From Pelistega sp. (GTDB lineage Bacteria > Pseudomonadota > Gammaproteobacteria > Burkholderiales > Burkholderiaceae_B): 64,000 bases of DNA. Positions 1-64,000 of the stretch are shown in pieces; position 1 is the stretch's first letter; every line of letters begins with the position of its first letter. The notes under the pieces are model-generated. The model worked only from the letters and a program-made list of their open reading frames with translations, was not told the DNA's origin and did no database searches. The stretch lies in the NCBI GenBank assembly GCA_030538255.1, contig JAUNUI010000007.1:52076-116075 (forward strand), in the 5' to 3' direction. Position numbers and translations under genes: made by a program.

Positions 1-400
1 CACCCGCAGGCATTGAGGCCCATAGTTTAGACACATAGTAATCCGTCATGCTGATAAATAGCGGCACATTCAGCTTCTCACATAACCAACCTGCTAAGCC
101 AACATGGTCTGGATGCATATGCGTCACAATCACACGCGTAACAGGTAGTCCGTCTAACTCATTCTTGAAGACCTCTTCCCATAATTCCTTCACGGGATCC
201 TTCGCAATACCACAGTCCACAATGGCCCAGCCTTCTTGACCGAGATAATGATCACGCAACAACCATAAATTAATATGGTCTAAGGCAAAAGGCAGTGGCA
301 TATTAATCCACTTCACGCCTGGCGCCACTTCAATCGCATAACCCGGCTCAGGTTTCTTCTCGCCAAACGGATAAGCCAATTTCATTTCATTCTGATTCAT
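1..400 (-). CDS. MBL-fold metallo-hydrolase, 3' part outside window
   Basis: The reverse strand reads open from an ATG at 400 to the window edge, giving about 133 N-terminal residues that begin MNQNEMKLAYPFGEK. The motif THMHPDHVG (HxHxDH) is the metal-binding signature of the metallo-beta-lactamase fold, so this is a hydrolase, probably cytosolic because no signal peptide is seen. The C-terminal half is missing. The gene diverges from the MerR regulator at 484 and shares a short intergenic region with the palindrome at 451-468. On the reverse strand a TTTACG/TATAGT pair (467-462 and 445-440, 16-bp spacer) overlaps that palindrome, so regulation by the MerR protein is likely. Its substrate cannot be told from sequence; a thioesterase-like role in acyl-CoA metabolism is only inference from context. 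Confidence 0.85.
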   Translation of the reverse strand, partial: MNQNEMKLAYPFGEKKPEPGYAIEVAPGVKWINMPLPFALDHINLWLLRDHYLGQEGWAIVDCGIAKDPVKELWEEVFKNELDGLPVTRVIVTHMHPDHVGLAGWLCEKLNVPLFISMTDYYVSKLWASMPAG

Positions 401-450
401 CTCACACCCAATTTATTTTTAATTGACAACTATGCCTATACTATAGCAAA

Positions 451-468
451 CTTTACGTAAACGTAAAG
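451..468. promoter_or_regulatory. LiuR-type operator, liuR/MBL divergent region
   Basis: The 18-bp sequence CTTTACGTAAACGTAAAG is an inverted repeat of CTTTACGT around AA. It lies between the divergent MBL-fold gene and liuR and overlaps a possible reverse-strand promoter. It closely matches the second palindrome before the isovaleryl-CoA dehydrogenase gene, and resembles the TTTACGT-ACGTAAA operator known for LiuR regulators of branched-chain amino-acid breakdown. Autoregulation is inferred. Confidence 0.75.
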
Positions 469-483
469 ATTATATTTTTGACT

Positions 484-873
484 ATGAACCAAACTACCTG
501 GACTATTTCAGAACTGGCCGACGAGTTTCAACTAACCGCACGGACACTGCGCTTTTATGAGCAGCACGATATTCTCAGCCCCGAGCGTGACGGCCAGAAG
601 CGTATCTATTCACAACGCGATCGCACACGCCTAAAGCTAGCATTGCGGGGTAAGCGCTTGGGCTTTTCGCTCAGCGAAATCTGCTCCCTGATTAATATGT
701 ATGAAGGCCCTGGCAGCACCGAGCCACAGCTTAACACCTACATCACGGTCTTGAATAAACATAAGGCTCAGCTGCTCCAACAGAAAGCCGATATAGAACA
801 GGTGTTGGCTGAACTGACAATGCAAGAAGAACATTGCCAAGCTTTGCTCGAGGCCTTGCCTAGTAAAAAATAA
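484..873 (+). CDS. liuR: MerR-family transcriptional regulator LiuR
   Basis: A 129-residue MerR-type regulator. The N-terminal winged helix-turn-helix spans about residues 7-75 (TISELADEFQLTARTLRFYE, then the DILSPERDGQKRIYSQRDR stretch), followed by a dimerisation helix near residues 85-115. Only two cysteine-like effector positions are seen (one Cys in the HTH half, one near the C terminus), so it is not a typical metal sensor. I chose ATG at 484; a TTG two codons earlier (478) is also open. Position directly upstream of the isovaleryl-CoA dehydrogenase gene, with matching palindromes on both sides (451-468, 1023-1040), fits LiuR, the regulator of leucine/isovalerate degradation genes. Direction of control (repression or activation) is not visible. 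Confidence 0.82.
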   Translation: MNQTTWTISELADEFQLTARTLRFYEQHDILSPERDGQKRIYSQRDRTRLKLALRGKRLGFSLSEICSLINMYEGPGSTEPQLNTYITVLNKHKAQLLQQKADIEQVLAELTMQEEHCQALLEALPSKK

Positions 874-1022
874 ACCGATAAAAAATATACCCGCCTAGTT
901 ATCAAGCCAAAGAGTTACTCAACAACACCATCGCTAAGACAACTACACTAAAGCGGCGACATCTCATCTATCGAAGCACTGTTGTTTTTCAACATTTCCC
1001 CACTACCTAGGTAAATCCCTAG

Positions 1023-1040
1023 GTTTACGTTAACGTAAAC
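1023..1040. promoter_or_regulatory. LiuR-type operator upstream of liu operon
   Basis: GTTTACGTTAACGTAAAC is a perfect 18-bp palindrome 60 bp upstream of the isovaleryl-CoA dehydrogenase ATG. A TTTACG (1024-1029) inside it and TACAAT (1048-1053) form a possible promoter with an 18-bp spacer, so the operator covers the -35 box. It shares the TTTACGT/ACGTAAA half-sites with the palindrome at 451-468. Confidence 0.78.
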
Positions 1041-1100
1041 TTGGAATTACAATACACTTAAATCTGCTAATTATCCCCTTGCTAACCCGGAGATTCCCCC

Positions 1101-2279
1101 ATGAACTTACCAGGCTTAAATTTCGAACTCGGCGAAGATATTGATATGTTGCGTGACGCCATTCGCACCTTTGCTGAAGCGGAAATTGCACCACGTGCCC
1201 ATGAAATCGATCAAACAGACCAATTTCCTATGGACTTATGGAAGAAGTTTGGTGATATGGGCCTATTGGGCCTCACCGTCAGCGCCGAATATGGCGGCAC
1301 TGAGTTAGGTTACTTAGCGCATATGATTGCCATGGAAGAAATCTCTCGTGCCTCGGCATCCGTTGGCTTGTCTTACGGTGCCCACTCTAACCTCTGCGTT
1401 AACCAATTGCACCGCAATGGCTCTGCCGCCCAGAAAGCCAAGTATTTACCAAAGCTCGTCAGTGGCGAGCATGTCGGTGCCTTGGCCATGAGTGAACCTG
1501 GCGCGGGGTCTGACGTAGTGAGCATGAAATTACGCGCCGAGAAAAAGGGCGACCGCTACGTGCTTAACGGCAGCAAGATGTGGATTACCAATGGTCCTGA
1601 TGCCGACACCTTAGTGGTCTATGCGAAAACCGACCCTGAAGCGAACGCACGCGGCATCACTGCCTTTATTATTGAAAAAGGCTTTCCTGGTTTCTCTATC
1701 GCCCAGAAATTGGATAAATTAGGTATGCGCGGCAGCCACACAGGCGAGCTCGTGTTCCAAGACTGCGAAGTACCAGTAGAGAACGTCCTCGGTGAAGTCA
1801 ATGGTGGTGTGAAGGTACTGATGAGTGGCTTAGACTATGAACGTGCAGTTCTTACAGGCGGCCCGATTGGCATTATGCAAGCCGTGATGGATAACGTGGT
1901 ACCGTATATCCATGACCGTAAACAATTTGGCCAATCTATCGGTGAATTCCAATTAATCCAAGGCAAGATTGCCGATATGTACACCACCTTACAAGCTTCA
2001 CGTGCTTTCCTATATACCGTGGGTAAGAACTTAGATCGTCTGGGCGCAGGCCACGTACGTGAAGTTCGTAAGGATTGCGCAGCAGTGATTCTGTATTGTG
2101 CTGAGAAAGCCACCTGGATGGCGGGTGAAGGTATACAGATCTTAGGTGGTAACGGCTACATTAACGAGTACCCAGTTGGCCGCTTATGGCGTGATGCCAA
2201 GCTCTACGAAATTGGTGCGGGCACAAGCGAAATTCGCCGTATGCTCATCGGCCGTGAATTGTTTAGCGAAACCCTATAG
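1101..2279 (+). CDS. liuA: isovaleryl-CoA dehydrogenase
   Basis: A 392-residue flavin-dependent acyl-CoA dehydrogenase, the normal family length. It oxidises isovaleryl-CoA to 3-methylcrotonyl-CoA in leucine breakdown, passing electrons to ETF in the cytosol. Visible marks are the signature [15 protein letters not shown] (about residues 129-143), the WITNGP flavin-site motif, and the [20 protein letters not shown]-terminal motif. The likely catalytic base is Glu247 in LDYERAVL; this glutamate position, rather than one near residue 370, is typical of isovaleryl-CoA dehydrogenases. The gene begins with ATG after a GGAG ribosome site and follows the LiuR operator, so it is the first gene of the liu operon. 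Also called ivd. Other short-chain acyl-CoA dehydrogenases are the alternative, but the carboxylase genes downstream make this assignment strong. Confidence 0.93.
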
Positions 2280-2416
2280 AGAACCCATGTAAGAGGCATT
2301 ACGTGCAATGAATCAAGCGTTTTGAGTTTTACATGCGCGTCGAACAAGGCTAAATGACCTCATGAGAAGCTCGCAAAGCACTATTTCTAACCTCGTTAAG
2401 CATGATTATTTAAGTT

Positions 2417-2440
2417 TAGCCTAGTATAAGTACTAGGCTA
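2417..2440 (+). other. 10-bp perfect stem-loop upstream of aceK
   Basis: TAGCCTAGTA (2417-2426) and TACTAGGCTA (2431-2440) form a perfect 10-bp stem with a four-base loop TAAG. No T-run follows, so it is not a standard intrinsic terminator. It lies in the 235-bp gap between the isovaleryl-CoA dehydrogenase stop and the preferred aceK start and could influence mRNA processing, or bind a dimeric protein. Confidence 0.5.
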
Positions 2441-2514
2441 GACAAATCTCCTTGACCCCAGAAATAAACTTGCTTAGGCTTGATGCACCCAAATGCCTTA
2501 CAGAGGAAACCTAT

Positions 2515-4371
2515 ATGCAAAATTTAAGTGCTGCAGATCACACGAAAATTCAACAAGTTAAGGTCTTACCGACTCCTTTGGAGATTGCCCGTAAGATTTT
2601 AGCGGGGTTTGATCGCCACTACTCTTTGTTTCGCTTTAGCGCACAACGTGCTAAGACCTTGTATGAGTCACATGATTGGCATGCGATTCAATACCTTTCC
2701 AAAGAGCGGATTGAATACTACGATACACGCGTGCGTGAAACCACTTATCAAATTGCCCAGTTATTAGAGAAAACACACGGTTTAAAGCTTGAGAAGTTTG
2801 AAGATCTCACGCCTGAGCAGGCCGAGTACTGGCAAGCTATTAAGCGCGAGTTCGTCGGCCTATTAAGTGATCACTTGCAGCCAGAGCTAGCGGAGTCTTT
2901 TTTCAACTCCGTCACGACCCGAATTTTGCATAACAATTACTACCACAATGACTTCTTATTCGTGCGTCCTGCGGTGGCAACCGACTATATGGACTATGAG
3001 AGTCAAGCCTATCGTGTGTATTACCCTCAACAAAATGGTCCCGTTAACTGTCTTAAACAACTGGTTAATGATTTTAAACTTGAATTACCTTTCAAGAACT
3101 TGCATAGCGATGCTCGCAAGATTGTGCAGCGTGCCGTGCGCTCTTTGCAGCAGTTAATTCCTGGCACCCATGTCTTTCGCATCACGCCAGACTGCCAAGT
3201 TCATGTCTTGAACTCGCTTTTCTATCGTAATAAGGGCGCTTATATTGTTGGCCGCTTAGTCAATAATAATATGATTTACCCCTTCAGCATCCCGATCTTG
3301 CATACCAAGAGTAATGAGCTGCAATTGGATGCGCTCTTATTTACGCGCGATGAGATTAGTACCTTATTTAGCTTTACCCGTGCCTATTTCCTCGTCGATA
3401 TGCCCGTACCTAGTGCCTATGTGGATTTCCTCTCAACCTTAATGCCGAATAAAGCGAAGGCTGAGTTATACACCTCATTGGGCTTACACAAACAGGGCAA
3501 GACCTTGTTCTATCGTGATTTTCTACGTCACCTTAAGAACTCAACCGATAAATTCGACATTACCCCAGGGATTAAGGGGATGGTAATGGCGGTGTTTGAT
3601 TTGCCTTCCTTCCCTTATGTGTTTAAGCTGATTCGCGACAATATTCGTAAAGACGGCATGACCCATGACATTGTCAAAAAGAAATACCATATGGTCAAGA
3701 TGCATGATCGAATTGGTCGCATGGCTGACACATGGGAATATTCACAAGTTGCCCTACCGAAGAATCGTTGCACTCCGGCGCTGCTCAAAGAGCTACGCCA
3801 AGAAGTACCCAGTTTACTAACCGAGACACCAGATACCATCATCATCAAGCATGCGTATATTGAACGTCGCATGACGCCGTTAAATCTGTACCTACTGAAT
3901 GCTCATGATGCCGCTTTAGAACAAGCCGTTATTGGTTATGGCGATGCGATTACCGAATTGGCCCAAGCGAATATCTTCCCAGGCGATATGTTGTATAAAA
4001 ACTTCGGTGTTACTCGTCTTGGGCGCGTGGTTTTCTATGACTATGACGAGATTCAGCCGATGGGTGAAATGAACTTCCGTCCTATACCACCCGCGCCTAA
4101 CGAGGAAGCGGAACTATCAGGTGAACCATGGTATCCCATCCATGTCAATGATGTTTTCCCCGAGGAATTTGATAGCTTTTTGCTCGGAGATGCACGAATT
4201 CGTCAAGTGTTCATAAAACATCACATTCATTTGCTAAACTACAAGTGGTGGCAGTCGTGTCAACAATCTATTAACACTGGCCGCCTCGAGGATATATTTC
4301 CATATCCCTCGAGTAGTCGTATCAATTTAGATTCTATTAATACTTCACTTAAGGAAGAGCAAGATGTCTGA
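2515..4371 (+). CDS. aceK: isocitrate dehydrogenase kinase/phosphatase
   Basis: A 618-residue AceK protein. AceK both phosphorylates and dephosphorylates isocitrate dehydrogenase, and so sets the split of isocitrate between the TCA cycle and the glyoxylate bypass. Family features include a kinase-like C-terminal half with MVMAVFDLPSFPYVFKLIRD (ATP-binding loop region), ERRMTPLNLYL, and VFYDYDEIQPM containing the DYDE metal/catalytic segment. I chose ATG at 2515 because AGAGGAAA precedes it at good spacing; a TTG at 2452 in the same frame has no ribosome site. The 3' end overlaps the thiolase gene by 8 bp, which indicates translational coupling. Its place inside a leucine-degradation operon links acetyl-CoA yield from leucine to bypass control. 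aceA is not in this window. Confidence 0.93.
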   Translation: MQNLSAADHTKIQQVKVLPTPLEIARKILAGFDRHYSLFRFSAQRAKTLYESHDWHAIQYLSKERIEYYDTRVRETTYQIAQLLEKTHGLKLEKFEDLTPEQAEYWQAIKREFVGLLSDHLQPELAESFFNSVTTRILHNNYYHNDFLFVRPAVATDYMDYESQAYRVYYPQQNGPVNCLKQLVNDFKLELPFKNLHSDARKIVQRAVRSLQQLIPGTHVFRITPDCQVHVLNSLFYRNKGAYIVGRLVNNNMIYPFSIPILHTKSNELQLDALLFTRDEISTLFSFTRAYFLVDMPVPSAYVDFLSTLMPNKAKAELYTSLGLHKQGKTLFYRDFLRHLKNSTDKFDITPGIKGMVMAVFDLPSFPYVFKLIRDNIRKDGMTHDIVKKKYHMVKMHDRIGRMADTWEYSQVALPKNRCTPALLKELRQEVPSLLTETPDTIIIKHAYIERRMTPLNLYLLNAHDAALEQAVIGYGDAITELAQANIFPGDMLYKNFGVTRLGRVVFYDYDEIQPMGEMNFRPIPPAPNEEAELSGEPWYPIHVNDVFPEEFDSFLLGDARIRQVFIKHHIHLLNYKWWQSCQQSINTGRLEDIFPYPSSSRINLDSINTSLKEEQDV

Positions 4372-5545
4372 TCCTATCGTAATTGTATCCGCAACTCGTA
4401 CGCCTATGGGCGCTATGTTAGGTAGTCTTTCTGGCTTAGCGGCTCATGAACTCGGCGCGGTTGCCATCAAAGGCGCGGTTGAACGCGCTGGCATCGCTGG
4501 CGAGGCTATTCAAGACGTTATCATGGGTAACGTATTACAAGCTGGTCAAGGCCAAGCACCTGCACGTCAAGCCACTATCGGTGCTGGTCTCCCAAAAAGC
4601 GTGGGTGCACTCACTATTCATAAAGTGTGCGGCTCAGGCCTCAAAGCAGTTATGTTAGCAAGCGATATGCTGAACTCTGGTAGCGCCGAAGTAGTCGTTG
4701 CTGGTGGTCAAGAAAGCATGTCTAACGCCCCTTACCTATTAGCAAAAGGTCGCCAAGGCTATCGCTACGGTCACTCTACCGTGTACGACCATATGGCTCT
4801 TGATGGCCTAGAAGATGCCTATAGTCGTGGTACAGCCATGGGCGTATTCGCTGAAATGTGTGTTGAGAAATATGGCTTTACACGTGAGCAGCAAGATGAC
4901 TTCTCTATTGAGTCTCTCCGTCGCGCCAAGCAAGCCATCGAAGATGGTAGCTTTGAGTGGGAAATCACCCCAGTGACTATCGCGGGTCGTGGTGGTGACA
5001 CCGTTATTGCCACTGACGAAGCTCCAGGCAAAGCCAAACCAGAGAAAATCCCTTCTCTACGTCCAGCCTTCAAGAAAGATGGTACTGTCACAGCAGCTAA
5101 CGCCTCTTCAATTTCTGACGGTGCAGCAGCATTAGTCTTAATGCGCGCTTCAACCGCTGAAAAATTGGGTGTAAAACCAATCGCCAAAGTTGTTTCACAA
5201 GCGCAACACTCTCATGACCCTGAGTGGTTCACCACTGCACCAGTCGGTGCGATTGAGAAGTGCTTAGAAAAAGCCGGTTGGAGCACAACTGATGTTGACC
5301 TATATGAAATTAACGAAGCCTTTGCTTGCGTAACAATGGCGGCTATGCATGACCTGAAATTAGATCATGCCAAAGTAAATATCCACGGTGGTGCAACTGC
5401 CTTAGGTCACCCAATCGGTGCCTCTGGTGCGCGTATCCTCACAACCCTCATTGGTGCTTTACGCAAAACCAATGGCAAAAAAGGCGTCGCTTCACTATGT
5501 ATTGGTGGTGGTGAAGGTGTTGCCTTAGCAGTTGAAATGCTCTAA
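4364..5545 (+). CDS. acetyl-CoA C-acetyltransferase (thiolase)
   Basis: A 393-residue thiolase, the usual length. It cleaves acetoacetyl-CoA to two acetyl-CoA, or runs in reverse. The nucleophile is Cys89 in KVCGSGLKAVM; His349 in LGHPIG and Cys379 in CIGGGEG complete the catalytic set. The protein is cytosolic and tetrameric in known homologues. The ATG lies inside the last codons of aceK (8-bp overlap), so it is probably translated by coupling. In this operon it would act on the acetoacetate branch that ends leucine breakdown, although HMG-CoA lyase and a CoA-transferase or acetoacetyl-CoA synthetase are not seen here. A role in beta-ketothiolysis of other acyl chains cannot be excluded. 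Confidence 0.9.
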   Translation: MSDPIVIVSATRTPMGAMLGSLSGLAAHELGAVAIKGAVERAGIAGEAIQDVIMGNVLQAGQGQAPARQATIGAGLPKSVGALTIHKVCGSGLKAVMLASDMLNSGSAEVVVAGGQESMSNAPYLLAKGRQGYRYGHSTVYDHMALDGLEDAYSRGTAMGVFAEMCVEKYGFTREQQDDFSIESLRRAKQAIEDGSFEWEITPVTIAGRGGDTVIATDEAPGKAKPEKIPSLRPAFKKDGTVTAANASSISDGAAALVLMRASTAEKLGVKPIAKVVSQAQHSHDPEWFTTAPVGAIEKCLEKAGWSTTDVDLYEINEAFACVTMAAMHDLKLDHAKVNIHGGATALGHPIGASGARILTTLIGALRKTNGKKGVASLCIGGGEGVALAVEML

Positions 5546-5569
5546 TTCTCTAAGCATTTAAAATAATAA

Positions 5570-5593
5570 CCGTATGCCGTACGCGGCATACGG
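5570..5593 (+). other. strong stem-loop inside the liu operon
   Basis: CCGTATGCCG (5570-5579), loop TACG, CGGCATACGG (5584-5593): a perfect 10-bp stem between the thiolase stop and the preferred carboxylase beta start. It is GC-rich but has no adjacent T-run. It may act as an mRNA-stability or processing element that sets different levels of upstream and downstream products. It also contains the ATG at 5574, a further reason to reject that start for the next gene. Confidence 0.55.
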
Positions 5594-5624
5594 GCAGAGA
5601 CAACCTTTTTCATCGGGATGGTTT

Positions 5625-7232
5625 ATGCCGATTATTCAATCTAAAATCAACACGCGCTCACAAGGCTTTATCGACAATGCGGCAAGCATGCAAGCACAAG
5701 TCGAAGAGCTACGACAGCAGCTTGGACAGACCGCGTTAGGAGGCAGTCAGTCTTCTAGAGATAAGCACACAGCACGCGGTAAATTACTACCACGTGACCG
5801 CGTTGAGCGCTTGCTTGACCCAGGTAGTGCCTTTTTAGAACTATCGCCCATGGCCGCTCATGGCATGTACGATAATGAAGCTCCTGGCGCAGGTGTGATT
5901 ACCGGCATCGGCCGCGTATCAGGCGTAGAGTGTATGATTGTCTGTAATGATGCCACAGTAAAAGGCGGCACTTACTATCCCATGACCGTTAAGAAGCATC
6001 TGCGCGCACAAGAAATTGCGCAGCAGAATCGCTTACCATGTATTTACCTGGTTGACTCAGGTGGTGCGAATCTACCGCGTCAAGATGAGGTCTTCCCAGA
6101 CCGCGATCACTTTGGTCGTATTTTCTACAACCAAGCGCAGATGTCTTCTCAAGGCATCGCTCAAATCGCTGTAGTGATGGGCTCATGTACCGCGGGTGGT
6201 GCCTATGTACCTGCCATGAGTGATGAGTCAATTATCGTCAAAGACCAAGGCACGATTTTCTTAGGCGGCCCTCCTCTGGTGAAAGCCGCGACAGGTGAAG
6301 TCGTGAGTGCTGAAGACCTAGGCGGTGGCGATGTACATACTCGCTTATCAGGTGTGGTAGACCACTTAGCGAATAATGATTTACATGCGCTTGAGCTCGC
6401 TCGTGAAGCCGTAGCTCGCTTAAATCGCAAAAAACAACATGATTTACGCTTAGTCGCGCCACGTGAACCACTTTACGATCCGGCCGAACTAAATGGTATT
6501 ATCCCAGTCGACACGCGTAAGCCCTATGATGTACGCGAAGTGATTGCTCGTATTGTTGATGGTTCTGAATTTGAAGAATTCAAAGCGCGCTTTGGTACGA
6601 CATTAGTCACCGGTTTTGCGCATATTCACGGCATGCCTGTGGGCATTATTGCGAATAACGGCATCCTATTCTCTGAGGCCGCCCAAAAAGGCACACACTT
6701 TATTGAGTTGTGCTGCCAGCGTAAGATCCCCTTAGTCTTTTTACAAAACATCACCGGCTTTATGGTCGGTCGCAAGTATGAGAACGAAGGGATTGCCCGT
6801 CATGGCGCCAAGATGGTAACCGCCGTATCAACGGCCGCGGTACCTAAATTCACTGTCTTAATTGGTGGCTCTTTCGGTGCCGGTAACTATGGTATGTGTG
6901 GCCGTGCTTTCGGTCCACGCATGCTCTATACCTGGCCGAATGCACGAATTTCAGTAATGGGTGGTGAGCAAGCCGCGAGTGTGCTCTCAACCATTAAGCG
7001 CGATGCTTTCGAAGCTAGTGGCAAACAGTGGAGTGCCGAGGAAGAAGAAGCCTTCAAAGCGCCAATTCGCAATCAGTATGAAGTCGAAGGGCACCCTTAT
7101 TATGCAACTGCACGTCTATGGGATGATGGCATTATTCAGCCGGCCGATACACGCCGAGTGCTTGCCTTAAGCTTATCTGCCGCCCTGAACGCCCCAATCG
7201 AAGATACCCGCTTTGGCGTGTTCCGCATCTAA
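5625..7232 (+). CDS. liuB: methylcrotonyl-CoA carboxylase beta subunit
   Basis: A 535-residue carboxyltransferase subunit. It moves CO2 from carboxybiotin to 3-methylcrotonyl-CoA, giving 3-methylglutaconyl-CoA in leucine breakdown. Both acetyl-CoA carboxylase-like carboxyltransferase halves are visible: the N-terminal part with [20 protein letters not shown] and [15 protein letters not shown], and the C-terminal part with [16 protein letters not shown] and [15 protein letters not shown] (an oxyanion-hole type motif). I use ATG at 5625, after GGGATGG, because it gives the usual family length; the ATG at 5574 falls in a hairpin. The gene lies 11 bp before the alpha subunit gene. Propionyl-CoA or geranyl-CoA carboxylase are alternatives, but the isovaleryl-CoA dehydrogenase context favours methylcrotonyl-CoA. 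Also called mccB. Confidence 0.93.
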
Positions 7233-7243
7233 TAGGAGTCCTC

Positions 7244-9256
7244 ATGTTTACTAAAATTCTCATAGCTAACCGCGGTGAAATTGCCTGCCGCGTTGCGGCC
7301 ACAGCCCGTCGCATGGGTATTCGTACAGTGGCGGTCTATTCTGATGCCGACGCCAATGCTGCACACGTTGCCGCTTGCGACGAATCGGTGTATATCGGTG
7401 GTTCTGAGCCACGCCAGAGTTACCTGCGCGCCGACGCCATTTTAGATGCTGCCAAGCGTACTGGTGCCCAAGCGATTCACCCTGGCTACGGCTTCCTTGC
7501 CGAGAACGAAGCTTTCGCCCAAAGTTGTGCTGATAATAATATTGTCTTTATTGGCCCACCAGCGAGCTCAATTGCCGCCATGGGTAGCAAATCTGCCGCC
7601 AAAGCCCTGATGGAAAAAGCCGGCGTGCCACTGGTACCTGGTTATCATGGCGACAATCAAGACGAAAACTTCCTGCACCAAGAAGCCGATAAGATTGGCT
7701 ACCCTGTACTGATTAAAGCCAGTGCAGGTGGTGGTGGTAAGGGCATGCGGATTGTTAACTCTTCTGCTGAATTCCTCGATAATTTACGCTCATGTAAGCG
7801 TGAGGCCATTAGCAGCTTTAGTGATGATCGCGTGCTGATTGAGCGCTATTTGACCAAGCCACGCCATATCGAAATTCAGGTATTTGCCGACCAAGCAGGT
7901 AATACGGTGTACTTATTCGAGCGTGACTGCTCGGTACAACGTCGTCACCAGAAAGTGATTGAAGAAGCCCCCGCTCCTGGCATGACACCCGAGCGTCGCC
8001 AAGAGATGGGTGAGGCTGCTGTCGCTGCCGCTAAAGCCGTAGGCTATGTCGGTGCGGGTACGGTAGAGTTTATTGCTGAACCCGATGGCCGCTTCTACTT
8101 TATGGAGATGAATACGCGCCTACAAGTTGAGCACCCTGTCACTGAGATGATTACCGGCTTTGACTTGGTGGAATGGCAATTGCGTGTGGCCGCTGGCCTG
8201 CCGCTCCCTGCTACACAAGACGAACTGTTTATTGAAGGTCATGCACTGGAAGTACGTATCTATGCGGAGAACCCAGAGAACGGTTTCTTACCTTCGATTG
8301 GTACCTTACGCAACCTACGTCTACCTGAGCATGTGAAGTTTGAGATTGGCTCAATTCGCGTCGATGGTGGCGTGCGCCAGGGTGACACGATTTCACCGTT
8401 CTATGACCCGATGATTGCTAAGTTAATTGTTTGGGGCGAAGATCGCGAACAAGCGATTGCCTTGATGCGTCAAGCCTTAGCCGAAACACAAGCGGTCGGT
8501 GTGAATACTAACGTGGCCTTCTTGGGTCGCTTAATGAACAACCCTGCATTTGTTGCAGCGGACTTAGACACGGGTTTAATTGAGAAGAATACCGAGCAAT
8601 TGCTACCCGAGCATAAAGCTGCCAAAGAAAGTACCTTAGCGTGCTTACTCGCCGCTCTATTAGCCCAGCGTGGCCAGACCAGTCCCGTGCGTCACCAGAG
8701 CCAACAAAGCAGCGACCCTTGGGGCTATCAAGACTCATGGCGCGTAAGTGCGCATCATCTTGAACAATGGCAAGCCGTTGACCAAGACCTTGAATACCGC
8801 TTACAACTCAGCCGTGATCAAGATAAGTATCGCTTTAAGGTCAGTGAGCAAAGCTATGACTTCCACTGGTCAGTACAGCTTGAAGATAATGTCTACCTCT
8901 GTCAGATTATCTTAGATGGTAGCAACCATAAAGCAACTGTCATCTTCCACGATAGCCAAGCATTCATCTTCCAGAATGGCGTAGTAACCGTGATTGATCT
9001 ACCTGATGAACTACACGCAGCAGGTGAGGAAGGTGGCCATGGCGGCGGTCTAGTGGCCCCAATGCCAGGTAAGATTATCGCCCTATCAGTGAACGTCGGA
9101 GACAAGGTCAGCGCAGGTCAGACCCTCTTGGTAATGGAAGCCATGAAGATGGAACACACCATTACCGCTTCTACCGAAGGTACTGTTGAAGAAATCTTCT
9201 ATAATATTGGTGATCAAGTCAGCGAAGGCGCTGAATTGATTAAGATTGAGGCATAA
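7244..9256 (+). CDS. liuD: methylcrotonyl-CoA carboxylase alpha subunit (biotin)
   Basis: A 670-residue biotin-containing subunit. Residues 1 to about 450 form the biotin carboxylase: ATP-grasp loop KASAGGGGKGMRIV and the catalytic region FMEMNTRLQVEHPVTEM. The last 75 residues form the biotin carboxyl-carrier domain with VMEAMKMEH, where the central Lys is biotinylated. It charges biotin with bicarbonate and ATP for use by LiuB. RBS TAGGAG precedes the ATG. In many liu operons the methylglutaconyl-CoA hydratase gene liuC sits between the two carboxylase genes and liuE follows; both are absent here. Length and the middle linker fit methylcrotonyl-CoA carboxylase; a different 3-enoyl substrate is possible but less likely. 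Also called mccA. Confidence 0.93.
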   Translation: MFTKILIANRGEIACRVAATARRMGIRTVAVYSDADANAAHVAACDESVYIGGSEPRQSYLRADAILDAAKRTGAQAIHPGYGFLAENEAFAQSCADNNIVFIGPPASSIAAMGSKSAAKALMEKAGVPLVPGYHGDNQDENFLHQEADKIGYPVLIKASAGGGGKGMRIVNSSAEFLDNLRSCKREAISSFSDDRVLIERYLTKPRHIEIQVFADQAGNTVYLFERDCSVQRRHQKVIEEAPAPGMTPERRQEMGEAAVAAAKAVGYVGAGTVEFIAEPDGRFYFMEMNTRLQVEHPVTEMITGFDLVEWQLRVAAGLPLPATQDELFIEGHALEVRIYAENPENGFLPSIGTLRNLRLPEHVKFEIGSIRVDGGVRQGDTISPFYDPMIAKLIVWGEDREQAIALMRQALAETQAVGVNTNVAFLGRLMNNPAFVAADLDTGLIEKNTEQLLPEHKAAKESTLACLLAALLAQRGQTSPVRHQSQQSSDPWGYQDSWRVSAHHLEQWQAVDQDLEYRLQLSRDQDKYRFKVSEQSYDFHWSVQLEDNVYLCQIILDGSNHKATVIFHDSQAFIFQNGVVTVIDLPDELHAAGEEGGHGGGLVAPMPGKIIALSVNVGDKVSAGQTLLVMEAMKMEHTITASTEGTVEEIFYNIGDQVSEGAELIKIEA

Positions 9257-9368
9257 GCTTATTTGAATGGCGCTTAAGCTTGCTTGGAGTTCGGCGCTTA
9301 ATTGTACTTGAGGCCTATACTCTGAACCTAGTCTTTAAGCTCCGTCCCTAATGCTGATAACGGCCTCC

Positions 9369-9446
9369 CTGAAGGCACATCACAAGATGAGATTGATTGT
9401 TATGCTAGTATAGATAACAGCACTTAAATCTACGATGTGCCTTCAG
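9369..9446. repeat. 13-bp inverted repeats before small gene
   Basis: CTGAAGGCACATC at 9369-9381 is the exact reverse complement of GATGTGCCTTCAG at 9434-9446, with 52 bp between. The pair lies in the 229-bp gap between the carboxylase alpha gene and the small gene at 9486. Loop content is AT-rich and promoter-like (TAGTATAGATAA). It could be a regulator binding pair, a long-loop RNA stem or the ends of a small degenerate element. Confidence 0.5.
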
Positions 9447-9485
9447 TATCTCTACAATAATAATCGTTAAATCATGTGAGGATCT

Positions 9486-9725
9486 ATGAGTCAACTACCC
9501 AAATTTAGTGCCAATGGTTGGCGCCGCTTAAGCAACGGCATCCTACAGCATGTCAGCGGAGCCGAATTTAAGAAGGCACCGAATGGTACCGTTGAAATCA
9601 CCAAAGACTCTCTTGCCGTTTATATTCAAAACTTAAAGCAAGAAGGCGTTGACGAGTCTCGCGCTAAGACCTTACTACTTAAACTTGCGCAACAAGCTGA
9701 ACAGCATTTTGTAGGACTGCATTAA
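9486..9725 (+). CDS. small hypothetical protein, 79 aa
   Basis: An open frame of 79 residues with ATG after GTGAGGATCT. I do not recognise the family. The protein is soluble and mixed charge: a possible short beta-rich N-terminal half (FSANGWRRLSNGILQHVSG, VEITKD) and a helical C-terminal half (ESRAKTLLLKLAQQAEQHF). There is no signal peptide, no cysteine and no transmembrane segment. It is preceded by the inverted repeats at 9369-9446 and followed at once, in another frame, by the remnant of a HigA-like antitoxin. That proximity could mean it belonged to a toxin-antitoxin locus, but the sequence does not look like a HigB toxin. Codon use resembles its neighbours. Confidence 0.6.
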   Translation: MSQLPKFSANGWRRLSNGILQHVSGAEFKKAPNGTVEITKDSLAVYIQNLKQEGVDESRAKTLLLKLAQQAEQHFVGLH

Positions 9726-9726
9726 T

Positions 9727-9897
9727 CACGGCAAAATTGACCTTAGCCCAAGGATGGCTTTGCGTCTTAATGCATGGCTCGGCAAGCACGATCCAAGTCC
9801 TGAGGTTTGGCTAAAGCTACAAGCGAGTTATGACCTCTGGCAGGCCAGTCAACGTATACAATTCAATATCACACCCGCACGCTATAACGCAGCCTAA
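9727..9897 (+). pseudogene. remnant of HigA-family antitoxin (C-terminal part)
   Basis: The frame ending at the TAA at 9895-9897 reads GKIDLSPRMALRLNAWLG, then SPEVWLKLQASYDLWQA. This is the typical end of the HigA/VapI helix-turn-helix antitoxin family (pattern SPEMALRL...WLNLQ..YDLWQA). Only about 55 codons are left; the DNA-binding first half is gone, and no toxin gene is next to it. The segment starts right after the stop of the 79-aa gene. It therefore appears to be a decayed toxin-antitoxin locus. A short product from the ATG at 9754 (47 residues) is possible but would lack the HTH. Family identification is from memory of the motif, not from a search. Confidence 0.7.
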
Positions 9898-10065
9898 AGC
9901 AATAGGCACTTCTTTACTTGGCGCCAAGGATTAAAAAACCTACTCCACCACTTGATACGGTGAAATAGGCTTAGGTGAAATATTTCAACTTAGAAATACG
10001 ACTGATTAATTATGCTCCTGGGTAATCATCGTTAAATATCGGTGTGGACTTGCAGCCGATTTCAA

Positions 10066-11256
10066 TTATTTACGCACCTGTGTAATCACTTCATCTAACC
10101 ATTGCAGCATGGTTTGTACTTCTTCGGCCGTGATGTTTAGAGCTGGCATAAAGCGCAATAAGTTAGGACGTGGGGCGTTCAAGAGCATTCCTTCAGGGGC
10201 TCGGTCACGCGCCGCTTGAACGATTTCATTACCATCATCACGATCAAGCATTAAGGCGCGTAATAAGCCCACGCCACGTTCACCTTGCATACCCCACTTC
10301 GCTGATAAAGCTAGGAGACCTTCAGAGAGTTCCTGGGCACGTTGATTCACACTCTGCATAAAGCCGGGTGCATTCAAGACATCAAATACCGCCACGCCTG
10401 CCGCTGTCATCAGTGGATTGCCGTTATAGGTACCGCCTTGATCACCATGCTCAAATACTGATACAGCCTCAGTCGCCAATAAGGCAGCTAAGGGCACACC
10501 GCTGCCGATACCCTTACCAAGCGTCATAATATCTGGCACGATATTGTAGTGTTGGTAGGCGAACATGGTGCCGCAACGACCCATGCCAGTTTGCACTTCG
10601 TCAACAATTAATAAGATGCCTTTTTCCGTGGTCAAGGCGCGTAACTCTTGCATAAACTCTTGCGTCGCTGGAATCACACCACCTTCACCTTGCACAGGCT
10701 CAAGCATGACCGCCACAGTCTGATCATCAATCAAGGCACGGACAGACTCAATATCATTGATATCCGCTTTCGGGAAACCATCGACTTGTGGCGGGAATTT
10801 CTTATCCCAACCCTCTTTGCCCGATGCTGACATGGTTGCAATTGTACGACCATGGAAGCTGTGGTCCATGGTAATGATTTTATACGCACCCGCACGCATC
10901 TTCTGGCCCCATTTACGGGCTAATTTAATCGCTCCTTCATTGGCTTCAGCGCCGCTATTGGCAAAAAACACACGATCAAACACCGAGGCTTCAACTAAGC
11001 GATTGGCGAGATCAATTGAAGGTTGGTTGTAAAAAGCAGGTGATGGATTAATTAAGAGTCGTGCTTGCGCATTAATCGCCTCCACCATCTCTGTAGGACA
11101 GTGCCCTAAGCAGTTCACCGCCCAACCTTGGATGACGTCCAGGTAACGTTTACCGGTATGATCTTCTAACCATGAGCCCTCGCCCTTAACGAAGGTTAAA
11201 TCAGGGCGTGAGGTAATTTCCATTAAAGCCTGAGCGGCTTGTGCATTAAACGTCAT
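10066..11256 (-). CDS. argD: acetylornithine aminotransferase
   Basis: A 396-residue class III aminotransferase dependent on pyridoxal phosphate. It converts N-acetylglutamate semialdehyde to N-acetylornithine in arginine synthesis, and in some bacteria also serves lysine synthesis. The PLP lysine is Lys248 in MTLGKGIGSG; the cofactor motif VDEVQTGMGRCG and the NSGAEANEGAIKLAR segment are visible. The start ATG follows AAGGAAAAGAG. Family members that use other omega-amino donors (ornithine, succinylornithine) cannot be excluded, but length and motifs fit ArgD. It is transcribed divergently from smg across a 319-bp AT-rich region and shows no operon partners. No ARG box could be recognised with confidence. 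Confidence 0.87.
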   Translation of the reverse strand: MTFNAQAAQALMEITSRPDLTFVKGEGSWLEDHTGKRYLDVIQGWAVNCLGHCPTEMVEAINAQARLLINPSPAFYNQPSIDLANRLVEASVFDRVFFANSGAEANEGAIKLARKWGQKMRAGAYKIITMDHSFHGRTIATMSASGKEGWDKKFPPQVDGFPKADINDIESVRALIDDQTVAVMLEPVQGEGGVIPATQEFMQELRALTTEKGILLIVDEVQTGMGRCGTMFAYQHYNIVPDIMTLGKGIGSGVPLAALLATEAVSVFEHGDQGGTYNGNPLMTAAGVAVFDVLNAPGFMQSVNQRAQELSEGLLALSAKWGMQGERGVGLLRALMLDRDDGNEIVQAARDRAPEGMLLNAPRPNLLRFMPALNITAEEVQTMLQWLDEVITQVRK

Positions 11257-11575
11257 TCTCTTTTCCTTTCCAGCAAAGCAATGTATCTGAGTATTTTAAG
11301 CGCTTTCACCCAAGTGTGTGAATCGTTTAGCGTATTTACCTCTTTTGACATTTTGATGACTTGGTGAAAAAACCACAGCTCATCTTAGACTTGATAAAAT
11401 TCAGTTATAAATCAATAAATTACAAATCATTTACAAACTGAAATGTAAATATTTTGCAAAGACTTGCTCATTTAACAAAAAACACGTACATTTAATGCAC
11501 GGCATAGATTTTTGCAACGCAAGAATCCTTTTTTATCGATACACCTGTGTATGAGCATATTTTAAGGGGATGATC
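11257..11575. other. AT-rich divergent intergenic region argD/smg
   Basis: About 320 bp without a gene. It must hold promoters for argD (leftward) and smg (rightward). A TTGACA occurs at 11345-11350 and several TATAAA-like hexamers follow (for example 11406-11411), but no pair has both good boxes and 16-18 bp spacing, so I do not name a promoter. No strong hairpin was seen. Confidence 0.5.
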
Positions 11576-12034
11576 ATGTTCGATGTTTTAGTTTATCTTT
11601 TCGAAAATTACTATGCCCCCGAGTCCTGCCCCGATGCCGATGTATTGGCTAAGCGCCTAATGGCGGCTGGCTTTGAAGATGATGAAATCGACGAGGCACT
11701 AGCTTGGTTATACCAACTTGCAGAGACCACAGAGCAGTCGCTTGAACTCAGTAATATGAGTGTTGATAGCACCCGCGTGTACGCACCTATTGAACGTGAA
11801 TTCTTAGGTGACGATTCAATTAACTACTTAAGTTTCCTATCCCAATCTGGTGCTCTACCTGCACCCTTACGTGAAATTGTGATTAATCGTTGTCTGGATA
11901 TGCCAGCCGACGCGATCTCGCTCGAGCACGTCAAAATCATCACCTTAATGGTATTATGGAGTCAAGAGGCACAAATTGATCATTTGATTCTTGAAGAATT
12001 ACTCACTGATGATGAGGACAAGCTCCTGCACTAA
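11576..12034 (+). CDS. smg: Smg family protein (DUF494)
   Basis: A 152-residue acidic, helical protein of the Smg/DUF494 family, found beside topoisomerase and dprA genes in beta- and gammaproteobacteria. Its function is unknown. Start MFDVLVYLFENYY and the middle part YAPIEREFLGDDSINYL are family-typical. I chose the ATG at 11576 because AAGGGG ends six bases before it; the ATG at 11570 touches the ribosome site. The gene's 3' end overlaps the open frame of gluQ. In related genomes smg is usually close to a type IA topoisomerase gene, and here topB lies about 5 kb on, separated by gluQ and a large membrane-protein gene. Confidence 0.88.
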   Translation: MFDVLVYLFENYYAPESCPDADVLAKRLMAAGFEDDEIDEALAWLYQLAETTEQSLELSNMSVDSTRVYAPIEREFLGDDSINYLSFLSQSGALPAPLREIVINRCLDMPADAISLEHVKIITLMVLWSQEAQIDHLILEELLTDDEDKLLH

Positions 12035-13160
12035 ACCAATAGCAATCACCTCGTGTGATACTGCATCTACCGACACTGCCTGTACTGATACCTTATCAAG
12101 TACAGGCAGTACTTGTACGCCTCCTGATATCTTCCTAACGAATTCGACTAATAAACTTAATCGAAGTACAGGCAGCCTTCGTACGCCCACCGATATCCGC
12201 CAGACTCAACGTGTAAATTCACAATCGCCCCTAGGTGATTGTGAAACCAGCCTAAGTGCTGTACAAGATAGTGCAAATCTAAAGCAATCAACGCAGTATA
12301 TTGGCCGCTTTGCGCCCAGCCCTAGTGGTTCCTTGCATAATGGCTCCTTAGTCGCGGCCATGGCAAGTTATCTGGATGCACGTGCTCACCGTGGTCGTTG
12401 GCTGCTGCGTATTGAAGATATTGATACCCCGCGTGTTATCCTTGGCGCCGATACCCTGATCATGCAACAACTGCAGCAACTTGGCATGCATTGGGATGAA
12501 GAGCCGATATGGCAATCACAGTGCTTATCACGCTATGAGCAGGCATTTAATGAATTACAAGCACGTGGTTTAATTTATGGTTGCTCATGCACTCGCAAAG
12601 AGATTGCCGATAGTGCTATTGCACTCGGTTTACATGAGCAAGGCCAATACCCCTACACGGGCACATGCCGCCAAGGCACTAATAAGCCTGTCCGCGCATG
12701 GCGCTTACGCATGCCAGAGGGCATCTTGAGTTTTGAGGACCGTTGGTTGGGCTTACAGCAACAAGATACTCAGGCTGAAGTGGGTGATATTATTATTAAG
12801 CGCGCTGATGGCTTATTCGCCTATCAATTAGTCGTAGTGCTCGATGATGCCTTTCAAGGCATCACCGATATTGTACGTGGCCAAGACTTAATGGACTCAA
12901 CAGAGCGACAGATTTGCATCGCCAACTATTTTGACTTTAAAATACCTCGCTATATGCACGTACCTTTGGTCTGTGATGAACAGGGCCGTAAACTCTCAAA
13001 GCAGAATCACGCCCATCCGATTGATACGAAGCATGCTTTAAGTAGCCTGACAGGCGCTTGGCAGGCGCTAGGGTTTGCCCCTTTTGTCGCGACTAGCGTA
13101 GAAAGTTTTTGGACTCAGGCCACTGCACTGTGGGCGCAGCGGTTTAAGATCAAGGCTTAA
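12009..13160 (+). CDS. gluQ: glutamyl-Q tRNA(Asp) synthetase with odd N-terminal extension
   Basis: The catalytic part starts at YIGRFAPSPSGSLHNGS (HIGH-like motif) and runs 288 residues, the usual length of GluQ. GluQ attaches glutamate to queuosine of tRNA(Asp). The zinc site CSCTRKEI...YPYTGTC and the KMSK-like RKLSKQNHA are present, and the anticodon-binding domain of true GltX is absent. Upstream, the frame stays open for about 95-100 further residues rich in Ser, Thr and Asp. No start codon with a good ribosome site lies near the catalytic part; ATG at 12009/12012 and TTG at 11991 all lie within smg. The extension contains a 33-bp imperfect direct repeat (12099-12131, 12165-12197) offset by 66 bp and a hairpin. 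The true start is therefore uncertain. The 3' end overlaps the opposing gene by 11 bp. Confidence 0.85.
   Translation: MMRTSSCTKPIAITSCDTASTDTACTDTLSSTGSTCTPPDIFLTNSTNKLNRSTGSLRTPTDIRQTQRVNSQSPLGDCETSLSAVQDSANLKQSTQYIGRFAPSPSGSLHNGSLVAAMASYLDARAHRGRWLLRIEDIDTPRVILGADTLIMQQLQQLGMHWDEEPIWQSQCLSRYEQAFNELQARGLIYGCSCTRKEIADSAIALGLHEQGQYPYTGTCRQGTNKPVRAWRLRMPEGILSFEDRWLGLQQQDTQAEVGDIIIKRADGLFAYQLVVVLDDAFQGITDIVRGQDLMDSTERQICIANYFDFKIPRYMHVPLVCDEQGRKLSKQNHAHPIDTKHALSSLTGAWQALGFAPFVATSVESFWTQATALWAQRFKIKA
12076..12109 (+). other. 11-bp stem-loop between smg and gluQ core
   Basis: CTGCCTGTACT (12076-12086) pairs perfectly with AGTACAGGCAG (12099-12109) across a 12-base loop. The right arm is part of a 33-bp unit repeated at 12165-12197. 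No T-run follows. It lies in the translated extension of gluQ or, if that extension is not translated, in the smg-gluQ spacer. Confidence 0.5.
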
Positions 13161-16100
13161 TAAGCGCCTCCTTCGCAGCCCTCTGCGCCTCCATTGCAGC
13201 CTGTTCAGCCTTCTGTACTGTCTCTATCACCGACTGTTCAGCTTTTTGCACGTCCTCTTCGTCACGAGATTGAGGCGCAACTGGCTCTGTTACTGATGGC
13301 GCTGGAGAAATATCATCCACTACAGGCGGCGCATTCAGAGCAGGCGGTGCCGGCGTGCTGGCCGGTATATCTGCAGCGTTAATAGCACTCGTATCTGTGC
13401 TATCAATCGTAGGACCATCAATATTATCTAGCGCTGAATCTACGCCTGGACTCAGCGCAGATTCCTCACTTGGATCGACTGCTGAGTCCGTGCTTGGATC
13501 AACCGCTGAGTCCGTGCTTGGATCAACCGCTGAGTCCGTGCTTGGGTCGACAGCAGTAGGCAATTCAGCCTCTCTCTGTGCACGCTCAATTTCATTCAAG
13601 GAATCCTCCGCAGAGTTAAGCTGTGTATCTCTTTGCTCTTGCAGCCACTTTTGCATATCTGCTGGTGCTTGCATAGGCTGCAAGTCCTTATCACGCAAAC
13701 CGACGAGTAAGGCGACACCATCCTTAGTCACTTTAAACTCACCAAAACGCGCTTGGGCATAATACGGCTCAGCCCCTTCGGCAAAGAAGTATTGTTCTGA
13801 GGGCAGGCTGACATAAGGCCAAGAAGCGTGAGATTTATAGGGCATTAGAATGCCTGGCGTGCACGCACCAAAGTCCTCAGGCACATGTTCACTCACGTGA
13901 CATAGCTGCGCCACCCCACGCTCATCCTTACGCAATAAGGCAAAGCCTTTTGACCAAGAGGGTACATTGTTGTAACTCGCTGCCCCCTCATTATATGTCC
14001 TTGGCGTAGCCTCTCTAATATCATCAGCAATCGCAAAGCGTAACTCCATATAGTCGCCTTGCATCAGTGAACGTGGATCTACCGGAGCTAATTCCAGAAT
14101 CACGGGTTCACCATCGTCTAAGATATGCTCATACTCAGCAATTTTAAAATTACTTAAACCCAAAACAATCACCAAGCTTAAAGCAATCAAACTTATGGGT
14201 AGATAATACGCCTTAGGGCTAAGTGTTGCTGTATGTCCTAAGACAGTCTGTGTCGCTACTTGGCGACGCTCCATCCATACATACCACAAAGCCAATAAGG
14301 CAAATAAGATCAGGCCGCTAATCAATAAGATATATGACTTATAGATTAAGGGAATATGCATTGAGAAATAATGCAACGCCAAAAATCCCGTACCTGCCAC
14401 TAAGGCCAGTGCAAATAAGAGATAGCTATGCATATGATAAGCCACAAGCAATAAGGCGAGAGCGAAGAGTACCGCGGTATTGCCAGACCATAAGATGCTA
14501 ATGAATAAGACGACAAGACTACTCAACAGTCTTGGTACGAATGGTAAAGAGCGTCCGACAAACCAGGCAATAATTGTAGGGCTAAGAACCGTGAGATAAA
14601 GAGGTAAACTATACAGCGAAGGATTGGCAAATAACTCACCGCCTAAGTAAGACCACAGGCTTCTTTCAGATACCACACCATTAAACTCGCCCCAGCCCAC
14701 GCCAAAAGCAGAAAACATAGAAAATCGTGCGTATTCAAACACAAAACTGGCCAGTGCATACAGGCTTAAGGCCCAGAATAAAGTACGTCTGCGGCGACCA
14801 AGCTGAGGGTAACGATAGGCTAAGAACACACAAATCGGCACTAATAAAAGCCACAGCGAGCGAACAAACATCAGCTGCCTAAAGACTTCCTGGTCAGACC
14901 GTAAGCCACTATTCAGAGCGGCATAGCTATAGCCTAAGATATATTCCGCATATAAGGGCGGTAGCACAAGACTAAAAAATGCCCAGCTAAATAAGACCAC
15001 GGCGAAAATACGTAACCATGCGGCTTTCACTAAAAAGAAGATAGCCACACACAAGAGCGTAAACAACAACACATTCAGTGGTACTCCGAAACTCAGCTCG
15101 TCCCCTTGCATTCCGATCAAGGCACCGAACACACTAAAGCCATCCATGCTTAAAAATACGGTATCCACAAATAGCATTGCTAAGCCTAGAGCGACAAAAG
15201 CTTGCGCTAATAAATTGACAATCAAGCCATTGGTTTTAACACCCGCCACAGGCTCACTAGTGAGGGATTTATGCCTCTCGCTAGTCGATTCTGTAGTCTC
15301 ACTGCTCGCTACCGAATCAGCCACTTTCGCCCCGTCTACTACTTGGGCTCGGCCTGACAATTCTGAACCACGCTGCCCTGCGAGAAGATGACGATACTTC
15401 AGCCCCAAGCCCATAAGCATCAATAGCAAGCCAGGTAGATAGAGTCGCTCGAGTCCCGCACTCAAACCTAAAAGCAAGATAAAGATTAAAGAAGCCACCA
15501 TCACTAGGATCAAGAAGAATACCTGTAATAACCAAGGAATTTCTTCACCCTGAGTCTGGCCTTGAAGCACCCGTTGACGCCAAGCACTAAAACCATAAAT
15601 CACACCGGCAATACCCATAATCAGTAGAAGCAAAGCGATGATATACATGCCGAATTCACTCATTGGCGAGCGGCTGATAATTATATACAGCAAAGAAAAC
15701 ACCATCATCAGCATGCTGAGAACAAAGATGCCTAAGTCAAAGCGCCAATGACGATAGAAGTACATGCCTAGAGCACCAAGTGAGAGGCCTAATAAGCTAT
15801 AGCCCATATCATATTCATAGCCCGTAAACATGATGCTGAGAAAAATCGATGCAGCCACACCGATAGCCGCTAGCTTAGGCGATATTCGCCATTGTCGATC
15901 ACGCAAGTGAGGCAAACACAATTCACTCAGCACGAGAAAAACTAGTGCCAAACCAATATGCATAAACCCTGTTGTCGAAGCCCCTATAGCACTTAAGCTT
16001 GAGTCGCTGGCAAACAGCGTCAAACCCACATGGCTCGTCAGCATGAATAGGCTAAAAGAGGCTACATTCGGCAAGGCCAGCAATAATGGGATCTGCAAGA

Positions 16101-16476
16101 CTGACCAGAGGGCAAACAATTGCCACAGATCGGCACCGGTCTGATAAGTCTGTCCAATCAAGGCAAATAAAGCACCGATTAAGACCGCCCCGATAAAGGC
16201 CATCACCGCACTGGGCAAAGCATAGCTTTGGCTTTGCAATCTGCGCTTCTGATACCAATAAAAAACTAGGCTGAGTAAGAGCGTTAAGGCAAATACCACT
16301 TGAGTGCCATAGAGCTTTTGAAATTTGGAAAAGCCAGCCCAATTAGCCGCTAACCAAGTGACCACCCCACTGGATAGAAAACCCGCGCCTATCAGTAAAG
16401 CCAATAGGCACAAGTACTTCGCCCATGATGAGGCACCTAAAAATTCCTTAGTCTTGGTGTCTAAAGCGTGTTGCAT
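13150..16476 (-). CDS. DUF2157 / GDYXXLXY giant membrane protein
   Basis: A 1108-residue polytopic membrane protein. The N-terminal part fits the DUF2157 family (GAGFLSSGVVTWLAANW, then many hydrophobic helices up to about residue 770). Near residue 805 the motif MQGDYMELRFAIADD marks a GDYXXLXY domain, followed by a soluble segment. In many bacteria DUF2157 and GDYXXLXY proteins are encoded by separate adjacent genes, so this looks like a fusion. The last 180 residues are low complexity: Asp/Ser/Thr/Ala/Pro-rich, with the octapeptide DPSTDSAV repeated about three times from 24-bp DNA repeats (13469-13555), then a coiled-coil-like AEQAAMEAQRAAKEAL end. Function is unknown; the domain set suggests an inner-membrane protein with a periplasmic or cytosolic GDY domain. 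It ends convergent with gluQ, overlapping by 11 bp. Confidence 0.75.
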   Translation of the reverse strand: MQHALDTKTKEFLGASSWAKYLCLLALLIGAGFLSSGVVTWLAANWAGFSKFQKLYGTQVVFALTLLLSLVFYWYQKRRLQSQSYALPSAVMAFIGAVLIGALFALIGQTYQTGADLWQLFALWSVLQIPLLLALPNVASFSLFMLTSHVGLTLFASDSSLSAIGASTTGFMHIGLALVFLVLSELCLPHLRDRQWRISPKLAAIGVAASIFLSIMFTGYEYDMGYSLLGLSLGALGMYFYRHWRFDLGIFVLSMLMMVFSLLYIIISRSPMSEFGMYIIALLLLIMGIAGVIYGFSAWRQRVLQGQTQGEEIPWLLQVFFLILVMVASLIFILLLGLSAGLERLYLPGLLLMLMGLGLKYRHLLAGQRGSELSGRAQVVDGAKVADSVASSETTESTSERHKSLTSEPVAGVKTNGLIVNLLAQAFVALGLAMLFVDTVFLSMDGFSVFGALIGMQGDELSFGVPLNVLLFTLLCVAIFFLVKAAWLRIFAVVLFSWAFFSLVLPPLYAEYILGYSYAALNSGLRSDQEVFRQLMFVRSLWLLLVPICVFLAYRYPQLGRRRRTLFWALSLYALASFVFEYARFSMFSAFGVGWGEFNGVVSERSLWSYLGGELFANPSLYSLPLYLTVLSPTIIAWFVGRSLPFVPRLLSSLVVLFISILWSGNTAVLFALALLLVAYHMHSYLLFALALVAGTGFLALHYFSMHIPLIYKSYILLISGLILFALLALWYVWMERRQVATQTVLGHTATLSPKAYYLPISLIALSLVIVLGLSNFKIAEYEHILDDGEPVILELAPVDPRSLMQGDYMELRFAIADDIREATPRTYNEGAASYNNVPSWSKGFALLRKDERGVAQLCHVSEHVPEDFGACTPGILMPYKSHASWPYVSLPSEQYFFAEGAEPYYAQARFGEFKVTKDGVALLVGLRDKDLQPMQAPADMQKWLQEQRDTQLNSAEDSLNEIERAQREAELPTAVDPSTDSAVDPSTDSAVDPSTDSAVDPSEESALSPGVDSALDNIDGPTIDSTDTSAINAADIPASTPAPPALNAPPVVDDISPAPSVTEPVAPQSRDEEDVQKAEQSVIETVQKAEQAAMEAQRAAKEALIKP
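13469..13555. repeat. 24-bp tandem repeats in membrane-protein gene
   Basis: Three complete 24-bp units (13469-13492, 13493-13516, 13517-13540) and a partial fourth. Units two and three are identical by eye. Each codes on the reverse strand for the octapeptide DPSTDSAV. Copy number may vary between strains by slippage, which would change the tail length without frameshift. Confidence 0.8.
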
Positions 16477-17076
16477 ATGATTTCCCTTTGTGTTTATCGC
16501 TTTGTGCTCTGCTACTTGTTCTGCTCTAAGTCATCGGCCTGTGCTCTGCCTTGACGCCCTCAGAGCTAGAAAGCAGAATTTTATAGAACCGCGTAATTTA
16601 AACCTTAGCTAATAGTAAAGTAATTTCGAAGTTTATAGCAACTTACCATGCGCAAACTTATCCACCGTCTGAGTTAGTCGATAGACTGTAAACTTATGTA
16701 TCTAAAAGCCATTCCAATTAATTGTCGCAAAGTCTACGCTAAACCGTAGATTCATTTCGGCCAGACATACATTAAAGCTTCTGAAAAAATAGCGCTCTCG
16801 CCCTCTCATCAGACCTAGCCCAAAACAAAGCGTTTTCCCTTGGAAAACAGTTTTTCACTCACAATGCTTGACAAACTTATAAGTTTTAACCTACATTGCA
16901 GAAAAATCGATACGTCCTAGGTATAGTATTAGGGCACGAGTCTGCTTAACATATTAAGTATTTACCCTTTAAAGCTTGCCTACTATGTTTTCACTCTCGT
17001 ATTATCACCAACATAATCTCATATCCTTAAGGCTGAACAAGCACCTAAGAGATAAATTTTAAACTTCAGGATTTGT
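16477..17076. promoter_or_regulatory. 600-bp divergent intergenic region with possible topB promoter
   Basis: No credible gene was seen in this gap. TTGACA at 16868-16873 and TACATT at 16892-16897 (18-bp spacer) could drive topB, leaving a leader of about 170 bases; a further TATAGT lies at 16922-16927. The leftward promoter of the DUF2157 gene was not identified. No recognised riboswitch or long hairpin was found. Confidence 0.4.
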
Positions 17077-19683
17077 ATGACCAAGACCTTAATTATTGCC
17101 GAGAAACCCTCTGTTGCTCAGGATATATCCCGAGCCCTAGGAGGTTTCGAACGCCATGATGGTTATTTTGAAAATGATCAATACGTGCTCTCTTCTAGCG
17201 TGGGGCATCTATTGACCTTGGTGAATCCTGATGATGTGGTGCGCGGTAAGTGGTCATTTACCCACCTACCTGCCATCCCCAAGAAAGAATTTGATATTCA
17301 GCCGATTGATAAAAAAGCCACTGAGCGCTTAAAACTCTTGGTTAAATTACTCAAGCGCAAAGATATTGATGATGTCATTAACGCATGTGACGCAGGCCGT
17401 GAAGGCGAACTGATTTTCCGTTATATTGTGCAATATGCCAAGGTCAACAAACCGATTCAGCGTCTCTGGCTGCAATCTATGACCAAGCAAGCGATTATTG
17501 ATGCATTCAGTAATCTACGCGATGATGAAAGCATGAAGCCACTCGAGGCCGCTGCACGCTCTCGTGCCGAAGCAGACTGGTTGGTCGGTATTAACGGTAC
17601 CCGCGCCATGACCGCCTTCAATAGTAAAGATGGTGGCTTTTTCAAAACTCCGATTGGTCGTGTGCAGACACCGACTTTAGCGATTGTATTTAAGCGTGAA
17701 GAAGCGATTCGTGCCTTTAAACCACGTGATTATTGGGAAGTCCATGCGAGCTTTGTGGCGGCTGGCGGTCTGTATGAAGGCCGTTGGTTTGACCCAAACT
17801 TCAAGAAAGACCCGAATGACCCTGAGCTCAAAGACAATCGTCTATGGTCACAGGTCGCTGCACAATCGATTGTTATCGCCTGTCGTGGTAAGTCAGGCAC
17901 CGTGCAGGAAGAGTCGAAACCACTGATGCAAAACTCACCCGCCTTGTTTGACCTCACCAGTCTACAACGCGAGGCGAACGCGCGCTTTGGTTTTACCGCG
18001 AAGACCACCTTGGCACTCGCACAAGCACTGTACGAACGTCATAAAGTGATTACCTATCCACGTACTGACTCACGTTACTTACCTGAAGATTATTTACCTA
18101 CCGTCAATAGCACCCTGGGTGAAATTAGCCGTAGTGAATCAAATCAGAATCGCCTGCATAAAGCCTTTGCTGCGCGTATTCTTGAACAGCACTGGGTGAA
18201 ACCGAATAAACGTATCTTTGACAATAAGAAAGTCTCAGATCACTTTGCGATTATTCCTACGCCACAAGTACCTAAGGAACTGAGTGAAGCCGAAAGCAAG
18301 ATCTATGATCTCATCACGAAGCGCTTTATGGCGGTATTCTTCCCACCCGCCGAATATCGCGTGACCACACGGATTACAACGGTCAGCGCGCATCACTTCA
18401 AAACCGAAGGGAAGATTCTGGTCAAACCAGGTTGGCTAGAGATTTATGGTCGTGAATCCGCTGGGGATGAAGCGAACTTAGCCATGGTCGAGCCGAATGA
18501 ACAAGTGAAGACCGATGAAGTTCGTCTGGAAGCTTTAGTCACCAAACCACCTCCACACTATACGGAAGCGACGCTGTTAAGTGCCATGGAAGGCGCAGGC
18601 AAACTAATTGATGATGATGAATTACGCGAGGCCATGTCTGAGCGTGGTCTGGGTACGCCAGCCACACGCGCAACGATTATCGAAGGCTTGATTAACGATC
18701 AATACCTGCGTCGTGAAGCGCGCGACCTAATTCCGACTACCAAGACGCGTCAATTGATGACCTTGCTGAATGGCCTGAATGTGAAAGAGCTCACCTCCCC
18801 TGAGCTCACTGGTGAATGGGAGCATAAGCTCAAGCAGATGGAACAAGGCAAGCTTGATCGCAAGGCCTTTATGCAAGAAGTGGCCCAAAGCACGCAAGTG
18901 ATCGTCAAGCGCGCTAAGGAATACGAACACGACACCATCCCTGGTGATTATGTCACCTTACAAACACCCTGCCCTGTGTGTGGTGGCGTGGTCAAGGAGA
19001 ACTATCGCCGCTTTGCCTGTAGTCACTGCGACTTTTCCATTACCAAGAACCCAGGTGGGCGCAACTTTGAGACGGACGAAGTCGAAAGTCTGCTGCAAAA
19101 CCGTACTTTAGGCCCCTTATCAGGCTTTATTAGTAAGCTCGGACGTCCTTTTTCCGCTATCTTACGTCTCACCGATGAGAACAAGCTTGAGTTTGACTTT
19201 GGTCAGAACGATGAGGACGATACTGAAGAAATCGACTTTAGCGCATTGCAGCCGCTCGCCAAATGCCCGAAATGTGACGGTCAAGTCTATGATGTGGGCA
19301 TGAACTACATCTGTAATCATGCCGCGAATAAAGACAAAACCTGCGACTTTAAATCAGGCAAAGTCATTCTGCAACAAGAAATCTCGAATGAGCAGATGCG
19401 TAAATTACTCACTGATGGCAAGACGGATTTATTAGATAACTTCGTCTCCAACCGCACCAACCGTAAATTTAAAGCCTTCTTAGTGCTGGACAATAAGGGC
19501 AAGGTGGGTTTTGAGTTTGAACCGCGGCCGGTGAAAAAAGCCGCTGCCAAGAAAGCCACTAAGAGTGCCAGCAAAACTGCTGCAAAGACGGCAACAACTG
19601 GCGCGACAAAAACGGCGGTGAAGAAAACAGCGGCCAAGAAAGCAGCTACGAAGAAAACCGCAGCGAAGAAAGCCAACACTTAA
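17077..19683 (+). CDS. topB: DNA topoisomerase III with Lys/Ala-rich tail
   Basis: An 868-residue type IA topoisomerase that breaks and rejoins single DNA strands, used in decatenation. Order: Toprim domain at residues 1 to about 155 (LIIAEKPSVAQ, DAGREGELIFRY), the core with active-site Tyr near residue 327 in TYPRTDSRYL, RGLGTPATRATIIEGLI, then C-terminal zinc-type modules (CPVCGGVVKENYRRFACSHC and CPKCDGQVYDVGMNYIC). The last 55 residues are a histone-H1-like tail of KKAAAKKAT-type units, probably binding DNA non-specifically. E. coli TopB is about 650 residues, so the zinc modules and tail account for the extra length. ATG start after a CAGGATTTGT stretch. After the TAA the same frame continues the tail motif for 19 codons, so the tail may have been longer. 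Confidence 0.92.
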   Translation: MTKTLIIAEKPSVAQDISRALGGFERHDGYFENDQYVLSSSVGHLLTLVNPDDVVRGKWSFTHLPAIPKKEFDIQPIDKKATERLKLLVKLLKRKDIDDVINACDAGREGELIFRYIVQYAKVNKPIQRLWLQSMTKQAIIDAFSNLRDDESMKPLEAAARSRAEADWLVGINGTRAMTAFNSKDGGFFKTPIGRVQTPTLAIVFKREEAIRAFKPRDYWEVHASFVAAGGLYEGRWFDPNFKKDPNDPELKDNRLWSQVAAQSIVIACRGKSGTVQEESKPLMQNSPALFDLTSLQREANARFGFTAKTTLALAQALYERHKVITYPRTDSRYLPEDYLPTVNSTLGEISRSESNQNRLHKAFAARILEQHWVKPNKRIFDNKKVSDHFAIIPTPQVPKELSEAESKIYDLITKRFMAVFFPPAEYRVTTRITTVSAHHFKTEGKILVKPGWLEIYGRESAGDEANLAMVEPNEQVKTDEVRLEALVTKPPPHYTEATLLSAMEGAGKLIDDDELREAMSERGLGTPATRATIIEGLINDQYLRREARDLIPTTKTRQLMTLLNGLNVKELTSPELTGEWEHKLKQMEQGKLDRKAFMQEVAQSTQVIVKRAKEYEHDTIPGDYVTLQTPCPVCGGVVKENYRRFACSHCDFSITKNPGGRNFETDEVESLLQNRTLGPLSGFISKLGRPFSAILRLTDENKLEFDFGQNDEDDTEEIDFSALQPLAKCPKCDGQVYDVGMNYICNHAANKDKTCDFKSGKVILQQEISNEQMRKLLTDGKTDLLDNFVSNRTNRKFKAFLVLDNKGKVGFEFEPRPVKKAAAKKATKSASKTAAKTATTGATKTAVKKTAAKKAATKKTAAKKANT

Positions 19684-19697
19684 TTTGCCAATAAGAC

Positions 19698-19719
19698 CGC
19701 TGCCAAGATGACGGCAGCG
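19698..19719 (+). other. stem-loop after topB
   Basis: CGCTGCC (19698-19704) and GGCAGCG (19713-19719) make a 7-bp GC stem with an 8-base loop, 15 bases past the topB stop. No T-run follows. It may be a weak terminator or simply a by-product of the Ala/Lys codon repeats, which also read through in frame here. Confidence 0.3.
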
Positions 19720-19980
19720 AGCCAACATCTAACCGTGAAATAGTCTCAGTCAGCAATCTTACTGTTGAGACTACATCACTTAAAGATCTGCTCTACTGTT
19801 GAGACTACCTCACTTGAGGGTGGCTTCGCTATCGCAAACTGAATCCCTGCTTGAGCGGGTGGCCGCGCTCCCATTCCCTATCGCGAGTCCATCCACTAGG
19901 ATTGTGAGCACTGAAACTGGTAGAATGCATAAGTCAATTAAATTTATTCGTGTGACATGCATGCGCACGAGGTATGCCTT

Positions 19981-21342
19981 ATGAACTCCTTAATCCACAA
20001 GTACAATATCCCTGGTCCTCGTTATACTAGTTATCCTACCGTGCCATATTGGGATGAAGCCCAGTTTAGCCAAACCCAGTATTTACAGACTCTTAAGCGC
20101 AGTTTTGATGAGTCCAATGACAGCGAGGGCATTAGCCTCTATATTCACTTGCCTTTCTGTGAGAGCCTGTGCACTTTCTGTGCCTGTCATAAGCGCATCA
20201 CCAAGAAACACAGTGTTGAAGAACCGTATATTCAGGCCGTACTGAAAGAATGGCAGATGTATCTTGACGTCTTTGGTCGTCGTCCCTTGATTAAAGAAAT
20301 CCATCTCGGCGGTGGCACTCCTACTTTCTTTAGCGAAGCCAATCTAAAGCACCTCTTAGAGACCATCTTTGCCAGCGCTGATTTGGCCGAAGAGCCTGAG
20401 CTTAGCTTTGAGGGACACCCTAACAATACCCGTCGCACCCACATCCAGACACTTTATGATTTAGGTTTTCGCCGTGTGAGCTTTGGTGTACAGGATTATG
20501 ATCCAGTTGTGCAGAAAGCGATTCACCGCATTCAACCCTACGAGAATGTACAAAGCGTCACCGATGCGGCACGTGAAATTGGCTATGAAAGCATTAGCCA
20601 TGACTTAATCTTTGGCCTGCCTTTCCAGACTTGGCAATCGATGGAGCAGACCATTCGCCGCACCATTCGACAGAAACCAGATCGCCTGGCCTTCTATTCC
20701 TACGCGCATGTGCCTTGGATTAAGGGTTCTGGACAGCGTGGTTATGACGAGAATGACCTACCTTCAGGCGAAGTCAAGCGCGCGCTCTACGAGAATGGTA
20801 AAGCCCTCTTAGAAGAGCTCGGCTATGTCGAAATTGGTATGGATCACTTCTCGCTACCGAGCGACAAGCTATACCAATCTATGCTCAATAAGAAAATTCA
20901 CCGTAACTTTATGGGCTATACCTCATCCTCAACACAAGTGATGGTGGGACTTGGCGTCTCAGCGATTGGTGATTCTTGGTATGGCTTTGCCCAGAATGAA
21001 AAAGTCCTAGAGGACTACTACGCGCGTCTTGAAGCCAATGAGCTACCGATTTTCCGTGGCCATATTCTTAACGAGGAAGACTTGATTGTTCGCCGTCATA
21101 TTTTAAACTTAATGTGTTTACTTGAAACCCATTGGGATAAACCTGAGCAACAGTTTAAAGAACTACCGGAAGTACTTGAGCGCTTAGCCGAGATGCAAAG
21201 CGATGGTTTAATTGAAATTGGTCCAGATTATCTAAAAATTACCGATGCAGGTCGTCTGTTTGCACGAAATATCTGTATGGCTTTTGACTTACGCATGCTA
21301 CGTAACCAACCCGAGACACGTATTTTCTCAATGACTATTTAA
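19981..21342 (+). CDS. hemN: oxygen-independent coproporphyrinogen III oxidase
   Basis: A 453-residue radical SAM enzyme that decarboxylates coproporphyrinogen III to protoporphyrinogen IX without oxygen in haem synthesis. The start GPRYTSYPT motif is typical of true HemN rather than HemW. The iron-sulfur cysteines are Cys60, Cys64 and Cys67 in FCESLCTFC, followed by the extra ACHK seen in this family. EIHLGGGTPTF and DLIFGLPFQT are standard radical SAM/HemN motifs. I chose ATG at 19981 after CGAGGT; an ATG at 19957 in frame has no ribosome site. The 275 bp upstream hold two imperfect copies of TACTGTTGAGACTAC (near 19759 and 19794) and no clear FNR box. It would supply haem when oxygen is scarce. 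Confidence 0.92.
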   Translation: MNSLIHKYNIPGPRYTSYPTVPYWDEAQFSQTQYLQTLKRSFDESNDSEGISLYIHLPFCESLCTFCACHKRITKKHSVEEPYIQAVLKEWQMYLDVFGRRPLIKEIHLGGGTPTFFSEANLKHLLETIFASADLAEEPELSFEGHPNNTRRTHIQTLYDLGFRRVSFGVQDYDPVVQKAIHRIQPYENVQSVTDAAREIGYESISHDLIFGLPFQTWQSMEQTIRRTIRQKPDRLAFYSYAHVPWIKGSGQRGYDENDLPSGEVKRALYENGKALLEELGYVEIGMDHFSLPSDKLYQSMLNKKIHRNFMGYTSSSTQVMVGLGVSAIGDSWYGFAQNEKVLEDYYARLEANELPIFRGHILNEEDLIVRRHILNLMCLLETHWDKPEQQFKELPEVLERLAEMQSDGLIEIGPDYLKITDAGRLFARNICMAFDLRMLRNQPETRIFSMTI

Positions 21343-21352
21343 AGGAAACAAT

Positions 21353-21379
21353 AGCTTCCCTGTTCAGACTAGGGTAGCT
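21353..21379 (+). terminator. possible terminator after hemN
   Basis: AGCTTCCCT (21353-21361) and AGGGTAGCT (21371-21379) pair with one mismatch across a nine-base loop, 10 bases after the hemN stop. Only a TTTT about 10 bases later follows, so efficiency as an intrinsic terminator is doubtful. Confidence 0.3.
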
Positions 21380-21475
21380 GTATAGAGAGTTTTGGCATTA
21401 TTAATTCGTCTCATCAGCGAGCCAAATCGCAAGCGTAGTCATTACTTAATATCTACGGGTAATCGCTAGGCGGCT

Positions 21476-22354
21476 ATGAACGCCACTCTCATCAAATCCG
21501 AATCACGTCCTATAAACACCATGAATAAAACACCGCTAATTCCTGAAATTAAAGCCGAGCAAAGTATTGAATTACTCAAAGAGCTGCATATCCTCACGCG
21601 CGATGGCAAACTGAATCAGGACAGCCGTCGCAAGCTTAAACAGGTATATCACCTCTACCAGTTTATCGAGCCTCTAATGGCCGATATCCTGCAAGACAAG
21701 CAATCGCTCAGTCTGGTTGATCATGGTGCCGGCAAATCTTATCTTGGCTTTATTCTTTATGATTTATATCTAAAGAAATTTTCACAAGCCCATGTGTACG
21801 GCATTGAAACCCGTGCAGATCTGGTGCATAAATCAGAAGACTTGGCTGAGCGCCTGGGCTTTACCTCTGGCATGTCGTTTAAGCATATGACGGTTGAAGA
21901 AGCCATTGCTACCACTGACTTACCCGAGCAAATCGATATCGTTACGGCCCTGCACGCCTGTAATACTGCCACCGACGATGCCATCCGCTTTGGCCTAGCA
22001 CGCAACGCACGCTATATGGTGATTGTCCCTTGCTGCCAAGCGCAGGTGGCTTCAGTCTTACGTGCCAATAAGGGTCAAACTCTTGGCATGACACCGCTCT
22101 CCGAGCTCTGGCGCCACCCCTTGCATACCCGAGAATTCGGCAGTCAGATCACCAATGTGTTACGTTGCTTGCAGCTTGAAGCACGTGGTTATCAAGTGAC
22201 GGTTACGGAACTGGTCGGTTGGGAACACTCGATGAAAAATGAACTAATTATCGCAAAAAAAGTCGGCGGCTTTAAAAAGAGCGCGCGCGAACGTCAACTG
22301 GCGATTCTTGAACAATGCAATCTACTGGCGTTGAAAGACCACTTTGCATATTAA
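21476..22354 (+). CDS. SAM-dependent methyltransferase-like protein
   Basis: A 292-residue protein with a class I methyltransferase fold. LSLVDHGAGKSYLGFIL (about residues 80-97) is the SAM-binding motif I, VYGIETRADLV is motif II, and LHACNTATDDAI and VPCCQAQV resemble the Methyltransf_32 group of small-molecule or RNA methyltransferases. The target is unknown. The N-terminal 45 residues are poorly ordered; the start at 21476 has AGGCGG five bases before it, while the in-frame ATG at 21521 has no ribosome site. It stands alone between hemN and panB, 133 bp after hemN, and could be cotranscribed with it. No signal peptide or membrane helix is visible. Confidence 0.75.
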   Translation: MNATLIKSESRPINTMNKTPLIPEIKAEQSIELLKELHILTRDGKLNQDSRRKLKQVYHLYQFIEPLMADILQDKQSLSLVDHGAGKSYLGFILYDLYLKKFSQAHVYGIETRADLVHKSEDLAERLGFTSGMSFKHMTVEEAIATTDLPEQIDIVTALHACNTATDDAIRFGLARNARYMVIVPCCQAQVASVLRANKGQTLGMTPLSELWRHPLHTREFGSQITNVLRCLQLEARGYQVTVTELVGWEHSMKNELIIAKKVGGFKKSARERQLAILEQCNLLALKDHFAY

Positions 22355-22365
22355 AGCCGCTTTAA

Positions 22366-22509
22366 CAATTCAGCGCTGTAATTCGGCGCTGTAATTCAGC
22401 TTTATGATTCAGCGTTATGATTCAACGTTTTGACTTAAGGCGGTGATTTAGGCATATCTGTCATCAGCTATCTCCCGACTGTGTAATTCAGGGCTGTAAA
22501 TCAGGGCTG
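22366..22509. repeat. degenerate 13-bp tandem repeats upstream of panB
   Basis: The 353-bp gap between the methyltransferase and panB contains about five imperfect 13-bp units of the type GTAATTCAGCGCT (22366-22430) and two or three more near 22483-22509 (GTAATTCAGGGCT). No reading frame of any length is present. TATACT at 22615-22620 is a possible panB -10 box without a convincing -35. Confidence 0.6.
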
Positions 22510-22707
22510 TGATCAATCGTTATGCAATACTAATAATATTTCATACACTACCTACTGACACAAAATTAGTTTTTCGACCTTCATTGCAACATAGCTTTGC
22601 TGCATCATTAGGGCTATACTATGCAGATGTTAAAAATGGTCATTTTGTCATAATTTCCCGTTACACTACGCGAAGATTATGAGCAAACTCACAGCGAGAA
22701 ATCAATT

Positions 22708-23532
22708 ATGAGCGTACATGCCGATATCAAACGCCTCACCGTACCACAAATTAAAGCCTATAAGGGACAGCAGAAAATCGTCTGTTTAACCGCTTATACA
22801 GCGCCATTTGCCCGTATCCTTGATGAGTTTGTCGATCTTATCTTGGTCGGCGACTCAACCGCCATGGTTGGCTACAATATGGACAATACCTTGGCCATCA
22901 CCGTTGAGCAGATGGCCGCCCATGCGGGCGCTGTGGTTCGCTCTACGCATCGCGCACTGGTGGTTGTGGATATGCCATTTAGCTCATTCCAAGAGTCTAA
23001 GGAAGTAGCGTTTCGCAATGCCGCCTATATGTTGAAAACCAGCGGTGCCGATGCTGTCAAGCTTGAGGGTGGTGAATTTCTTGCTGAGACCACGCAGTTC
23101 TTAAGCGAGCGCGGCATCCCCGTCTTAGCTCACGTAGGTCTCATGCCACAATACTTCAACACCATGGGTGGCTTTAAAGCACAAGGCCTACAACCTGAGA
23201 TGGCTGAGCGTATTTATCGTGATGCTGTTGCGCAAGAGCAAGCAGGCGCCTTCGCCGTTGTGATTGAAGGTAGCGCCGAACCACTTGCCCGTCGCATTAC
23301 TGAAGCCTTAAAGATTCCAACCATCGGTATTGGTGCCTCACCGGATTGTGATGGTCAAGTCCTCGTTACCGAAGATATTTTAAACTTAAGTGGTCCTAAA
23401 ATTCCTAAGTTCGCTAAGCAATTCGTTGATGTTCAAAGCGTTATTCGTGAAGGTGTACAAGCTTATGCCGAAGGCGTGCGCGGCGGTACTTTCCCGACAC
23501 TCGACAATTGCTTTGGCGTGCCTAAGAAATAA
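22708..23532 (+). CDS. panB: ketopantoate hydroxymethyltransferase
   Basis: A 274-residue PanB, which transfers a hydroxymethyl group from methylene-THF to 3-methyl-2-oxobutanoate, making ketopantoate for pantothenate and coenzyme A. Visible family motifs are VGDSTAMVGYNMDNTL (metal and substrate site, Asp in GDS), ADAVKLEGG, PVLAHVGLMPQ and IGIGASPDCDGQVLV. Length matches the family (about 264-275). ATG at 22708 follows GCGAGAAATC. panC is not adjacent, unlike in many genomes, so regulation with the rest of the pantothenate pathway is not visible. Cytosolic. Confidence 0.95.
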   Translation: MSVHADIKRLTVPQIKAYKGQQKIVCLTAYTAPFARILDEFVDLILVGDSTAMVGYNMDNTLAITVEQMAAHAGAVVRSTHRALVVVDMPFSSFQESKEVAFRNAAYMLKTSGADAVKLEGGEFLAETTQFLSERGIPVLAHVGLMPQYFNTMGGFKAQGLQPEMAERIYRDAVAQEQAGAFAVVIEGSAEPLARRITEALKIPTIGIGASPDCDGQVLVTEDILNLSGPKIPKFAKQFVDVQSVIREGVQAYAEGVRGGTFPTLDNCFGVPKK

Positions 23533-23678
23533 GCTGTTCTAGCCTCTTTCACTCACTTCACTGGTCCTAAGATCCTAAGAAATTAGGCCCTCACGAACGT
23601 TGAGTGACGGTGACGTACCTAAGCAATACCTGAGCAATACCTAAGTAACACCCCCCCTTTCATCAATACGCGTGAATT

Positions 23679-24224
23679 ATGACGAAAAAAGCCAAACCCA
23701 TTGCTGGAGCCCCGTGGCATAAAGTACGTAAATCGAAACTTCATGGTACGGGCGTCTTTGCCAAGCGTAATATTCCAGCAGGCACGCGTATTTTTGAATA
23801 TGAAGGCAAGCGCATCAGTGCAGAACAGGCGGATGAGATGTTTCCTGTCAACCCTGATGACCCTTTTCACACCTTCTTCTTTGCCTTAAGCAGCGGTCGC
23901 ATTATTGATGGTGGTCAAGGTGGCAATGACTCGCGTTGGATTAATCATAGTTGCGAACCTAATTGTGAAACCCAAGAAGGGCGCCACGGTAAGCGCGTCT
24001 TCGTTCATGCCTTGCGCGATATTGCCAAGGGTGAAGAGTTGGTCTATGACTATGGCTTAATCATTGATGAAGAGATGAGTGAGACACTAAAGCAACAATA
24101 TCGTTGTCTCTGTGGCAGTGCTCAATGTCGAGGTACCATGCTTGCTTTGACGGCAGAAGGCGAGGTGGAAGACGAAGCGTCGGCTGAGGAAGATTCAACA
24201 GTTGAAACTGAGCTAAACGAATAG
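23679..24224 (+). CDS. SET-domain protein (lysine methyltransferase-like)
   Basis: A 181-residue bacterial SET-domain protein. The domain begins at SKLHGTGVFAKRNIPAGT (about residue 19), has the pseudoknot motif RWINHSCEPNCE, and the YDYG tyrosine motif. A post-SET cysteine group CLCGSAQCRGTM follows, where three cysteines would bind zinc with the one in NHSC. These are the features of active SAM-dependent protein lysine methyltransferases of eukaryotic type. The substrate in bacteria is not established; a DNA-binding protein or ribosomal protein is conceivable. The acidic C-terminal 30 residues are disordered. The gene stands after a short gap with 11-bp tandem repeats (23617-23649) and converges on the deoxyribosyltransferase gene. 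The start has only a weak ribosome site. Confidence 0.88.
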   Translation: MTKKAKPIAGAPWHKVRKSKLHGTGVFAKRNIPAGTRIFEYEGKRISAEQADEMFPVNPDDPFHTFFFALSSGRIIDGGQGGNDSRWINHSCEPNCETQEGRHGKRVFVHALRDIAKGEELVYDYGLIIDEEMSETLKQQYRCLCGSAQCRGTMLALTAEGEVEDEASAEEDSTVETELNE

Positions 24225-24334
24225 TCATCTTCCTATTTTTGCCATGTATTAACATTCACGCCATAGAAGATTTTAGCGAGCTAGACAAGTTGTTTATAGC
24301 GCATTCCTGTTGCTGCACCTATACACAGAGTTCT

Positions 24335-24838
24335 TCAAGCTTTCGCATAATGCTGTTGCAAAAAGCGCAGACACTCTTCAAAGCATGCACAATTGGCCTG
24401 CACACTACAGGCCAACATTAGATTTAAATTCAAGCCAAAATCCTCCACCACAAAGCCTTGTTCATCCAGGGCAAACATTCCCTGTTCTTGATTGGGGATT
24501 TGACGGATAAGTTGCTCCTGTTGCTCAGTATAGACCGCCACTACCTTACGACGGGCAATCGCATACCCCACTTCAAAGACAGTCCCCGAATCGGGTTCAT
24601 GGCCACGAAAAGGATTCAAGTTTGCAATCACCGCATCGGCTTGCTCAATTAAGGCAATATTCGCCTGATAAATCCATTCTGCGAGTAATTCTCCTCGTAA
24701 ATTAGAAGGCGCCGCATTGTCTAAAGGGTACAAGCCCTTAAAACCGTACTCGGCACATAATTGCTGCAAATGCTGACCATGCGCAATTGCATCCTGGCGA
24801 AAGACATCAAAGCCAGCCAGATAAATTTGTTTTGTCAT
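24335..24838 (-). CDS. nucleoside 2-deoxyribosyltransferase
   Basis: A 167-residue protein of the nucleoside 2-deoxyribosyltransferase family, which swaps bases between deoxynucleosides or hydrolyses them. IYLAGFDVFRQDA at the N terminus and DADAVIANLNPF-like IEQADAVIANLNPFRG are family motifs, and GTVFEVGYAIARRK contains the catalytic Glu. I start at the ATG at 24838 (MTKQIYLAG); a longer frame to 24961 adds 41 residues with no family likeness. Weak ribosome site. The C-terminal 40 residues include several Cys. Likely role is nucleotide salvage in the cytosol. It converges with the SET gene across 110 bp with no visible terminator. Confidence 0.85.
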   Translation of the reverse strand: MTKQIYLAGFDVFRQDAIAHGQHLQQLCAEYGFKGLYPLDNAAPSNLRGELLAEWIYQANIALIEQADAVIANLNPFRGHEPDSGTVFEVGYAIARRKVVAVYTEQQEQLIRQIPNQEQGMFALDEQGFVVEDFGLNLNLMLACSVQANCACFEECLRFLQQHYAKA

Positions 24839-25109
24839 GAGTAATTGGGCCTTAATCTTAAATTTATCTCCATCATAACATAGGCCCCTTTTTGGAATAA
24901 ATACCACATCCTTGCCCCTCCCCTCAGCCAGATGCTTATGACTTAATGGTGCAATAAACAAGTCTGGGTATATTTAAAGCGCTTGAATAATTAATAAAGC
25001 TCATTGCTCTAGACAGCTAATTGTTAAAATTCATCAATAACTGAAATAATAATCCTATATAATTATCACTATCTTGAATAAAAGCCAATATTTACATTAG
25101 GGAGAAAAT

Positions 25110-27065
25110 ATGTTTAAGAAGCTAGCAATCGCTGGTGTTGTCGTCATCGCTGGCTACCTAGGCTCCACCTGGTACGTTGGCGGCACAGCGAAAGATCATA
25201 TTCAGAAGAGCGTCGAGCTGCACAATGCCAACCTACAGAAGTATATTGGCGATACAGTTTATTTCTCAATCGAAGACTATAAGGCAGGCTTATTCAGCAG
25301 CAGCTTTATTCAACGCGTTAACTTTAAGCTCCCGAACTTTAATAAACATATTGATTTCGCCTACGAAATTCAGAACGGTCCCCTACCTTGGGCCGATATG
25401 CGACAAGGTAAGTTTGCCCTTAAGAAGTATAGCTTTGAGAGCAAACTACTTAAGAATGAACTCATCCAACCGCTATTCGATTTAGCCGAGAATCCCTTCC
25501 ATGTTTCAGGTAGTGTTGGCTTAGACGGTATCGAGAAGGGCACGCAATTTGTAGCGCCATTCAAGATTGATAAGAAGATTGACGAGGCACATATTGTCTT
25601 TGACTTTGGTGGTATTGATAGCGACTACACCTACGCGCTAGAGCCTTTTAAATTAGAAAGCATTAGCAAGATGCCTAAATTTACAATGAAGGTCAGCGAC
25701 CCGAATGGTAATTTAGAAATGGTCTCTACCGACTGGCTGATTGATGCCAATTATGATTTAAGCGATGGTAAAACCAATAGCAGCACTAAAGCACAAGCCG
25801 CGACCTTGAAATATATTCTTGATGGTATCGCCATTGATTTGAATCAACTCAGTGTTAACGACAGTATCGTTGATGATGGCAAATTGATGAGTTTCTTAAC
25901 CCAAGCCAGCGCCAAAGAATTCAAAATTGACGAGCTGAATTTAGGGGGGTTAGACTACGACACCTCCTATGACCGCATTGATGCCCCTGCTGCCAAGCAG
26001 ATTTTCAGCACGCTATTTGAGATTGTCAAAGAAGTCATGGCCGATCCAAGTGGTTTTAATGAAGCCAAAGCCGAAGAATTAATCCAGCAACAATCACTTA
26101 AGCTTGGTGCTTTAGCCTTAGCTATCTTTAATCATGGACCAAGTTTAACGTATGGCCCAATTCGCTTAACTAATGACAAGGGCTCAGCTGATCTGAGCGT
26201 CAAGTTAGACTTCCTGCAGCCTAAGCTTTCTGGTTTTAATGACCCTAACTTTGACGTTGAAGCCTATATTATGAGCTTGATTAATGGGGTTAAGGTGGAC
26301 ATCAGCGGTAATGCAGAATGGTTTGCCGAATTCCTACCCAAATTCGTCGCCCTCACCCATAAGTATGATGACACGATTGACCCTGTGGACTTAAGCACGA
26401 TCGACTTTAAGAACATCAGTGAGCTCCTAGAGCAAGGCTTAGTTGAATCCAAACTCTTCAAAAAAGAAGGCCAACGCATCAAGCTCCAAGTTCTCGCTAA
26501 AGCCCCTGAAAAGCAAAGTATTAGTGCCTTAGAGAAAGTCAGCGTGAATGGTGAAGAACTCGGTTTGGATGAGGCACAAGCGCTACTTATGGAGCGTGCC
26601 GATAAAGCTACCGAACTCCTCGATGAGAACGGTTTTACTGAGGCGATTGAGACACTGTTCGAATCAACATACGAAGAGGCTATTCCTGACGAATCTGAAG
26701 AGTCTGATGACGCCAACGATGCTGCCCAAGCTGCTGCAGACGAGGCCATGGCCGCTGCAATCGAATCGCTAGAGTGCGCTCCTGATGATCAGGCGTGCAT
26801 TGAAGAGAGGCGTGAATTGGAAGAAGCGATCAAGGAACTGCAGCGTCAACAGCAAGAACAAGACCTTGTTGACCCTGCCTTATCGGTATGTGATCCAAGC
26901 GACCAAGCCTGCATTGATAGCTTCAATAACAATAAGCAGGTGATGAGCGATGCTGAACTTGCTAAGCTATTTTGCGCCCCTAATGATCAAGAATGCTTAA
27001 AACTCTTTGATCAAGCAGTCGACGCAACTGCTGCACCTCAGGCCGATGCAGCGCCTGCACAGTAA
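25110..27065 (+). CDS. DUF945 (YdgA-like) family protein with Cys-rich tail
   Basis: A 651-residue protein anchored by an N-terminal hydrophobic helix (LAIAGVVVIAGYLGSTWYV), then YVGGTAKDHIQ and DYKAGLFSSS, which are typical of DUF945/YdgA proteins. The large body is probably periplasmic, with beta-rich repeats. Family function is unknown. From about residue 525 the sequence is acidic and Ala-rich, and it contains three copies of a C-x-P-x-D-Q-x-C motif (starting near residues 556, 594 and 622: CAPDDQAC, CDPSDQAC, CAPNDQEC). These may form disulfides or bind metal; this tail is not part of the DUF945 core I know. ATG follows GGGAGA. TATAAT at 25058-25063 is a likely -10 box. The gene ends 12 bp before the convergent livF gene. 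Confidence 0.78.
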   Translation: MFKKLAIAGVVVIAGYLGSTWYVGGTAKDHIQKSVELHNANLQKYIGDTVYFSIEDYKAGLFSSSFIQRVNFKLPNFNKHIDFAYEIQNGPLPWADMRQGKFALKKYSFESKLLKNELIQPLFDLAENPFHVSGSVGLDGIEKGTQFVAPFKIDKKIDEAHIVFDFGGIDSDYTYALEPFKLESISKMPKFTMKVSDPNGNLEMVSTDWLIDANYDLSDGKTNSSTKAQAATLKYILDGIAIDLNQLSVNDSIVDDGKLMSFLTQASAKEFKIDELNLGGLDYDTSYDRIDAPAAKQIFSTLFEIVKEVMADPSGFNEAKAEELIQQQSLKLGALALAIFNHGPSLTYGPIRLTNDKGSADLSVKLDFLQPKLSGFNDPNFDVEAYIMSLINGVKVDISGNAEWFAEFLPKFVALTHKYDDTIDPVDLSTIDFKNISELLEQGLVESKLFKKEGQRIKLQVLAKAPEKQSISALEKVSVNGEELGLDEAQALLMERADKATELLDENGFTEAIETLFESTYEEAIPDESEESDDANDAAQAAADEAMAAAIESLECAPDDQACIEERRELEEAIKELQRQQQEQDLVDPALSVCDPSDQACIDSFNNNKQVMSDAELAKLFCAPNDQECLKLFDQAVDATAAPQADAAPAQ

Positions 27066-27077
27066 GGCTTAACAAAC

Positions 27078-27884
27078 CTAAATCGCCAAATAGTTCTCTT
27101 GCACTTGGGTATTCTCACGTAAAGCTTGCATAGTGCCAGAGAACTTTACTTGGCCTTTTTCCAAGACATACACGCGGTCCGCTACGGCATAGGCGAAATC
27201 CAAGTTCTGCTCAGAGATTAAGACGCCTACGCCTTTTTCTTTCAGGCTTAAAACCATATCACGCATCTGCTCAACGATAATTGGCGCAACGCCTTCACTT
27301 GGCTCATCCAAGAGGATAAGGTAGGGATTGCCCATCAGCGTACGGGCCACGCTTAGCATCTGCTGCTCGCCACCGCTCATTCGCGTCCCAGGCCTATCCA
27401 TCATATGCCCTAAGTTCGGAAATAATCGCACAAGCTGCTCTACCGTCCAATGCGGCGCGGCTTGACCATCAGGCCACTGGCGCGGCTTTTGCTGACCTGC
27501 GCTAAGATTCTCTGCTACCGTCAAATTGGCAAAGATACGACGGTCCTCAGGCACATAACCCAAGCCTAGGCGAGCAATCTTATAGGCGGGCCACTGGCCA
27601 ATCTCTTGCCCCATAAACTGACGCTTACCTTGGGTTTTCTCAATCAGGCCCATGATGGACTTTAAGGTGCTTGATTTACCCGCGCCATTACGTCCCATTA
27701 AAGCCACAACCTCACCCTTGGCAACAGATAGACTGACATCAAAGAGGATATGCGCTGCGCCATACCAAGCGTTCAATTGCGCGACATGTAATAAATCAGG
27801 CGTTTGAGGAGTTAACTGCTCGGCCTGGTTAGTTTGCGCTATCGTCGGCTCTGTCTGCGCTGATAAAGTATCAACTTGGCTCAT
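27078..27884 (-). CDS. livF: branched-chain amino-acid-type ABC transporter ATPase, LivF-like
   Basis: A 268-residue ABC ATPase. Walker A is GRNGAGKSS, the signature is MSGGEQQMLSVAR, and Walker B is LILLDEPSEGVAP; this SEG variant is typical of LivF. It powers import by the fused permease encoded upstream. The first 33 residues (Gln/Thr-rich) are extra to the usual LivF length of about 235. It is the last gene of a leftward group (binding protein, permease, LivG, LivF), 74 bp after livG. A 16-bp copy of its start region (27870-27885) also lies at the livG stop (27958-27973). Substrate is not decided by sequence; amino acids or urea-type amides are both known for such systems. Confidence 0.88.
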   Translation of the reverse strand: MSQVDTLSAQTEPTIAQTNQAEQLTPQTPDLLHVAQLNAWYGAAHILFDVSLSVAKGEVVALMGRNGAGKSSTLKSIMGLIEKTQGKRQFMGQEIGQWPAYKIARLGLGYVPEDRRIFANLTVAENLSAGQQKPRQWPDGQAAPHWTVEQLVRLFPNLGHMMDRPGTRMSGGEQQMLSVARTLMGNPYLILLDEPSEGVAPIIVEQMRDMVLSLKEKGVGVLISEQNLDFAYAVADRVYVLEKGQVKFSGTMQALRENTQVQENYLAI

Positions 27885-27958
27885 GTGGTGCTCCTTGTGT
27901 GTCTGTTATCGGCCCACTCCTCACCGATATAGCACTTGAATCTTGACTCATGCCCTGA

Positions 27959-28798
27959 TCAACTTGGCTCATGCTCCCCCCCTTGCCCTTGTGCGATTTG
28001 TTCTGCACTCGCAGGCTTAGCACTTAACTCTTGACGATTGGTGCCCCCTTCGGCAATCTGTGTACTGCCCAAATAGACCTCACGGACCGCTTGATTATGC
28101 TTGATTTCTTCAGGCGTACCTTGGGCAATCAAGCTTCCCGCTGCCATCACAATAATGCGATCGGCATAGGTAAATACCACGTCCATACTATGCTCAGTAA
28201 ATAAAACTGCCATATTACGTTGCTTGGCGATATCTCGCGTTAGTGCCATCATCTGCACCCGCTCCTTGGGTGACATGCCCGCCGTGGGCTCATCCATTAG
28301 TAATAACTGCGGTTGATTGGCTAAGGCCACAGCCAGTTCCAAGCGCTTTACATCACCATAGGCAATCTCGCTCGCTGGGCGGTCGGCCTGCTCCTGCATG
28401 CCTACTTGGGCTAATAAAGCCATGGCTTCAGTTCGCAAAGCGCTCGGCGCATCAGCACTTAAGCGATGAATCAGACCCGCATGGGATTGCAAGGCAAGCT
28501 GTACATTCTCCACCACCGTCAGTGAGGAGAAGGTCGCCGCAATCTGGAAGGTGCGCCCAATCCCCAAGGCCCATATTTCTTGTGCGGATAGATTTAAAAG
28601 CTCAACACCTTTAAACTTAACTGAACCATTATTAGCGCTGGTCTGACCACCAATCATATTGAACGTCGTGGTCTTGCCCGCGCCATTTGGTCCGATCAAG
28701 GCCAACATCTGACCAGGCTCTAAGTTAAAGCTGACATGACTCACCGCCCAGAAGTCACCATACGCTTTACTAATATCATCAACAATTAATAAGCTCAT
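27959..28798 (-). CDS. livG: branched-chain amino-acid-type ABC transporter ATPase, LivG-like
   Basis: A 279-residue ABC ATPase with Walker A GPNGAGKTT, Walker B LLLMDEPTAGMSP and the weakened signature AYGDVKRLELAVAL, usual in LivG proteins where the common LSGGQ is replaced. It pairs with the LivF-like ATPase. The C-terminal 30 residues (Ser/Gln/Gly-rich) go beyond the family's normal end. A 172-bp spacer separates it from the permease gene; that gap shows two similar stretches around CGCCTAGTCTCGCGC but no terminator, so the group is likely one operon. Confidence 0.88.
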   Translation of the reverse strand: MSLLIVDDISKAYGDFWAVSHVSFNLEPGQMLALIGPNGAGKTTTFNMIGGQTSANNGSVKFKGVELLNLSAQEIWALGIGRTFQIAATFSSLTVVENVQLALQSHAGLIHRLSADAPSALRTEAMALLAQVGMQEQADRPASEIAYGDVKRLELAVALANQPQLLLMDEPTAGMSPKERVQMMALTRDIAKQRNMAVLFTEHSMDVVFTYADRIIVMAAGSLIAQGTPEEIKHNQAVREVYLGSTQIAEGGTNRQELSAKPASAEQIAQGQGGEHEPS

Positions 28799-28970
28799 CT
28801 AGGGTACATTCCTCAATCGTTGTCTTGCTTTACTTGCATCATCATGCATAAATAAGCTCATTATCTACACCTAGCCTCGCGCATACAATCCGCGCTTCAT
28901 CAGCGCTTTGTATCATAGCTACCATGTATGCCGTATACATATACATACGCCTAGTCTCGCGCCGTATCAT

Positions 28971-30869
28971 TTACACCTTGTCGCTTGCCGCATAACGCAA
29001 AGCAAAGCGCTCGCGTATCTGCCCAGGAATCGCCGCAATCCCCATAGGGAACAATAAGACTAAGAGTAAAATAATGCAGCCAAATAAGGCTTTCCAATAT
29101 TCTGTGATGCCTAAGACATAGTTATGCAATAAGGTATACGCCGTGGCGCCAATCACAGGCCCTAATAAGGATTGAATACCGCCTAATAAGACCATCACTA
29201 AGCCATCAACCGAGCGGGCTACGCTCAGCTCTTCAGGCGAGACACTGCCTTTTGAGAAGACAAATAAGGTGCCTGCCAAGCCTGCGAATAAGCCAGCAAT
29301 AATAAATGCTTGCCACTGTATACGCCGCACATGAATCCCAATCGCTAAGGCACGTGGTTCAGAATCTCGCCCTGCCCGCATGGCAAAGCCGAAGGGTGAG
29401 AAGAGGATATGACGCAAGGCAATTAAGCTAAGCCCCACCACCGCTAAGCTGAAATAATAATAATGGTTCGGGTCTTCTAGCCAGGCACTTGGCCAAATAC
29501 CAATTAAACCATTCGAGCCACCCGTAAACCCATCCCATTGGAAGATAACAGACCAGGCAATTTGGGCAAAAGCCAGCGTCAGCATAGCCAGATAAATACC
29601 CGTTAAGCGCACACTAAACCAGCCAAAAATCAGCGCCGCCAAAGCCGCTACGATTGGGGCTAAGACAAAGCTTAACTCCATGGGTAGATTCTGCTGGGTG
29701 AATACTGCAGACGCATAAGCCCCAATGCCAAAATAAGCCGCATGACCGAAGGTATGCATACCTGCAGGACCTGAAATAAAGTGCAAGCTCGCGGCAAATA
29801 AAATCGCCACTAAGACATCTTGCAAGAGCACAATCGTATAACCATCTGTTAGTTGCGGTAACACAGCCAAAACGACAAAAGCAGCAAGGGCGATTAGTTT
29901 TAAGCGCATATCCGCTTTACGTAATGGGGCTTCAATCGGCGCTGAGTTACGTGATTTTTCTTGTGGCTTACCGAGCAGCCCCCACGGACGGAAGATGAGA
30001 ACCAAAGCCATTAAGACAAACTCAACGACCAGCGTTAATTGGCTGAAGTTCACAGGTACACCGAACATCGACACCGTGCCTAACCAGACACAAAGTGCCT
30101 TAGCCTGGGCAATCAATAAGGCCGCGACAAAGGCGCCAGGAATTGAGCCCATACCACCGATTACTACCACGGCGAACGCATCACCAATTAAACTCAAATC
30201 CAAGCTTAAGCTAGCAGGTTCATTCGGTAGCTCTAAAGCCGCCCCTAAGCCTGCTAAGAAAGCCCCTAGGGTAAATACGCCAGTAAATAACCAGGCTTGA
30301 TTCACCCCGAGCGCACCGAGCATCTCTTTGTCTTGCGTGGCCGCACGCACAAACATACCCCAACGCGTACGGCTGAGTAAGAAGGAAAGCAAGATTAAGA
30401 CAAGAGGCCCCACCGCAATCAGGAGTAAGTTATAACTTGGGAAATAGCGGCCAAAAATCTCAACCGCCCCTTCTAAGCCTGGCGCTTGTGGGCCCAACAA
30501 GTCTTCTGGCCCCCAGAACCACAAGGTGAAATCACTGATAATTAAGACCAGGGCGAAAGTCGCCAGCAATTGGAATAACTCAGGCGCTTGATAGATACGC
30601 CGCAAGAGCGTGATTTCGATAAGGGCGCCGAATAAGCCCGTCAGCAGCGCCGCTAGGAGCACCCCCCCCCAGAAACCTAAGACACCTTGGCCAAAATAAT
30701 TGGTTAAGGAATAGGCCAGGTAGATACCCAACATGTAGAAAGAGCCATGGGCAAAGTTGACAATCCGACTCACCCCAAAGATTAAGGATAAGCCAGCGGC
30801 CACCATAAACAGGGAGCTGGCCTCAGCCAGCCCGTTCAAGAGTTGTACAACTAAACCTGAAATATCCAT
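28971..30869 (-). CDS. fused LivH-LivM branched-chain amino-acid-type permease
   Basis: A 632-residue inner-membrane permease that joins both halves of the usual heterodimer. Residues 1 to about 300 match LivH-type permeases (FGVSRIVNFAHGSFYMLGIY; VVIGGMGSIPGAFVAALLIA). After a short polar linker near residues 300-325 the LivM-type half follows (GPAGMHTFGHAAYFGIGAYAS; NGLIGIWPS; LLGGIQSLLGPVIGAT). Each half has about eight membrane helices. Fusions are known in this transporter class but are the minority form. Start ATG lies 3 bp after the binding-protein stop, so translation is probably coupled. Substrate specificity rests with the binding protein and is not certain. Confidence 0.9.
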   Translation of the reverse strand: MDISGLVVQLLNGLAEASSLFMVAAGLSLIFGVSRIVNFAHGSFYMLGIYLAYSLTNYFGQGVLGFWGGVLLAALLTGLFGALIEITLLRRIYQAPELFQLLATFALVLIISDFTLWFWGPEDLLGPQAPGLEGAVEIFGRYFPSYNLLLIAVGPLVLILLSFLLSRTRWGMFVRAATQDKEMLGALGVNQAWLFTGVFTLGAFLAGLGAALELPNEPASLSLDLSLIGDAFAVVVIGGMGSIPGAFVAALLIAQAKALCVWLGTVSMFGVPVNFSQLTLVVEFVLMALVLIFRPWGLLGKPQEKSRNSAPIEAPLRKADMRLKLIALAAFVVLAVLPQLTDGYTIVLLQDVLVAILFAASLHFISGPAGMHTFGHAAYFGIGAYASAVFTQQNLPMELSFVLAPIVAALAALIFGWFSVRLTGIYLAMLTLAFAQIAWSVIFQWDGFTGGSNGLIGIWPSAWLEDPNHYYYFSLAVVGLSLIALRHILFSPFGFAMRAGRDSEPRALAIGIHVRRIQWQAFIIAGLFAGLAGTLFVFSKGSVSPEELSVARSVDGLVMVLLGGIQSLLGPVIGATAYTLLHNYVLGITEYWKALFGCIILLLVLLFPMGIAAIPGQIRERFALRYAASDKV

Positions 30870-30872
30870 TCT

Positions 30873-32090
30873 TTATTTATCTGCTGGGCGTAATTTACGT
30901 ACGTACTCGTCACTTGGCTGTACATCCTTGCCATCGACGTAGCGAATATCTACCATCACACCCTTGCCATCTTGCACATCCGTACGACCCACATAGGCGC
31001 CCATGGTGGATTGATGGTCAATATCGCGATACGTAATAGGACCTAAAGGTGTGCTCAATTCCAAGCCCTTAAAAGCCTCAATCAGTGTCTCAGGGTCAGT
31101 CATACCATTGGCTTTCTTTAAACCCGCCTCAAGCGACTGCACCATCATATAGCCCACAATACTACCGAGACGGGGATAATCATTAAACTTCGCTTGATAA
31201 GCCTCTAGGAAAGCCTTATGTTCTGGCGTATCAATGGCATACCAAGGGTAGCCCGTCACGATCCAGCCTTTTGGCGTATCTTCACCAAGCGGATCTAAAT
31301 ATTCTGGCTCACCCGTTAATAAGCTCACTACCGATACATTATCAAAAAGCTTACGTGTATTTCCCGCGCGTACGAACTTGGTTAAGTCCGTGCTAAAGAG
31401 CACATTAAAAATCGCATCAGGTTTGGCATCGGCAATCGCCTGCACCACGCTACCCGCATCAATCTTATTCAATGGGGTCGCTTGCTCAAGCACGAATTCA
31501 ATATCAGGCTGACGCTCTTTCATCATGGTCTTAAAGCTTTCAATCGCCGATTGACCGTATTCATAATTCGGGTAGACCAGGGCCCAGCGCTTTTTATTCA
31601 GCGCTACGGCATCATCAAGTAGCATAGACACTTTCATATAGGTCGAATCACGCAGGCGAAACGTGTAGCGGTTACCATTTTCCCAGACCATCTTATCGGT
31701 TAAGGGCTCACCAGCGAGGAAAAAGATTTTCTTTTGCTGGGCAAAATCGGCTAAAGCTAAAGCAATATGCGAGAGAAAACTACCGGCTAATAGGTCAACT
31801 TTATCGCGCGTAATTAAAGACTGCGCTTCACGAATCGCACTGCCTTGATTACCACCATCATCACGTAGAATCACTTCGAGTTTCTTGCCGTGAATACCGC
31901 CTGACTCATTGACTTGTTCGACCGCTAGCTCGATGCCTTTCTTGTACGGCTCCAAGAAAGCAGGAATCGTCTTATAGCTATTAATTTCGCCCACGCGAAT
32001 CACATTATCATCCGCTTGCGCTTGGCCAAAAACCGTCGCTAAGGACGCTAAGGACATGGATAAACCTAAACACCATTGCTTTAATTTCAT
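30873..32090 (-). CDS. ABC transporter periplasmic binding protein (LivJ/K type)
   Basis: A 405-residue binding protein with an N-terminal signal peptide (LGLSMSLASLATVFGQAQA, cut about residue 26). The mature part fits the type I periplasmic-binding-protein fold of branched-chain amino-acid receptors: IRVGEINSY, YKKGIELAVEQVNESGGIHG and LLAGSFLSHIALAL. It would deliver its ligand to the fused permease. It is the first gene of the leftward transporter group and lies opposite fpr across a 243-bp AT-rich region. The ligand may be leucine or a related amino acid given the liu genes in the window, but this is inference; aromatic or amide ligands occur in this family. Confidence 0.88.
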   Translation of the reverse strand: MKLKQWCLGLSMSLASLATVFGQAQADDNVIRVGEINSYKTIPAFLEPYKKGIELAVEQVNESGGIHGKKLEVILRDDGGNQGSAIREAQSLITRDKVDLLAGSFLSHIALALADFAQQKKIFFLAGEPLTDKMVWENGNRYTFRLRDSTYMKVSMLLDDAVALNKKRWALVYPNYEYGQSAIESFKTMMKERQPDIEFVLEQATPLNKIDAGSVVQAIADAKPDAIFNVLFSTDLTKFVRAGNTRKLFDNVSVVSLLTGEPEYLDPLGEDTPKGWIVTGYPWYAIDTPEHKAFLEAYQAKFNDYPRLGSIVGYMMVQSLEAGLKKANGMTDPETLIEAFKGLELSTPLGPITYRDIDHQSTMGAYVGRTDVQDGKGVMVDIRYVDGKDVQPSDEYVRKLRPADK

Positions 32091-32292
32091 TACTTAAAAC
32101 CTTATACGTAAATCATACGTCTAGAAATATTTCCTCATGCCTGATAGCTCTGGCTCGAAAGGCAAAGTGTGACGGCACGCCAAAAAGTCGAGTATTTTTC
32201 CCCAACGTCATTAATATACCGAAATTTTCGTTAAAATCATATAAATGATTCATTATTTGATTTATTACAAAGGCTTATTTTTACGATTCAGT

Positions 32293-32308
32293 ATAATAAG
32301 CTTATTAT
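32293..32308. promoter_or_regulatory. palindrome overlapping possible fpr promoter
   Basis: ATAATAAGCTTATTAT is a perfect 16-bp palindrome 25 bases upstream of the fpr ATG. It shares four bases with TATAAT (32292-32297), a probable -10 box. A regulator bound there would block fpr transcription. Its protein partner is not known; AT-rich palindromes can also occur by chance. Confidence 0.4.
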
Positions 32309-32333
32309 TTTTTATAATTTAGGTCGTATTCAT

Positions 32334-33110
32334 ATGTCTTCAGCATTTCTCGAAGGTAAGGTTCTTAGTGTGCATCACTGGACCGATCGTTTATTCAGTT
32401 TCACTACAACACGTGACCAAGCCCTGCGCTTTAAGAATGGTCACTTCACGATGATTGGTTTAATGGTCGATGGTAAGCCACTGTTGCGTGCCTATAGTAT
32501 TGCCAGCCCTAATTATGTTGACCATCTTGAGTTTTTAAGTATTAAAGTACAAGACGGTCCCCTCACTTCTCGTCTGCAACATATTCAACCAGGTGATTCG
32601 ATTATTATTGGTCGCAAGCCAACAGGCACGATTGTCTTAGACTATCTATTACCAGGTAAGCGCTTATATATGTTATCCACGGGTACAGGTTTAGCCCCAT
32701 TCCTCAGCGTTGCACGTGACCCTGAAACCTATGAGAAATACTCAGAAGTCATTCTGGTGCATGGCGTACGTCAAGTGAATGAATTAGCTTACTATGATTT
32801 ATTTACGAAAGACCTACAGAACGATGAGTACTTAGGCGAGATGGTCCGCAATCAGTTCAAATATTACCCAACCGTCACCCGCGAGCCCTTCCGTAATGAA
32901 GGTCGTATTACGGACTTGATTAAGAACGGTAAGCTCTTTGAGGACTTAGGTGTGCCACGCTTTAATCCCGAAGAAGACCGTGTGATGATCTGCGGCAGCC
33001 CAGAAATGTTGGCTGATTTACGTGCGGCTTGCTTAGAGCACAATATGGTCGAGGGTAATACCTCGAAACCTGGTGACTTCGTAGTTGAGCGTGCTTTCGT
33101 TGAACAATAA
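32334..33110 (+). CDS. fpr: ferredoxin--NADP+ reductase
   Basis: A 258-residue flavoprotein of the bacterial Fpr type, which moves electrons between NADPH and ferredoxin or flavodoxin. The FAD motif RAYSIASPNY, the NADPH-binding STGTGLAPFLSV and the HGVRQVNEL segment are visible, and the C terminus VVERAFVEQ matches the class whose end stacks on the flavin. The family length is about 248-259. Such enzymes supply electrons for iron-sulfur repair, haem oxygenase and oxidative-stress responses. It faces the ABC transporter group divergently and ends 17 bases before the strong hairpin at 33128-33169. Confidence 0.93.
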   Translation: MSSAFLEGKVLSVHHWTDRLFSFTTTRDQALRFKNGHFTMIGLMVDGKPLLRAYSIASPNYVDHLEFLSIKVQDGPLTSRLQHIQPGDSIIIGRKPTGTIVLDYLLPGKRLYMLSTGTGLAPFLSVARDPETYEKYSEVILVHGVRQVNELAYYDLFTKDLQNDEYLGEMVRNQFKYYPTVTREPFRNEGRITDLIKNGKLFEDLGVPRFNPEEDRVMICGSPEMLADLRAACLEHNMVEGNTSKPGDFVVERAFVEQ

Positions 33111-33127
33111 GCGGATGTGCTAGCTTG

Positions 33128-33169
33128 AGAAGGATAATGGCTAAAGCGCGGCAAAGCCATTAACCTTCT
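33128..33169. terminator. strong hairpin between convergent fpr and ankyrin genes
   Basis: A 15-bp stem with one mismatch (arms 33128-33142 and 33155-33169, each beginning or ending with AGAAGG/CCTTCT) around a 12-base loop. It sits in the 69-bp gap between two convergent genes and is symmetrical, so it could stop transcription from both sides, though T-runs are short. Confidence 0.6.
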
Positions 33170-33179
33170 TGCCTACTCA

Positions 33180-34115
33180 CTAATCCTGTAAGAGCTTAGC
33201 GACTTCCTCTTGGCCCATTCTTTGTGCATGCTGTAAGGCTGTAATACCTTCTTTATCGGGTATAGACTTATCAGCACCCGCCTCAAGCAATATCTTGATG
33301 ACCTCCTGATACTTCGCCGAGCCATTACCGAGCACCACCGCTTCCATCAGTGCTGTCCAACCGAGCCGATTCACATGATTGATCGGAAATCCTTGGGTAT
33401 TGGCCAGTAAGGCAACCGTATCCACATGCGCCCGCTCACTGGCAGGAATCAGTGCGGTACCATGATAACGATTAAACACATCAAAGCGCGCACCATGCGC
33501 AAGAAACAACTTTAAATAGGCAGTGTAGCCACGAGCGCCCGCATATAAGAAAGCCGAGTCATGAATGGCATCCTGCTGATTCACATCCGCGCCGTTAATC
33601 GTTAATAGCTCAACCATCTCACTATATTGATGATGAGTTGCTAAGAGCAATAATGAGCGCTTATTGTCATCATAAGTATTGACCTCAGCACCATTGGCTA
33701 GCGCCTTCTTCATACCCTCAATATCATTCGTATTCACTAAGCTGACAAGCTCAGACTGACTCATAGACGACTCTCCCGATAAGAAATTATTCTGTGCTAC
33801 TTGCACTTGCTCTGCATGTGCTATCTGGCTATGGCCGAATATAGAAGCCGCTGTCATGGAACATATAAGTAAGCATTTTTTCATAGGTATGTCATACAGC
33901 ATCATAGCTGCCAGAGCAATTCCTATAGGAAATCCTATTACTATCTCGAGTAGCTCTTGGATATCCAGTTCTGAAAACTTAGTGACTTGCTCTATACGTT
34001 CAAGCACCAGCATCCCACTCGACATTCCACCCACAATACCACCGACAATCGCGGCGCTCATCAGAAAGACATACATGATTTTCCATGTTGGGTAGGCTTT
34101 ATTTATAGTTGACAT
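33180..34115 (-). CDS. ankyrin-repeat protein with N-terminal membrane helices
   Basis: A 311-residue protein. From about residue 120 it consists of ankyrin repeats: LVNTNDIEGMKKALANGAEV, ATHHQYSEMVELLTINGADV, FLYAGARGYTAYLKLFLAHG and GWTALMEAVVLGNGSAKY, then the final one at LLEAGADKSIPDKEGITAL. The first part has two hydrophobic helices (MYVFLMSAAIVGGIVGGMSS; IVIGFPIGIALAAMMLYDI), then MKKCLLICSMTAASIFGHSQ, which looks like a normal signal peptide cut near AHA. So an exported ankyrin protein starting at 33884 may have been joined to an upstream membrane-protein frame. ATG at 34115 (or GTG at 34118) follows GAGGTGGG, directly at the helicase stop, so the two genes are coupled. Function unknown. 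Confidence 0.75.
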   Translation of the reverse strand: MSTINKAYPTWKIMYVFLMSAAIVGGIVGGMSSGMLVLERIEQVTKFSELDIQELLEIVIGFPIGIALAAMMLYDIPMKKCLLICSMTAASIFGHSQIAHAEQVQVAQNNFLSGESSMSQSELVSLVNTNDIEGMKKALANGAEVNTYDDNKRSLLLLATHHQYSEMVELLTINGADVNQQDAIHDSAFLYAGARGYTAYLKLFLAHGARFDVFNRYHGTALIPASERAHVDTVALLANTQGFPINHVNRLGWTALMEAVVLGNGSAKYQEVIKILLEAGADKSIPDKEGITALQHAQRMGQEEVAKLLQD

Positions 34116-34118
34116 CAC

Positions 34119-36146
34119 TTACCCACCTCGCTTTAACAGCTGCGCCTTAATCTGCGCCAACTCCGCTAGAGCCTGGCGTTTGAGCGGATGTTTATCGAAA
34201 GCTGCATCGCTTTTAGTGACATGATTTGCTCTGTTTGCCGTACTGTCTAAACTCTCGCCCGCTTGAGGGGTAGCTAATGTTGGGCTTGCGGTCAATTCTC
34301 GCACTATGTCTGTCTCGAGATGCTCTTGCGCATCACCACCTACACGACCTTGCCCCCCTGCTTGAGCCTTAACACGCCGACTGCCCAACGGTAAAAAGTA
34401 CAGCTGTTTCTTAGCTCGCGTCATGGCAATATAAATCTGATTGCGGGCTAATTCACCCGCTTGCCCAGTAAATCCCTCACGGTCCGCATCAAAGACTAGG
34501 ACCTCATCGTATTCTTGGCCCTTGGCCTGTGCCACGGTGCGAATGCGCATACCCGCACGCTCGCTCCAAGAACGATTTAAGGAATCAAAGCGCTCTGGCC
34601 ATTGGGCCAAAGTATATTGCAAGCTCGCGGCATCCTCCTTAAGCGCCTCCCATGAAGCTCGCCCTATAGCACCTGCCATGGATAAATCCACGCTCGACCA
34701 GAGTCGTGCGCTTTCTTCAAACCATTGCATAATCTCATATACGGTTTGCTTCTCACGATTTTCACTCAGCCATTGCAATAAGCTTACCCGCATGCTCTCA
34801 CTATAGGCCGCCATCTGGCCTTGCGCAGGCGCTTGTAAGTGAATTGAAAAGTACATCGCTAAGGTTTCTGGCGAAGGCTTTTTCAACATCTCTTGCTTAG
34901 CCATTGCACTCAAATAGCATTGGGGCAAAGCCAAGAATTTCGATAAATCAAGCTTCAAATTCTTTAAGATAGGACTTTTAGCATCGATTAAATAGGCATA
35001 GCGTAAACTAATTAAGACATTAAGTATTGCTGGACCTAGGCTATGATTAATCGGGTAGCTCGTCTTATGCTTGGTATGACGCCACAAAAAAAAGGCGGCA
35101 TCGACTTGTGCCACGGGATCTTGACAAACGAGCACCGTCTCTTTACTAAGTTTCGCGATATCTTTGGCTTCAAGACGACTGGTTTTGGTGCTATGCTTGG
35201 CCGCCGAACTAATTTCTCGTTGAATTAATGTCGTCCCTAAATCCGCCACACTTTGCGCATAACGATAGCTGGTATTTAACTCCTCACGCTGAGCCTGTAA
35301 CTCACGTGCGAAAGTCTCAAAGACATAAGCGGTATTCGTACCACGCCAAGCATAAATATTCTGAAAGCGATCACCCACCGCAATAATATCTTGCGCTCCT
35401 CGCGCTAAACCAAGCAAAAATTTCAACTGTAAGGGGCTAGTATCATGAAACTCATCAATGCAGATTAAGTGATAGCGCCGCCCCCATTGTTGGAGCTTAT
35501 CGCTATCTTCAACTAGACTCAGTAAATCAGAGACCGCATCACTTAATTGACGAAACCCCTGCTCACCGCGTCGCCAAGGCAGTTCGCCTGCAAAATCCTC
35601 ATAGAACTCTTCTCCACTGTCAGAAGGTGCAATCCATGTATCACGAAATCGGTCGTAAGACCACATTAAGCGTTGCACTAAGCGCCAGTCATGATGCAGA
35701 TGCTGGCTGACAATCTGTTCAATCTCATCCGCTTCAGTCTGCGCATCAATCCCTGTTGCACGAAAGAAATCAATATCATCTAAGAGCGCATTGGCCGTGC
35801 TGGCTGTCATCAAGGGCACATTCACCAGCACATCCGCTGGCCAATAGTCTAAGACCTCATCTAAAAGCCTGGGCAATAATTCTCGCGCAATCGTATCGCG
35901 CTTAAGCACCGAGCAATTATCGCCTAACTCAAAGAGTAAACGCGTGGCTAAACCATCAATCGTATGGATGGCGTAATGACTAGGATCTAAGTTGCGGTCT
36001 TGGATATATTTCTGCAAGACTTCGCGTCCGGTACGACTAAAGGTAATCAAGAGTGTCTTATCCTTGACACCATAATTCAAGACATAATTGGCTATATAGG
36101 TGGACTTACCACTGCCTGCCACACCTTCGAGTAATTTTGCCGCCAT
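34119..36146 (-). CDS. UvrD/Rep-like superfamily 1 helicase
   Basis: A 675-residue ATP-dependent helicase of the UvrD/Rep group. Visible motifs: Walker A EGVAGSGKST (residues 7-16), motif Ia LITFSRTGREVL, Walker B CIDEFHDTSPLQLKFLL, motif III GDRFQNIYAWRGTN, the motif V-like KGQEYDEVLVFDADREGF and motif VI YIAMTRAKKQLYFL. It is somewhat shorter than UvrD (about 720), and the C-terminal 60 residues are low complexity. Start ATG after AAGGAATAT. Its only close partner is the coupled ankyrin gene downstream; this pairing is unusual. A role in DNA repair or in defence are both possible; the sequence does not settle it. Confidence 0.82.
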   Translation of the reverse strand: MAAKLLEGVAGSGKSTYIANYVLNYGVKDKTLLITFSRTGREVLQKYIQDRNLDPSHYAIHTIDGLATRLLFELGDNCSVLKRDTIARELLPRLLDEVLDYWPADVLVNVPLMTASTANALLDDIDFFRATGIDAQTEADEIEQIVSQHLHHDWRLVQRLMWSYDRFRDTWIAPSDSGEEFYEDFAGELPWRRGEQGFRQLSDAVSDLLSLVEDSDKLQQWGRRYHLICIDEFHDTSPLQLKFLLGLARGAQDIIAVGDRFQNIYAWRGTNTAYVFETFARELQAQREELNTSYRYAQSVADLGTTLIQREISSAAKHSTKTSRLEAKDIAKLSKETVLVCQDPVAQVDAAFFLWRHTKHKTSYPINHSLGPAILNVLISLRYAYLIDAKSPILKNLKLDLSKFLALPQCYLSAMAKQEMLKKPSPETLAMYFSIHLQAPAQGQMAAYSESMRVSLLQWLSENREKQTVYEIMQWFEESARLWSSVDLSMAGAIGRASWEALKEDAASLQYTLAQWPERFDSLNRSWSERAGMRIRTVAQAKGQEYDEVLVFDADREGFTGQAGELARNQIYIAMTRAKKQLYFLPLGSRRVKAQAGGQGRVGGDAQEHLETDIVRELTASPTLATPQAGESLDSTANRANHVTKSDAAFDKHPLKRQALAELAQIKAQLLKRGG

Positions 36147-36406
36147 ATATTCCTTTGTCGTAAGCGCCTTATAACATGCGGATTATAGGCGAAAGCACAC
36201 ATTTTATACACGATTACTAAGCGCTTATTAATTAGCAATACAGAGTTTTTTACTAAAACTTGATACTCTAGGTACAAACTCTAGAAAATCAATTGCTACT
36301 TGTGAGTTTTGGCGCACCGCGTCATAATGAATTATCTGAGTATAAGTATACCGTGAACGCTTTTATTAGACTATTCCCCTCATAATTTGGTAGGAGACCC
36401 ATTTTT

Positions 36407-38578
36407 ATGCCTAACTATACACAAGTAAATCGTTTGCAAGTCGCTAAGGTTTTAAAAACATTCATCGATAAAGAAGTACTACCTGGCACACATGTTGAGC
36501 CGAATGCTTTCTGGACCCATTTTGATGAAATCGTACATGACTTAGCCCCTAAGAATCGCCAGCTACTCGCTGAACGTGATCGCCTACAAGCGGAAATTGA
36601 TGCCTGGCATGAGGAGAATCCTGCTGGCTATCAAGATATGGCCAAGTATAAAGAGTTCCTCACGAAAATTGGCTACCTTAAACCTGAGCCCGTTGGTTTG
36701 AAAGTTCGTACGGCCAATGTTGACTTTGAAATCTCTAACCAAGGCGGCCCACAATTAGTGGTACCGATCTCGAATGCACGTTATGCACTGAATGCGGCTA
36801 ATGCGCGTTGGGGTAGTTTATATGACGCCCTCTACGGCACCGATGCCATTAGTGATGAAGGTGATGCCGCAGCTGGCCGTAGTTACAACCCACATCGTGG
36901 CGCTAAGGTGATTGAGTTTGCCCGTAACTTCCTAGACAAAACCGTACCACTAGAGCGTGGTTCACATGCGGATGTTAAGCAATATACGGTTGAGAATCAT
37001 CAACTCGTCGCCAATTTTGCTGATGGTACGAAATCAGGCTTGGCAAATAGCGATTATTTCCTCGGTCATCGTGGCAATGCCGCTGAGCCTGAGGCCTTAG
37101 TTTTACGTCAGAACGGTTTAAGCTTTGAGATTCAAATTGATCGCAATAACCCAATTGGTGCGCAAGACCAAGCCGGTGTTAAAGACATCCTACTCGAAGC
37201 CGCGCTCACCACAATTATGGACTTAGAAGACTCTATCGCCGCAGTTGATGCTAACGATAAAGTACAAGCCTATAGCAATTGGTTAGGCTTGATGAAGGGT
37301 AGCTTACAAGAAGAAATTACGAAGGACGGCAAGACTTTCACGCGGGCACTGAATGGTGATCGCCCGTATACCGATAAACAAGGTAAGCACACCGCCCTAC
37401 CAGGTCGCTCATTGCTCTTTATTCGTAACGTCGGCCACTTAATGAGCAACCCTGCAATTCGTGATGAACAGGGCAATGAAGTACCTGAAGGCATTATGGA
37501 TGCGATGATCACCACCCTCATCGCTACGCATGATCTAAAGCGTCATGCGAATTCGCGCACAGGCTCAATCTATATCGTAAAACCCAAGATGCATGGTCCT
37601 GATGAGGTAGCTTTCGCCAATGAGATCTTCACTCGCGTTGAGAAAGCCCTAGGCTTAAAACCATTCACCGTTAAATTAGGCATTATGGATGAAGAGCGTC
37701 GCACCAGTGTGAACCTTAAGGCATGTATTGAGCAAGCCGCCGATCGTGTGGCCTTTATCAATACCGGTTTCTTAGACCGCACAGGCGATGAAATTCACAC
37801 CTCAATGCGTGCAGGCCCTATGGTACGCAAGAACGATATGCGTAAATCAACTTGGCTGCCTGCTTATGAAAGCAATAACGTACAAGCAGGTATTCAGAGC
37901 GGACTTCTTGGCAAGGCACAAATCGGTAAGGGCATGTGGGCCATGCCTGACCTAATGGCTGCCATGCTTGAGCAGAAAATCGGCCACTTGAAAGCCGGTG
38001 CGAATACCGCTTGGGTACCCTCTCCGACTGCAGCGACCTTACACGCTTTGCACTACCACCAAGTGGATGTGAAAGAAGTGCAATTAAGTCTATCGACAGA
38101 TCGTAAGAGCTATGTCGATCAGATTTTAACCGTTCCTGTAGAGACCAATCCACAATGGACTAAGCAAGAAATTCAAGAAGAATTGGATAATAACGCCCAA
38201 GGTATCTTAGGTTATGTGGTGCGCTGGATTGACCAGGGTGTAGGTTGCTCTAAAGTGCCTGATATTCATGATGTGGGCCTGATGGAAGACCGCGCCACCT
38301 TGCGCATTTCTAGCCAACATATGGCCAACTGGTTACACCACGGCATCTGCACCAAAGAGCAAGTGATCGAGACATTGAAGCGTATGGCCGCGATTGTTGA
38401 TAAGCAGAATATTGACGACCCGCAATATCGTCATATGGTCGGTAATTTCGAGACCTCGCCCGCTTTTAAAGCCGCCTCTGAATTAATTTTCAAGGGCATG
38501 GAATCGGTTAACGGTTATACTGAACCTCTACTACACCACTGGCGTGCCGAAGCGAAGAAGCAATACGGCCTAGTCTAA
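36407..38578 (+). CDS. glcB: malate synthase G
   Basis: A 723-residue malate synthase of the G isoform, exactly the E. coli GlcB length. It condenses glyoxylate with acetyl-CoA to malate, in the glyoxylate bypass or in glycolate use. Motifs seen: [19 protein letters not shown] (catalytic and Mg site), [58 protein letters not shown] and [18 protein letters not shown]. The start follows TAGGAGACCC. The 260 bp upstream, shared with the helicase gene, hold no promoter that I can name with confidence. It works in the same pathway that AceK (2515-4371) controls. Nicotinamidase follows 9 bp later and may share a transcript. Confidence 0.95.
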
Positions 38579-38587
38579 GGAGATACG

Positions 38588-39358
38588 ATGAGCCACCCAT
38601 TAGAGAATGCAGCCCTACTACTTGTTGATATTCAAGCTGATTTTTTACCGGGTGGCGCCTTAGCCTGCCATCAAGCAGACCGTATTTTGCCTGGGCTCAA
38701 GCAATTGGTCGATAAGTATGCGAGCCATACATATACGACTGAGCAGAATACGCTTGATCAGAATCAGAACACGCTTGAACAGCACTCGACGGATCAGAAC
38801 CAGAACACAACGGAGCAGAACCAGCTTGAGCAGCAGACAAGCCTTGTGCGCTTCAATTGCATGGTAGCCACGCAAGACTGGCATCCAGCAGGACATATTT
38901 CATTTGCTAGTTCACACTCCGGACGTAATCCTTTTGACCTTATCGCTTTATACGATCAAGAGCAAACCCTCTGGCCTGATCACTGCGTCAGCGGCACACA
39001 TGGAGCCAGCTTCTCTGAAGAGATCAATTGGGATGCCATGAATCTGATTATCCGCAAAGGCAGTAACCCACGCGTAGACTCCTATAGTGCTTTCCGCGAG
39101 AATTTTGGGCCTGATGGTCAGCGCCCTAGCACAGGTTTAGGAGGCTATCTACGTGAACGTAAGGTGCAGAATGTGTATATCGCAGGCTTAGCCCGTGATT
39201 TCTGTGTGCTATGGAGCGCAGAAGATGCACAACACTTAGGATTTCAGGCATATATTATCTGGGATCTTTGCGCACCCGTCAGCCCTGATAGTGACGCCGA
39301 CATACGGCAACGCTGTGAAACATTAGGTATTGGCATTGTCTATAGTAGTGAGTTATAG
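38588..39358 (+). CDS. pncA: nicotinamidase with Gln-rich insertion
   Basis: A 256-residue isochorismatase-fold amidase that converts nicotinamide to nicotinate for NAD salvage. The catalytic triad is Asp14 (LLVDIQADF), Lys157 (RKGSNPRVDSYSAF) and Cys206 (LARDFCVL); the metal ligands lie in TQDWHPAGH (Asp97, His99, His103). The family length is about 210-220; the extra 35 residues form a Gln/Asn/Thr-rich insertion between residues 50 and 86 (TEQNTLDQNQNTLEQ-like repeats), just before the metal site strand. This insertion is encoded by repeated DNA (38743-38840). The ATG follows AAGGAGATACG. It probably shares its transcript with glcB. Confidence 0.9.
   Translation: MSHPLENAALLLVDIQADFLPGGALACHQADRILPGLKQLVDKYASHTYTTEQNTLDQNQNTLEQHSTDQNQNTTEQNQLEQQTSLVRFNCMVATQDWHPAGHISFASSHSGRNPFDLIALYDQEQTLWPDHCVSGTHGASFSEEINWDAMNLIIRKGSNPRVDSYSAFRENFGPDGQRPSTGLGGYLRERKVQNVYIAGLARDFCVLWSAEDAQHLGFQAYIIWDLCAPVSPDSDADIRQRCETLGIGIVYSSEL
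38743..38840. repeat. imperfect repeats coding the Gln-rich insertion in pncA
   Basis: A run of related units such as CAGAATACGCTTGATCAG and CAGAACACGCTTGAACAG, then CAGAACCAGAACACAACG. Frame is kept throughout. It looks like slippage or local duplication within an exposed loop of the nicotinamidase protein. Confidence 0.6.
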
Positions 39359-39497
39359 TTTCACTTATTATTTGCACATATAAGTTTTAATTGTTATTTG
39401 CACGTATAGTTTGCACTCAGATGCTTGCACTTAACATATGCCAATTACTTAAGCTATTCCGCACCATAATGTCCACTTGCTCTCACAGAGCCTATTT

Positions 39498-40379
39498 ATG
39501 CCTCTTATCCGACCTGTCTTCGCAAGCTTGAAACTGCGCTCTAGCATTGGGTTTAAGTTCGCCAACACGTTCATCCGCGTCATCATCGCAAGCTTGATTC
39601 TAGTATGTGCTCATCTGGCGACCACTGCGCACGCTTATGCCCAGCAAGCCACTAAGCCTCCCTCTGAGCAGTCCATCAGTCCTTGCGTCGCCTATCATAC
39701 CCAGGACCAGGGACGCGTGCATATTGTTAAAGTTGATCTGCGCTGCCCTGATGTGCAAATCATTAGCACACCTAAAGAACAACGCAACATTACGACGAGT
39801 AATTTCGCCTATGCAAATAAGACCACGGTGGCGATTAATGGTGCCTTCTACGATGAGCAAAATTACCCCTTAGGTTTAAATGTCACCGATGGTCGCCCTT
39901 GGACGAAGAGCCAAGATAAAAAAGCCTATAGTTTTCTAGCATGCACCAAGCAAGGCGCCTGCCATATTGAACCCTTTAACCGTACTACGGTCTATCAAAC
40001 CCAATGGCATACCGTGGTCTCAGGTTGGCAAAGTCTTATTAATGGCCAATATCAATGTGCCCCAGGCAGTCCACGAATCTGCCATAGCAATGCCCGTAAC
40101 CCCCATCCCCGCACCGCTGTCGGTGTCAGTGATAATAAGCGTTATCTGTATATGATGGTGGTTGAGGGGCGCCAGGAGAACTTTAAGGGCTATACCCTGA
40201 ACCAAGTCGCCCGCGTATTTAAGCAATTAGGCGTAAATCAAGCAATTAATTTAGATGGCGGCGGCAGCAGTACCTTAGTTCTAAAGAATCGTCGGATGAA
40301 TCAATTGCCTTCACAGCAATTGTTCTTCGAGCGCAATGTGGCGAATCATCTTGGAGTGATTGATCATACGCCACGATAA
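39498..40379 (+). CDS. phosphodiester glycosidase family protein, exported
   Basis: A 293-residue protein with an N-terminal signal peptide (hydrophobic core VIIASLILVCAHLATTAHA, after about 25 basic residues). The mature part is a phosphodiester glycosidase (NAGPA/DUF2233) domain, as shown by VAINGAFYD, RPWTKSQ, NPHPRTAVGVSDN and AINLDGGGSSTLVLKN (catalytic Asp-Gly-Gly-Gly region). Members cleave sugar-phosphate diesters in the periplasm; substrate here is unknown. I chose ATG at 39498 after AGAG; a TTG at 39477 is also open. The last 24 codons (from 40308) recur in diverged form at 47731-47802, next to the pseudouridine synthase gene. This suggests that the two genes were once convergent neighbours and an insertion now parts them. 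Confidence 0.82.
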   Translation: MPLIRPVFASLKLRSSIGFKFANTFIRVIIASLILVCAHLATTAHAYAQQATKPPSEQSISPCVAYHTQDQGRVHIVKVDLRCPDVQIISTPKEQRNITTSNFAYANKTTVAINGAFYDEQNYPLGLNVTDGRPWTKSQDKKAYSFLACTKQGACHIEPFNRTTVYQTQWHTVVSGWQSLINGQYQCAPGSPRICHSNARNPHPRTAVGVSDNKRYLYMMVVEGRQENFKGYTLNQVARVFKQLGVNQAINLDGGGSSTLVLKNRRMNQLPSQQLFFERNVANHLGVIDHTPR

Positions 40380-40389
40380 TTATTATCAC

Positions 40390-41625
40390 TTACGATTCAG
40401 CCTCATTACCACTCTTATTTGTGAGCAATCCTGCACACGATAGCACTGCCACTAAAATTGCCAAGATAATGTAAATAATCAGGACAGTGTAATAGCCATA
40501 AGAACTCGCTAGTGTTAATGCAATAACAGAATAAACAAATCCCATCACCACCACAAAACTTAATTGTAATGAAAAAAATGTTGCCTTCGCTCTCATCGTC
40601 GAGGCCTTATCCATAATCACTGTTGAGATTGCAGCTAATAAAGCAGGATTAATCAGAGAATACAAACCTATCGCAATATAAACATCGGCAACTGATGCAC
40701 TACCTGTAGTAAGTGGTAATAAGAAAATTAAGGCTAGCGCTTGCAAGGTAATCAATAACTGGACTGTTCTGTTGCGCCCAAACCGTTTAATTAACAGCAA
40801 AATAAGCATTGCTGAAACTACGCCTATGATTGAGCCGTATATTTTCGTAACGAAACCAATCTCCTGTATTGACCATCCTAAATCAACAAGCATTGGATTA
40901 ATTAATACATAAGCCGAGCTAAATCCTATAGGTAAAATCAGAAGAAAGAGAAACCATGCTTTATGCACCTTACAAAAGAAAAATATCTGTTTAATTAAGC
41001 CCTGTTTCGACTCAAGCAAAACCTCTTTTCCAGAAAGAGCATGTACTAAAATAGGCTCTTTATAAAACAATACCTGAATAAGCGATAATGCAGTGAGCAA
41101 AGCCAAAATAATAACTGCGCCTTGCCATTGAAGTTGCTCATAAAATATCAGCACAACACCACCGCCAATTATGTTACCAACTAAATTACTTGCATACTGT
41201 ATAGCATTAGCATTTTGACGCTCACCTTCTGCAAAAATTTTACAAGCTAACCCATCTACTGAGACGTCTTGCAAGCAGGTCATCACGCTATAAATTAAAA
41301 ACAAAGCTAATACAAGATAAAACTGTTCAACGATATGTACAAAACTGATGATTACCAATAACACAGTCATACTTAGTTGCGCAATGATTAGCCACCCTCT
41401 ATAGTGCCCCTTAAAACAAGTCGGTAGATAATCCACTAGCAAGGCAAGTACTATCTTCCCTGCTAGTGGCAACATCACCAGATTAATGAGCGCCAACTGC
41501 TCCAGTGGCAGCCCTAAACCCCTTAAGACAACTACAGAGGCCGCCAAGAGAAATGAAATCCCTACATACTGGCTCATATATAGAGTTACAAGCATTAACC
41601 AAGGCTTGTGATGGACGTTTTGCAT
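40390..41625 (-). CDS. MFS permease, RhtX/FptX-like siderophore transporter
   Basis: A 411-residue major facilitator protein with about twelve membrane helices. It resembles the RhtX/FptX group of single-protein ferric-siderophore permeases of the inner membrane (YMSQYVGISFLLAASVVVLR start; VDYLPTCFKGHYRGWLI; YSVMTCLQDVSVDGLA with the Asp-Gly-Leu-Ala motif near helix 4). Group placement is from memory; AmpG-like muropeptide transporters are the nearest alternative. RBS AGAGAAG. It is the last gene of the leftward iron operon, 14 bp after the TonB receptor gene, so it would carry the ligand from periplasm to cytoplasm. The region is AT-richer than the surroundings by eye. Confidence 0.75.
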   Translation of the reverse strand: MQNVHHKPWLMLVTLYMSQYVGISFLLAASVVVLRGLGLPLEQLALINLVMLPLAGKIVLALLVDYLPTCFKGHYRGWLIIAQLSMTVLLVIISFVHIVEQFYLVLALFLIYSVMTCLQDVSVDGLACKIFAEGERQNANAIQYASNLVGNIIGGGVVLIFYEQLQWQGAVIILALLTALSLIQVLFYKEPILVHALSGKEVLLESKQGLIKQIFFFCKVHKAWFLFLLILPIGFSSAYVLINPMLVDLGWSIQEIGFVTKIYGSIIGVVSAMLILLLIKRFGRNRTVQLLITLQALALIFLLPLTTGSASVADVYIAIGLYSLINPALLAAISTVIMDKASTMRAKATFFSLQLSFVVVMGFVYSVIALTLASSYGYYTVLIIYIILAILVAVLSCAGLLTNKSGNEAES

Positions 41626-41639
41626 GCACTTCTCTTTAA

Positions 41640-43868
41640 TTAAAATTTATAACTATAATTAAGACCTACCGTACGTCCCATCGCAGGCAACCCTGCATAG
41701 CCAGGCATAATGCCAAATGCGTGATACTTACGATTTGTTAAGTTCTTTGTCCAAACCACAAGATCATGGTGCTTACTCTGAATACCCATTGAGGCATCAA
41801 GCAATACATAACTCGGTAATTTTTGTATATTATCTGGCTGTGCATATCGGCTTCCCACATAGCGTATATTGACATCACCCAAAAACTGAGACTCACCTAA
41901 GAAACCCGCATGGAATGGTTTAGAGTTATAGCTTATGCCTAAGCTACCACTGAACTTAGCAGCCTGTGGCAATTGATTTCCCTTCGTTGTAATTTGACTC
42001 GATTCAGTAGGAACCCGTGTTACTTTGGTATTTAGGTACATCATATCGGCCTTAAATCGCCACTGCTCATTCATCTGCCAGAATACCCCAGTCTCAACTC
42101 CTCGCGTACGCGTATCCGCATTGCCTGTTCCTGTTAAGTAGGAAGGGTAAAGAACTGTTGTTACGTGGTCATCTTTAACTTTGTTATTAAACAAGGCAAG
42201 ATCAAATCCTAAACTACCATCTTCAGATAGAAATTTAGTACCAATTTCGCTGGAGACAATTTTTGCGGCTTTATAGGGATGATTATCTTTAGCAAAGGCA
42301 ATATTCGTTCCGTAATCTGCAAAACCACCAAACTTATTGCCAAAACTTTGTAGTGCATATATACGCCACTCTGGTGTTAAAGCATAATTTATACCCAGAC
42401 GCCCACTAAGAAAACTATCACTAATTTTGTGTTTTTCTGTATAAGCTGACTTAGGAATATTTGGGTTTGCCGTCCATGTACCTGTATATTTAAGGGATTC
42501 ATGGCTATATCGAGCTCCCGCGATTATTTTTAAAGCCTCAGTGACTGGTAAGGTTAACTCACCAAATATGGCTTTTGTTTCAAAATTAAACTCTCGATCT
42601 ATGACCGCATTGAATGGGTCTGCCCCCACCACAGGCCCACGATCTGTTGGCCCTCTATCCCAAAGATAAATACCACGTATAGCATCATAATTAAAGTCAC
42701 GCTTTCGTTTCTCTAAATAGACACCAGCCACCCATGCCAAACCCGAATCTAACTCTGAAACTAATTTGAACTCTTGTGAGAATTGACCTAAGCGCTCATT
42801 AATATTCTGTCGATTGTTGCTCCCCTGCGCATAATAATTGTTTAGCAATGGTCGCATCGGTGCAGGTATTCCCATTGAGTCATAAAGCACACCCAGCATA
42901 TCTAAAGGACGTAATGGACGATAGACATGCGCACGATGACGGTGATAAGCTGTCGTGGATTCTAAAGTCGCAAAATCAAATTCATGTTTAAACTTCAATG
43001 AAATACCTGCATTTTTGCGATAGGCATTATGTGACAACCCATTGGTTTTTGTACTATAGTTAAATGGATCCGATAAGATAATCGGTATATCATTCTTACG
43101 TTCATCATAATAAACACTTAGTATGGCATCGTTACGTTCATTATCATTCCAACGTAGTTTTGCTTGTACTGCATTATTTTTTTTATTATTCAACGGCCTA
43201 CCAGTATCACTATCTTTGATGTAATCATCTTGCACCTCCGCTTGTGCGGCAATTCTGAATGACCATTCATCAGAGAGAGGTACATTTAACACCCCATTAA
43301 TCCCTCTTAGCTTATGGTTTCCCAAGCGGGTACCAATGTGCGATTCAAATTCTGAATGTGGGTCAACAGTTTTAATAATAACGTTACCCGCTTCGGACTT
43401 CGAACCAAACAATGTTCCTTGCGGCCCCTTAGCCACCTCAACTCGCTCAACATCAAGTAAAGGTCGTGCCAAACCTGTTTTACCATTACTAACACCATCC
43501 ACTACCACATCAACAGAGTTATCATCCATGCTTGTATTGGTTAAGGATCCAACTCCCCGTACCCAGATCGAGCTCGTTGAAGCATTACCACCATTATGGA
43601 TATTGATGCTCGGCAATGATGCCAGTGACTCCATCACATTTTTAAATCCCCTTCTTTCAATTTGCCTATAATCTATAACATCAATCATAAAGGGGGCATC
43701 TAGACGGCTTTCTTTTAAGCCTCGTGAGTACACTACAATGGGTTCAAGCTCAGTTACCACTGAATCATCTACCGAGGTAATATCGTTACTAGCTGAATCA
43801 TTAGCATAAGCCATGTTTAAAGACAAATAGGCACTTACTAATAGAAGAACAGATTGTTTAATTTTCAT
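41640..43868 (-). CDS. TonB-dependent outer-membrane siderophore receptor
   Basis: A 742-residue receptor. A signal peptide (MKIKQSVLLLVSAYLSLNMAYA) is followed by a TonB-box-like segment TELEPIVVYSRG, the plug domain (FMIDVIDYRQIERRGFKNVM, WVRGVGSLTNTSMDDNSVDV, VERVEVAKGPQGTLFGSKSEAG) and a 22-stranded barrel ending in YSYKF with the terminal Phe. I start at ATG 43868 after GGAAAGGG, because the signal peptide begins there; 13 codons further upstream are open but overlap the Fur box. The protein imports a ferric siderophore, or xenobiotic iron chelate, using TonB energy. The Fur box at 43889-43907 is directly upstream. No siderophore synthesis genes are near, so an outside siderophore is the likely ligand. 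Confidence 0.92.
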   Translation of the reverse strand: MKIKQSVLLLVSAYLSLNMAYANDSASNDITSVDDSVVTELEPIVVYSRGLKESRLDAPFMIDVIDYRQIERRGFKNVMESLASLPSINIHNGGNASTSSIWVRGVGSLTNTSMDDNSVDVVVDGVSNGKTGLARPLLDVERVEVAKGPQGTLFGSKSEAGNVIIKTVDPHSEFESHIGTRLGNHKLRGINGVLNVPLSDEWSFRIAAQAEVQDDYIKDSDTGRPLNNKKNNAVQAKLRWNDNERNDAILSVYYDERKNDIPIILSDPFNYSTKTNGLSHNAYRKNAGISLKFKHEFDFATLESTTAYHRHRAHVYRPLRPLDMLGVLYDSMGIPAPMRPLLNNYYAQGSNNRQNINERLGQFSQEFKLVSELDSGLAWVAGVYLEKRKRDFNYDAIRGIYLWDRGPTDRGPVVGADPFNAVIDREFNFETKAIFGELTLPVTEALKIIAGARYSHESLKYTGTWTANPNIPKSAYTEKHKISDSFLSGRLGINYALTPEWRIYALQSFGNKFGGFADYGTNIAFAKDNHPYKAAKIVSSEIGTKFLSEDGSLGFDLALFNNKVKDDHVTTVLYPSYLTGTGNADTRTRGVETGVFWQMNEQWRFKADMMYLNTKVTRVPTESSQITTKGNQLPQAAKFSGSLGISYNSKPFHAGFLGESQFLGDVNIRYVGSRYAQPDNIQKLPSYVLLDASMGIQSKHHDLVVWTKNLTNRKYHAFGIMPGYAGLPAMGRTVGLNYSYKF

Positions 43869-43888
43869 TTCCCTTTCCTGCTTTAAAT

Positions 43889-43907
43889 AATAATGATAAT
43901 CATTCAA
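43889..43907. promoter_or_regulatory. Fur box upstream of the TonB receptor
   Basis: AATAATGATAATCATTCAA matches the Fur consensus GATAATGATAATCATTATC at 15 consecutive central bases. It lies in the 42-bp gap between the MATE stop and the receptor start, giving the receptor and MFS genes their own iron control point inside the cluster. Confidence 0.8.
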
Positions 43908-43910
43908 TAT

Positions 43911-45248
43911 TTAGTTGAATTTTTTTTGATGCTTTCTATAGACTGAAAATAAGGAGGTAAGCAAATATAAAGAAGCGGTTAATATGCCAACCATTATTGC
44001 CTGCCAAATTTTAGCCAACGAATTCAATTCGTAAAACCACCCTTGTTGAAAGACAAATAACAACGGTAATGCAATCAACCAATATGCAATAACGATACCT
44101 AGTAATGGTCTAATAAATTCTTCAAAACCACGTAAGATTCCACCCAAAACCATCTGCAGGCTATCAAAAACTAAGAAACCCATAAAATATAGCAAGACAC
44201 TGCTAGCAATGCTTTGCACGTCTTTATCTAAGGTAAATAGCAAAATTATCGTCTTATGCCCAACACTTAACAAAATAATAATAAACAGGCTATACAGTAC
44301 AAACGTGCTTAGGGCACCTATCAATGTATTTCTAAGTGCATTATTTTTAATACTTTTATTTATGGAAACCTGAATGGTTGATGCACTGCCCAACGCCAAT
44401 GGAATCATGACAATACACATCGCTATATTGATCATTATTTGATGAGCAGCAATAAATTTAGACCCTAGACTAGCTGCTGAAAAAGCAATTATCGCCAATG
44501 CTAAAATTTGCAAAACTAGCGCTATACCAATTGGCAATCCCTCCTTGAGGAGCAATACAGCATCTTTAAATGTAATGTCCCGCCCTACTTTCTTAGACAC
44601 AAATAACTCGGGAATTACTTTTTTTGTTTGTTTCAATAAATACCATAAACATATGTAAGCACTAATAACAGTGCCAATGCCGCAGCCAACACCACCGAGA
44701 GCGGGGATAAACCAAACGCCATTCACCATCACATAACTGAATGCAAAGTTAAGGGTGAGCAGCAAAATAGAAACTTGCATAATCGTATTGAGCTTTTTGT
44801 GGCCTTCACACACAAACCTAAGCATTGACATCGCAACAAGTGCTGGCATAGCAAAAGCAATACACCATAGATAGAGTATTGCTATATTGGCTACTTCAGC
44901 ATCAGAAATAACATAACCAATTAAGTTTGCGGCAATTATGACCAGTATCGTGCCCACACACGCTAATTGAATGGCTAATTTTTTAGCTATTTCAAATAAT
45001 TGTTTTCTTTCTTGGCCTTGCTCTAGCGTCTGCGCCTTAGCAAACTTAGGCACAAGCACATACAAAATACCCACGAGGAGAATATAAATCGTTGACCAAA
45101 CAGCGCTCCCTAGGCCTACCGCAGCAAGGTCCGCATAATGAAATCTTCCTGCCATCAAGGTATCAATTAAACTCAAAGATGCTTGGCACAGTTGAATGAA
45201 CATTAAAGGCAAGGCTAGTTTAATAAGCTGCATATATCCTTCGAGCAA
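43911..45248 (-). CDS. MATE family efflux transporter
   Basis: A 445-residue inner-membrane protein with about twelve helices of the MATE (multi antimicrobial extrusion) family, seen in LIKLALPLMFIQLCQASLSLIDTLMAG at the start and GGVGCGIGTVIS in the middle. It exports small molecules using a sodium or proton gradient. It lies 9 bp after the siderophore-interacting reductase gene and 42 bp before the TonB receptor gene on the same strand. The context suggests export of the siderophore after iron release (recycling), or of a related molecule; that is inference. Codon use is AT-rich like its neighbours. Confidence 0.87.
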   Translation of the reverse strand: MLEGYMQLIKLALPLMFIQLCQASLSLIDTLMAGRFHYADLAAVGLGSAVWSTIYILLVGILYVLVPKFAKAQTLEQGQERKQLFEIAKKLAIQLACVGTILVIIAANLIGYVISDAEVANIAILYLWCIAFAMPALVAMSMLRFVCEGHKKLNTIMQVSILLLTLNFAFSYVMVNGVWFIPALGGVGCGIGTVISAYICLWYLLKQTKKVIPELFVSKKVGRDITFKDAVLLLKEGLPIGIALVLQILALAIIAFSAASLGSKFIAAHQIMINIAMCIVMIPLALGSASTIQVSINKSIKNNALRNTLIGALSTFVLYSLFIIILLSVGHKTIILLFTLDKDVQSIASSVLLYFMGFLVFDSLQMVLGGILRGFEEFIRPLLGIVIAYWLIALPLLFVFQQGWFYELNSLAKIWQAIMVGILTASLYLLTSLFSVYRKHQKKFN

Positions 45249-45257
45249 ATTATTATC

Positions 45258-46361
45258 TTATTCATCCTCATCTGCGGACCAATACCCTTTGATATGATTA
45301 CTCTTCCCATCAATTGACATCTGATTACGGAGATAATGACGAATTTTTTTTGCTGCTTCCCGCTCAAGCCCCCCCCAAGCGCCATCGAGCGTATCAATAC
45401 CTTTTAACAAATCAAGAACTGGTCTAGCTTGTTCTCCCGTTTGATAGTTTAGATACTGCACTACTGTATTAGTTGGCATCCTTACATGTTTGAAATATGA
45501 CAGTTCTTCGACATCCCGCATCAAAATCACCACAATTGGTGGCTCTACATTGCTCCATAGCTCAAGTATCCCTGCTATGGCTGGATAAGCTGTTTCATCC
45601 GCAATAAGAATATGTTTACCTTTCTGCAAATGCGCATGTCTATCTGTCATCTCAGTACGGCTAAATATAATATCGCCCACTTCAAGTGATTGAATCCATT
45701 GTCCACCCGGACTGCCGCCATGTATGTATACATCAATGGCTCCCTTATATTGCGCTTCATTGGTATTATTTTCTGCAAATCGTAATGTATATATACGCAT
45801 ATCACGATTCATATTTCTTACTAATTTCATTCTACGCTTTGAGCTTAATACCCCTAGAAACCATAGAAATACACGATCAAAGACTCGCATCAGGAAATTT
45901 TTCTTTGTGTTCTCCTTGTCGTCTTCTTTGGGTTTATTAATTTTTTTTAAGACAAGGCCATAGGCGTAAGCTGCGTATTCATCAGGGAATGTCGCCATAC
46001 TTTTAATCTCAATACGCATCATATGCTTACTTGGCATTGATTTGCCTATCACCTCAAAAAACCTTCTTCTATTACCTCTTAGGCTCTCACCTTGCTTTGA
46101 CATTGCATAATAGGCCAAATAAAGAACTTTCTCTTCAATAGGTCCTTTAATCATGAATGGAATATATAATTCAGACTTTTCACTATTCTGTATTGTCTCA
46201 ATCAATAAGCCTTCTTCATAAATATCAAGAATATGTACTGCCGTATACTCTTCACCACCATAGTAATTTGCTACCGCCAATAATTCATCAAGATGATCAT
46301 GGTTTAAGTGCTCCATAATGTCCAGCTTGTCGTCATGGTTTGCTAGGGGTGTTGTATTCAT
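45258..46361 (-). CDS. siderophore-interacting reductase with DUF2470 domain
   Basis: A 367-residue protein with two parts. Residues 1 to about 95 (IMEHLNHDHLDELLAVANYY) match the DUF2470 domain also seen in haem-utilisation proteins. The rest is a siderophore-interacting (SIP, FAD-dependent ferric reductase) protein: MMRIEIKSM, RIYTLRFAENN, GGSPGGQWIQ for the flavin and phosphate site, ADETAYPAIAGILE, and the terminal KGYW motif typical of SIP. It would reduce and release iron from imported ferric siderophore in the cytoplasm. The DUF2470 fusion is known but uncommon to my knowledge. It is the first gene of the iron operon, and a near-consensus Fur box overlaps its promoter (46429-46447). 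RBS AGAGAG. Confidence 0.87.
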   Translation of the reverse strand: MNTTPLANHDDKLDIMEHLNHDHLDELLAVANYYGGEEYTAVHILDIYEEGLLIETIQNSEKSELYIPFMIKGPIEEKVLYLAYYAMSKQGESLRGNRRRFFEVIGKSMPSKHMMRIEIKSMATFPDEYAAYAYGLVLKKINKPKEDDKENTKKNFLMRVFDRVFLWFLGVLSSKRRMKLVRNMNRDMRIYTLRFAENNTNEAQYKGAIDVYIHGGSPGGQWIQSLEVGDIIFSRTEMTDRHAHLQKGKHILIADETAYPAIAGILELWSNVEPPIVVILMRDVEELSYFKHVRMPTNTVVQYLNYQTGEQARPVLDLLKGIDTLDGAWGGLEREAAKKIRHYLRNQMSIDGKSNHIKGYWSADEDE

Positions 46362-46705
46362 TAGATAACTCTCTTTTCTACTAAAATTGCTTTAGCTAAT
46401 TTTTGATTGTATTATAATAGCACAATATAATAATGATAATCATTATCATTTAAAGTTGTTTTTGCTGTATTTACGCATCACAATCCTATTCCTAGCGATA
46501 GGCATCCGATAGTTGAAATTGAATTTGCTTTGTATTTTTTGTGAAAGTTCTTCTGAATACTTTCAGATTGCTTATTCTGTAGTGAGCCGTACTCTTCTTT
46601 TAAATTCGTATTTTGAGAAATAAGCCACGCATCAGAAATCTATGTGGAAACTATTTTACAGTCTCCCTATAACAAAAATAACTGAGCATTTACTAAAAAA
46701 CCGAG
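46362..46705. other. AT-rich intergenic region with iron-operon promoter
   Basis: This 344-bp stretch holds the Fur box (46429-46447) and a reverse-strand TATAAT (46416-46411) that together form the iron-operon promoter. The remainder (46450-46705) is AT-rich and without a gene; a 7-bp stem TGAAAGT/ACTTTCA lies at 46542-46565. No function is visible for it. Confidence 0.6.
46429..46447. promoter_or_regulatory. near-consensus Fur box of the iron operon
   Basis: AATAATGATAATCATTATC differs from the 19-bp Fur consensus only at its first base. It lies upstream of the siderophore-interacting reductase gene and covers the -35 region of a reverse-strand promoter whose -10 is TATAAT (46416-46411). 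Iron-replete repression of the operon is the expected result. Confidence 0.9.
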
Positions 46706-47254
46706 CTACTTGATTCCCAATACTTCTTTTTGTTGCTCAATATACATTTTCTTTGCTTCTGCAATATTATTTTTACGCGCATTAATAATGAGTTTTTCTT
46801 CGATATCAAGTCTAGCTTTATTCAGATTACTAAGTCTTGCGTGATGTGAGTCAAAAGCTTGTCTTGCTTCATCCATAGGCAAGCCAGATTGTCGTCTCTT
46901 TGGTAAACTGTGTGCTAGGTTTACGTAGTGATATTCGTCCTTATCTTGGATGAGTTGAATATGCCGTTCTGCCGAGTCAAGTTCTATTAGGGCCGCATTC
47001 AAACTAGATAGCATTTCCTTGCTATTACTGTAACGTTCAAGATCTCCTTGTAAGATACCTTTTTCAATAGCCAATAGAATTGAAAGCTTATTATTCCTCC
47101 CTATTTTAGAGATATATCCTAATAATTCAGTTCGTGTTGTGTTTAAATTCAGTGCCGTATTCGATGTGCTATGCTCTAAAGCAAAACCTGCCTCTAACAC
47201 TAGAATCCGCTCTAACTGCTCGAGAGCCTGAGTAATAGTTTCTCCTTCACTCAT
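46706..47254 (-). CDS. hypothetical protein, second gene of unknown module
   Basis: A 182-residue soluble protein I do not recognise. It begins MSEGETITQALEQLERILV and is almost fully helical, with coiled-coil-like stretches (LNKARLDIEEKLIINARKNN, AEAKKMYIEQQKEVLG), no cysteine, no signal peptide and no membrane helix. I chose ATG at 47254, which overlaps the upstream gene's stop by 8 bp, so the two are translationally coupled; an ATG 24 bp earlier is less likely. The region is as AT-rich as the iron genes and lies within the inserted block. Coupled small soluble gene pairs of this kind are often toxin-antitoxin or phage-derived, but no motif supports a specific call. Confidence 0.62.
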   Translation of the reverse strand: MSEGETITQALEQLERILVLEAGFALEHSTSNTALNLNTTRTELLGYISKIGRNNKLSILLAIEKGILQGDLERYSNSKEMLSSLNAALIELDSAERHIQLIQDKDEYHYVNLAHSLPKRRQSGLPMDEARQAFDSHHARLSNLNKARLDIEEKLIINARKNNIAEAKKMYIEQQKEVLGIK

Positions 47255-47513
47255 CCAACCACCCTTCCCCATACTCAATATCCGCCGTTTCAGTTCTTAA
47301 ACCCTTCTGACGGATAAAGTCCGCACCTCTTCTTGCTTTTAAACCCTTAAGGGCATAAGCAGGGATGATCGCATATCGTAACCACTGCCATGCAGTCTGC
47401 TCGTCTCCTGCTTTGCCTGCAGCCAGTGACTCCATAAGGTAAATACTATTTTGTGTTAAACCCTCGCGTTGACGCTCAGTCTCTGACAAGTAGCTCTTTG
47501 GCAAGGTATCCAT
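47247..47513 (-). CDS. hypothetical protein, first gene of unknown module
   Basis: An 88-residue protein starting MDTLPKSYLSETERQREGLT, with a middle stretch TAWQWLRYAIIPAYALKGLK and an acidic end (DIEYGEGWLDE). No family was recognised. It is soluble, basic in the middle, and probably helical. Its stop overlaps the next gene's ATG (ATGAGTGA, 47247-47254). The last 22 codons of its gene are copied at 47664-47728 with one mismatch in 65 bases, which shows a recent duplication. The GC level and position put it in the inserted block. Confidence 0.6.
   Translation of the reverse strand: MDTLPKSYLSETERQREGLTQNSIYLMESLAAGKAGDEQTAWQWLRYAIIPAYALKGLKARRGADFIRQKGLRTETADIEYGEGWLDE
47267..47331. repeat. 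65-bp duplicated segment, copy inside hypothetical gene
   Basis: This 65-bp stretch in the 3' part of the 88-aa gene recurs at 47664-47728 in the same orientation, 397 bp away, with a single difference (A at 47301, G at 47698). Confidence 0.85.
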
Positions 47514-47663
47514 AATTACTCCTTTAAGCTAAAACTAAGAAGCCATATTTATTACAAAGATCATGTGCTTAGTTTACACCGCCTAAATCGAATTGCAATA
47601 AGGATGTATTCAGCATGGCTAGCATTATCCTACTTCGATCATTTCAGCTATGCTGTTTTCTAA

Positions 47664-47728
47664 CCCCATACTCAATATCCGCCGTTTCAGTTCTTAAGCC
47701 CTTCTGACGGATAAAGTCCGCACCTCTT
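47664..47728 (-). pseudogene. partial duplicate of the 88-aa gene
   Basis: A copy of 47267-47331 with one mismatch. On the reverse strand it keeps the same frame (GADFIRQKGL, TADIEYG) but has neither the gene's start nor its real end; a TGA comes seven codons later. It abuts the glycosidase remnant at 47731. It marks a junction made by duplication or by a second insertion. Confidence 0.8.
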
Positions 47729-47730
47729 GC

Positions 47731-47802
47731 TCTTCTCAGCAATTGTTCTTCGATCGTAATGTGGCGAATCATCTTGCGGTGACCAGCATTACGCCACATT
47801 AA
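47731..47802 (+). pseudogene. stranded 3' end of a phosphodiester glycosidase gene
   Basis: In the forward strand this 72-bp stretch reads SSQQLFFDRNVANHLAVTSI then TPH and stop. The intact glycosidase gene ends PSQQLFFERNVANHLGVIDH then TPR and stop (40308-40379). By hand count about 57 of 72 bases agree, with exact runs of 17-18 bases. The remnant's stop codon overlaps the stop of the convergent pseudouridine synthase gene by two bases. It is therefore most likely the native gene end left behind when the block 40380-47730 came in together with a foreign version of the gene. Confidence 0.8.
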
Positions 47803-48857
47803 ATCCCTACCACCCCTTCCAACTCCCGCTGACTTCTAAAGCAGCGCTCTTGCCCTGTGACAGGATCCTTAAAACGAATCTCCCGCGCCAATAACTGCAA
47901 GGGTCGGCTAAAGTCATCCACCGCTCTTGCGGGTAATAACTCAGGGTAAAACTCATCGCCCATAATCGGCAAGCCTAAACCATTCATATGCACACGCAGC
48001 TGATGCTTCTTCCCGGTATAAGGTTCAAGTAAGTAATGTGCCCACGCTTGATTATGTTTAATAATTGAAATATCTGTGCGGCTATTTGGTGACATGGCGT
48101 TATGCGCCACAACAGTCTGCATTTGAGAAACTCGTGCTCCCCACTCTTGTGCTGGACTGTTTAATGGTTGAAGCAAGCGCTCTTTTTCACCTGCCCCCGC
48201 CACTTGCTCACCTACTATCTCAGCAATCTCGACAGCCGTCGCACCAGCACGCTCTTGCATGGTAAAGTAGCTTGGGCTTTTTTCAATAAAGCTCTCTCGG
48301 CGTAAGGGGAATGCAAGATCAGCGCGATAGGGTGCGATGCACTCATAAGTTTTATGCACATCGCGTGATTGGAATAAGCTTTGGTAAGCACCGCGATAGC
48401 GTTTATCAGCACAGAACACCAAGACCCCAGCGGTATCACGATCTAAGCGATGGATTGGGCTAATTTCTTCATTGCCCAATAGACACCGCAGGCGCACCAA
48501 AGCAGTCTCTTGCAAGTAGCGCCCGCCTGGAATACTGGCGAGAAAGTGCGGCTTATCAATCACCACGAGGGTCTCATCTTGATATAAGACTGCAATCTCA
48601 TCAGGCACCCGTACTTCTTGCTCTACTTCGCGGTAATACCAGAGCCATGAGTCGGGCAGATATGGGCTATCCACGCGCAAGACTTCCCCCGCTTGGGTCA
48701 CCATATCACCACGCGCCAAGCGCTCCTGGATAATATCAGCTGACATATGAGGGAAGCGTTGAATTAAAAAGGCCAAGAGATTTGGCCAGGATTCTTTCGG
48801 TAAATAAAGCCGACTCGCACTGACACCAGCACGAATCGGCAAAGGACTTCTTAACAT
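47799..48857 (-). CDS. RluA-family RNA pseudouridine synthase
   Basis: A 352-residue pseudouridine synthase. The catalytic motif HRLDRDTAGVLVF contains the active Asp; VLYQDETLVVIDKP and YTGKKHQLRVHMNGLGLPIMGD are RluA-family segments. The N-terminal 90 residues (LLAFLIQRFPHMSADIIQERL) resemble an S4-like RNA-binding part. The target RNA position (23S rRNA or tRNA) cannot be decided. Its stop overlaps the remnant of the glycosidase gene. The start is 8 bp after the pntB stop, so it may be the last gene of a pntA-pntB transcript. Confidence 0.87.
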   Translation of the reverse strand: MLRSPLPIRAGVSASRLYLPKESWPNLLAFLIQRFPHMSADIIQERLARGDMVTQAGEVLRVDSPYLPDSWLWYYREVEQEVRVPDEIAVLYQDETLVVIDKPHFLASIPGGRYLQETALVRLRCLLGNEEISPIHRLDRDTAGVLVFCADKRYRGAYQSLFQSRDVHKTYECIAPYRADLAFPLRRESFIEKSPSYFTMQERAGATAVEIAEIVGEQVAGAGEKERLLQPLNSPAQEWGARVSQMQTVVAHNAMSPNSRTDISIIKHNQAWAHYLLEPYTGKKHQLRVHMNGLGLPIMGDEFYPELLPARAVDDFSRPLQLLAREIRFKDPVTGQERCFRSQRELEGVVGI

Positions 48858-48865
48858 CTATTCAA

Positions 48866-50323
48866 CTACGATTTTAAGGCTTGTAAAATCTCATCGACTT
48901 TATCTTTAGCATCACCAAAACACATCACCGCATTCTCACGGAAGAATAATGGATTCTGTACGCCTGCATAACCTGTATTCATCGAGCGCTTAAAGACCAC
49001 CACGTTCTGGGCCTTCCACACTTCAAGTACGGGCATGCCTGCAATTGGGCTCGCTGGGTCTTCGCTGGCCGCTGGGTTCACGGTGTCATTTGCACCAATC
49101 ACCAAGACCGTATCGGTATCAGGGAAGTCCTCATTAATTTCGTCCATCTCTAATACGATATCATACGGCACCTTCGCTTCGGCCAAGAGCACGTTCATAT
49201 GACCTGGTAAGCGACCTGCTACCGGGTGGATGCCAAAGCGAACATTAATGCCGCGCTTACGCAACAGGGCCGTAATATCAGCCACAGGGTATTGCGCTTG
49301 TGCCACCGCCATGCCATAGCCTGGGGTGATGATCACTGAAGATGAATTCTTCAATAAATCAGCCACTTCGACCGCACTCATCTCACGGTATTCGCCCATC
49401 TCTTCGGTGCTGCTACTGCTACTTGAACCGTCGGTACCGAAGCCACCAGCAATCACCGAGATGAACGAACGGTTCATCGCCTTACACATAATGTAGGACA
49501 GAATCGCACCTGAAGAACCGACTAGTGCACCGGTTACGATTAGCAAGTCATTCGATAGCATAAAACCAGCTGCTGCCGCTGCCCAACCTGAGTAGGAGTT
49601 CAGCATTGAAACCACCACTGGCATATCGGCACCACCAATTGAGGCCACCAAGTGCCAACCTAGGGCGAGAGCAATAAGGGTCATGATAAATAAGGCCCAT
49701 GTACCGCCCATATTTTCCATAAAGACCATCATCAAGATGAAGCTAACCACAATCGCTGCTAAGTTCAGCTTATGCTTATGTGGCAAACTTAGTGGTTTAG
49801 AACTCATGCGACCATTTAACTTGCCAAAAGCCACAATCGAGCCAGTAAAGGTCACCGCACCAATAAAGACCCCAAGGAAGACTTCAACCAAGTGAATCTT
49901 CATCAATGTTAGCGCTTCACCCATATGTGAGGCAAAGCCTGGGGCAAATGAATTCGCCACGCCGACTGCTTCACGCATCTGCTCTAACTCAGCGCCAGCA
50001 TCGAAATAGCTGTTATAGCCCACCAGAACCGCGGCTAAACCCACAAAGCTATGCAAGATGGCGACCAACTCCGGCATCTGCGTCATCTCGACTTTGCGTG
50101 CCAAGTGAATACCGATAGCACCACCAATCACCATCGCGATAATAATGAAAACACGACCTTCAACACTCGGTGTGGCAATCGCGGCAAATAGCGCAATCGC
50201 CATACCAATAATGCCGCTGGTCACACCCATACGTGCCGTTTCTTGCTTTGATAGCCCAGCTAAACTTGCAATAAAGAAGAGAGCGGCGACGATATACGCC
50301 ATAAAAATTAAACCTGATGACAT
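48866..50323 (-). CDS. pntB: NAD(P) transhydrogenase subunit beta
   Basis: A 485-residue membrane subunit of the proton-pumping transhydrogenase, which uses the proton gradient to reduce NADP+ with NADH. About nine helices occupy the N-terminal 270 residues ([16 protein letters not shown]...). A glycine- and serine-rich linker follows ([20 protein letters not shown]), then the NADP-binding domain III with [35 protein letters not shown] and [17 protein letters not shown]. Length compares with 462 in E. coli. ATG lies 4 bp after the pntA stop, so the two are coupled. Confidence 0.95.
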
Positions 50324-50327
50324 GTTC

Positions 50328-51869
50328 TTATTCTCCCTTATCTTTCTGGAACATCTTCAGCATTCTGCGTGTGACAAAGAAACCACCCGCAATATTAATA
50401 CTGGCTATTAAAATCGCAATAAAGGCGAATAGATTAATCAGGAAACCCCCTTGACCATATTGCAAGACAGCCCCAATCACGATAATGCCCGAGATGGCAT
50501 TGGTCACGCTCATCAGCGGCGTATGCAAGGCATGCGTCACATTCCAAACCACGTAATAACCTACAACACATGACAGTACAAAGACCGTAAAGTGCGATAA
50601 AAAGGAGGCCGGTGCATGTAAACCCAGTTGTACTAATAAGAACACCGCAACTGCCAAACCGCCCCACTTAAGAATGGGCGAAGTAGCTTTCGCCTCTTTC
50701 ACAACAGGTGCCGCTTGCGCCGCTTGGGTAGGTGCTGCAGAGACGGCAATCGGCGGCGGCGGGAAAGTCACCTCACCTTGCGTCACCACACTCATATTAC
50801 GCACCACCACATCTTCAGGGTCGAGGGTAATTTCACCATTCTTCTCTTTGCAGACAAGTTTGCTGAAATTTACTAAGTTAGTGGCATACAGCTGAGAGGA
50901 CTGGGCCGCTAAACGACCTGGCAAGTCCGTATAGCCAATGACTTTTACCCCGTTCTCAGTGACGAACAACTCACCTGGCACGGTATATTCACAGTTACCG
51001 CCTGCTTGCGCCGCCATATCCACAATCACCGAGCCTGGCTTCATGCTATCCACCATCTCACGGGTAATCAATTTCGGGGCAGGCTTACCTGGAATCAAAG
51101 CAGTGGTGATAATAATATCGACTTCTTTGGCTTGCTCAGCAAATAAAGCCATCTCTGCCGCGATGAATTCAGGCGACATGGTTTTCGCATAGCCATCAGA
51201 AGAAGAACCATCTTCATTGGTGAAATCCAATTTCAGGAACTGGCCACCCATAGACTGAATCTGCTCAGCCACTTCCAAGCGCGTGTCAAAAGCGCGCACA
51301 ATTGCCCCTAAAGAGCCTGCCGCACCAATCGCTGCCAAACCTGCAACACCCGCACCAATCACTAAAACCTTAGCGGGTGGCACCTTACCTGCAGCCGTAA
51401 TCTGACCGGTAAAAAAGCGACCGAATTCATGCGCCGCCTCAATCACAGCGCGATAACCGCCAATATTCGCCATGGACGATAAGGCATCAAGCGACTGCGC
51501 TCTTGAAATACGAGGCACCATATCCATAGCCAGAACGGTAACTTGACGCTCAGCCAGACTTTGCACAAGCTCTGGGTTCTGCGCTGGCCAGATAAAACTC
51601 ACCAAGGTCGTGCCTGCTTGTAACTTAGCCACTTCGGCCTCGTTCGGTGCATTCACCTTATAAATCAGTGGGCTCATCCAGACTTCATCTTGGGTCACGA
51701 TCTTCGCACCCGCTTCAGCATAGGCGTTATCACTGAAACTCGCCAGTTGACCTGCGCCCGTCTCCACGGCCACTTCAAAACCCAACTTCAGTAGCTGTGC
51801 CACTGTAGTTGGCGTTGCAGCGACACGGGTTTCTCCGAGCGACAACTCTCTTGGAATACCTATTTGCAC
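50328..51869 (-). CDS. pntA: NAD(P) transhydrogenase subunit alpha
   Basis: A 513-residue subunit in one chain (E. coli PntA has 510). It holds the NAD-binding domain I ([60 protein letters not shown]) and, after an Ala/Pro-rich linker near residue 380, four membrane helices at the C terminus. In some bacteria this protein is split into two genes; here it is not. RBS AAGGAGAG is present. A promoter candidate is listed separately (51912-51940). It supplies NADPH for biosynthesis. Confidence 0.95.
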
Positions 51870-51911
51870 AGTACTCTCCTTTGATTGAAAAAATTTTATA
51901 TGGATTATTCG

Positions 51912-51940
51912 AGAATAAACGATAGTGGCTTAATTGGCAA
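51912..51940 (-). promoter_or_regulatory. possible pntAB promoter
   Basis: On the reverse strand TTGCCA (51940-51935) and TATTCT (51917-51912) are separated by 17 bp, about 43 bases before the pntA start. Both boxes are near the sigma-70 consensus. Confidence 0.45.
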
Positions 51941-52158
51941 ACAATACTGTTATGATTTTTTAACAATTTTGCCTAAATCAGCCTTTTGATTAACTGAAGT
52001 CTGTGTTTTCTTCCTGAAAGTTCGTTCTTTCTTCCTTATTATGTTTCTTTATGCCTAGGATATACCCTTTATGTTTGCTGCTTTTAGCAACGATTAAGGT
52101 AAAATAAACCCTTAAAATCCTCTTTTTCACCACCTTTACATATATAACTCGCGCACGC

Positions 52159-53391
52159 ATGTCCAATCCCGCCCAAGCCTTGGTCTCTATACAGCACATT
52201 AGTAAGTCCTTCGAGTTGGACCGAAATCGTCGCGTAAAAGCCCTATCTGATTTTAGTTTAGAGATTTATCCAGGCGAGACAGTGGGTTTAGTAGGTGAGT
52301 CCGGTTGCGGCAAGTCCACTGCAGGGCGGGTGATTTTAGGTCTTTATCAAGCCAGTTCTGGCCAAGTCTTTATCAATGGCTGCAATGTCCATCAGGCCAA
52401 GGGGGCCCAGAAGAAAGCCTTAATCCGTCAAGCGCAGATGATCTTCCAAGACCCTTATGCTAGCCTCAACCCACGTTCAACGGTCTTCGACATTATTGCC
52501 GAACCGCTAGAAATTCATGCGATTTACACCAAGCACGAGGATCTGAAAGCACGAGTCTACGAACTTTTAGCCGAAGTGGGCCTACGTCCAGAGCATGCCA
52601 ATCGCTATCCCCATGAATTCTCAGGTGGCCAGCGCCAGCGCATTGGGATTGCCCGAGCTTTGGCATTAGAGCCGAAGTTTATTGTCGCGGACGAACCGAT
52701 TTCAGCCCTCGATGTCTCAATTCAAGCGCAAATTGTCTTGCTCCTACAGAAACTACAAGCGGAAAAAGGCCTCACCTATCTGTTTATTGCCCATGATTTA
52801 TCCATGGTGAAGTATATATCCGACCGCATTGGCGTGATGTATCTGGGACACCTCGTCGAGCTCGCCCCGAGCCATACCTTGTATGAGCAACCGATGCATC
52901 CCTACACGCAAGCGCTGCTTTCCGCGATTCCGATTGCTGACCCCAATGTGGAAGATAGTCGTCAACGTATTATCTTAGAGGGTGAAGTGCCAAGCGCCAT
53001 CAACCCACCATCGGGCTGCGTCTTTCATACGCGTTGCAGACATCGCCAAGCACAATGTGTGAGCCAAAAGCCACCGCTACAAGAATGGCAGCCGGGGCAT
53101 TATGTCGCTTGTCATCTCGTGCCAGCACAGTCCACAGGTACAAGCAGCAGTACAACACAGTCTAAGGACAACTCAATTCAGCAAAGCACTAAACCCTATC
53201 CACAAGACACTGGCCAAGCAATGCAAGGCTCTGCTATAGCATCAACTTCGGCCATGCAAGTAACGAAACAAGCGACGCCATCTACCTCGGCCATGCAATT
53301 AACGAAGCAAGCAACGCCATCTACCTCGGCTATACAAGAAGCAAAGCAAGCGGCGCCATATACTTTAAGCATTCAAGGAGCGAGTCAATGA
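52159..53391 (+). CDS. peptide ABC transporter ATPase, DppF/OppF type, repeat tail
   Basis: A 410-residue ATPase. Walker A is [11 protein letters not shown], the signature [16 protein letters not shown], Walker [15 protein letters not shown], and the end of the normal domain holds the cysteine cluster [15 protein letters not shown] of the oligopeptide class. The family ends near residue 325; the further 85 residues are Ser/Thr/Gln-rich and include three copies of a 13-residue unit (STSAMQ-TKQATP). The tandem repeat DNA is listed at 53242-53358. ATG at 52159 has no clear ribosome site. It is the first gene of a group ATPase-permease-permease-ATPase-binding protein, and the stop overlaps the next ATG by 4 bp (ATGA). 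Confidence 0.88.
53242..53358. repeat. three 39-bp tandem repeats in the ATPase gene
   Basis: Units at 53242-53280, 53281-53319 and 53320-53358, each coding for 13 residues, keep frame and diverge only slightly; a fourth, decayed unit may follow up to 53388. Variation in copy number would lengthen or shorten the protein tail. Confidence 0.8.
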
Positions 53392-54323
53392 AAACCTATA
53401 TTGCCAAGCGCTTCTTAATGATGTTGGGCACTATCTTTATTATTGCCTCACTGACCTTTCTCTTAATGCATTTAATCCCAGGCTCACCGTTTGATCAGGA
53501 CCGTAGCTTTAATCCGGTGGTTGAGCAGAATTTGCGTGCCTTTTATAAATTAGACCAACCCTTGTATGTGCAGTACTTTAATTATATGGGCTCATTACTG
53601 ACCTTGGATTTTGGTCCATCCATTGCCAATCCCGACACCACGGTAGGAAATCTCTTGCAACGTGGCTTTCCGATTTCTTTCGAATTGGGTATCTGGGCGA
53701 TTAGTCTGGCCGTGCTCTCAGGCATTACGCTCGGTGTCTTAGCTGCGCTACGACATAACGGCCTGATTGATTACTTTGCCATGGCCTTTGCCGTCTTAGG
53801 CATCTCAATCCCGAATTTCGTCTTGGCGACTTTATTAATTCAGGAGCTTTCGGTGAATCTGGGTTGGTTCCCTGCGGCCACTTGGCGCACCCCCATGCAC
53901 ATGGTCTTGCCGATTATTGCACTGGCCACAACCCCAATGGCAATTATTGCGCGCCTCACTCGCTCCAGCATGTTAGAAACCCTCACCCAAGACTATATTC
54001 GCACTGCCCAAGCCAAGGGCTTATCCAGCTGGCGCATTGTCATCCGCCATGCTTTACGCAATGCTTTGATGCCTGTGGTAACCCTACTCGGATCGCTTTT
54101 AGCCGCGACCTTAACTGGCACCTTCGTGATTGAGAAGATTTTCGCCATCCCAGGTATGGGTCGCTACTTTATCGATTCCATCACCAATCGCGACTACCCC
54201 GTGATTATGGGTACTACCGTGTTTTACAGCAGCATCTTAGTCTTTATGCTGTTCTTAGTGGATATGGTCTACTCTCTGCTCGACCCACGCATTCGCCTGC
54301 ATAAGAAAGCGGAGGCTGAATAA
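53388..54323 (+). CDS. peptide ABC transporter permease, DppB/OppB type
   Basis: A 311-residue inner-membrane permease with about six helices. Start [20 protein letters not shown]; the EAA loop that contacts the ATPase is [40 protein letters not shown] is a family end motif. It carries peptides (di- or oligopeptides) in a heterodimer with the next gene's product. The ATG overlaps the previous stop by 4 bp. Also possible: nickel- or opine-specific variants of the same family. Confidence 0.9.
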
Positions 54324-55498
54324 TGACTGAAAATAAAAAAAGCCCAAGTGCAGAACTTCAGCCTACGCACGTAGTTAAGGCTGAACCACATCAGCACACG
54401 CTATCCAATTCGGCACAGCTTGAGGCGCTGACACAGACATCACAGGCTGAGCCACATCACACGAAGCCTGATTCAGAACTAAGCGTCATGCCGCACCAAG
54501 TGGAATCTTCGTCAACACAAGTAACAACACAAACAATGTCGCAGCATCAAGCGATATCTCTTCTAAACAGCGCCTCAGACACCATCCCTGACGAGTGGTT
54601 TGCGCCAAGAGACCGCAGCCTTGACTGCACCGCACCGATTAGCATGCGACCTAGCTTATCCTACTGGTCCGATGCTTGGCTGCGTCTACGTAAAAACAAA
54701 CTCGCCATGCTTGGCCTGGCAATCCTGATTCTGATGCTTGGCATGGCGATCTTTGCTCCCATGATCTCTGCGCATTCAGTCACCGCTCAAGTATTAAGCG
54801 CACAAAACCTACCTCCTTCAAGTGAATATTGGTTTGGCACCGATGACTTGGGGCGTGATGTCTTTGTTCGCACCTGGTATGGCGCACGCATCTCGCTGTT
54901 TGTCGGGATTATGGCCGCCCTAATTGATTTCTTTATTGGTGTCATCTATGGTGGCTATAGTGGACTGAAGGGTGGACGCACCGATACGATTATGATGCGT
55001 ATCGTAGAGATCCTGTATGGCCTCCCTTATTTATTAATTGTGATCCTGCTCATGGTGGTGATGGGACCGAGCCTGCTCACGATTATTATTGCCCTCAGCA
55101 TTACAGGCTGGATTAGTATGGCGCGTATTGTGCGCGGACAAATCTTACAGTTAAAGAATCAAGAATACGTAACAGCCTCACGTTCGTTTGGCGCAAGCAC
55201 TTGGCGGATTATTCGTAAGAATCTATTACCGAACACCATGGGGCCGATTATTGTGCAGATGACCTTAACCGTTCCGAGTGCCATTTTTGCCGAAGCCTTT
55301 TTAAGTTTTCTGGGACTGGGTATTCAAGCCCCCTTCGCCTCGTGGGGAGTGATGACCAATGATGCGCTGGGTGTTATTCTGACAGGAGACTGGTGGCAAC
55401 TATTCTTCCCGGCGCTTGGCATCTCCTTAACCATGTTCGCCTTCAATGTCTTAGGTGATGGTCTGCAAGATGCGCTCGATCCTAAATTACGTAGATAG
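54323..55498 (+). CDS. peptide ABC transporter permease, DppC/OppC type, long N terminus
   Basis: A 391-residue permease, second half of the heterodimer. The membrane part begins near residue 120 (WLRLRKNKLAMLGLAILILM), with ENLPPSSEYWFGTDDLGRDV-type sequence and the EAA loop QEYVTASRSFGASTWRIIRK. The first 90 residues are Gln/Ser/Thr/His-rich and not part of the family (normal length about 300). They would be cytoplasmic and unstructured. Gene overlaps the DppB stop (TAATGA). The next ATPase gene comes 160 bp later. Confidence 0.88.
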   Translation: MTENKKSPSAELQPTHVVKAEPHQHTLSNSAQLEALTQTSQAEPHHTKPDSELSVMPHQVESSSTQVTTQTMSQHQAISLLNSASDTIPDEWFAPRDRSLDCTAPISMRPSLSYWSDAWLRLRKNKLAMLGLAILILMLGMAIFAPMISAHSVTAQVLSAQNLPPSSEYWFGTDDLGRDVFVRTWYGARISLFVGIMAALIDFFIGVIYGGYSGLKGGRTDTIMMRIVEILYGLPYLLIVILLMVVMGPSLLTIIIALSITGWISMARIVRGQILQLKNQEYVTASRSFGASTWRIIRKNLLPNTMGPIIVQMTLTVPSAIFAEAFLSFLGLGIQAPFASWGVMTNDALGVILTGDWWQLFFPALGISLTMFAFNVLGDGLQDALDPKLRR

Positions 55499-55561
55499 TT
55501 AAGCTAGCAACGGAAACACAGTGCAGAGCCAGGCGCCAAGGAATTAAGTAAGGGATATACC

Positions 55562-55606
55562 ATGACGAGCCATGCTTCAGAGAAGCCCGAAACACGTAAA
55601 CCATAA
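55562..55606 (+). CDS. possible 14-aa peptide between permease and ATPase genes
   Basis: A short frame MTSHASEKPETRKP with ATG after AAGGGATATAC. The ribosome site is better than that of the following ATPase gene. It may be a leader peptide that couples translation or a chance frame. No homologue is known to me. Confidence 0.3.
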   Translation: MTSHASEKPETRKP

Positions 55607-55658
55607 AGCACCTCTGCACAAAGAAGTCTTAAACAGATAACAATTGAAGAAACACACG

Positions 55659-56645
55659 ATGAGCCAAGAACCCCTATTATCGATTCGCCAACTCAGTATA
55701 GATTTTAAAGTCTATGGTGGCACGGTGCATGCCGTGCGGGGCTTAAATCTTGAGGTACGTCGCGGTGAAACCCTAGCAATTGTCGGCGAGTCTGGCTGTG
55801 GCAAATCGGTCAGTTGCTTAGCGGTCATGGGTCTTCTAGCGAAGCCAGCGGCCCACATTAGTCAAGGTGAAATTATCTTTGATGGTCAGGATATCTTGCA
55901 CTACTCACGGCGTGAACACAAGCAACTTCAAGGTCGCCGTATCGCCATGATTTTCCAGGACCCAATGACGGCGCTTAATCCTAGTCTGAGCATCGGCGAA
56001 CAATTAACCGAAGGGGTACGTAAACATCAAGGGCTAAGCAAGCAACAAGCCCATGCCAAAGCCGCCGATATCCTAAGTCTCGTCGGCATTGCTAATCCGC
56101 ACGAGCGTCTCAGCCAATACCCCCATCAATTATCAGGTGGCCTGCGTCAGCGTATCGTGATTGCCATGGCCCTTATGTGCGACCCTGAACTCTTAATCGC
56201 CGATGAGCCCACGACTGCCTTGGATGTAACGATTCAAGCGCAAGTCTTGGAGCTGTTTGAGCAGATTCAGCGCAAAACTGGGATTGCGATTATTCTGATT
56301 ACCCATGATCTGGGCGTTGTCGCTAAGATTGCTGACCGTATTGCCGTCATGTATGCAGGTCAGTGCATTGAGAGTGGCACACGACAAGAGATTTTTTACC
56401 ATCCTAAGCACCCTTATACCCAAGGTCTACTCGCTTCCGTGCCGCGCTTAGATATGGCACGCAATAGCCTGCATCCAATTGATGGGCAACCGCCGGATTT
56501 GTTCGACCCTCCAAAATACTGTGCCTTCTATGCACGCTGTAAACAAGCCTTAGAGGTGTGTCATCATCTAGCGCCCAAGTCCTATACCTTAAGCCAGACT
56601 CACCAAGCCTTATGTTGGTTGGCGGATCAACGGGCGCCGTCATAG
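55659..56645 (+). CDS. peptide ABC transporter ATPase, DppD/OppD type
   Basis: A 328-residue ATPase with Walker [12 protein letters not shown], signature LSGGLRQRIVIAMALM, Walker B LLIADEPTTALDVT and the C-terminal cysteine cluster CAFYARCKQALEVC. Length is normal for OppD/DppD. I use ATG at 55659 because it starts MSQEPLLSIRQL at the domain; TTG at 55644 is in frame. It completes the ATPase pair with the gene at 52159. The order with one ATPase first and the other fourth is less common than the usual D-F adjacency. Confidence 0.88.
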   Translation: MSQEPLLSIRQLSIDFKVYGGTVHAVRGLNLEVRRGETLAIVGESGCGKSVSCLAVMGLLAKPAAHISQGEIIFDGQDILHYSRREHKQLQGRRIAMIFQDPMTALNPSLSIGEQLTEGVRKHQGLSKQQAHAKAADILSLVGIANPHERLSQYPHQLSGGLRQRIVIAMALMCDPELLIADEPTTALDVTIQAQVLELFEQIQRKTGIAIILITHDLGVVAKIADRIAVMYAGQCIESGTRQEIFYHPKHPYTQGLLASVPRLDMARNSLHPIDGQPPDLFDPPKYCAFYARCKQALEVCHHLAPKSYTLSQTHQALCWLADQRAPS

Positions 56646-57071
56646 TCCCCTACTTATCTCCTCTGATCAGATCTGCTTACTATCGACCCAGGTACAAATT
56701 ATCAAGCCAGGCGCAGACAAATTAAAGCACCTGAAGTGTACGCTTAAGCTTTGACCTGTTCATCAGCTTTGGGGAAAGCAAATTGAGGCAAGCAAATTTA
56801 CTCCTGTAGATTTACTTGTATTAACTCACTTATGGCTTATGCGTATTGCAAGATGGGCTGACTAGGTGTAATTTAATGGCTATAGTCCGTATTTGAAGGT
56901 TCTCGTTTGACAAATCCAGTGTAGTATCACTTGGCCCTCATCGTTGAAGGTTCTTGTTGTCAGCGTATAACTCAGATTATCGATACATATATCGCCGTCT
57001 AGGGTCACCCATTCAGGCCTCATGAGCGATTAACAGCAATATTATTGGCATTTTTCCACCCAAGGAATCTT
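56646..57071. other. 425-bp spacer before the binding-protein gene
   Basis: No gene was seen. It contains two near-identical 15-base stretches TTGAAGGTTCTCGTT (56893-56907) and TTGAAGGTTCTTGTT (56944-56958). A TTGACA at 56907-56912 lacks a -10 box at 16-18 bp. A separate promoter for the binding-protein gene is likely here but not identified. Such spacing before a high-output binding protein is common. Confidence 0.5.
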
Positions 57072-58646
57072 ATGAAAAAAACCTTACTCAGCCTATCACT
57101 TTGTTTCTTCGCGGCTAGCCCTATCGCCTCAGCCGAAACAACGCTGTATTTAAACAATACTGAAGAACCTACCTCCTTAAACCCTTCACAAGGTTTTAAT
57201 CTGATTTCTTGGGAATCTTTGAATAATCTGGTTGAGGGTCTAGTACGCTTAGATGCGCAACATATTGCTGCACCCGCCGCCGCTCAAAGTTGGGATGTGT
57301 CTGCTGATGGCAAAACCTATACATTTAAACTACGTCCTGAGGCCAAGTGGTCCAACGGTGACCCCGTTACCGCTGAAGACTTTGTGTATGCTTGGACCAC
57401 TATGTTGGACCCAGCCACCGCATCACCTGCGGCCTTCCTAGCTTATGATATTGTCGGTGCTAAAGCCTTTAATGACGGGTCAGGACAAGCCAGTGGTCTG
57501 GGATTAAAAGCCCTTAATACGCACACGCTCGAAGTGCAATTAGCTAACCCTAGCGTAGCCTTCTTAAATATCCTGACCAATCCCAATTTCGCTCCAGTGA
57601 ATCAGAAAATCGCCCAAGCTAATCCTAAATGGCATGCGGAAGCCAATAGCTATGTCAGTAATGGTCCATTCAGCCTGAAAGAATGGAATCATGCGCAGAA
57701 TATGGTGTTCACTAAGAACCCACATTACTGGGATGCAAGCAGTGTGAAGATTGATAAGGTCGAGTGGGCCATGGTGAATGATCTAAATACCTCGTATCAG
57801 ATGTATCGCACAGGCGAGTTGGATGCGACGCCTTCACCGATTCCTGCGGCACTCTACGATCGCGTCAAAGACGCCAAGGATTTTCATAATTTGCCACAGG
57901 CGGGTAGTTATTTCTTCCGCCTAAATACCAAGATGCCGCCTTTTCAAAACCAGAAAATTCGCCAAGCTTTCGCCCAAGCAGTGAATCAAGCAGATATGGT
58001 GAATTATGTGATTAAACAAGGTCGTCTACCTGCCTATGGTTTTGTGGCTCCTGGCTTTACAGGCCCTGATGGTAAAGACTTCCGTGAAACCAGTGGCAAT
58101 TTAGTCAGCACGGATGCCGCTCGTGCCAAGGACTTGCTCAAACAAGGTATGCAGGAAGAATCGTATACAGAGCTACCTGAAGTGACATTAGTCTATATCA
58201 ACAACCCAACGGATAAGCGCATTGCCGAGACTTTACAGAATATGTACAAGGAAAACTTAGGCGTTGATATCAAGCTGCAAAGTATGGAAAGCAAGGTGTT
58301 CTATGCCAAGCAACGTGGTCTTGAACTACAGTTCTCACGTAGCTCCTTCGTGAATGATTATGCCGACCCTTACAATAGCTTAGAGAGCTTTGTAACGGGC
58401 TCTTCCATGAACCGTACGGGCTGGTCGAATGCCGAATATGACAAATTGATTGCTGATGCAGGTGTTGAGGCCGATGCCCAAGTTCGTTGGAATAAATTAC
58501 TTGAAGCCGAAAAGATTCTCATGAATGAAGCCCCTATCGTGCCTCTATATTTCTATAACCAGATCTTTATGCAGAAAGACAATGTGAAGGGCATTCTCCG
58601 TCACCCAGTTGGCTATATTGATTTGAAGCACGCCACAAAAGACTGA
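57072..58646 (+). CDS. peptide ABC transporter periplasmic binding protein
   Basis: A 524-residue family 5 solute-binding protein of the OppA/DppA kind. Signal peptide MKKTLLSLSLCFFAASPIAS with cleavage after ASA at about residue 21. Motifs: LVEGLVRLDAQH, KFKLRPEAKWSNGDPVTAED (family 5 signature near residues 85-105), and DPYNSLESFVTGSSMNRTGW at the end of the core. It would capture oligopeptides for the transporter at 52159-56645. ATG at 57072 follows AAGGAATCT; an earlier in-frame start would disrupt the signal peptide. A good terminator lies 165 bp downstream (58811-58848). Opp-type length (about 520-545) suggests oligo- rather than dipeptides, though not firmly. Confidence 0.9.
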   Translation: MKKTLLSLSLCFFAASPIASAETTLYLNNTEEPTSLNPSQGFNLISWESLNNLVEGLVRLDAQHIAAPAAAQSWDVSADGKTYTFKLRPEAKWSNGDPVTAEDFVYAWTTMLDPATASPAAFLAYDIVGAKAFNDGSGQASGLGLKALNTHTLEVQLANPSVAFLNILTNPNFAPVNQKIAQANPKWHAEANSYVSNGPFSLKEWNHAQNMVFTKNPHYWDASSVKIDKVEWAMVNDLNTSYQMYRTGELDATPSPIPAALYDRVKDAKDFHNLPQAGSYFFRLNTKMPPFQNQKIRQAFAQAVNQADMVNYVIKQGRLPAYGFVAPGFTGPDGKDFRETSGNLVSTDAARAKDLLKQGMQEESYTELPEVTLVYINNPTDKRIAETLQNMYKENLGVDIKLQSMESKVFYAKQRGLELQFSRSSFVNDYADPYNSLESFVTGSSMNRTGWSNAEYDKLIADAGVEADAQVRWNKLLEAEKILMNEAPIVPLYFYNQIFMQKDNVKGILRHPVGYIDLKHATKD

Positions 58647-59006
58647 TGCTGAGCAGATGAAATCTGTATTGCTAATCTGAAGAGTGAATAAGCGATACAG
58701 ATTATCTTAAGCTATATACTTAAAGCACTAGCTTAATCGTTAAATTTGATAGTTGTTTTGACGTCCCCCACGCGCTAAAGGACGAAATTTTACGACGACA
58801 TCTGATAGAAGGCATGTGAAGGACCCCCTCACATGCCCTTATTTTTTGCACAGCCAATTGATTGGGATCCTGTCAAATGATGTAGGAGGTGTACCTCAAT
58901 ACTCCAAATAGGTATTGCTTTCAATTCCCTGCCACATAATGTAGGGGCACTGTACACACCATTCTCGGTATCACATCACTGAAAGCATCGCACCTGTGTA
59001 ATCGCT
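58647..59006. other. 360-bp gap with terminator and IS-end-like motif
   Basis: Between the binding-protein gene and the HMA gene. It holds the motif TTGACGTCC (58759-58767) also found at 63914-63922, the terminator at 58811-58848, and short inverted repeats CAATAC/GTATTG (58897-58917). No reading frame is supported. Confidence 0.5.
58811..58848 (+). terminator. intrinsic terminator after the peptide transporter group
   Basis: GGCATGTGA (58811-58819) pairs perfectly with TCACATGCC (58829-58837) across a 9-base loop, followed by CTTATTTTTT. This is a classic intrinsic terminator acting on rightward transcription. Confidence 0.85.
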
Positions 59007-59219
59007 TTATTCACCTACAACATCGTAGCCCGCATCCTCAATCGCCTCTTGAATCTGCTCTTCTGAGGCAGCCCCTGTGGTGCGGAAAGAAACTTTAGCC
59101 TCGGCCAAATTCACTTCGATTTCACTAATGCCAGGTAACTCTTCTAGGGCTACTGTCACATGCTTGACACAATTATTGCAGCTCATGCCCTCGACTTTTA
59201 ACACGACTGTATTACTCAT
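59007..59219 (-). CDS. heavy-metal-associated (CopZ-like) protein
   Basis: A 70-residue ferredoxin-fold HMA protein with the metal motif GMSCNNCVKHV (CxxC). Members carry copper(I) between partners such as CopA ATPases, or form part of them. Start ATG at 59219 is chosen because GGAAGG lies 9 bases before; the ATG at 59228 touches it. No copper ATPase or regulator lies adjacent, so its partner is elsewhere. Cytosolic. Confidence 0.88.
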   Translation of the reverse strand: MSNTVVLKVEGMSCNNCVKHVTVALEELPGISEIEVNLAEAKVSFRTTGAASEEQIQEAIEDAGYDVVGE

Positions 59220-59279
59220 CTTAACCATCCTTCCTTATTCAGCAAATACGCTTATTTGAAACTATCCGCATAGCGTCCA

Positions 59280-60020
59280 CTAAGAACACTTAGCCGCCAC
59301 CCTATCACCGTACTGACCGTCCATATCGCCAGAGCGGATACAGACACCCTCTAAATTCGTTACGCCACGATAACCAACCGCATAGGCAGCAAAGCGCATA
59401 CGCTCAAAGTGTTCTCTGTAGTCATAGACATCATGATGATGGCCATGAAAGACTGCCTGAGCCCCTAACTGTCTGGCTAAACGATCAATGGCCGCAAAAC
59501 CATATTTATTACAAGAAGGCGCCTCATGGGATACCAGAATATCACTCTTTTGCGTTCTTAGCTGCATATATTCTTCAGGAAAAATACTGCTACGTTGCTT
59601 CAAACTAATGCCTTCACGCCAATGACTGCGAGGATTAGAACACTCAAAAAACTCTTGCGTGGAGAAGTAATTCCAACACTCGTGATGCGGCAGCCAAATC
59701 TTGCCGCGAAATACCCCACCAAGCCCCGCAATACGACGACCAGCAACCTCAACTACCCGCCCACTTAAATTTCTATCGGCCAATTCACTGGCAAATAAAT
59801 TATCGTAAACAAGCTCACTATCGGTATCATGATTACCATGAATCCACCACACTTGCGTCAGCTTAAGTACTTGCTCGAGTTCAATGTGTAAGGGCTGTTG
59901 CGCTTCTAAATCACCGAGAAACACGATAGCCTGAGGCCGATATTGCTCAACAATTGCTAAACAATGCTCAAAGCCCCCATGGGTATCACCGAAAAAGAGA
60001 ATTTCATTAGCCGTCGCCAT
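59280..60020 (-). CDS. calcineurin-like metallophosphoesterase
   Basis: A 246-residue phosphoesterase. Metal motifs are FGDTHGGFEH, FLGDLEAQ, WIHGNHDTDSE, SHEAP and FHGHHHD, in normal order. Such enzymes hydrolyse phosphomonoesters or diesters; the substrate here is unknown. It has no signal peptide and is probably cytosolic. It stands alone, with 234 bp of non-coding sequence before the GST gene. Confidence 0.87.
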   Translation of the reverse strand: MATANEILFFGDTHGGFEHCLAIVEQYRPQAIVFLGDLEAQQPLHIELEQVLKLTQVWWIHGNHDTDSELVYDNLFASELADRNLSGRVVEVAGRRIAGLGGVFRGKIWLPHHECWNYFSTQEFFECSNPRSHWREGISLKQRSSIFPEEYMQLRTQKSDILVSHEAPSCNKYGFAAIDRLARQLGAQAVFHGHHHDVYDYREHFERMRFAAYAVGYRGVTNLEGVCIRSGDMDGQYGDRVAAKCS

Positions 60021-60254
60021 GTTAGTAAGAAAAATAAGCGAGCAACTTGGTATAAGCTACTTCATAACTTAACTTTAACAGCTCATAAGAAAAAAGTCGA
60101 ACCACCTTGTCGTACACCTAAGATCGATCGCTTACACTTGGGCCGAGTCATTACTCATATCGACATAATATAAAACTAGCAAAGCCTTACAGACATACAA
60201 ATGATGCCGCTTTCATCTTGCCTTAGCAAGCAACAACACGACAGTAATACCGAC

Positions 60255-60866
60255 TTAAGCCTTACTTGGCCATGGATTTTGCACCGCAGGTAATTGATTC
60301 AGATCATTCAACCAACGGACAATATTTTTAAACCCATGGTAGGGAATTTGCGCTAATTCGGTGCCAATCAGACCACGGCTCAGTGCGAAATCCACAATAC
60401 TGAGTTGGTCCGCCACAATCCACTGCTGGGTCGAAAGCACTTGATCCAACACTTGTGCATTATGCATAAACTGTTTATTTGAATGCTCCACCAAGAAATC
60501 ACGAGCCGACTTGCCAAAGACAGGACGAATAATATGTTCATAGTACAAAACCGCCGCATAATTCGAGAAGTGCTCCGAGTCCCAAACAAACCAACGGATA
60601 ATATCATTCAGGCGTTCATCTTTAGGAAATAAATCGGACTCACATTTCTCTGCAATATATGCTGCGATAGCCTTAGACTCCCAAATCACACGCTCACCAT
60701 CGGCCAGAACAGGTACCTTAGCGACAGGCGTCAGTTTCTTGAATTCCTCACTAACCGCCTGAGACTTCACAATATTCGTGTGTACATACTCAATCGGCGC
60801 ATTTATGTGCTTTGCAACCGAGCAAGGTAGACGACCATTAGGGGTTTCAAAATAATACAGTTTCAT
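60255..60866 (-). CDS. glutathione S-transferase family protein
   Basis: A 203-residue two-domain protein. N-terminal thioredoxin-like half: MKLYYFETPNGRLPCSVAKH and the cis-proline motif VAKVPVLADGERVIWESKAI (Glu-Ser of the glutathione site). C-terminal helical half contains VADQLSIVDFALSR, the usual N-capping segment with Asp. Length and motifs fit a beta/theta-like bacterial GST. Substrate unknown. Start ATG at 60866. Confidence 0.88.
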   Translation of the reverse strand: MKLYYFETPNGRLPCSVAKHINAPIEYVHTNIVKSQAVSEEFKKLTPVAKVPVLADGERVIWESKAIAAYIAEKCESDLFPKDERLNDIIRWFVWDSEHFSNYAAVLYYEHIIRPVFGKSARDFLVEHSNKQFMHNAQVLDQVLSTQQWIVADQLSIVDFALSRGLIGTELAQIPYHGFKNIVRWLNDLNQLPAVQNPWPSKA

Positions 60867-61165
60867 AACATTGTTCCTTCACTATTGGCTTTAATATTGA
60901 GCTTAATATATTCACGTTAAGGCATAGCTAGCGCCTGAAAATAATGCCGAATAAACTACATCTGTACATCTATAACATTGAGTTTGATGACCTTACGTAC
61001 CTTATACAACCTTACGCATCTTATCGACCTGCATATGATGACAACAAATTGGCCACATAAACACCTTGCAATTGGTATTTAAGTCTTTTGTATACTACGC
61101 TTCAAAATAATTTATCTATATATATTAGAATAAGCTTAATCAGAGGCTATTTCAAGGAAAAGGCT

Positions 61166-61768
61166 ATGTTAGTAAAAGGAAGCGCTGGGTACCAGGAAGA
61201 CCCCCAAACGTATTGTCAAAACTATGAGTCTCTTAGTTTTGAAAAAGTGCATAAGTATCTTCTTCAATACTACCCTGCAGCACCTGCCGCTGTCTTAGAT
61301 ATTGGATCCGGTAGTGGTCGTGACGCCGCAGCACTTGCTCGTAAGGGCTATTTTGTGGATGCTGTTGAACCTACCTTAAGTATGTTAGAGGCCGCGCAAC
61401 AATTACATACCGAACAAATCCAATGGCTCCACGATGGCTTACCAGACTTAAGCCAGACACTGTCATTAGGCAAGCGCTACGATCTCATCCTGATGATTGG
61501 GGTCTTTTTTCATCTGGCCCCTGAAGAACGCACTATAGCACTGGCTAATTGTGCCAAGTTACTCCTACCCGGTGGTCGTTTATCCATGAGCTTGCGTCAC
61601 GGACCAATACCGAAAGATCGTCATATGTTTGATGTTTCGGATGAAGAATTATTACAATATGCCGCTGATTTGGGTTTACAGAAAATCCATTACCAAGTGC
61701 ATGATGCCGACAGCTTTGGGCGCGACTCTGTGCATTGGAGTTCGTTTGTATTTGAGAAAGCGAAATAA
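61166..61768 (+). CDS. class I SAM-dependent methyltransferase
   Basis: A 200-residue protein. Motif I is VLDIGSGSGRDAAALARKGY, with VDAVEPTLSMLEAAQ and YDLILMIGVFFHLAPEERT as motifs II and III. It is like TehB/UbiE-type small-molecule methyltransferases; the substrate is unknown. I use the ATG at 61166 after AAGGAAAAGG; the open frame begins 26 codons earlier but without a ribosome site. It lies 41 bp before nnrD and may share a transcript. Confidence 0.82.
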   Translation: MLVKGSAGYQEDPQTYCQNYESLSFEKVHKYLLQYYPAAPAAVLDIGSGSGRDAAALARKGYFVDAVEPTLSMLEAAQQLHTEQIQWLHDGLPDLSQTLSLGKRYDLILMIGVFFHLAPEERTIALANCAKLLLPGGRLSMSLRHGPIPKDRHMFDVSDEELLQYAADLGLQKIHYQVHDADSFGRDSVHWSSFVFEKAK

Positions 61769-61809
61769 GCGATAGATAGCGACAATTACCTTAGATAAGC
61801 TGACTCCTA

Positions 61810-62700
61810 ATGAATAATTTCAATATTAATTTATTTAACCCTAATGAATTTTACCAATATGCGCAAAAGCACTTTCCCGCACTCTGTGAGCCTCGTGCTA
61901 GTGATAGTCATAAGGGAACTTATGGCAGCTTAGGTATTATTGGTGGAGCACAAGGCATGGTAGGAGCGCCGCTACTGGCTGCACGTGCCGCCCTCAAGCA
62001 AGGTACTGGTCGGGTATATATTGGCTTTGCTCAAGCATCATTACCTATCAGTCTAGATCCCCTGCATGCGGAGATTATGCTGAAGACCGCTGAGGATCTT
62101 ATTGAACTACAGCACTTAACGGCGCTTGTTATTGGTTGTGGTTTAGGTTTGAATGATTACGCCAAAGAACTGCTTTCTCACAGCCTCCAATGCACCTCTC
62201 AATTTCCCTTAGTGATTGATGCTGATGCGCTAAGTCTATTAGCCCAGGACGTCGTGATAGCAGAATCTGTTGGACAAGAATCTGCTATTCGTGTGCTTAC
62301 CCCTCACCCCACTGAGGCAGCTCGACTACTGCATTGCGATACTCAAGAGGTTCAAGCTAATCGTCAGGACGCACTTAAGGCCTTAGTGCAAACCTATCAA
62401 TGCTGGATAGTATTAAAGGGGCATGCAACACTGATCGGCTCACCTGATGGCATGATTATCAGCAACCCAAGCGGAAACCCAGGCTTAGCCAGTGGTGGCA
62501 CAGGCGATGTCTTAGCAGGGATGATTGGTGCCTTATTGGCGCAAGCCATACCCACTCAGCAAGCGATTGCTGGAGCGACTTGGTTGCATGGTGCGGCCGC
62601 TGATTATTTGGTCAGTCAAGGTATTGGACCGATCGGATTGACCGCGTCCGAAGTACTTATCGCTGCCCGTACCCTGCGCAATCTCTTAATCAATACGTAG
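61810..62700 (+). CDS. nnrD: ADP-dependent NAD(P)H-hydrate dehydratase
   Basis: A 296-residue repair enzyme that removes water from damaged NAD(P)HX. Motifs: HKGTYGSLGIIGGA near residue 35, ADALSLLAQD, LTPHPTEAARLL, IVLKGHATLI and the phosphate-binding ASGGTGDVLAGMIGALLAQ. This is the ribokinase-like C-terminal domain only; the epimerase domain NnrE, fused to it in many bacteria, is absent here and must be encoded elsewhere if present. ATG starts MNNFNINLFN. Confidence 0.92.
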   Translation: MNNFNINLFNPNEFYQYAQKHFPALCEPRASDSHKGTYGSLGIIGGAQGMVGAPLLAARAALKQGTGRVYIGFAQASLPISLDPLHAEIMLKTAEDLIELQHLTALVIGCGLGLNDYAKELLSHSLQCTSQFPLVIDADALSLLAQDVVIAESVGQESAIRVLTPHPTEAARLLHCDTQEVQANRQDALKALVQTYQCWIVLKGHATLIGSPDGMIISNPSGNPGLASGGTGDVLAGMIGALLAQAIPTQQAIAGATWLHGAAADYLVSQGIGPIGLTASEVLIAARTLRNLLINT

Positions 62701-62821
62701 GCCAGAGCTTAGCTAGTGTATCCGCTCGATGAGTGTAATGCCTTTTCGTTCTTTATTCTTAATACGCAAGTCAGCTTAGGCGCATGACGTCCCGATAAAT
62801 CAATACCCTTAGCTTTCAATC

Positions 62822-63460
62822 TTAATACGCAGGACAGGAACTAGAGGGCTTATCACCACAATTGCTGAAGGACGCTTGAATAGAACTCTCTTCACCTCGA
62901 CGCTTAGTCCCTAAACCTGTCAAATTTGCACTAGGCTCCGCATGAGCATTAGGCTGAATATACCCCGATAAAGTCTTAGTCCATTTAACTAAGCCATCCT
63001 CATTGAGTGATAAGCGCTTACCCGTATATTTGCCGTCATTAATCACATACGTCCAGGCATTCACTAAACCCTCTTCAGTTTTGAAGGTCAGCATAATACG
63101 GTCGTACATATTGCAATCACCGTCTGGGTTAAAGTGCTCTAAAAAATCGAGGGGTGGTATTTCAATATCAGGCTGACTAAAATACATCAACTCACCTTCG
63201 ACCAGATCCCAATCACCGCTTGGCTGTTCAAAATGAAGATGCTTACCACGATTGACGGCATCTAATTTATAGTCACTCGTGCCACGAGCTTGGATTGATG
63301 ACTCTGGTATCTCTAACGCTGGGTAGCCAGCATCGAGCTCATAGACTCGCCCCCAAGTATACGCTTTCTGTATCTTGGTTGCCGTCTTGCAGTGACGTTC
63401 ATGGTTGCTGAACCCCTGCTTTAAGGTACCATAAACGAAGAGCGGGAAGGCGAGTGGCAT
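62822..63460 (-). CDS. gamma-glutamylcyclotransferase-like protein
   Basis: A 212-residue protein. The start MPLAFPLFVYGTLKQGF has the YGTLKxG substrate loop of the GGCT/AIG2 fold, and the middle holds VYELDAGYPALE. The catalytic Glu is likely in DLVEGELMYF. Members release 5-oxoproline from gamma-glutamyl compounds. I use the ATG at 63460; two earlier in-frame starts at 63478 and 63532 add residues without family similarity, and the GAGG before 63460 is 12 bases away, so the start is not certain. The C-terminal 40 residues have low-complexity character and three Cys. Confidence 0.8.
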   Translation of the reverse strand: MPLAFPLFVYGTLKQGFSNHERHCKTATKIQKAYTWGRVYELDAGYPALEIPESSIQARGTSDYKLDAVNRGKHLHFEQPSGDWDLVEGELMYFSQPDIEIPPLDFLEHFNPDGDCNMYDRIMLTFKTEEGLVNAWTYVINDGKYTGKRLSLNEDGLVKWTKTLSGYIQPNAHAEPSANLTGLGTKRRGEESSIQASFSNCGDKPSSSCPAY

Positions 63461-64000
63461 GATGTTATTTTTCCTCATTAAATTTTTGTGCGATGCAATA
63501 TCGCATAAATCAATTGTGCCGTGATATGACATATTTTCGTATAGGTACTTACACTGAATTATGTATATGACTTCTAATTTTTCTAAAAAAGGCTAGGTCT
63601 ATTTCACCAATAAAATTACATCAACTAATTTATATTGCTTTTTTACCTTATACCCAGCCTAATTATTGACTATTTTGCTTAGGTATCACGCGCCTTTACG
63701 AGCATTTCCCTATCAAACTGCTTGATAAATTAATAGTTTAAAAATTTTTATTATTATCGATAGTAGGCTGTTTTTACTTCGCTATGTTCATATGTATCTA
63801 AAACTTAACGATGCTTGTAGACTGAGCATAAAAGCAACAGTCTATTTTGTGTAGCAACAAAACCCAAGTGCATAATTTAAGAAAAGTTCAGTTCCTGCGC
63901 ACTTTGTATCATATTGACGTCCTCCCGTCTTATAAGACGGGGTTTTAGTAAGCGTCCGTAGAAGACATCTTGATTAAGGGCCGCCTATTGCGGCCCTTAA
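63461..64000. other. 540-bp AT-rich end region without genes
   Basis: No credible gene was seen; the sequence is AT-rich up to about 63900, then carries the stem-loops of the next entry. The region runs off the window. Confidence 0.5.
63914..64000 (+). mobile_element. possible end of an IS200/IS605-type element
   Basis: TTGACGTCCTCCCGTCTTAT with the perfect palindrome CCCGTCTTATAAGACGGG (63924-63941) and GTTTTAG is like the hairpin ends seen in IS200/IS605-family elements. It is followed by an 11-bp perfect stem (TTAAGGGCCGC 63974-63984, GCGGCCCTTAA 63990-64000) at the window edge. The same TTGACGTCC opens a similar layout at 58759. No transposase or TnpB frame is in view, so it may be a remnant or an edge, or just a gene terminator for sequence beyond the window. 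Confidence 0.35.

Follow-up and report, generated by a model that had tools for sequence, protein, structure and literature searches.

In E. coli K-12, the element e14 lies behind icd, and the end of this gene recurs at the far side of the element, as a duplicated pseudo-icd end of 163 bp (PMC6379469); the attP of e14 carries replacement sequence (PMC10111431). Gene-end duplication upon single-crossover integration and homology-facilitated illegitimate recombination (HFIR) have also been described, and HFIR usually leaves 3-10 bp of microhomology and a deletion (PMC3240628). Here, we analyzed 64,000 nt (the window, meaning this whole stretch) from Pelistega sp. (GCA_030538255.1, JAUNUI010000007.1, positions 52,076-116,075 of the forward strand), in which foreign-looking siderophore-uptake genes appear to have been acquired directly behind a glycosidase gene by a bacterium belonging to the Pelistega group. 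As at icd, the target gene is intact, and a direct repeat of its 3' end lies beyond the inserted-looking DNA. Unlike e14, no integrase or phage genes are seen, the repeat spans 72 bases rather than 163, and the cargo is siderophore uptake. With the events in PMC3240628 the locus would share a homology confined to one side and a gene-end duplication or illegitimate join opposite; it differs from them in having arisen naturally, in its length of 7.4 kb and in the 65-base, seemingly templated scrap where the join lies. The type of event is thus already known; the traces of it at this locus are unusually readable. Neither the locus nor the o88/o190 gene pair within it was met in the literature that we searched, partly as excerpts, on Pelistega, Oligella, icd/e14, HFIR, siderophore piracy, quasipalindromes and Bartonella plasmids, and both may still have been published.

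The phosphodiester glycosidase gene (NAGPA domain; PF09992, E 1.7e-34) is present as a full copy at 39477-40379 on the plus strand. The original prediction held that its end recurs, and ungapped comparison of 40308-40379 with 47731-47802 bears this out: 57 of 72 bases are identical, and the second copy is a stranded 3' end of 24 codons including the stop, also on the plus strand. Of the exact runs given as 17-18 bases, the run of 17 is there, and the upper value is too low, the longest run being 19. The reading frame is intact through the stop at 47800-47802, which, as predicted, overlaps the stop (47799-47801) of an RluA-family pseudouridine synthase gene on the minus strand (PSU; 47799-48857, PF00849). 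In frame, the two ends translate as CSSQQLFFDRNVANHLAVTSITPH and LPSQQLFFERNVANHLGVIDHTPR. A repeat search of the window lists the same pair as 51 nt at 90%, and the glycosidase protein finds two places in its own genome, the gene and the remnant (E 2.6e-4 for the remnant, which as DNA matches its own genome at E 4.6e-13). A chance match was ruled out, the next best ungapped 72-mer match in the window reaching 35/72 on the plus and 34/72 on the minus strand. Also as first described, the block has the look of an insertion following the end of the glycosidase gene, and the gene end next to PSU is a displaced or duplicated one.

The two copies differ unevenly. The stranded end departs from residues kept in all five fetched congener copies, namely E, G and D of ERxVANH[LI]GxxD. 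Within a 42-base core the two copies agree at 39 bases, including 11 of the 14 third positions, and each of them shares 3-8 of the 14 third positions with the five congeners. Differences cluster in the tail, with 4/45 bases in codons 1-15 versus 11/27 in codons 16-24 (p 0.002), a split picked post hoc; the neighboring split gives 6/48 versus 9/24 (p 0.028). The stranded end also contains a perfect 10-bp inverted repeat (47757-47766/47792-47801), found in 2 of 2000 mononucleotide shuffles.

We compared the locus with six congeners (G001-G006; with the genome under study, G000, a genus set of seven), all distant from it and with a different gene arrangement at the locus. Best PSU matches were obtained in 7/7 genus genomes. 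In protein searches, the glycosidase matched a single place in five of the six congeners at 51-61% identity and nothing in G001; none has two copies. The idea that glycosidase and PSU had been convergent neighbors finds no support in the five congeners having both genes, none of which has them convergent: they are tandem neighbors in G004 and lie apart in G006, and the glycosidase has its end toward the dpp operon in G002, G003 and G005. Synteny places the block at an inversion breakpoint, the PSU-dpp segment being inverted. For the other breakpoint, blastn of 58601-59300 returned no glycosidase trace; just past 59300, a 13-base stretch matches 40367-40379 at 59361-59373 (E 0.13).

The block between the two gene ends looks foreign. 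Consistent with the predicted difference in composition, GC3 is 0.32-0.36 in its four transport genes versus 0.477±0.039 across 36 of the window's remaining genes. These statistics cover 42 hand-picked genes (41 of 51 ORFs plus o88, ten overlapping or doubtful ORFs being left out), and the 36 outside the block include the glycosidase itself. The gene o190 is low like the transport genes (0.316), and o88 is the exception (0.455). All four transport genes are on the minus strand. They encode an MFS transporter distantly related to RhtX/FptX siderophore importers (40390-41625; PF07690; TIGR02718 at 111 bits, under the cut-off of 356), a TonB-dependent siderophore-type receptor (41640-43907; PF00593, PF07715; TIGR01783 at 179.5 bits, under the cut-off of 223.5), a MATE exporter (43911-45248; PF01554; TIGR00797 at 170 bits, above the cut-off of 147.4) and a siderophore-interacting, ferric reductase-type protein with DUF2470 (SIP; 45258-46361; PF04954 and PF10615 above cut-offs). 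Upstream of the SIP gene, a Fur-box-like palindrome (46429-46447) has one mismatch to a Fur consensus, with an equal number of matches in 2 of 100 window shuffles. At Pfam cut-offs, a TonB receptor, a SIP reductase and an inner-membrane transporter occur together with one Fur-like site, as in a siderophore uptake cluster; receptor and importer alike miss the siderophore-specific NCBIfam cut-offs.

At E 1e-60, the receptor has no match in the six congeners, and among 268 family genomes, with up to four candidates scored per genome, it is found in six: its own, one of another genus (G214, 65%) and four at 30-33%. At E 1e-90, one genome besides its own among 399 of the order has it, at 34% (up to two candidates scored). 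The receptor's absence from the congeners could also reflect loss there. The siderophore locus of G214 (L067, 19.4 kb read) holds an orthologous cluster of MFS, TonB receptor, MATE and SIP genes in identical order and strand at 51-64% identity (MFS 55%, receptor 64-65%). The same Fur scan found no Fur-like site in L067. Unlike here, genes for an NRPS, an N-monooxygenase and an acetyltransferase (GNAT) adjoin that cluster. The genome under study has no match to the L067 N-monooxygenase or to an NRPS condensation domain at E 0.001, so neither mark of siderophore biosynthesis is found in it at that threshold. The block thus appears to represent only the uptake part of a siderophore system, suggesting a lineage in which this part exists without the making half; if so, it would import siderophores made by others. 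The identity of pntB in its main matches (76-82%) exceeds that of the block to G214 (51-64%), which lends no support to recent transfer from the G214 lineage. Two further candidate sources were rejected: plasmids yielded a single record for the receptor (29.5%), and none of the four genes was matched by tblastn at 1e-3 on the two contigs of G002's own NRPS cluster.

The right end of the block is occupied by two overlapping minus-strand genes, o88 (47247-47513), the first of the unit, and o190 (46706-47278), the second. The original prediction did not include a direct repeat here: 47267-47331, about codons 61-83 of o88, recurs at 47664-47728 on the minus strand with one mismatch in 65 nt. This copy, o88', stops two bases before the stranded glycosidase end, and the join near 47728/47731 has at most a few shared bases. 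A scan of 46300-47900 found no terminators. The abutting scraps have diverged unequally, at 1/65 bases for o88' (64/65 identical) versus 15/72 for the glycosidase end (Fisher p 3e-4).

Tentatively, we favor one-sided DNA capture at the 3' end of the glycosidase gene, the right junction being messy, and we infer the following order of events. A segment with the siderophore uptake genes (MFS, TonB receptor, MATE and SIP) and terminal o88/o190 would have entered the resident glycosidase gene at its 3' end, at a point that coincides with an inversion breakpoint in this lineage. On the left, homology within the glycosidase 3' end would have served, through a single crossover if the donor was circular or HFIR if it was linear. 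On the right the join would have been homology-poor, synthesis perhaps jumping back 397 bases into o88, copying 65 bases and then joining the old glycosidase end. The donor's piece of glycosidase would have come from a near relative, which would account both for the native look of the rebuilt gene and for a stranded end that departs from it at 21% of bases. The unequal divergence of the scraps fits two glycosidase alleles already different when joined. Against a single event, the altered conserved residues of the stranded end look like decay after the event, which would make that end older than o88', the two scraps then stemming from two events. The right join, with its few shared bases at most, also speaks somewhat against HFIR in view of the microhomology and deletion usual for it. 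As to natural transformability of the host, a ComEC-type domain occurs in 7/7 genus genomes (stop-interrupted in G002) and is also positive in E. coli and nine others of 14 controls. If the capture is real, the locus is a readable fossil of iron-uptake gain in a bacterium with XerC and XerD as the only tyrosine recombinases found, preserving both a worn gene end and a fresher second scrap.

The main rival, somewhat unlikely in our judgment, is the relic of an icd/e14-type site-specific island that targets a protein gene at its 3' end, with integrase and part of the cargo later lost; the element would have supplied a replacement 3' end, keeping the gene whole and displacing the native end to the far side. 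The e14-like anatomy, the replacement sequence on e14 attP and the gathering of differences in codons 16-24, at a split chosen post hoc, speak for such a relic. Yet the block proteins have no integrase domain in Pfam, as predicted, and a genome-wide search for tyrosine recombinases (PF00589) gave two matches, XerC and XerD. The shared core, sought as an exact pattern with two free bases, is in no viral contig, and in the five congeners with the glycosidase a host gene follows closely 3', leaving no space for an element. Attachment of the tRNA type was rejected, the window having no tRNA, as was phage origin: glycosidase matches in phages are partial (26-44% identity), viral contigs hold no relative of o190 or o88, and phage records none of o88. 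We consider it unlikely that an older tandem glycosidase copy beside PSU was erased by insertion and the neighboring inversion, all but its last 24 codons, a history requiring neither a second allele nor homologous recombination. It would account for non-synonymous changes at conserved residues of the stranded end and for a divergence that greatly exceeds the one seen in the neighboring o88' copy. However, no congener has two copies, and the 39/42 core bases and 11/14 third positions still common to both copies imply that a tandem copy would be young. That homologous recombination brought a whole foreign glycosidase along with the block, the full version of the original prediction, is quite improbable, even though the two differing alleles at one locus and the unequal divergence of the scraps speak for it. 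The glycosidase has native composition (GC 0.484, GC3 0.503, codon score 0.126 versus a mean of 0.105±0.041 in the 36 genes that include it), which leaves a foreign origin unsupported unless the donor was a near relative; fetched congener loci have 36-42% G+C versus its 0.484. In addition, the 19.4 kb read from G214 show no glycosidase match next to the block.

The o88/o190 pair is found beyond this locus. Each gene occurs at three places in its own genome, and o190 in four further genomes among 268 searched; the pair's two other chromosomal sites mean that it need not have arrived with the iron genes. Function searches gave weak matches only, of which DUF357 (E 0.001, for the o88 family) was the best; o190 has no NCBIfam or PADLOC match and no Pfam match at 0.01, and for o88 the NCBIfam scan covered the gene itself. 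Each gene was also found in five Bartonella plasmid records (e.g. NZ_CP042964, NZ_CP101113), with the same two genes in the same order at 37-53% identity; there they lie on plasmids and are annotated as hypothetical, whereas here they are chromosomal. Recombinase and conjugation genes adjoin the pair in two of three such records read. It is doubtful, and we think quite improbable, that o88/o190 form an undescribed dispersing module that moves between intergenic sites dragging neighbors, with the o88' scrap as its insertion footprint rather than repair noise. The unnamed pair, common to these plasmids and this genome, merits functional study; its features are overlapping genes, a small first gene, several copies per genome or plasmid, and presence on Bartonella plasmids and Pelistega-group chromosomes.

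The glycosidase gene (39477..40379, plus strand) was predicted to have its last 24 codons (40308-40379) repeated beside the gene for an RluA-family pseudouridine synthase (PSU; 47799..48857, minus strand). This was borne out: 57 of 72 bases are identical at 47731-47802, and the runner-up place in the window reaches 35. This stranded end preserves the reading frame and a stop codon that overlaps the PSU stop, and it was the sole other match when the 2.95 Mb own genome (window on contig C37, 52076-116075) was searched with the glycosidase protein. Residues E, G and D of the stretch ERxVANH[LI]GxxD, common to all five congener genes fetched, are kept in the full copy and altered in the stranded one. 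Within a core of 42 bases, 39 bases are the same in both own copies, as are 11 of 14 third positions; either copy shares 3-8 third positions with congeners, indicating that each is far more similar to the other than to any of the congener genes. Between the two ends, on the minus strand, lie genes for an MFS protein, a TonB receptor, a MATE protein and a SIP protein with DUF2470, followed by o190 and o88; a candidate Fur-like palindrome precedes the SIP gene. As anticipated, this block is AT-rich, with GC3 of 0.32-0.36 in the four transport genes versus 0.477±0.039 in 36 other window genes; the glycosidase gene has 0.503. The duplicated gene end and the block are a genuine and clearly marked scar of an insertion, of a kind already known, and its edge holds an interesting unnamed gene pair, o88/o190.

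The glycosidase and PSU genes are convergent in the window, as the original prediction had them, but this arrangement is probably derived. Five of six congeners have PSU next to the dpp operon in divergent orientation, and the g59280 orthologue faces the PSU 3' end in all four congener loci where it was seen (G001, G002, G004 and G006). In the window, PSU and dpp are separated by pntBA, and the PSU-pnt-dpp segment is flipped, with dpp facing g59280 and PSU facing the glycosidase gene; the block therefore sits on one inversion breakpoint. Relative to the congener loci the inverted segment spans 47799-60020, and no repeat linking its two breakpoints was found. At the second breakpoint is a small heavy-metal-associated-domain-like protein (59010-59219, minus strand), with an MxCxxC motif spotted by eye. 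Two placements were seen in the window and in none of the congener loci fetched: pntBA separating PSU from dpp, and glcB flanked by a UvrD-like and an isochorismatase-like gene.

At the right end of the block, a 65-base scrap (47664-47728) is identical to the end of o88 at 64 positions, and the stranded glycosidase end follows from 47731. The pair o88/o190 forms a two-gene unit, to judge by its similarity to a second own-genome copy on contig C9, which runs from 46697 to 47629 at 70%; contig C19 has a third copy. No mobile genes were seen around either in the ORF lists of both neighbourhoods, read by eye, and family searches gave no convincing match for the unit. o190 is present in 5 of 268 family genomes, own included. 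PLSDB holds five plasmid records with each gene, all from Bartonella; in two of three records read the pair adjoins recombinase and conjugation genes, and in the other it is near toprim and restriction genes. It is near SLT and ParA-type genes in G208, and one copy in the congener G004 adjoins a Zeta-toxin gene. Given this plasmid setting elsewhere, the gene pair at the right end of the block is plasmid-associated, although it also occurs in chromosomes without the iron genes. The conserved pair (46706-47513; fetched loci L051, L052, L068-L072, L086-L088) encodes a first protein of about 86-101 aa and a second of about 150-195 aa. Pairs of this type occur on Bartonella plasmids and Pelistega-group chromosomes, with several copies in some genomes or plasmids.

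The two scraps have diverged unequally (1/65 for o88 versus 15/72 for the glycosidase end, p 3e-4). Had both come from one event with identical sources and then drifted, roughly equal divergence would be expected, and this was not observed. Either two glycosidase alleles met or the gene-end duplication predates the o88 scrap; we consider the former, the predicted meeting of alleles, likelier, and would place the donor in a near relative. The gene-end differences are concentrated in the tail, by a split point chosen after the data were seen. A 10-bp inverted repeat (47757-47801), reaching the PSU stop, is perfect in the stranded end and imperfect in the full copy; three of the 15 differences complete it, and 2 of 2000 shuffles gave a perfect repeat. 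The stranded end gives a more stable single-stranded DNA fold than shuffled versions of it do (z -3.0; full copy -0.5). Quasipalindrome template switching could perfect such a repeat, and so some of the differences may be a single multi-base event.

Our tentative preference is for a one-sided capture event at the 3' end of the glycosidase gene, in which homologous recombination on that side would capture the block and template switching would join its other end. An island inserted like the prophage e14 in its gene-end target icd, now without its integrase, ranks second and is appreciably less probable; the locus has the expected layout, but XerC and XerD were the tyrosine recombinases that the genome yielded. 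That the stranded end is the leftover of a destroyed tandem glycosidase copy seems rather doubtful, and the original prediction in full, with foreign DNA bringing its own glycosidase version and the block into a gene already convergent with PSU, is the least likely.

Among 268 family genomes, one has a close relative of the block's receptor: G214, from another genus, at 65%; four others match at 30-33%, and 399 order genomes gave one match, at 34%. Weaker matches (21-30%) in four of six congeners are other receptors. G214 carries all four transport genes in the same order (51-64% identity), directly downstream of genes for a GNAT acetyltransferase, a Lys/Orn N-monooxygenase and an NRPS; the own genome has no match to that N-monooxygenase and no condensation domain. 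Their GC3 in G214 (0.31-0.37) is under that of three neighbouring genes (0.39-0.44), suggesting that the cluster may be foreign there as well. Because main pntB matches between the own genome and three genomes of G214's genus are 76-82% identical, the identity of the block does not prove recent transfer; horizontal transfer is argued from composition and from a patchy distribution, with loss in congeners as a possible alternative. Of the six congeners, G002 alone matches the N-monooxygenase and condensation searches, and its cluster is different: a separate NRPS siderophore-type cluster (L084, L085) that includes ABC transporters and a receptor. The N-monooxygenase of this cluster gives matches in three pieces and in separate ORFs, and may therefore be broken.
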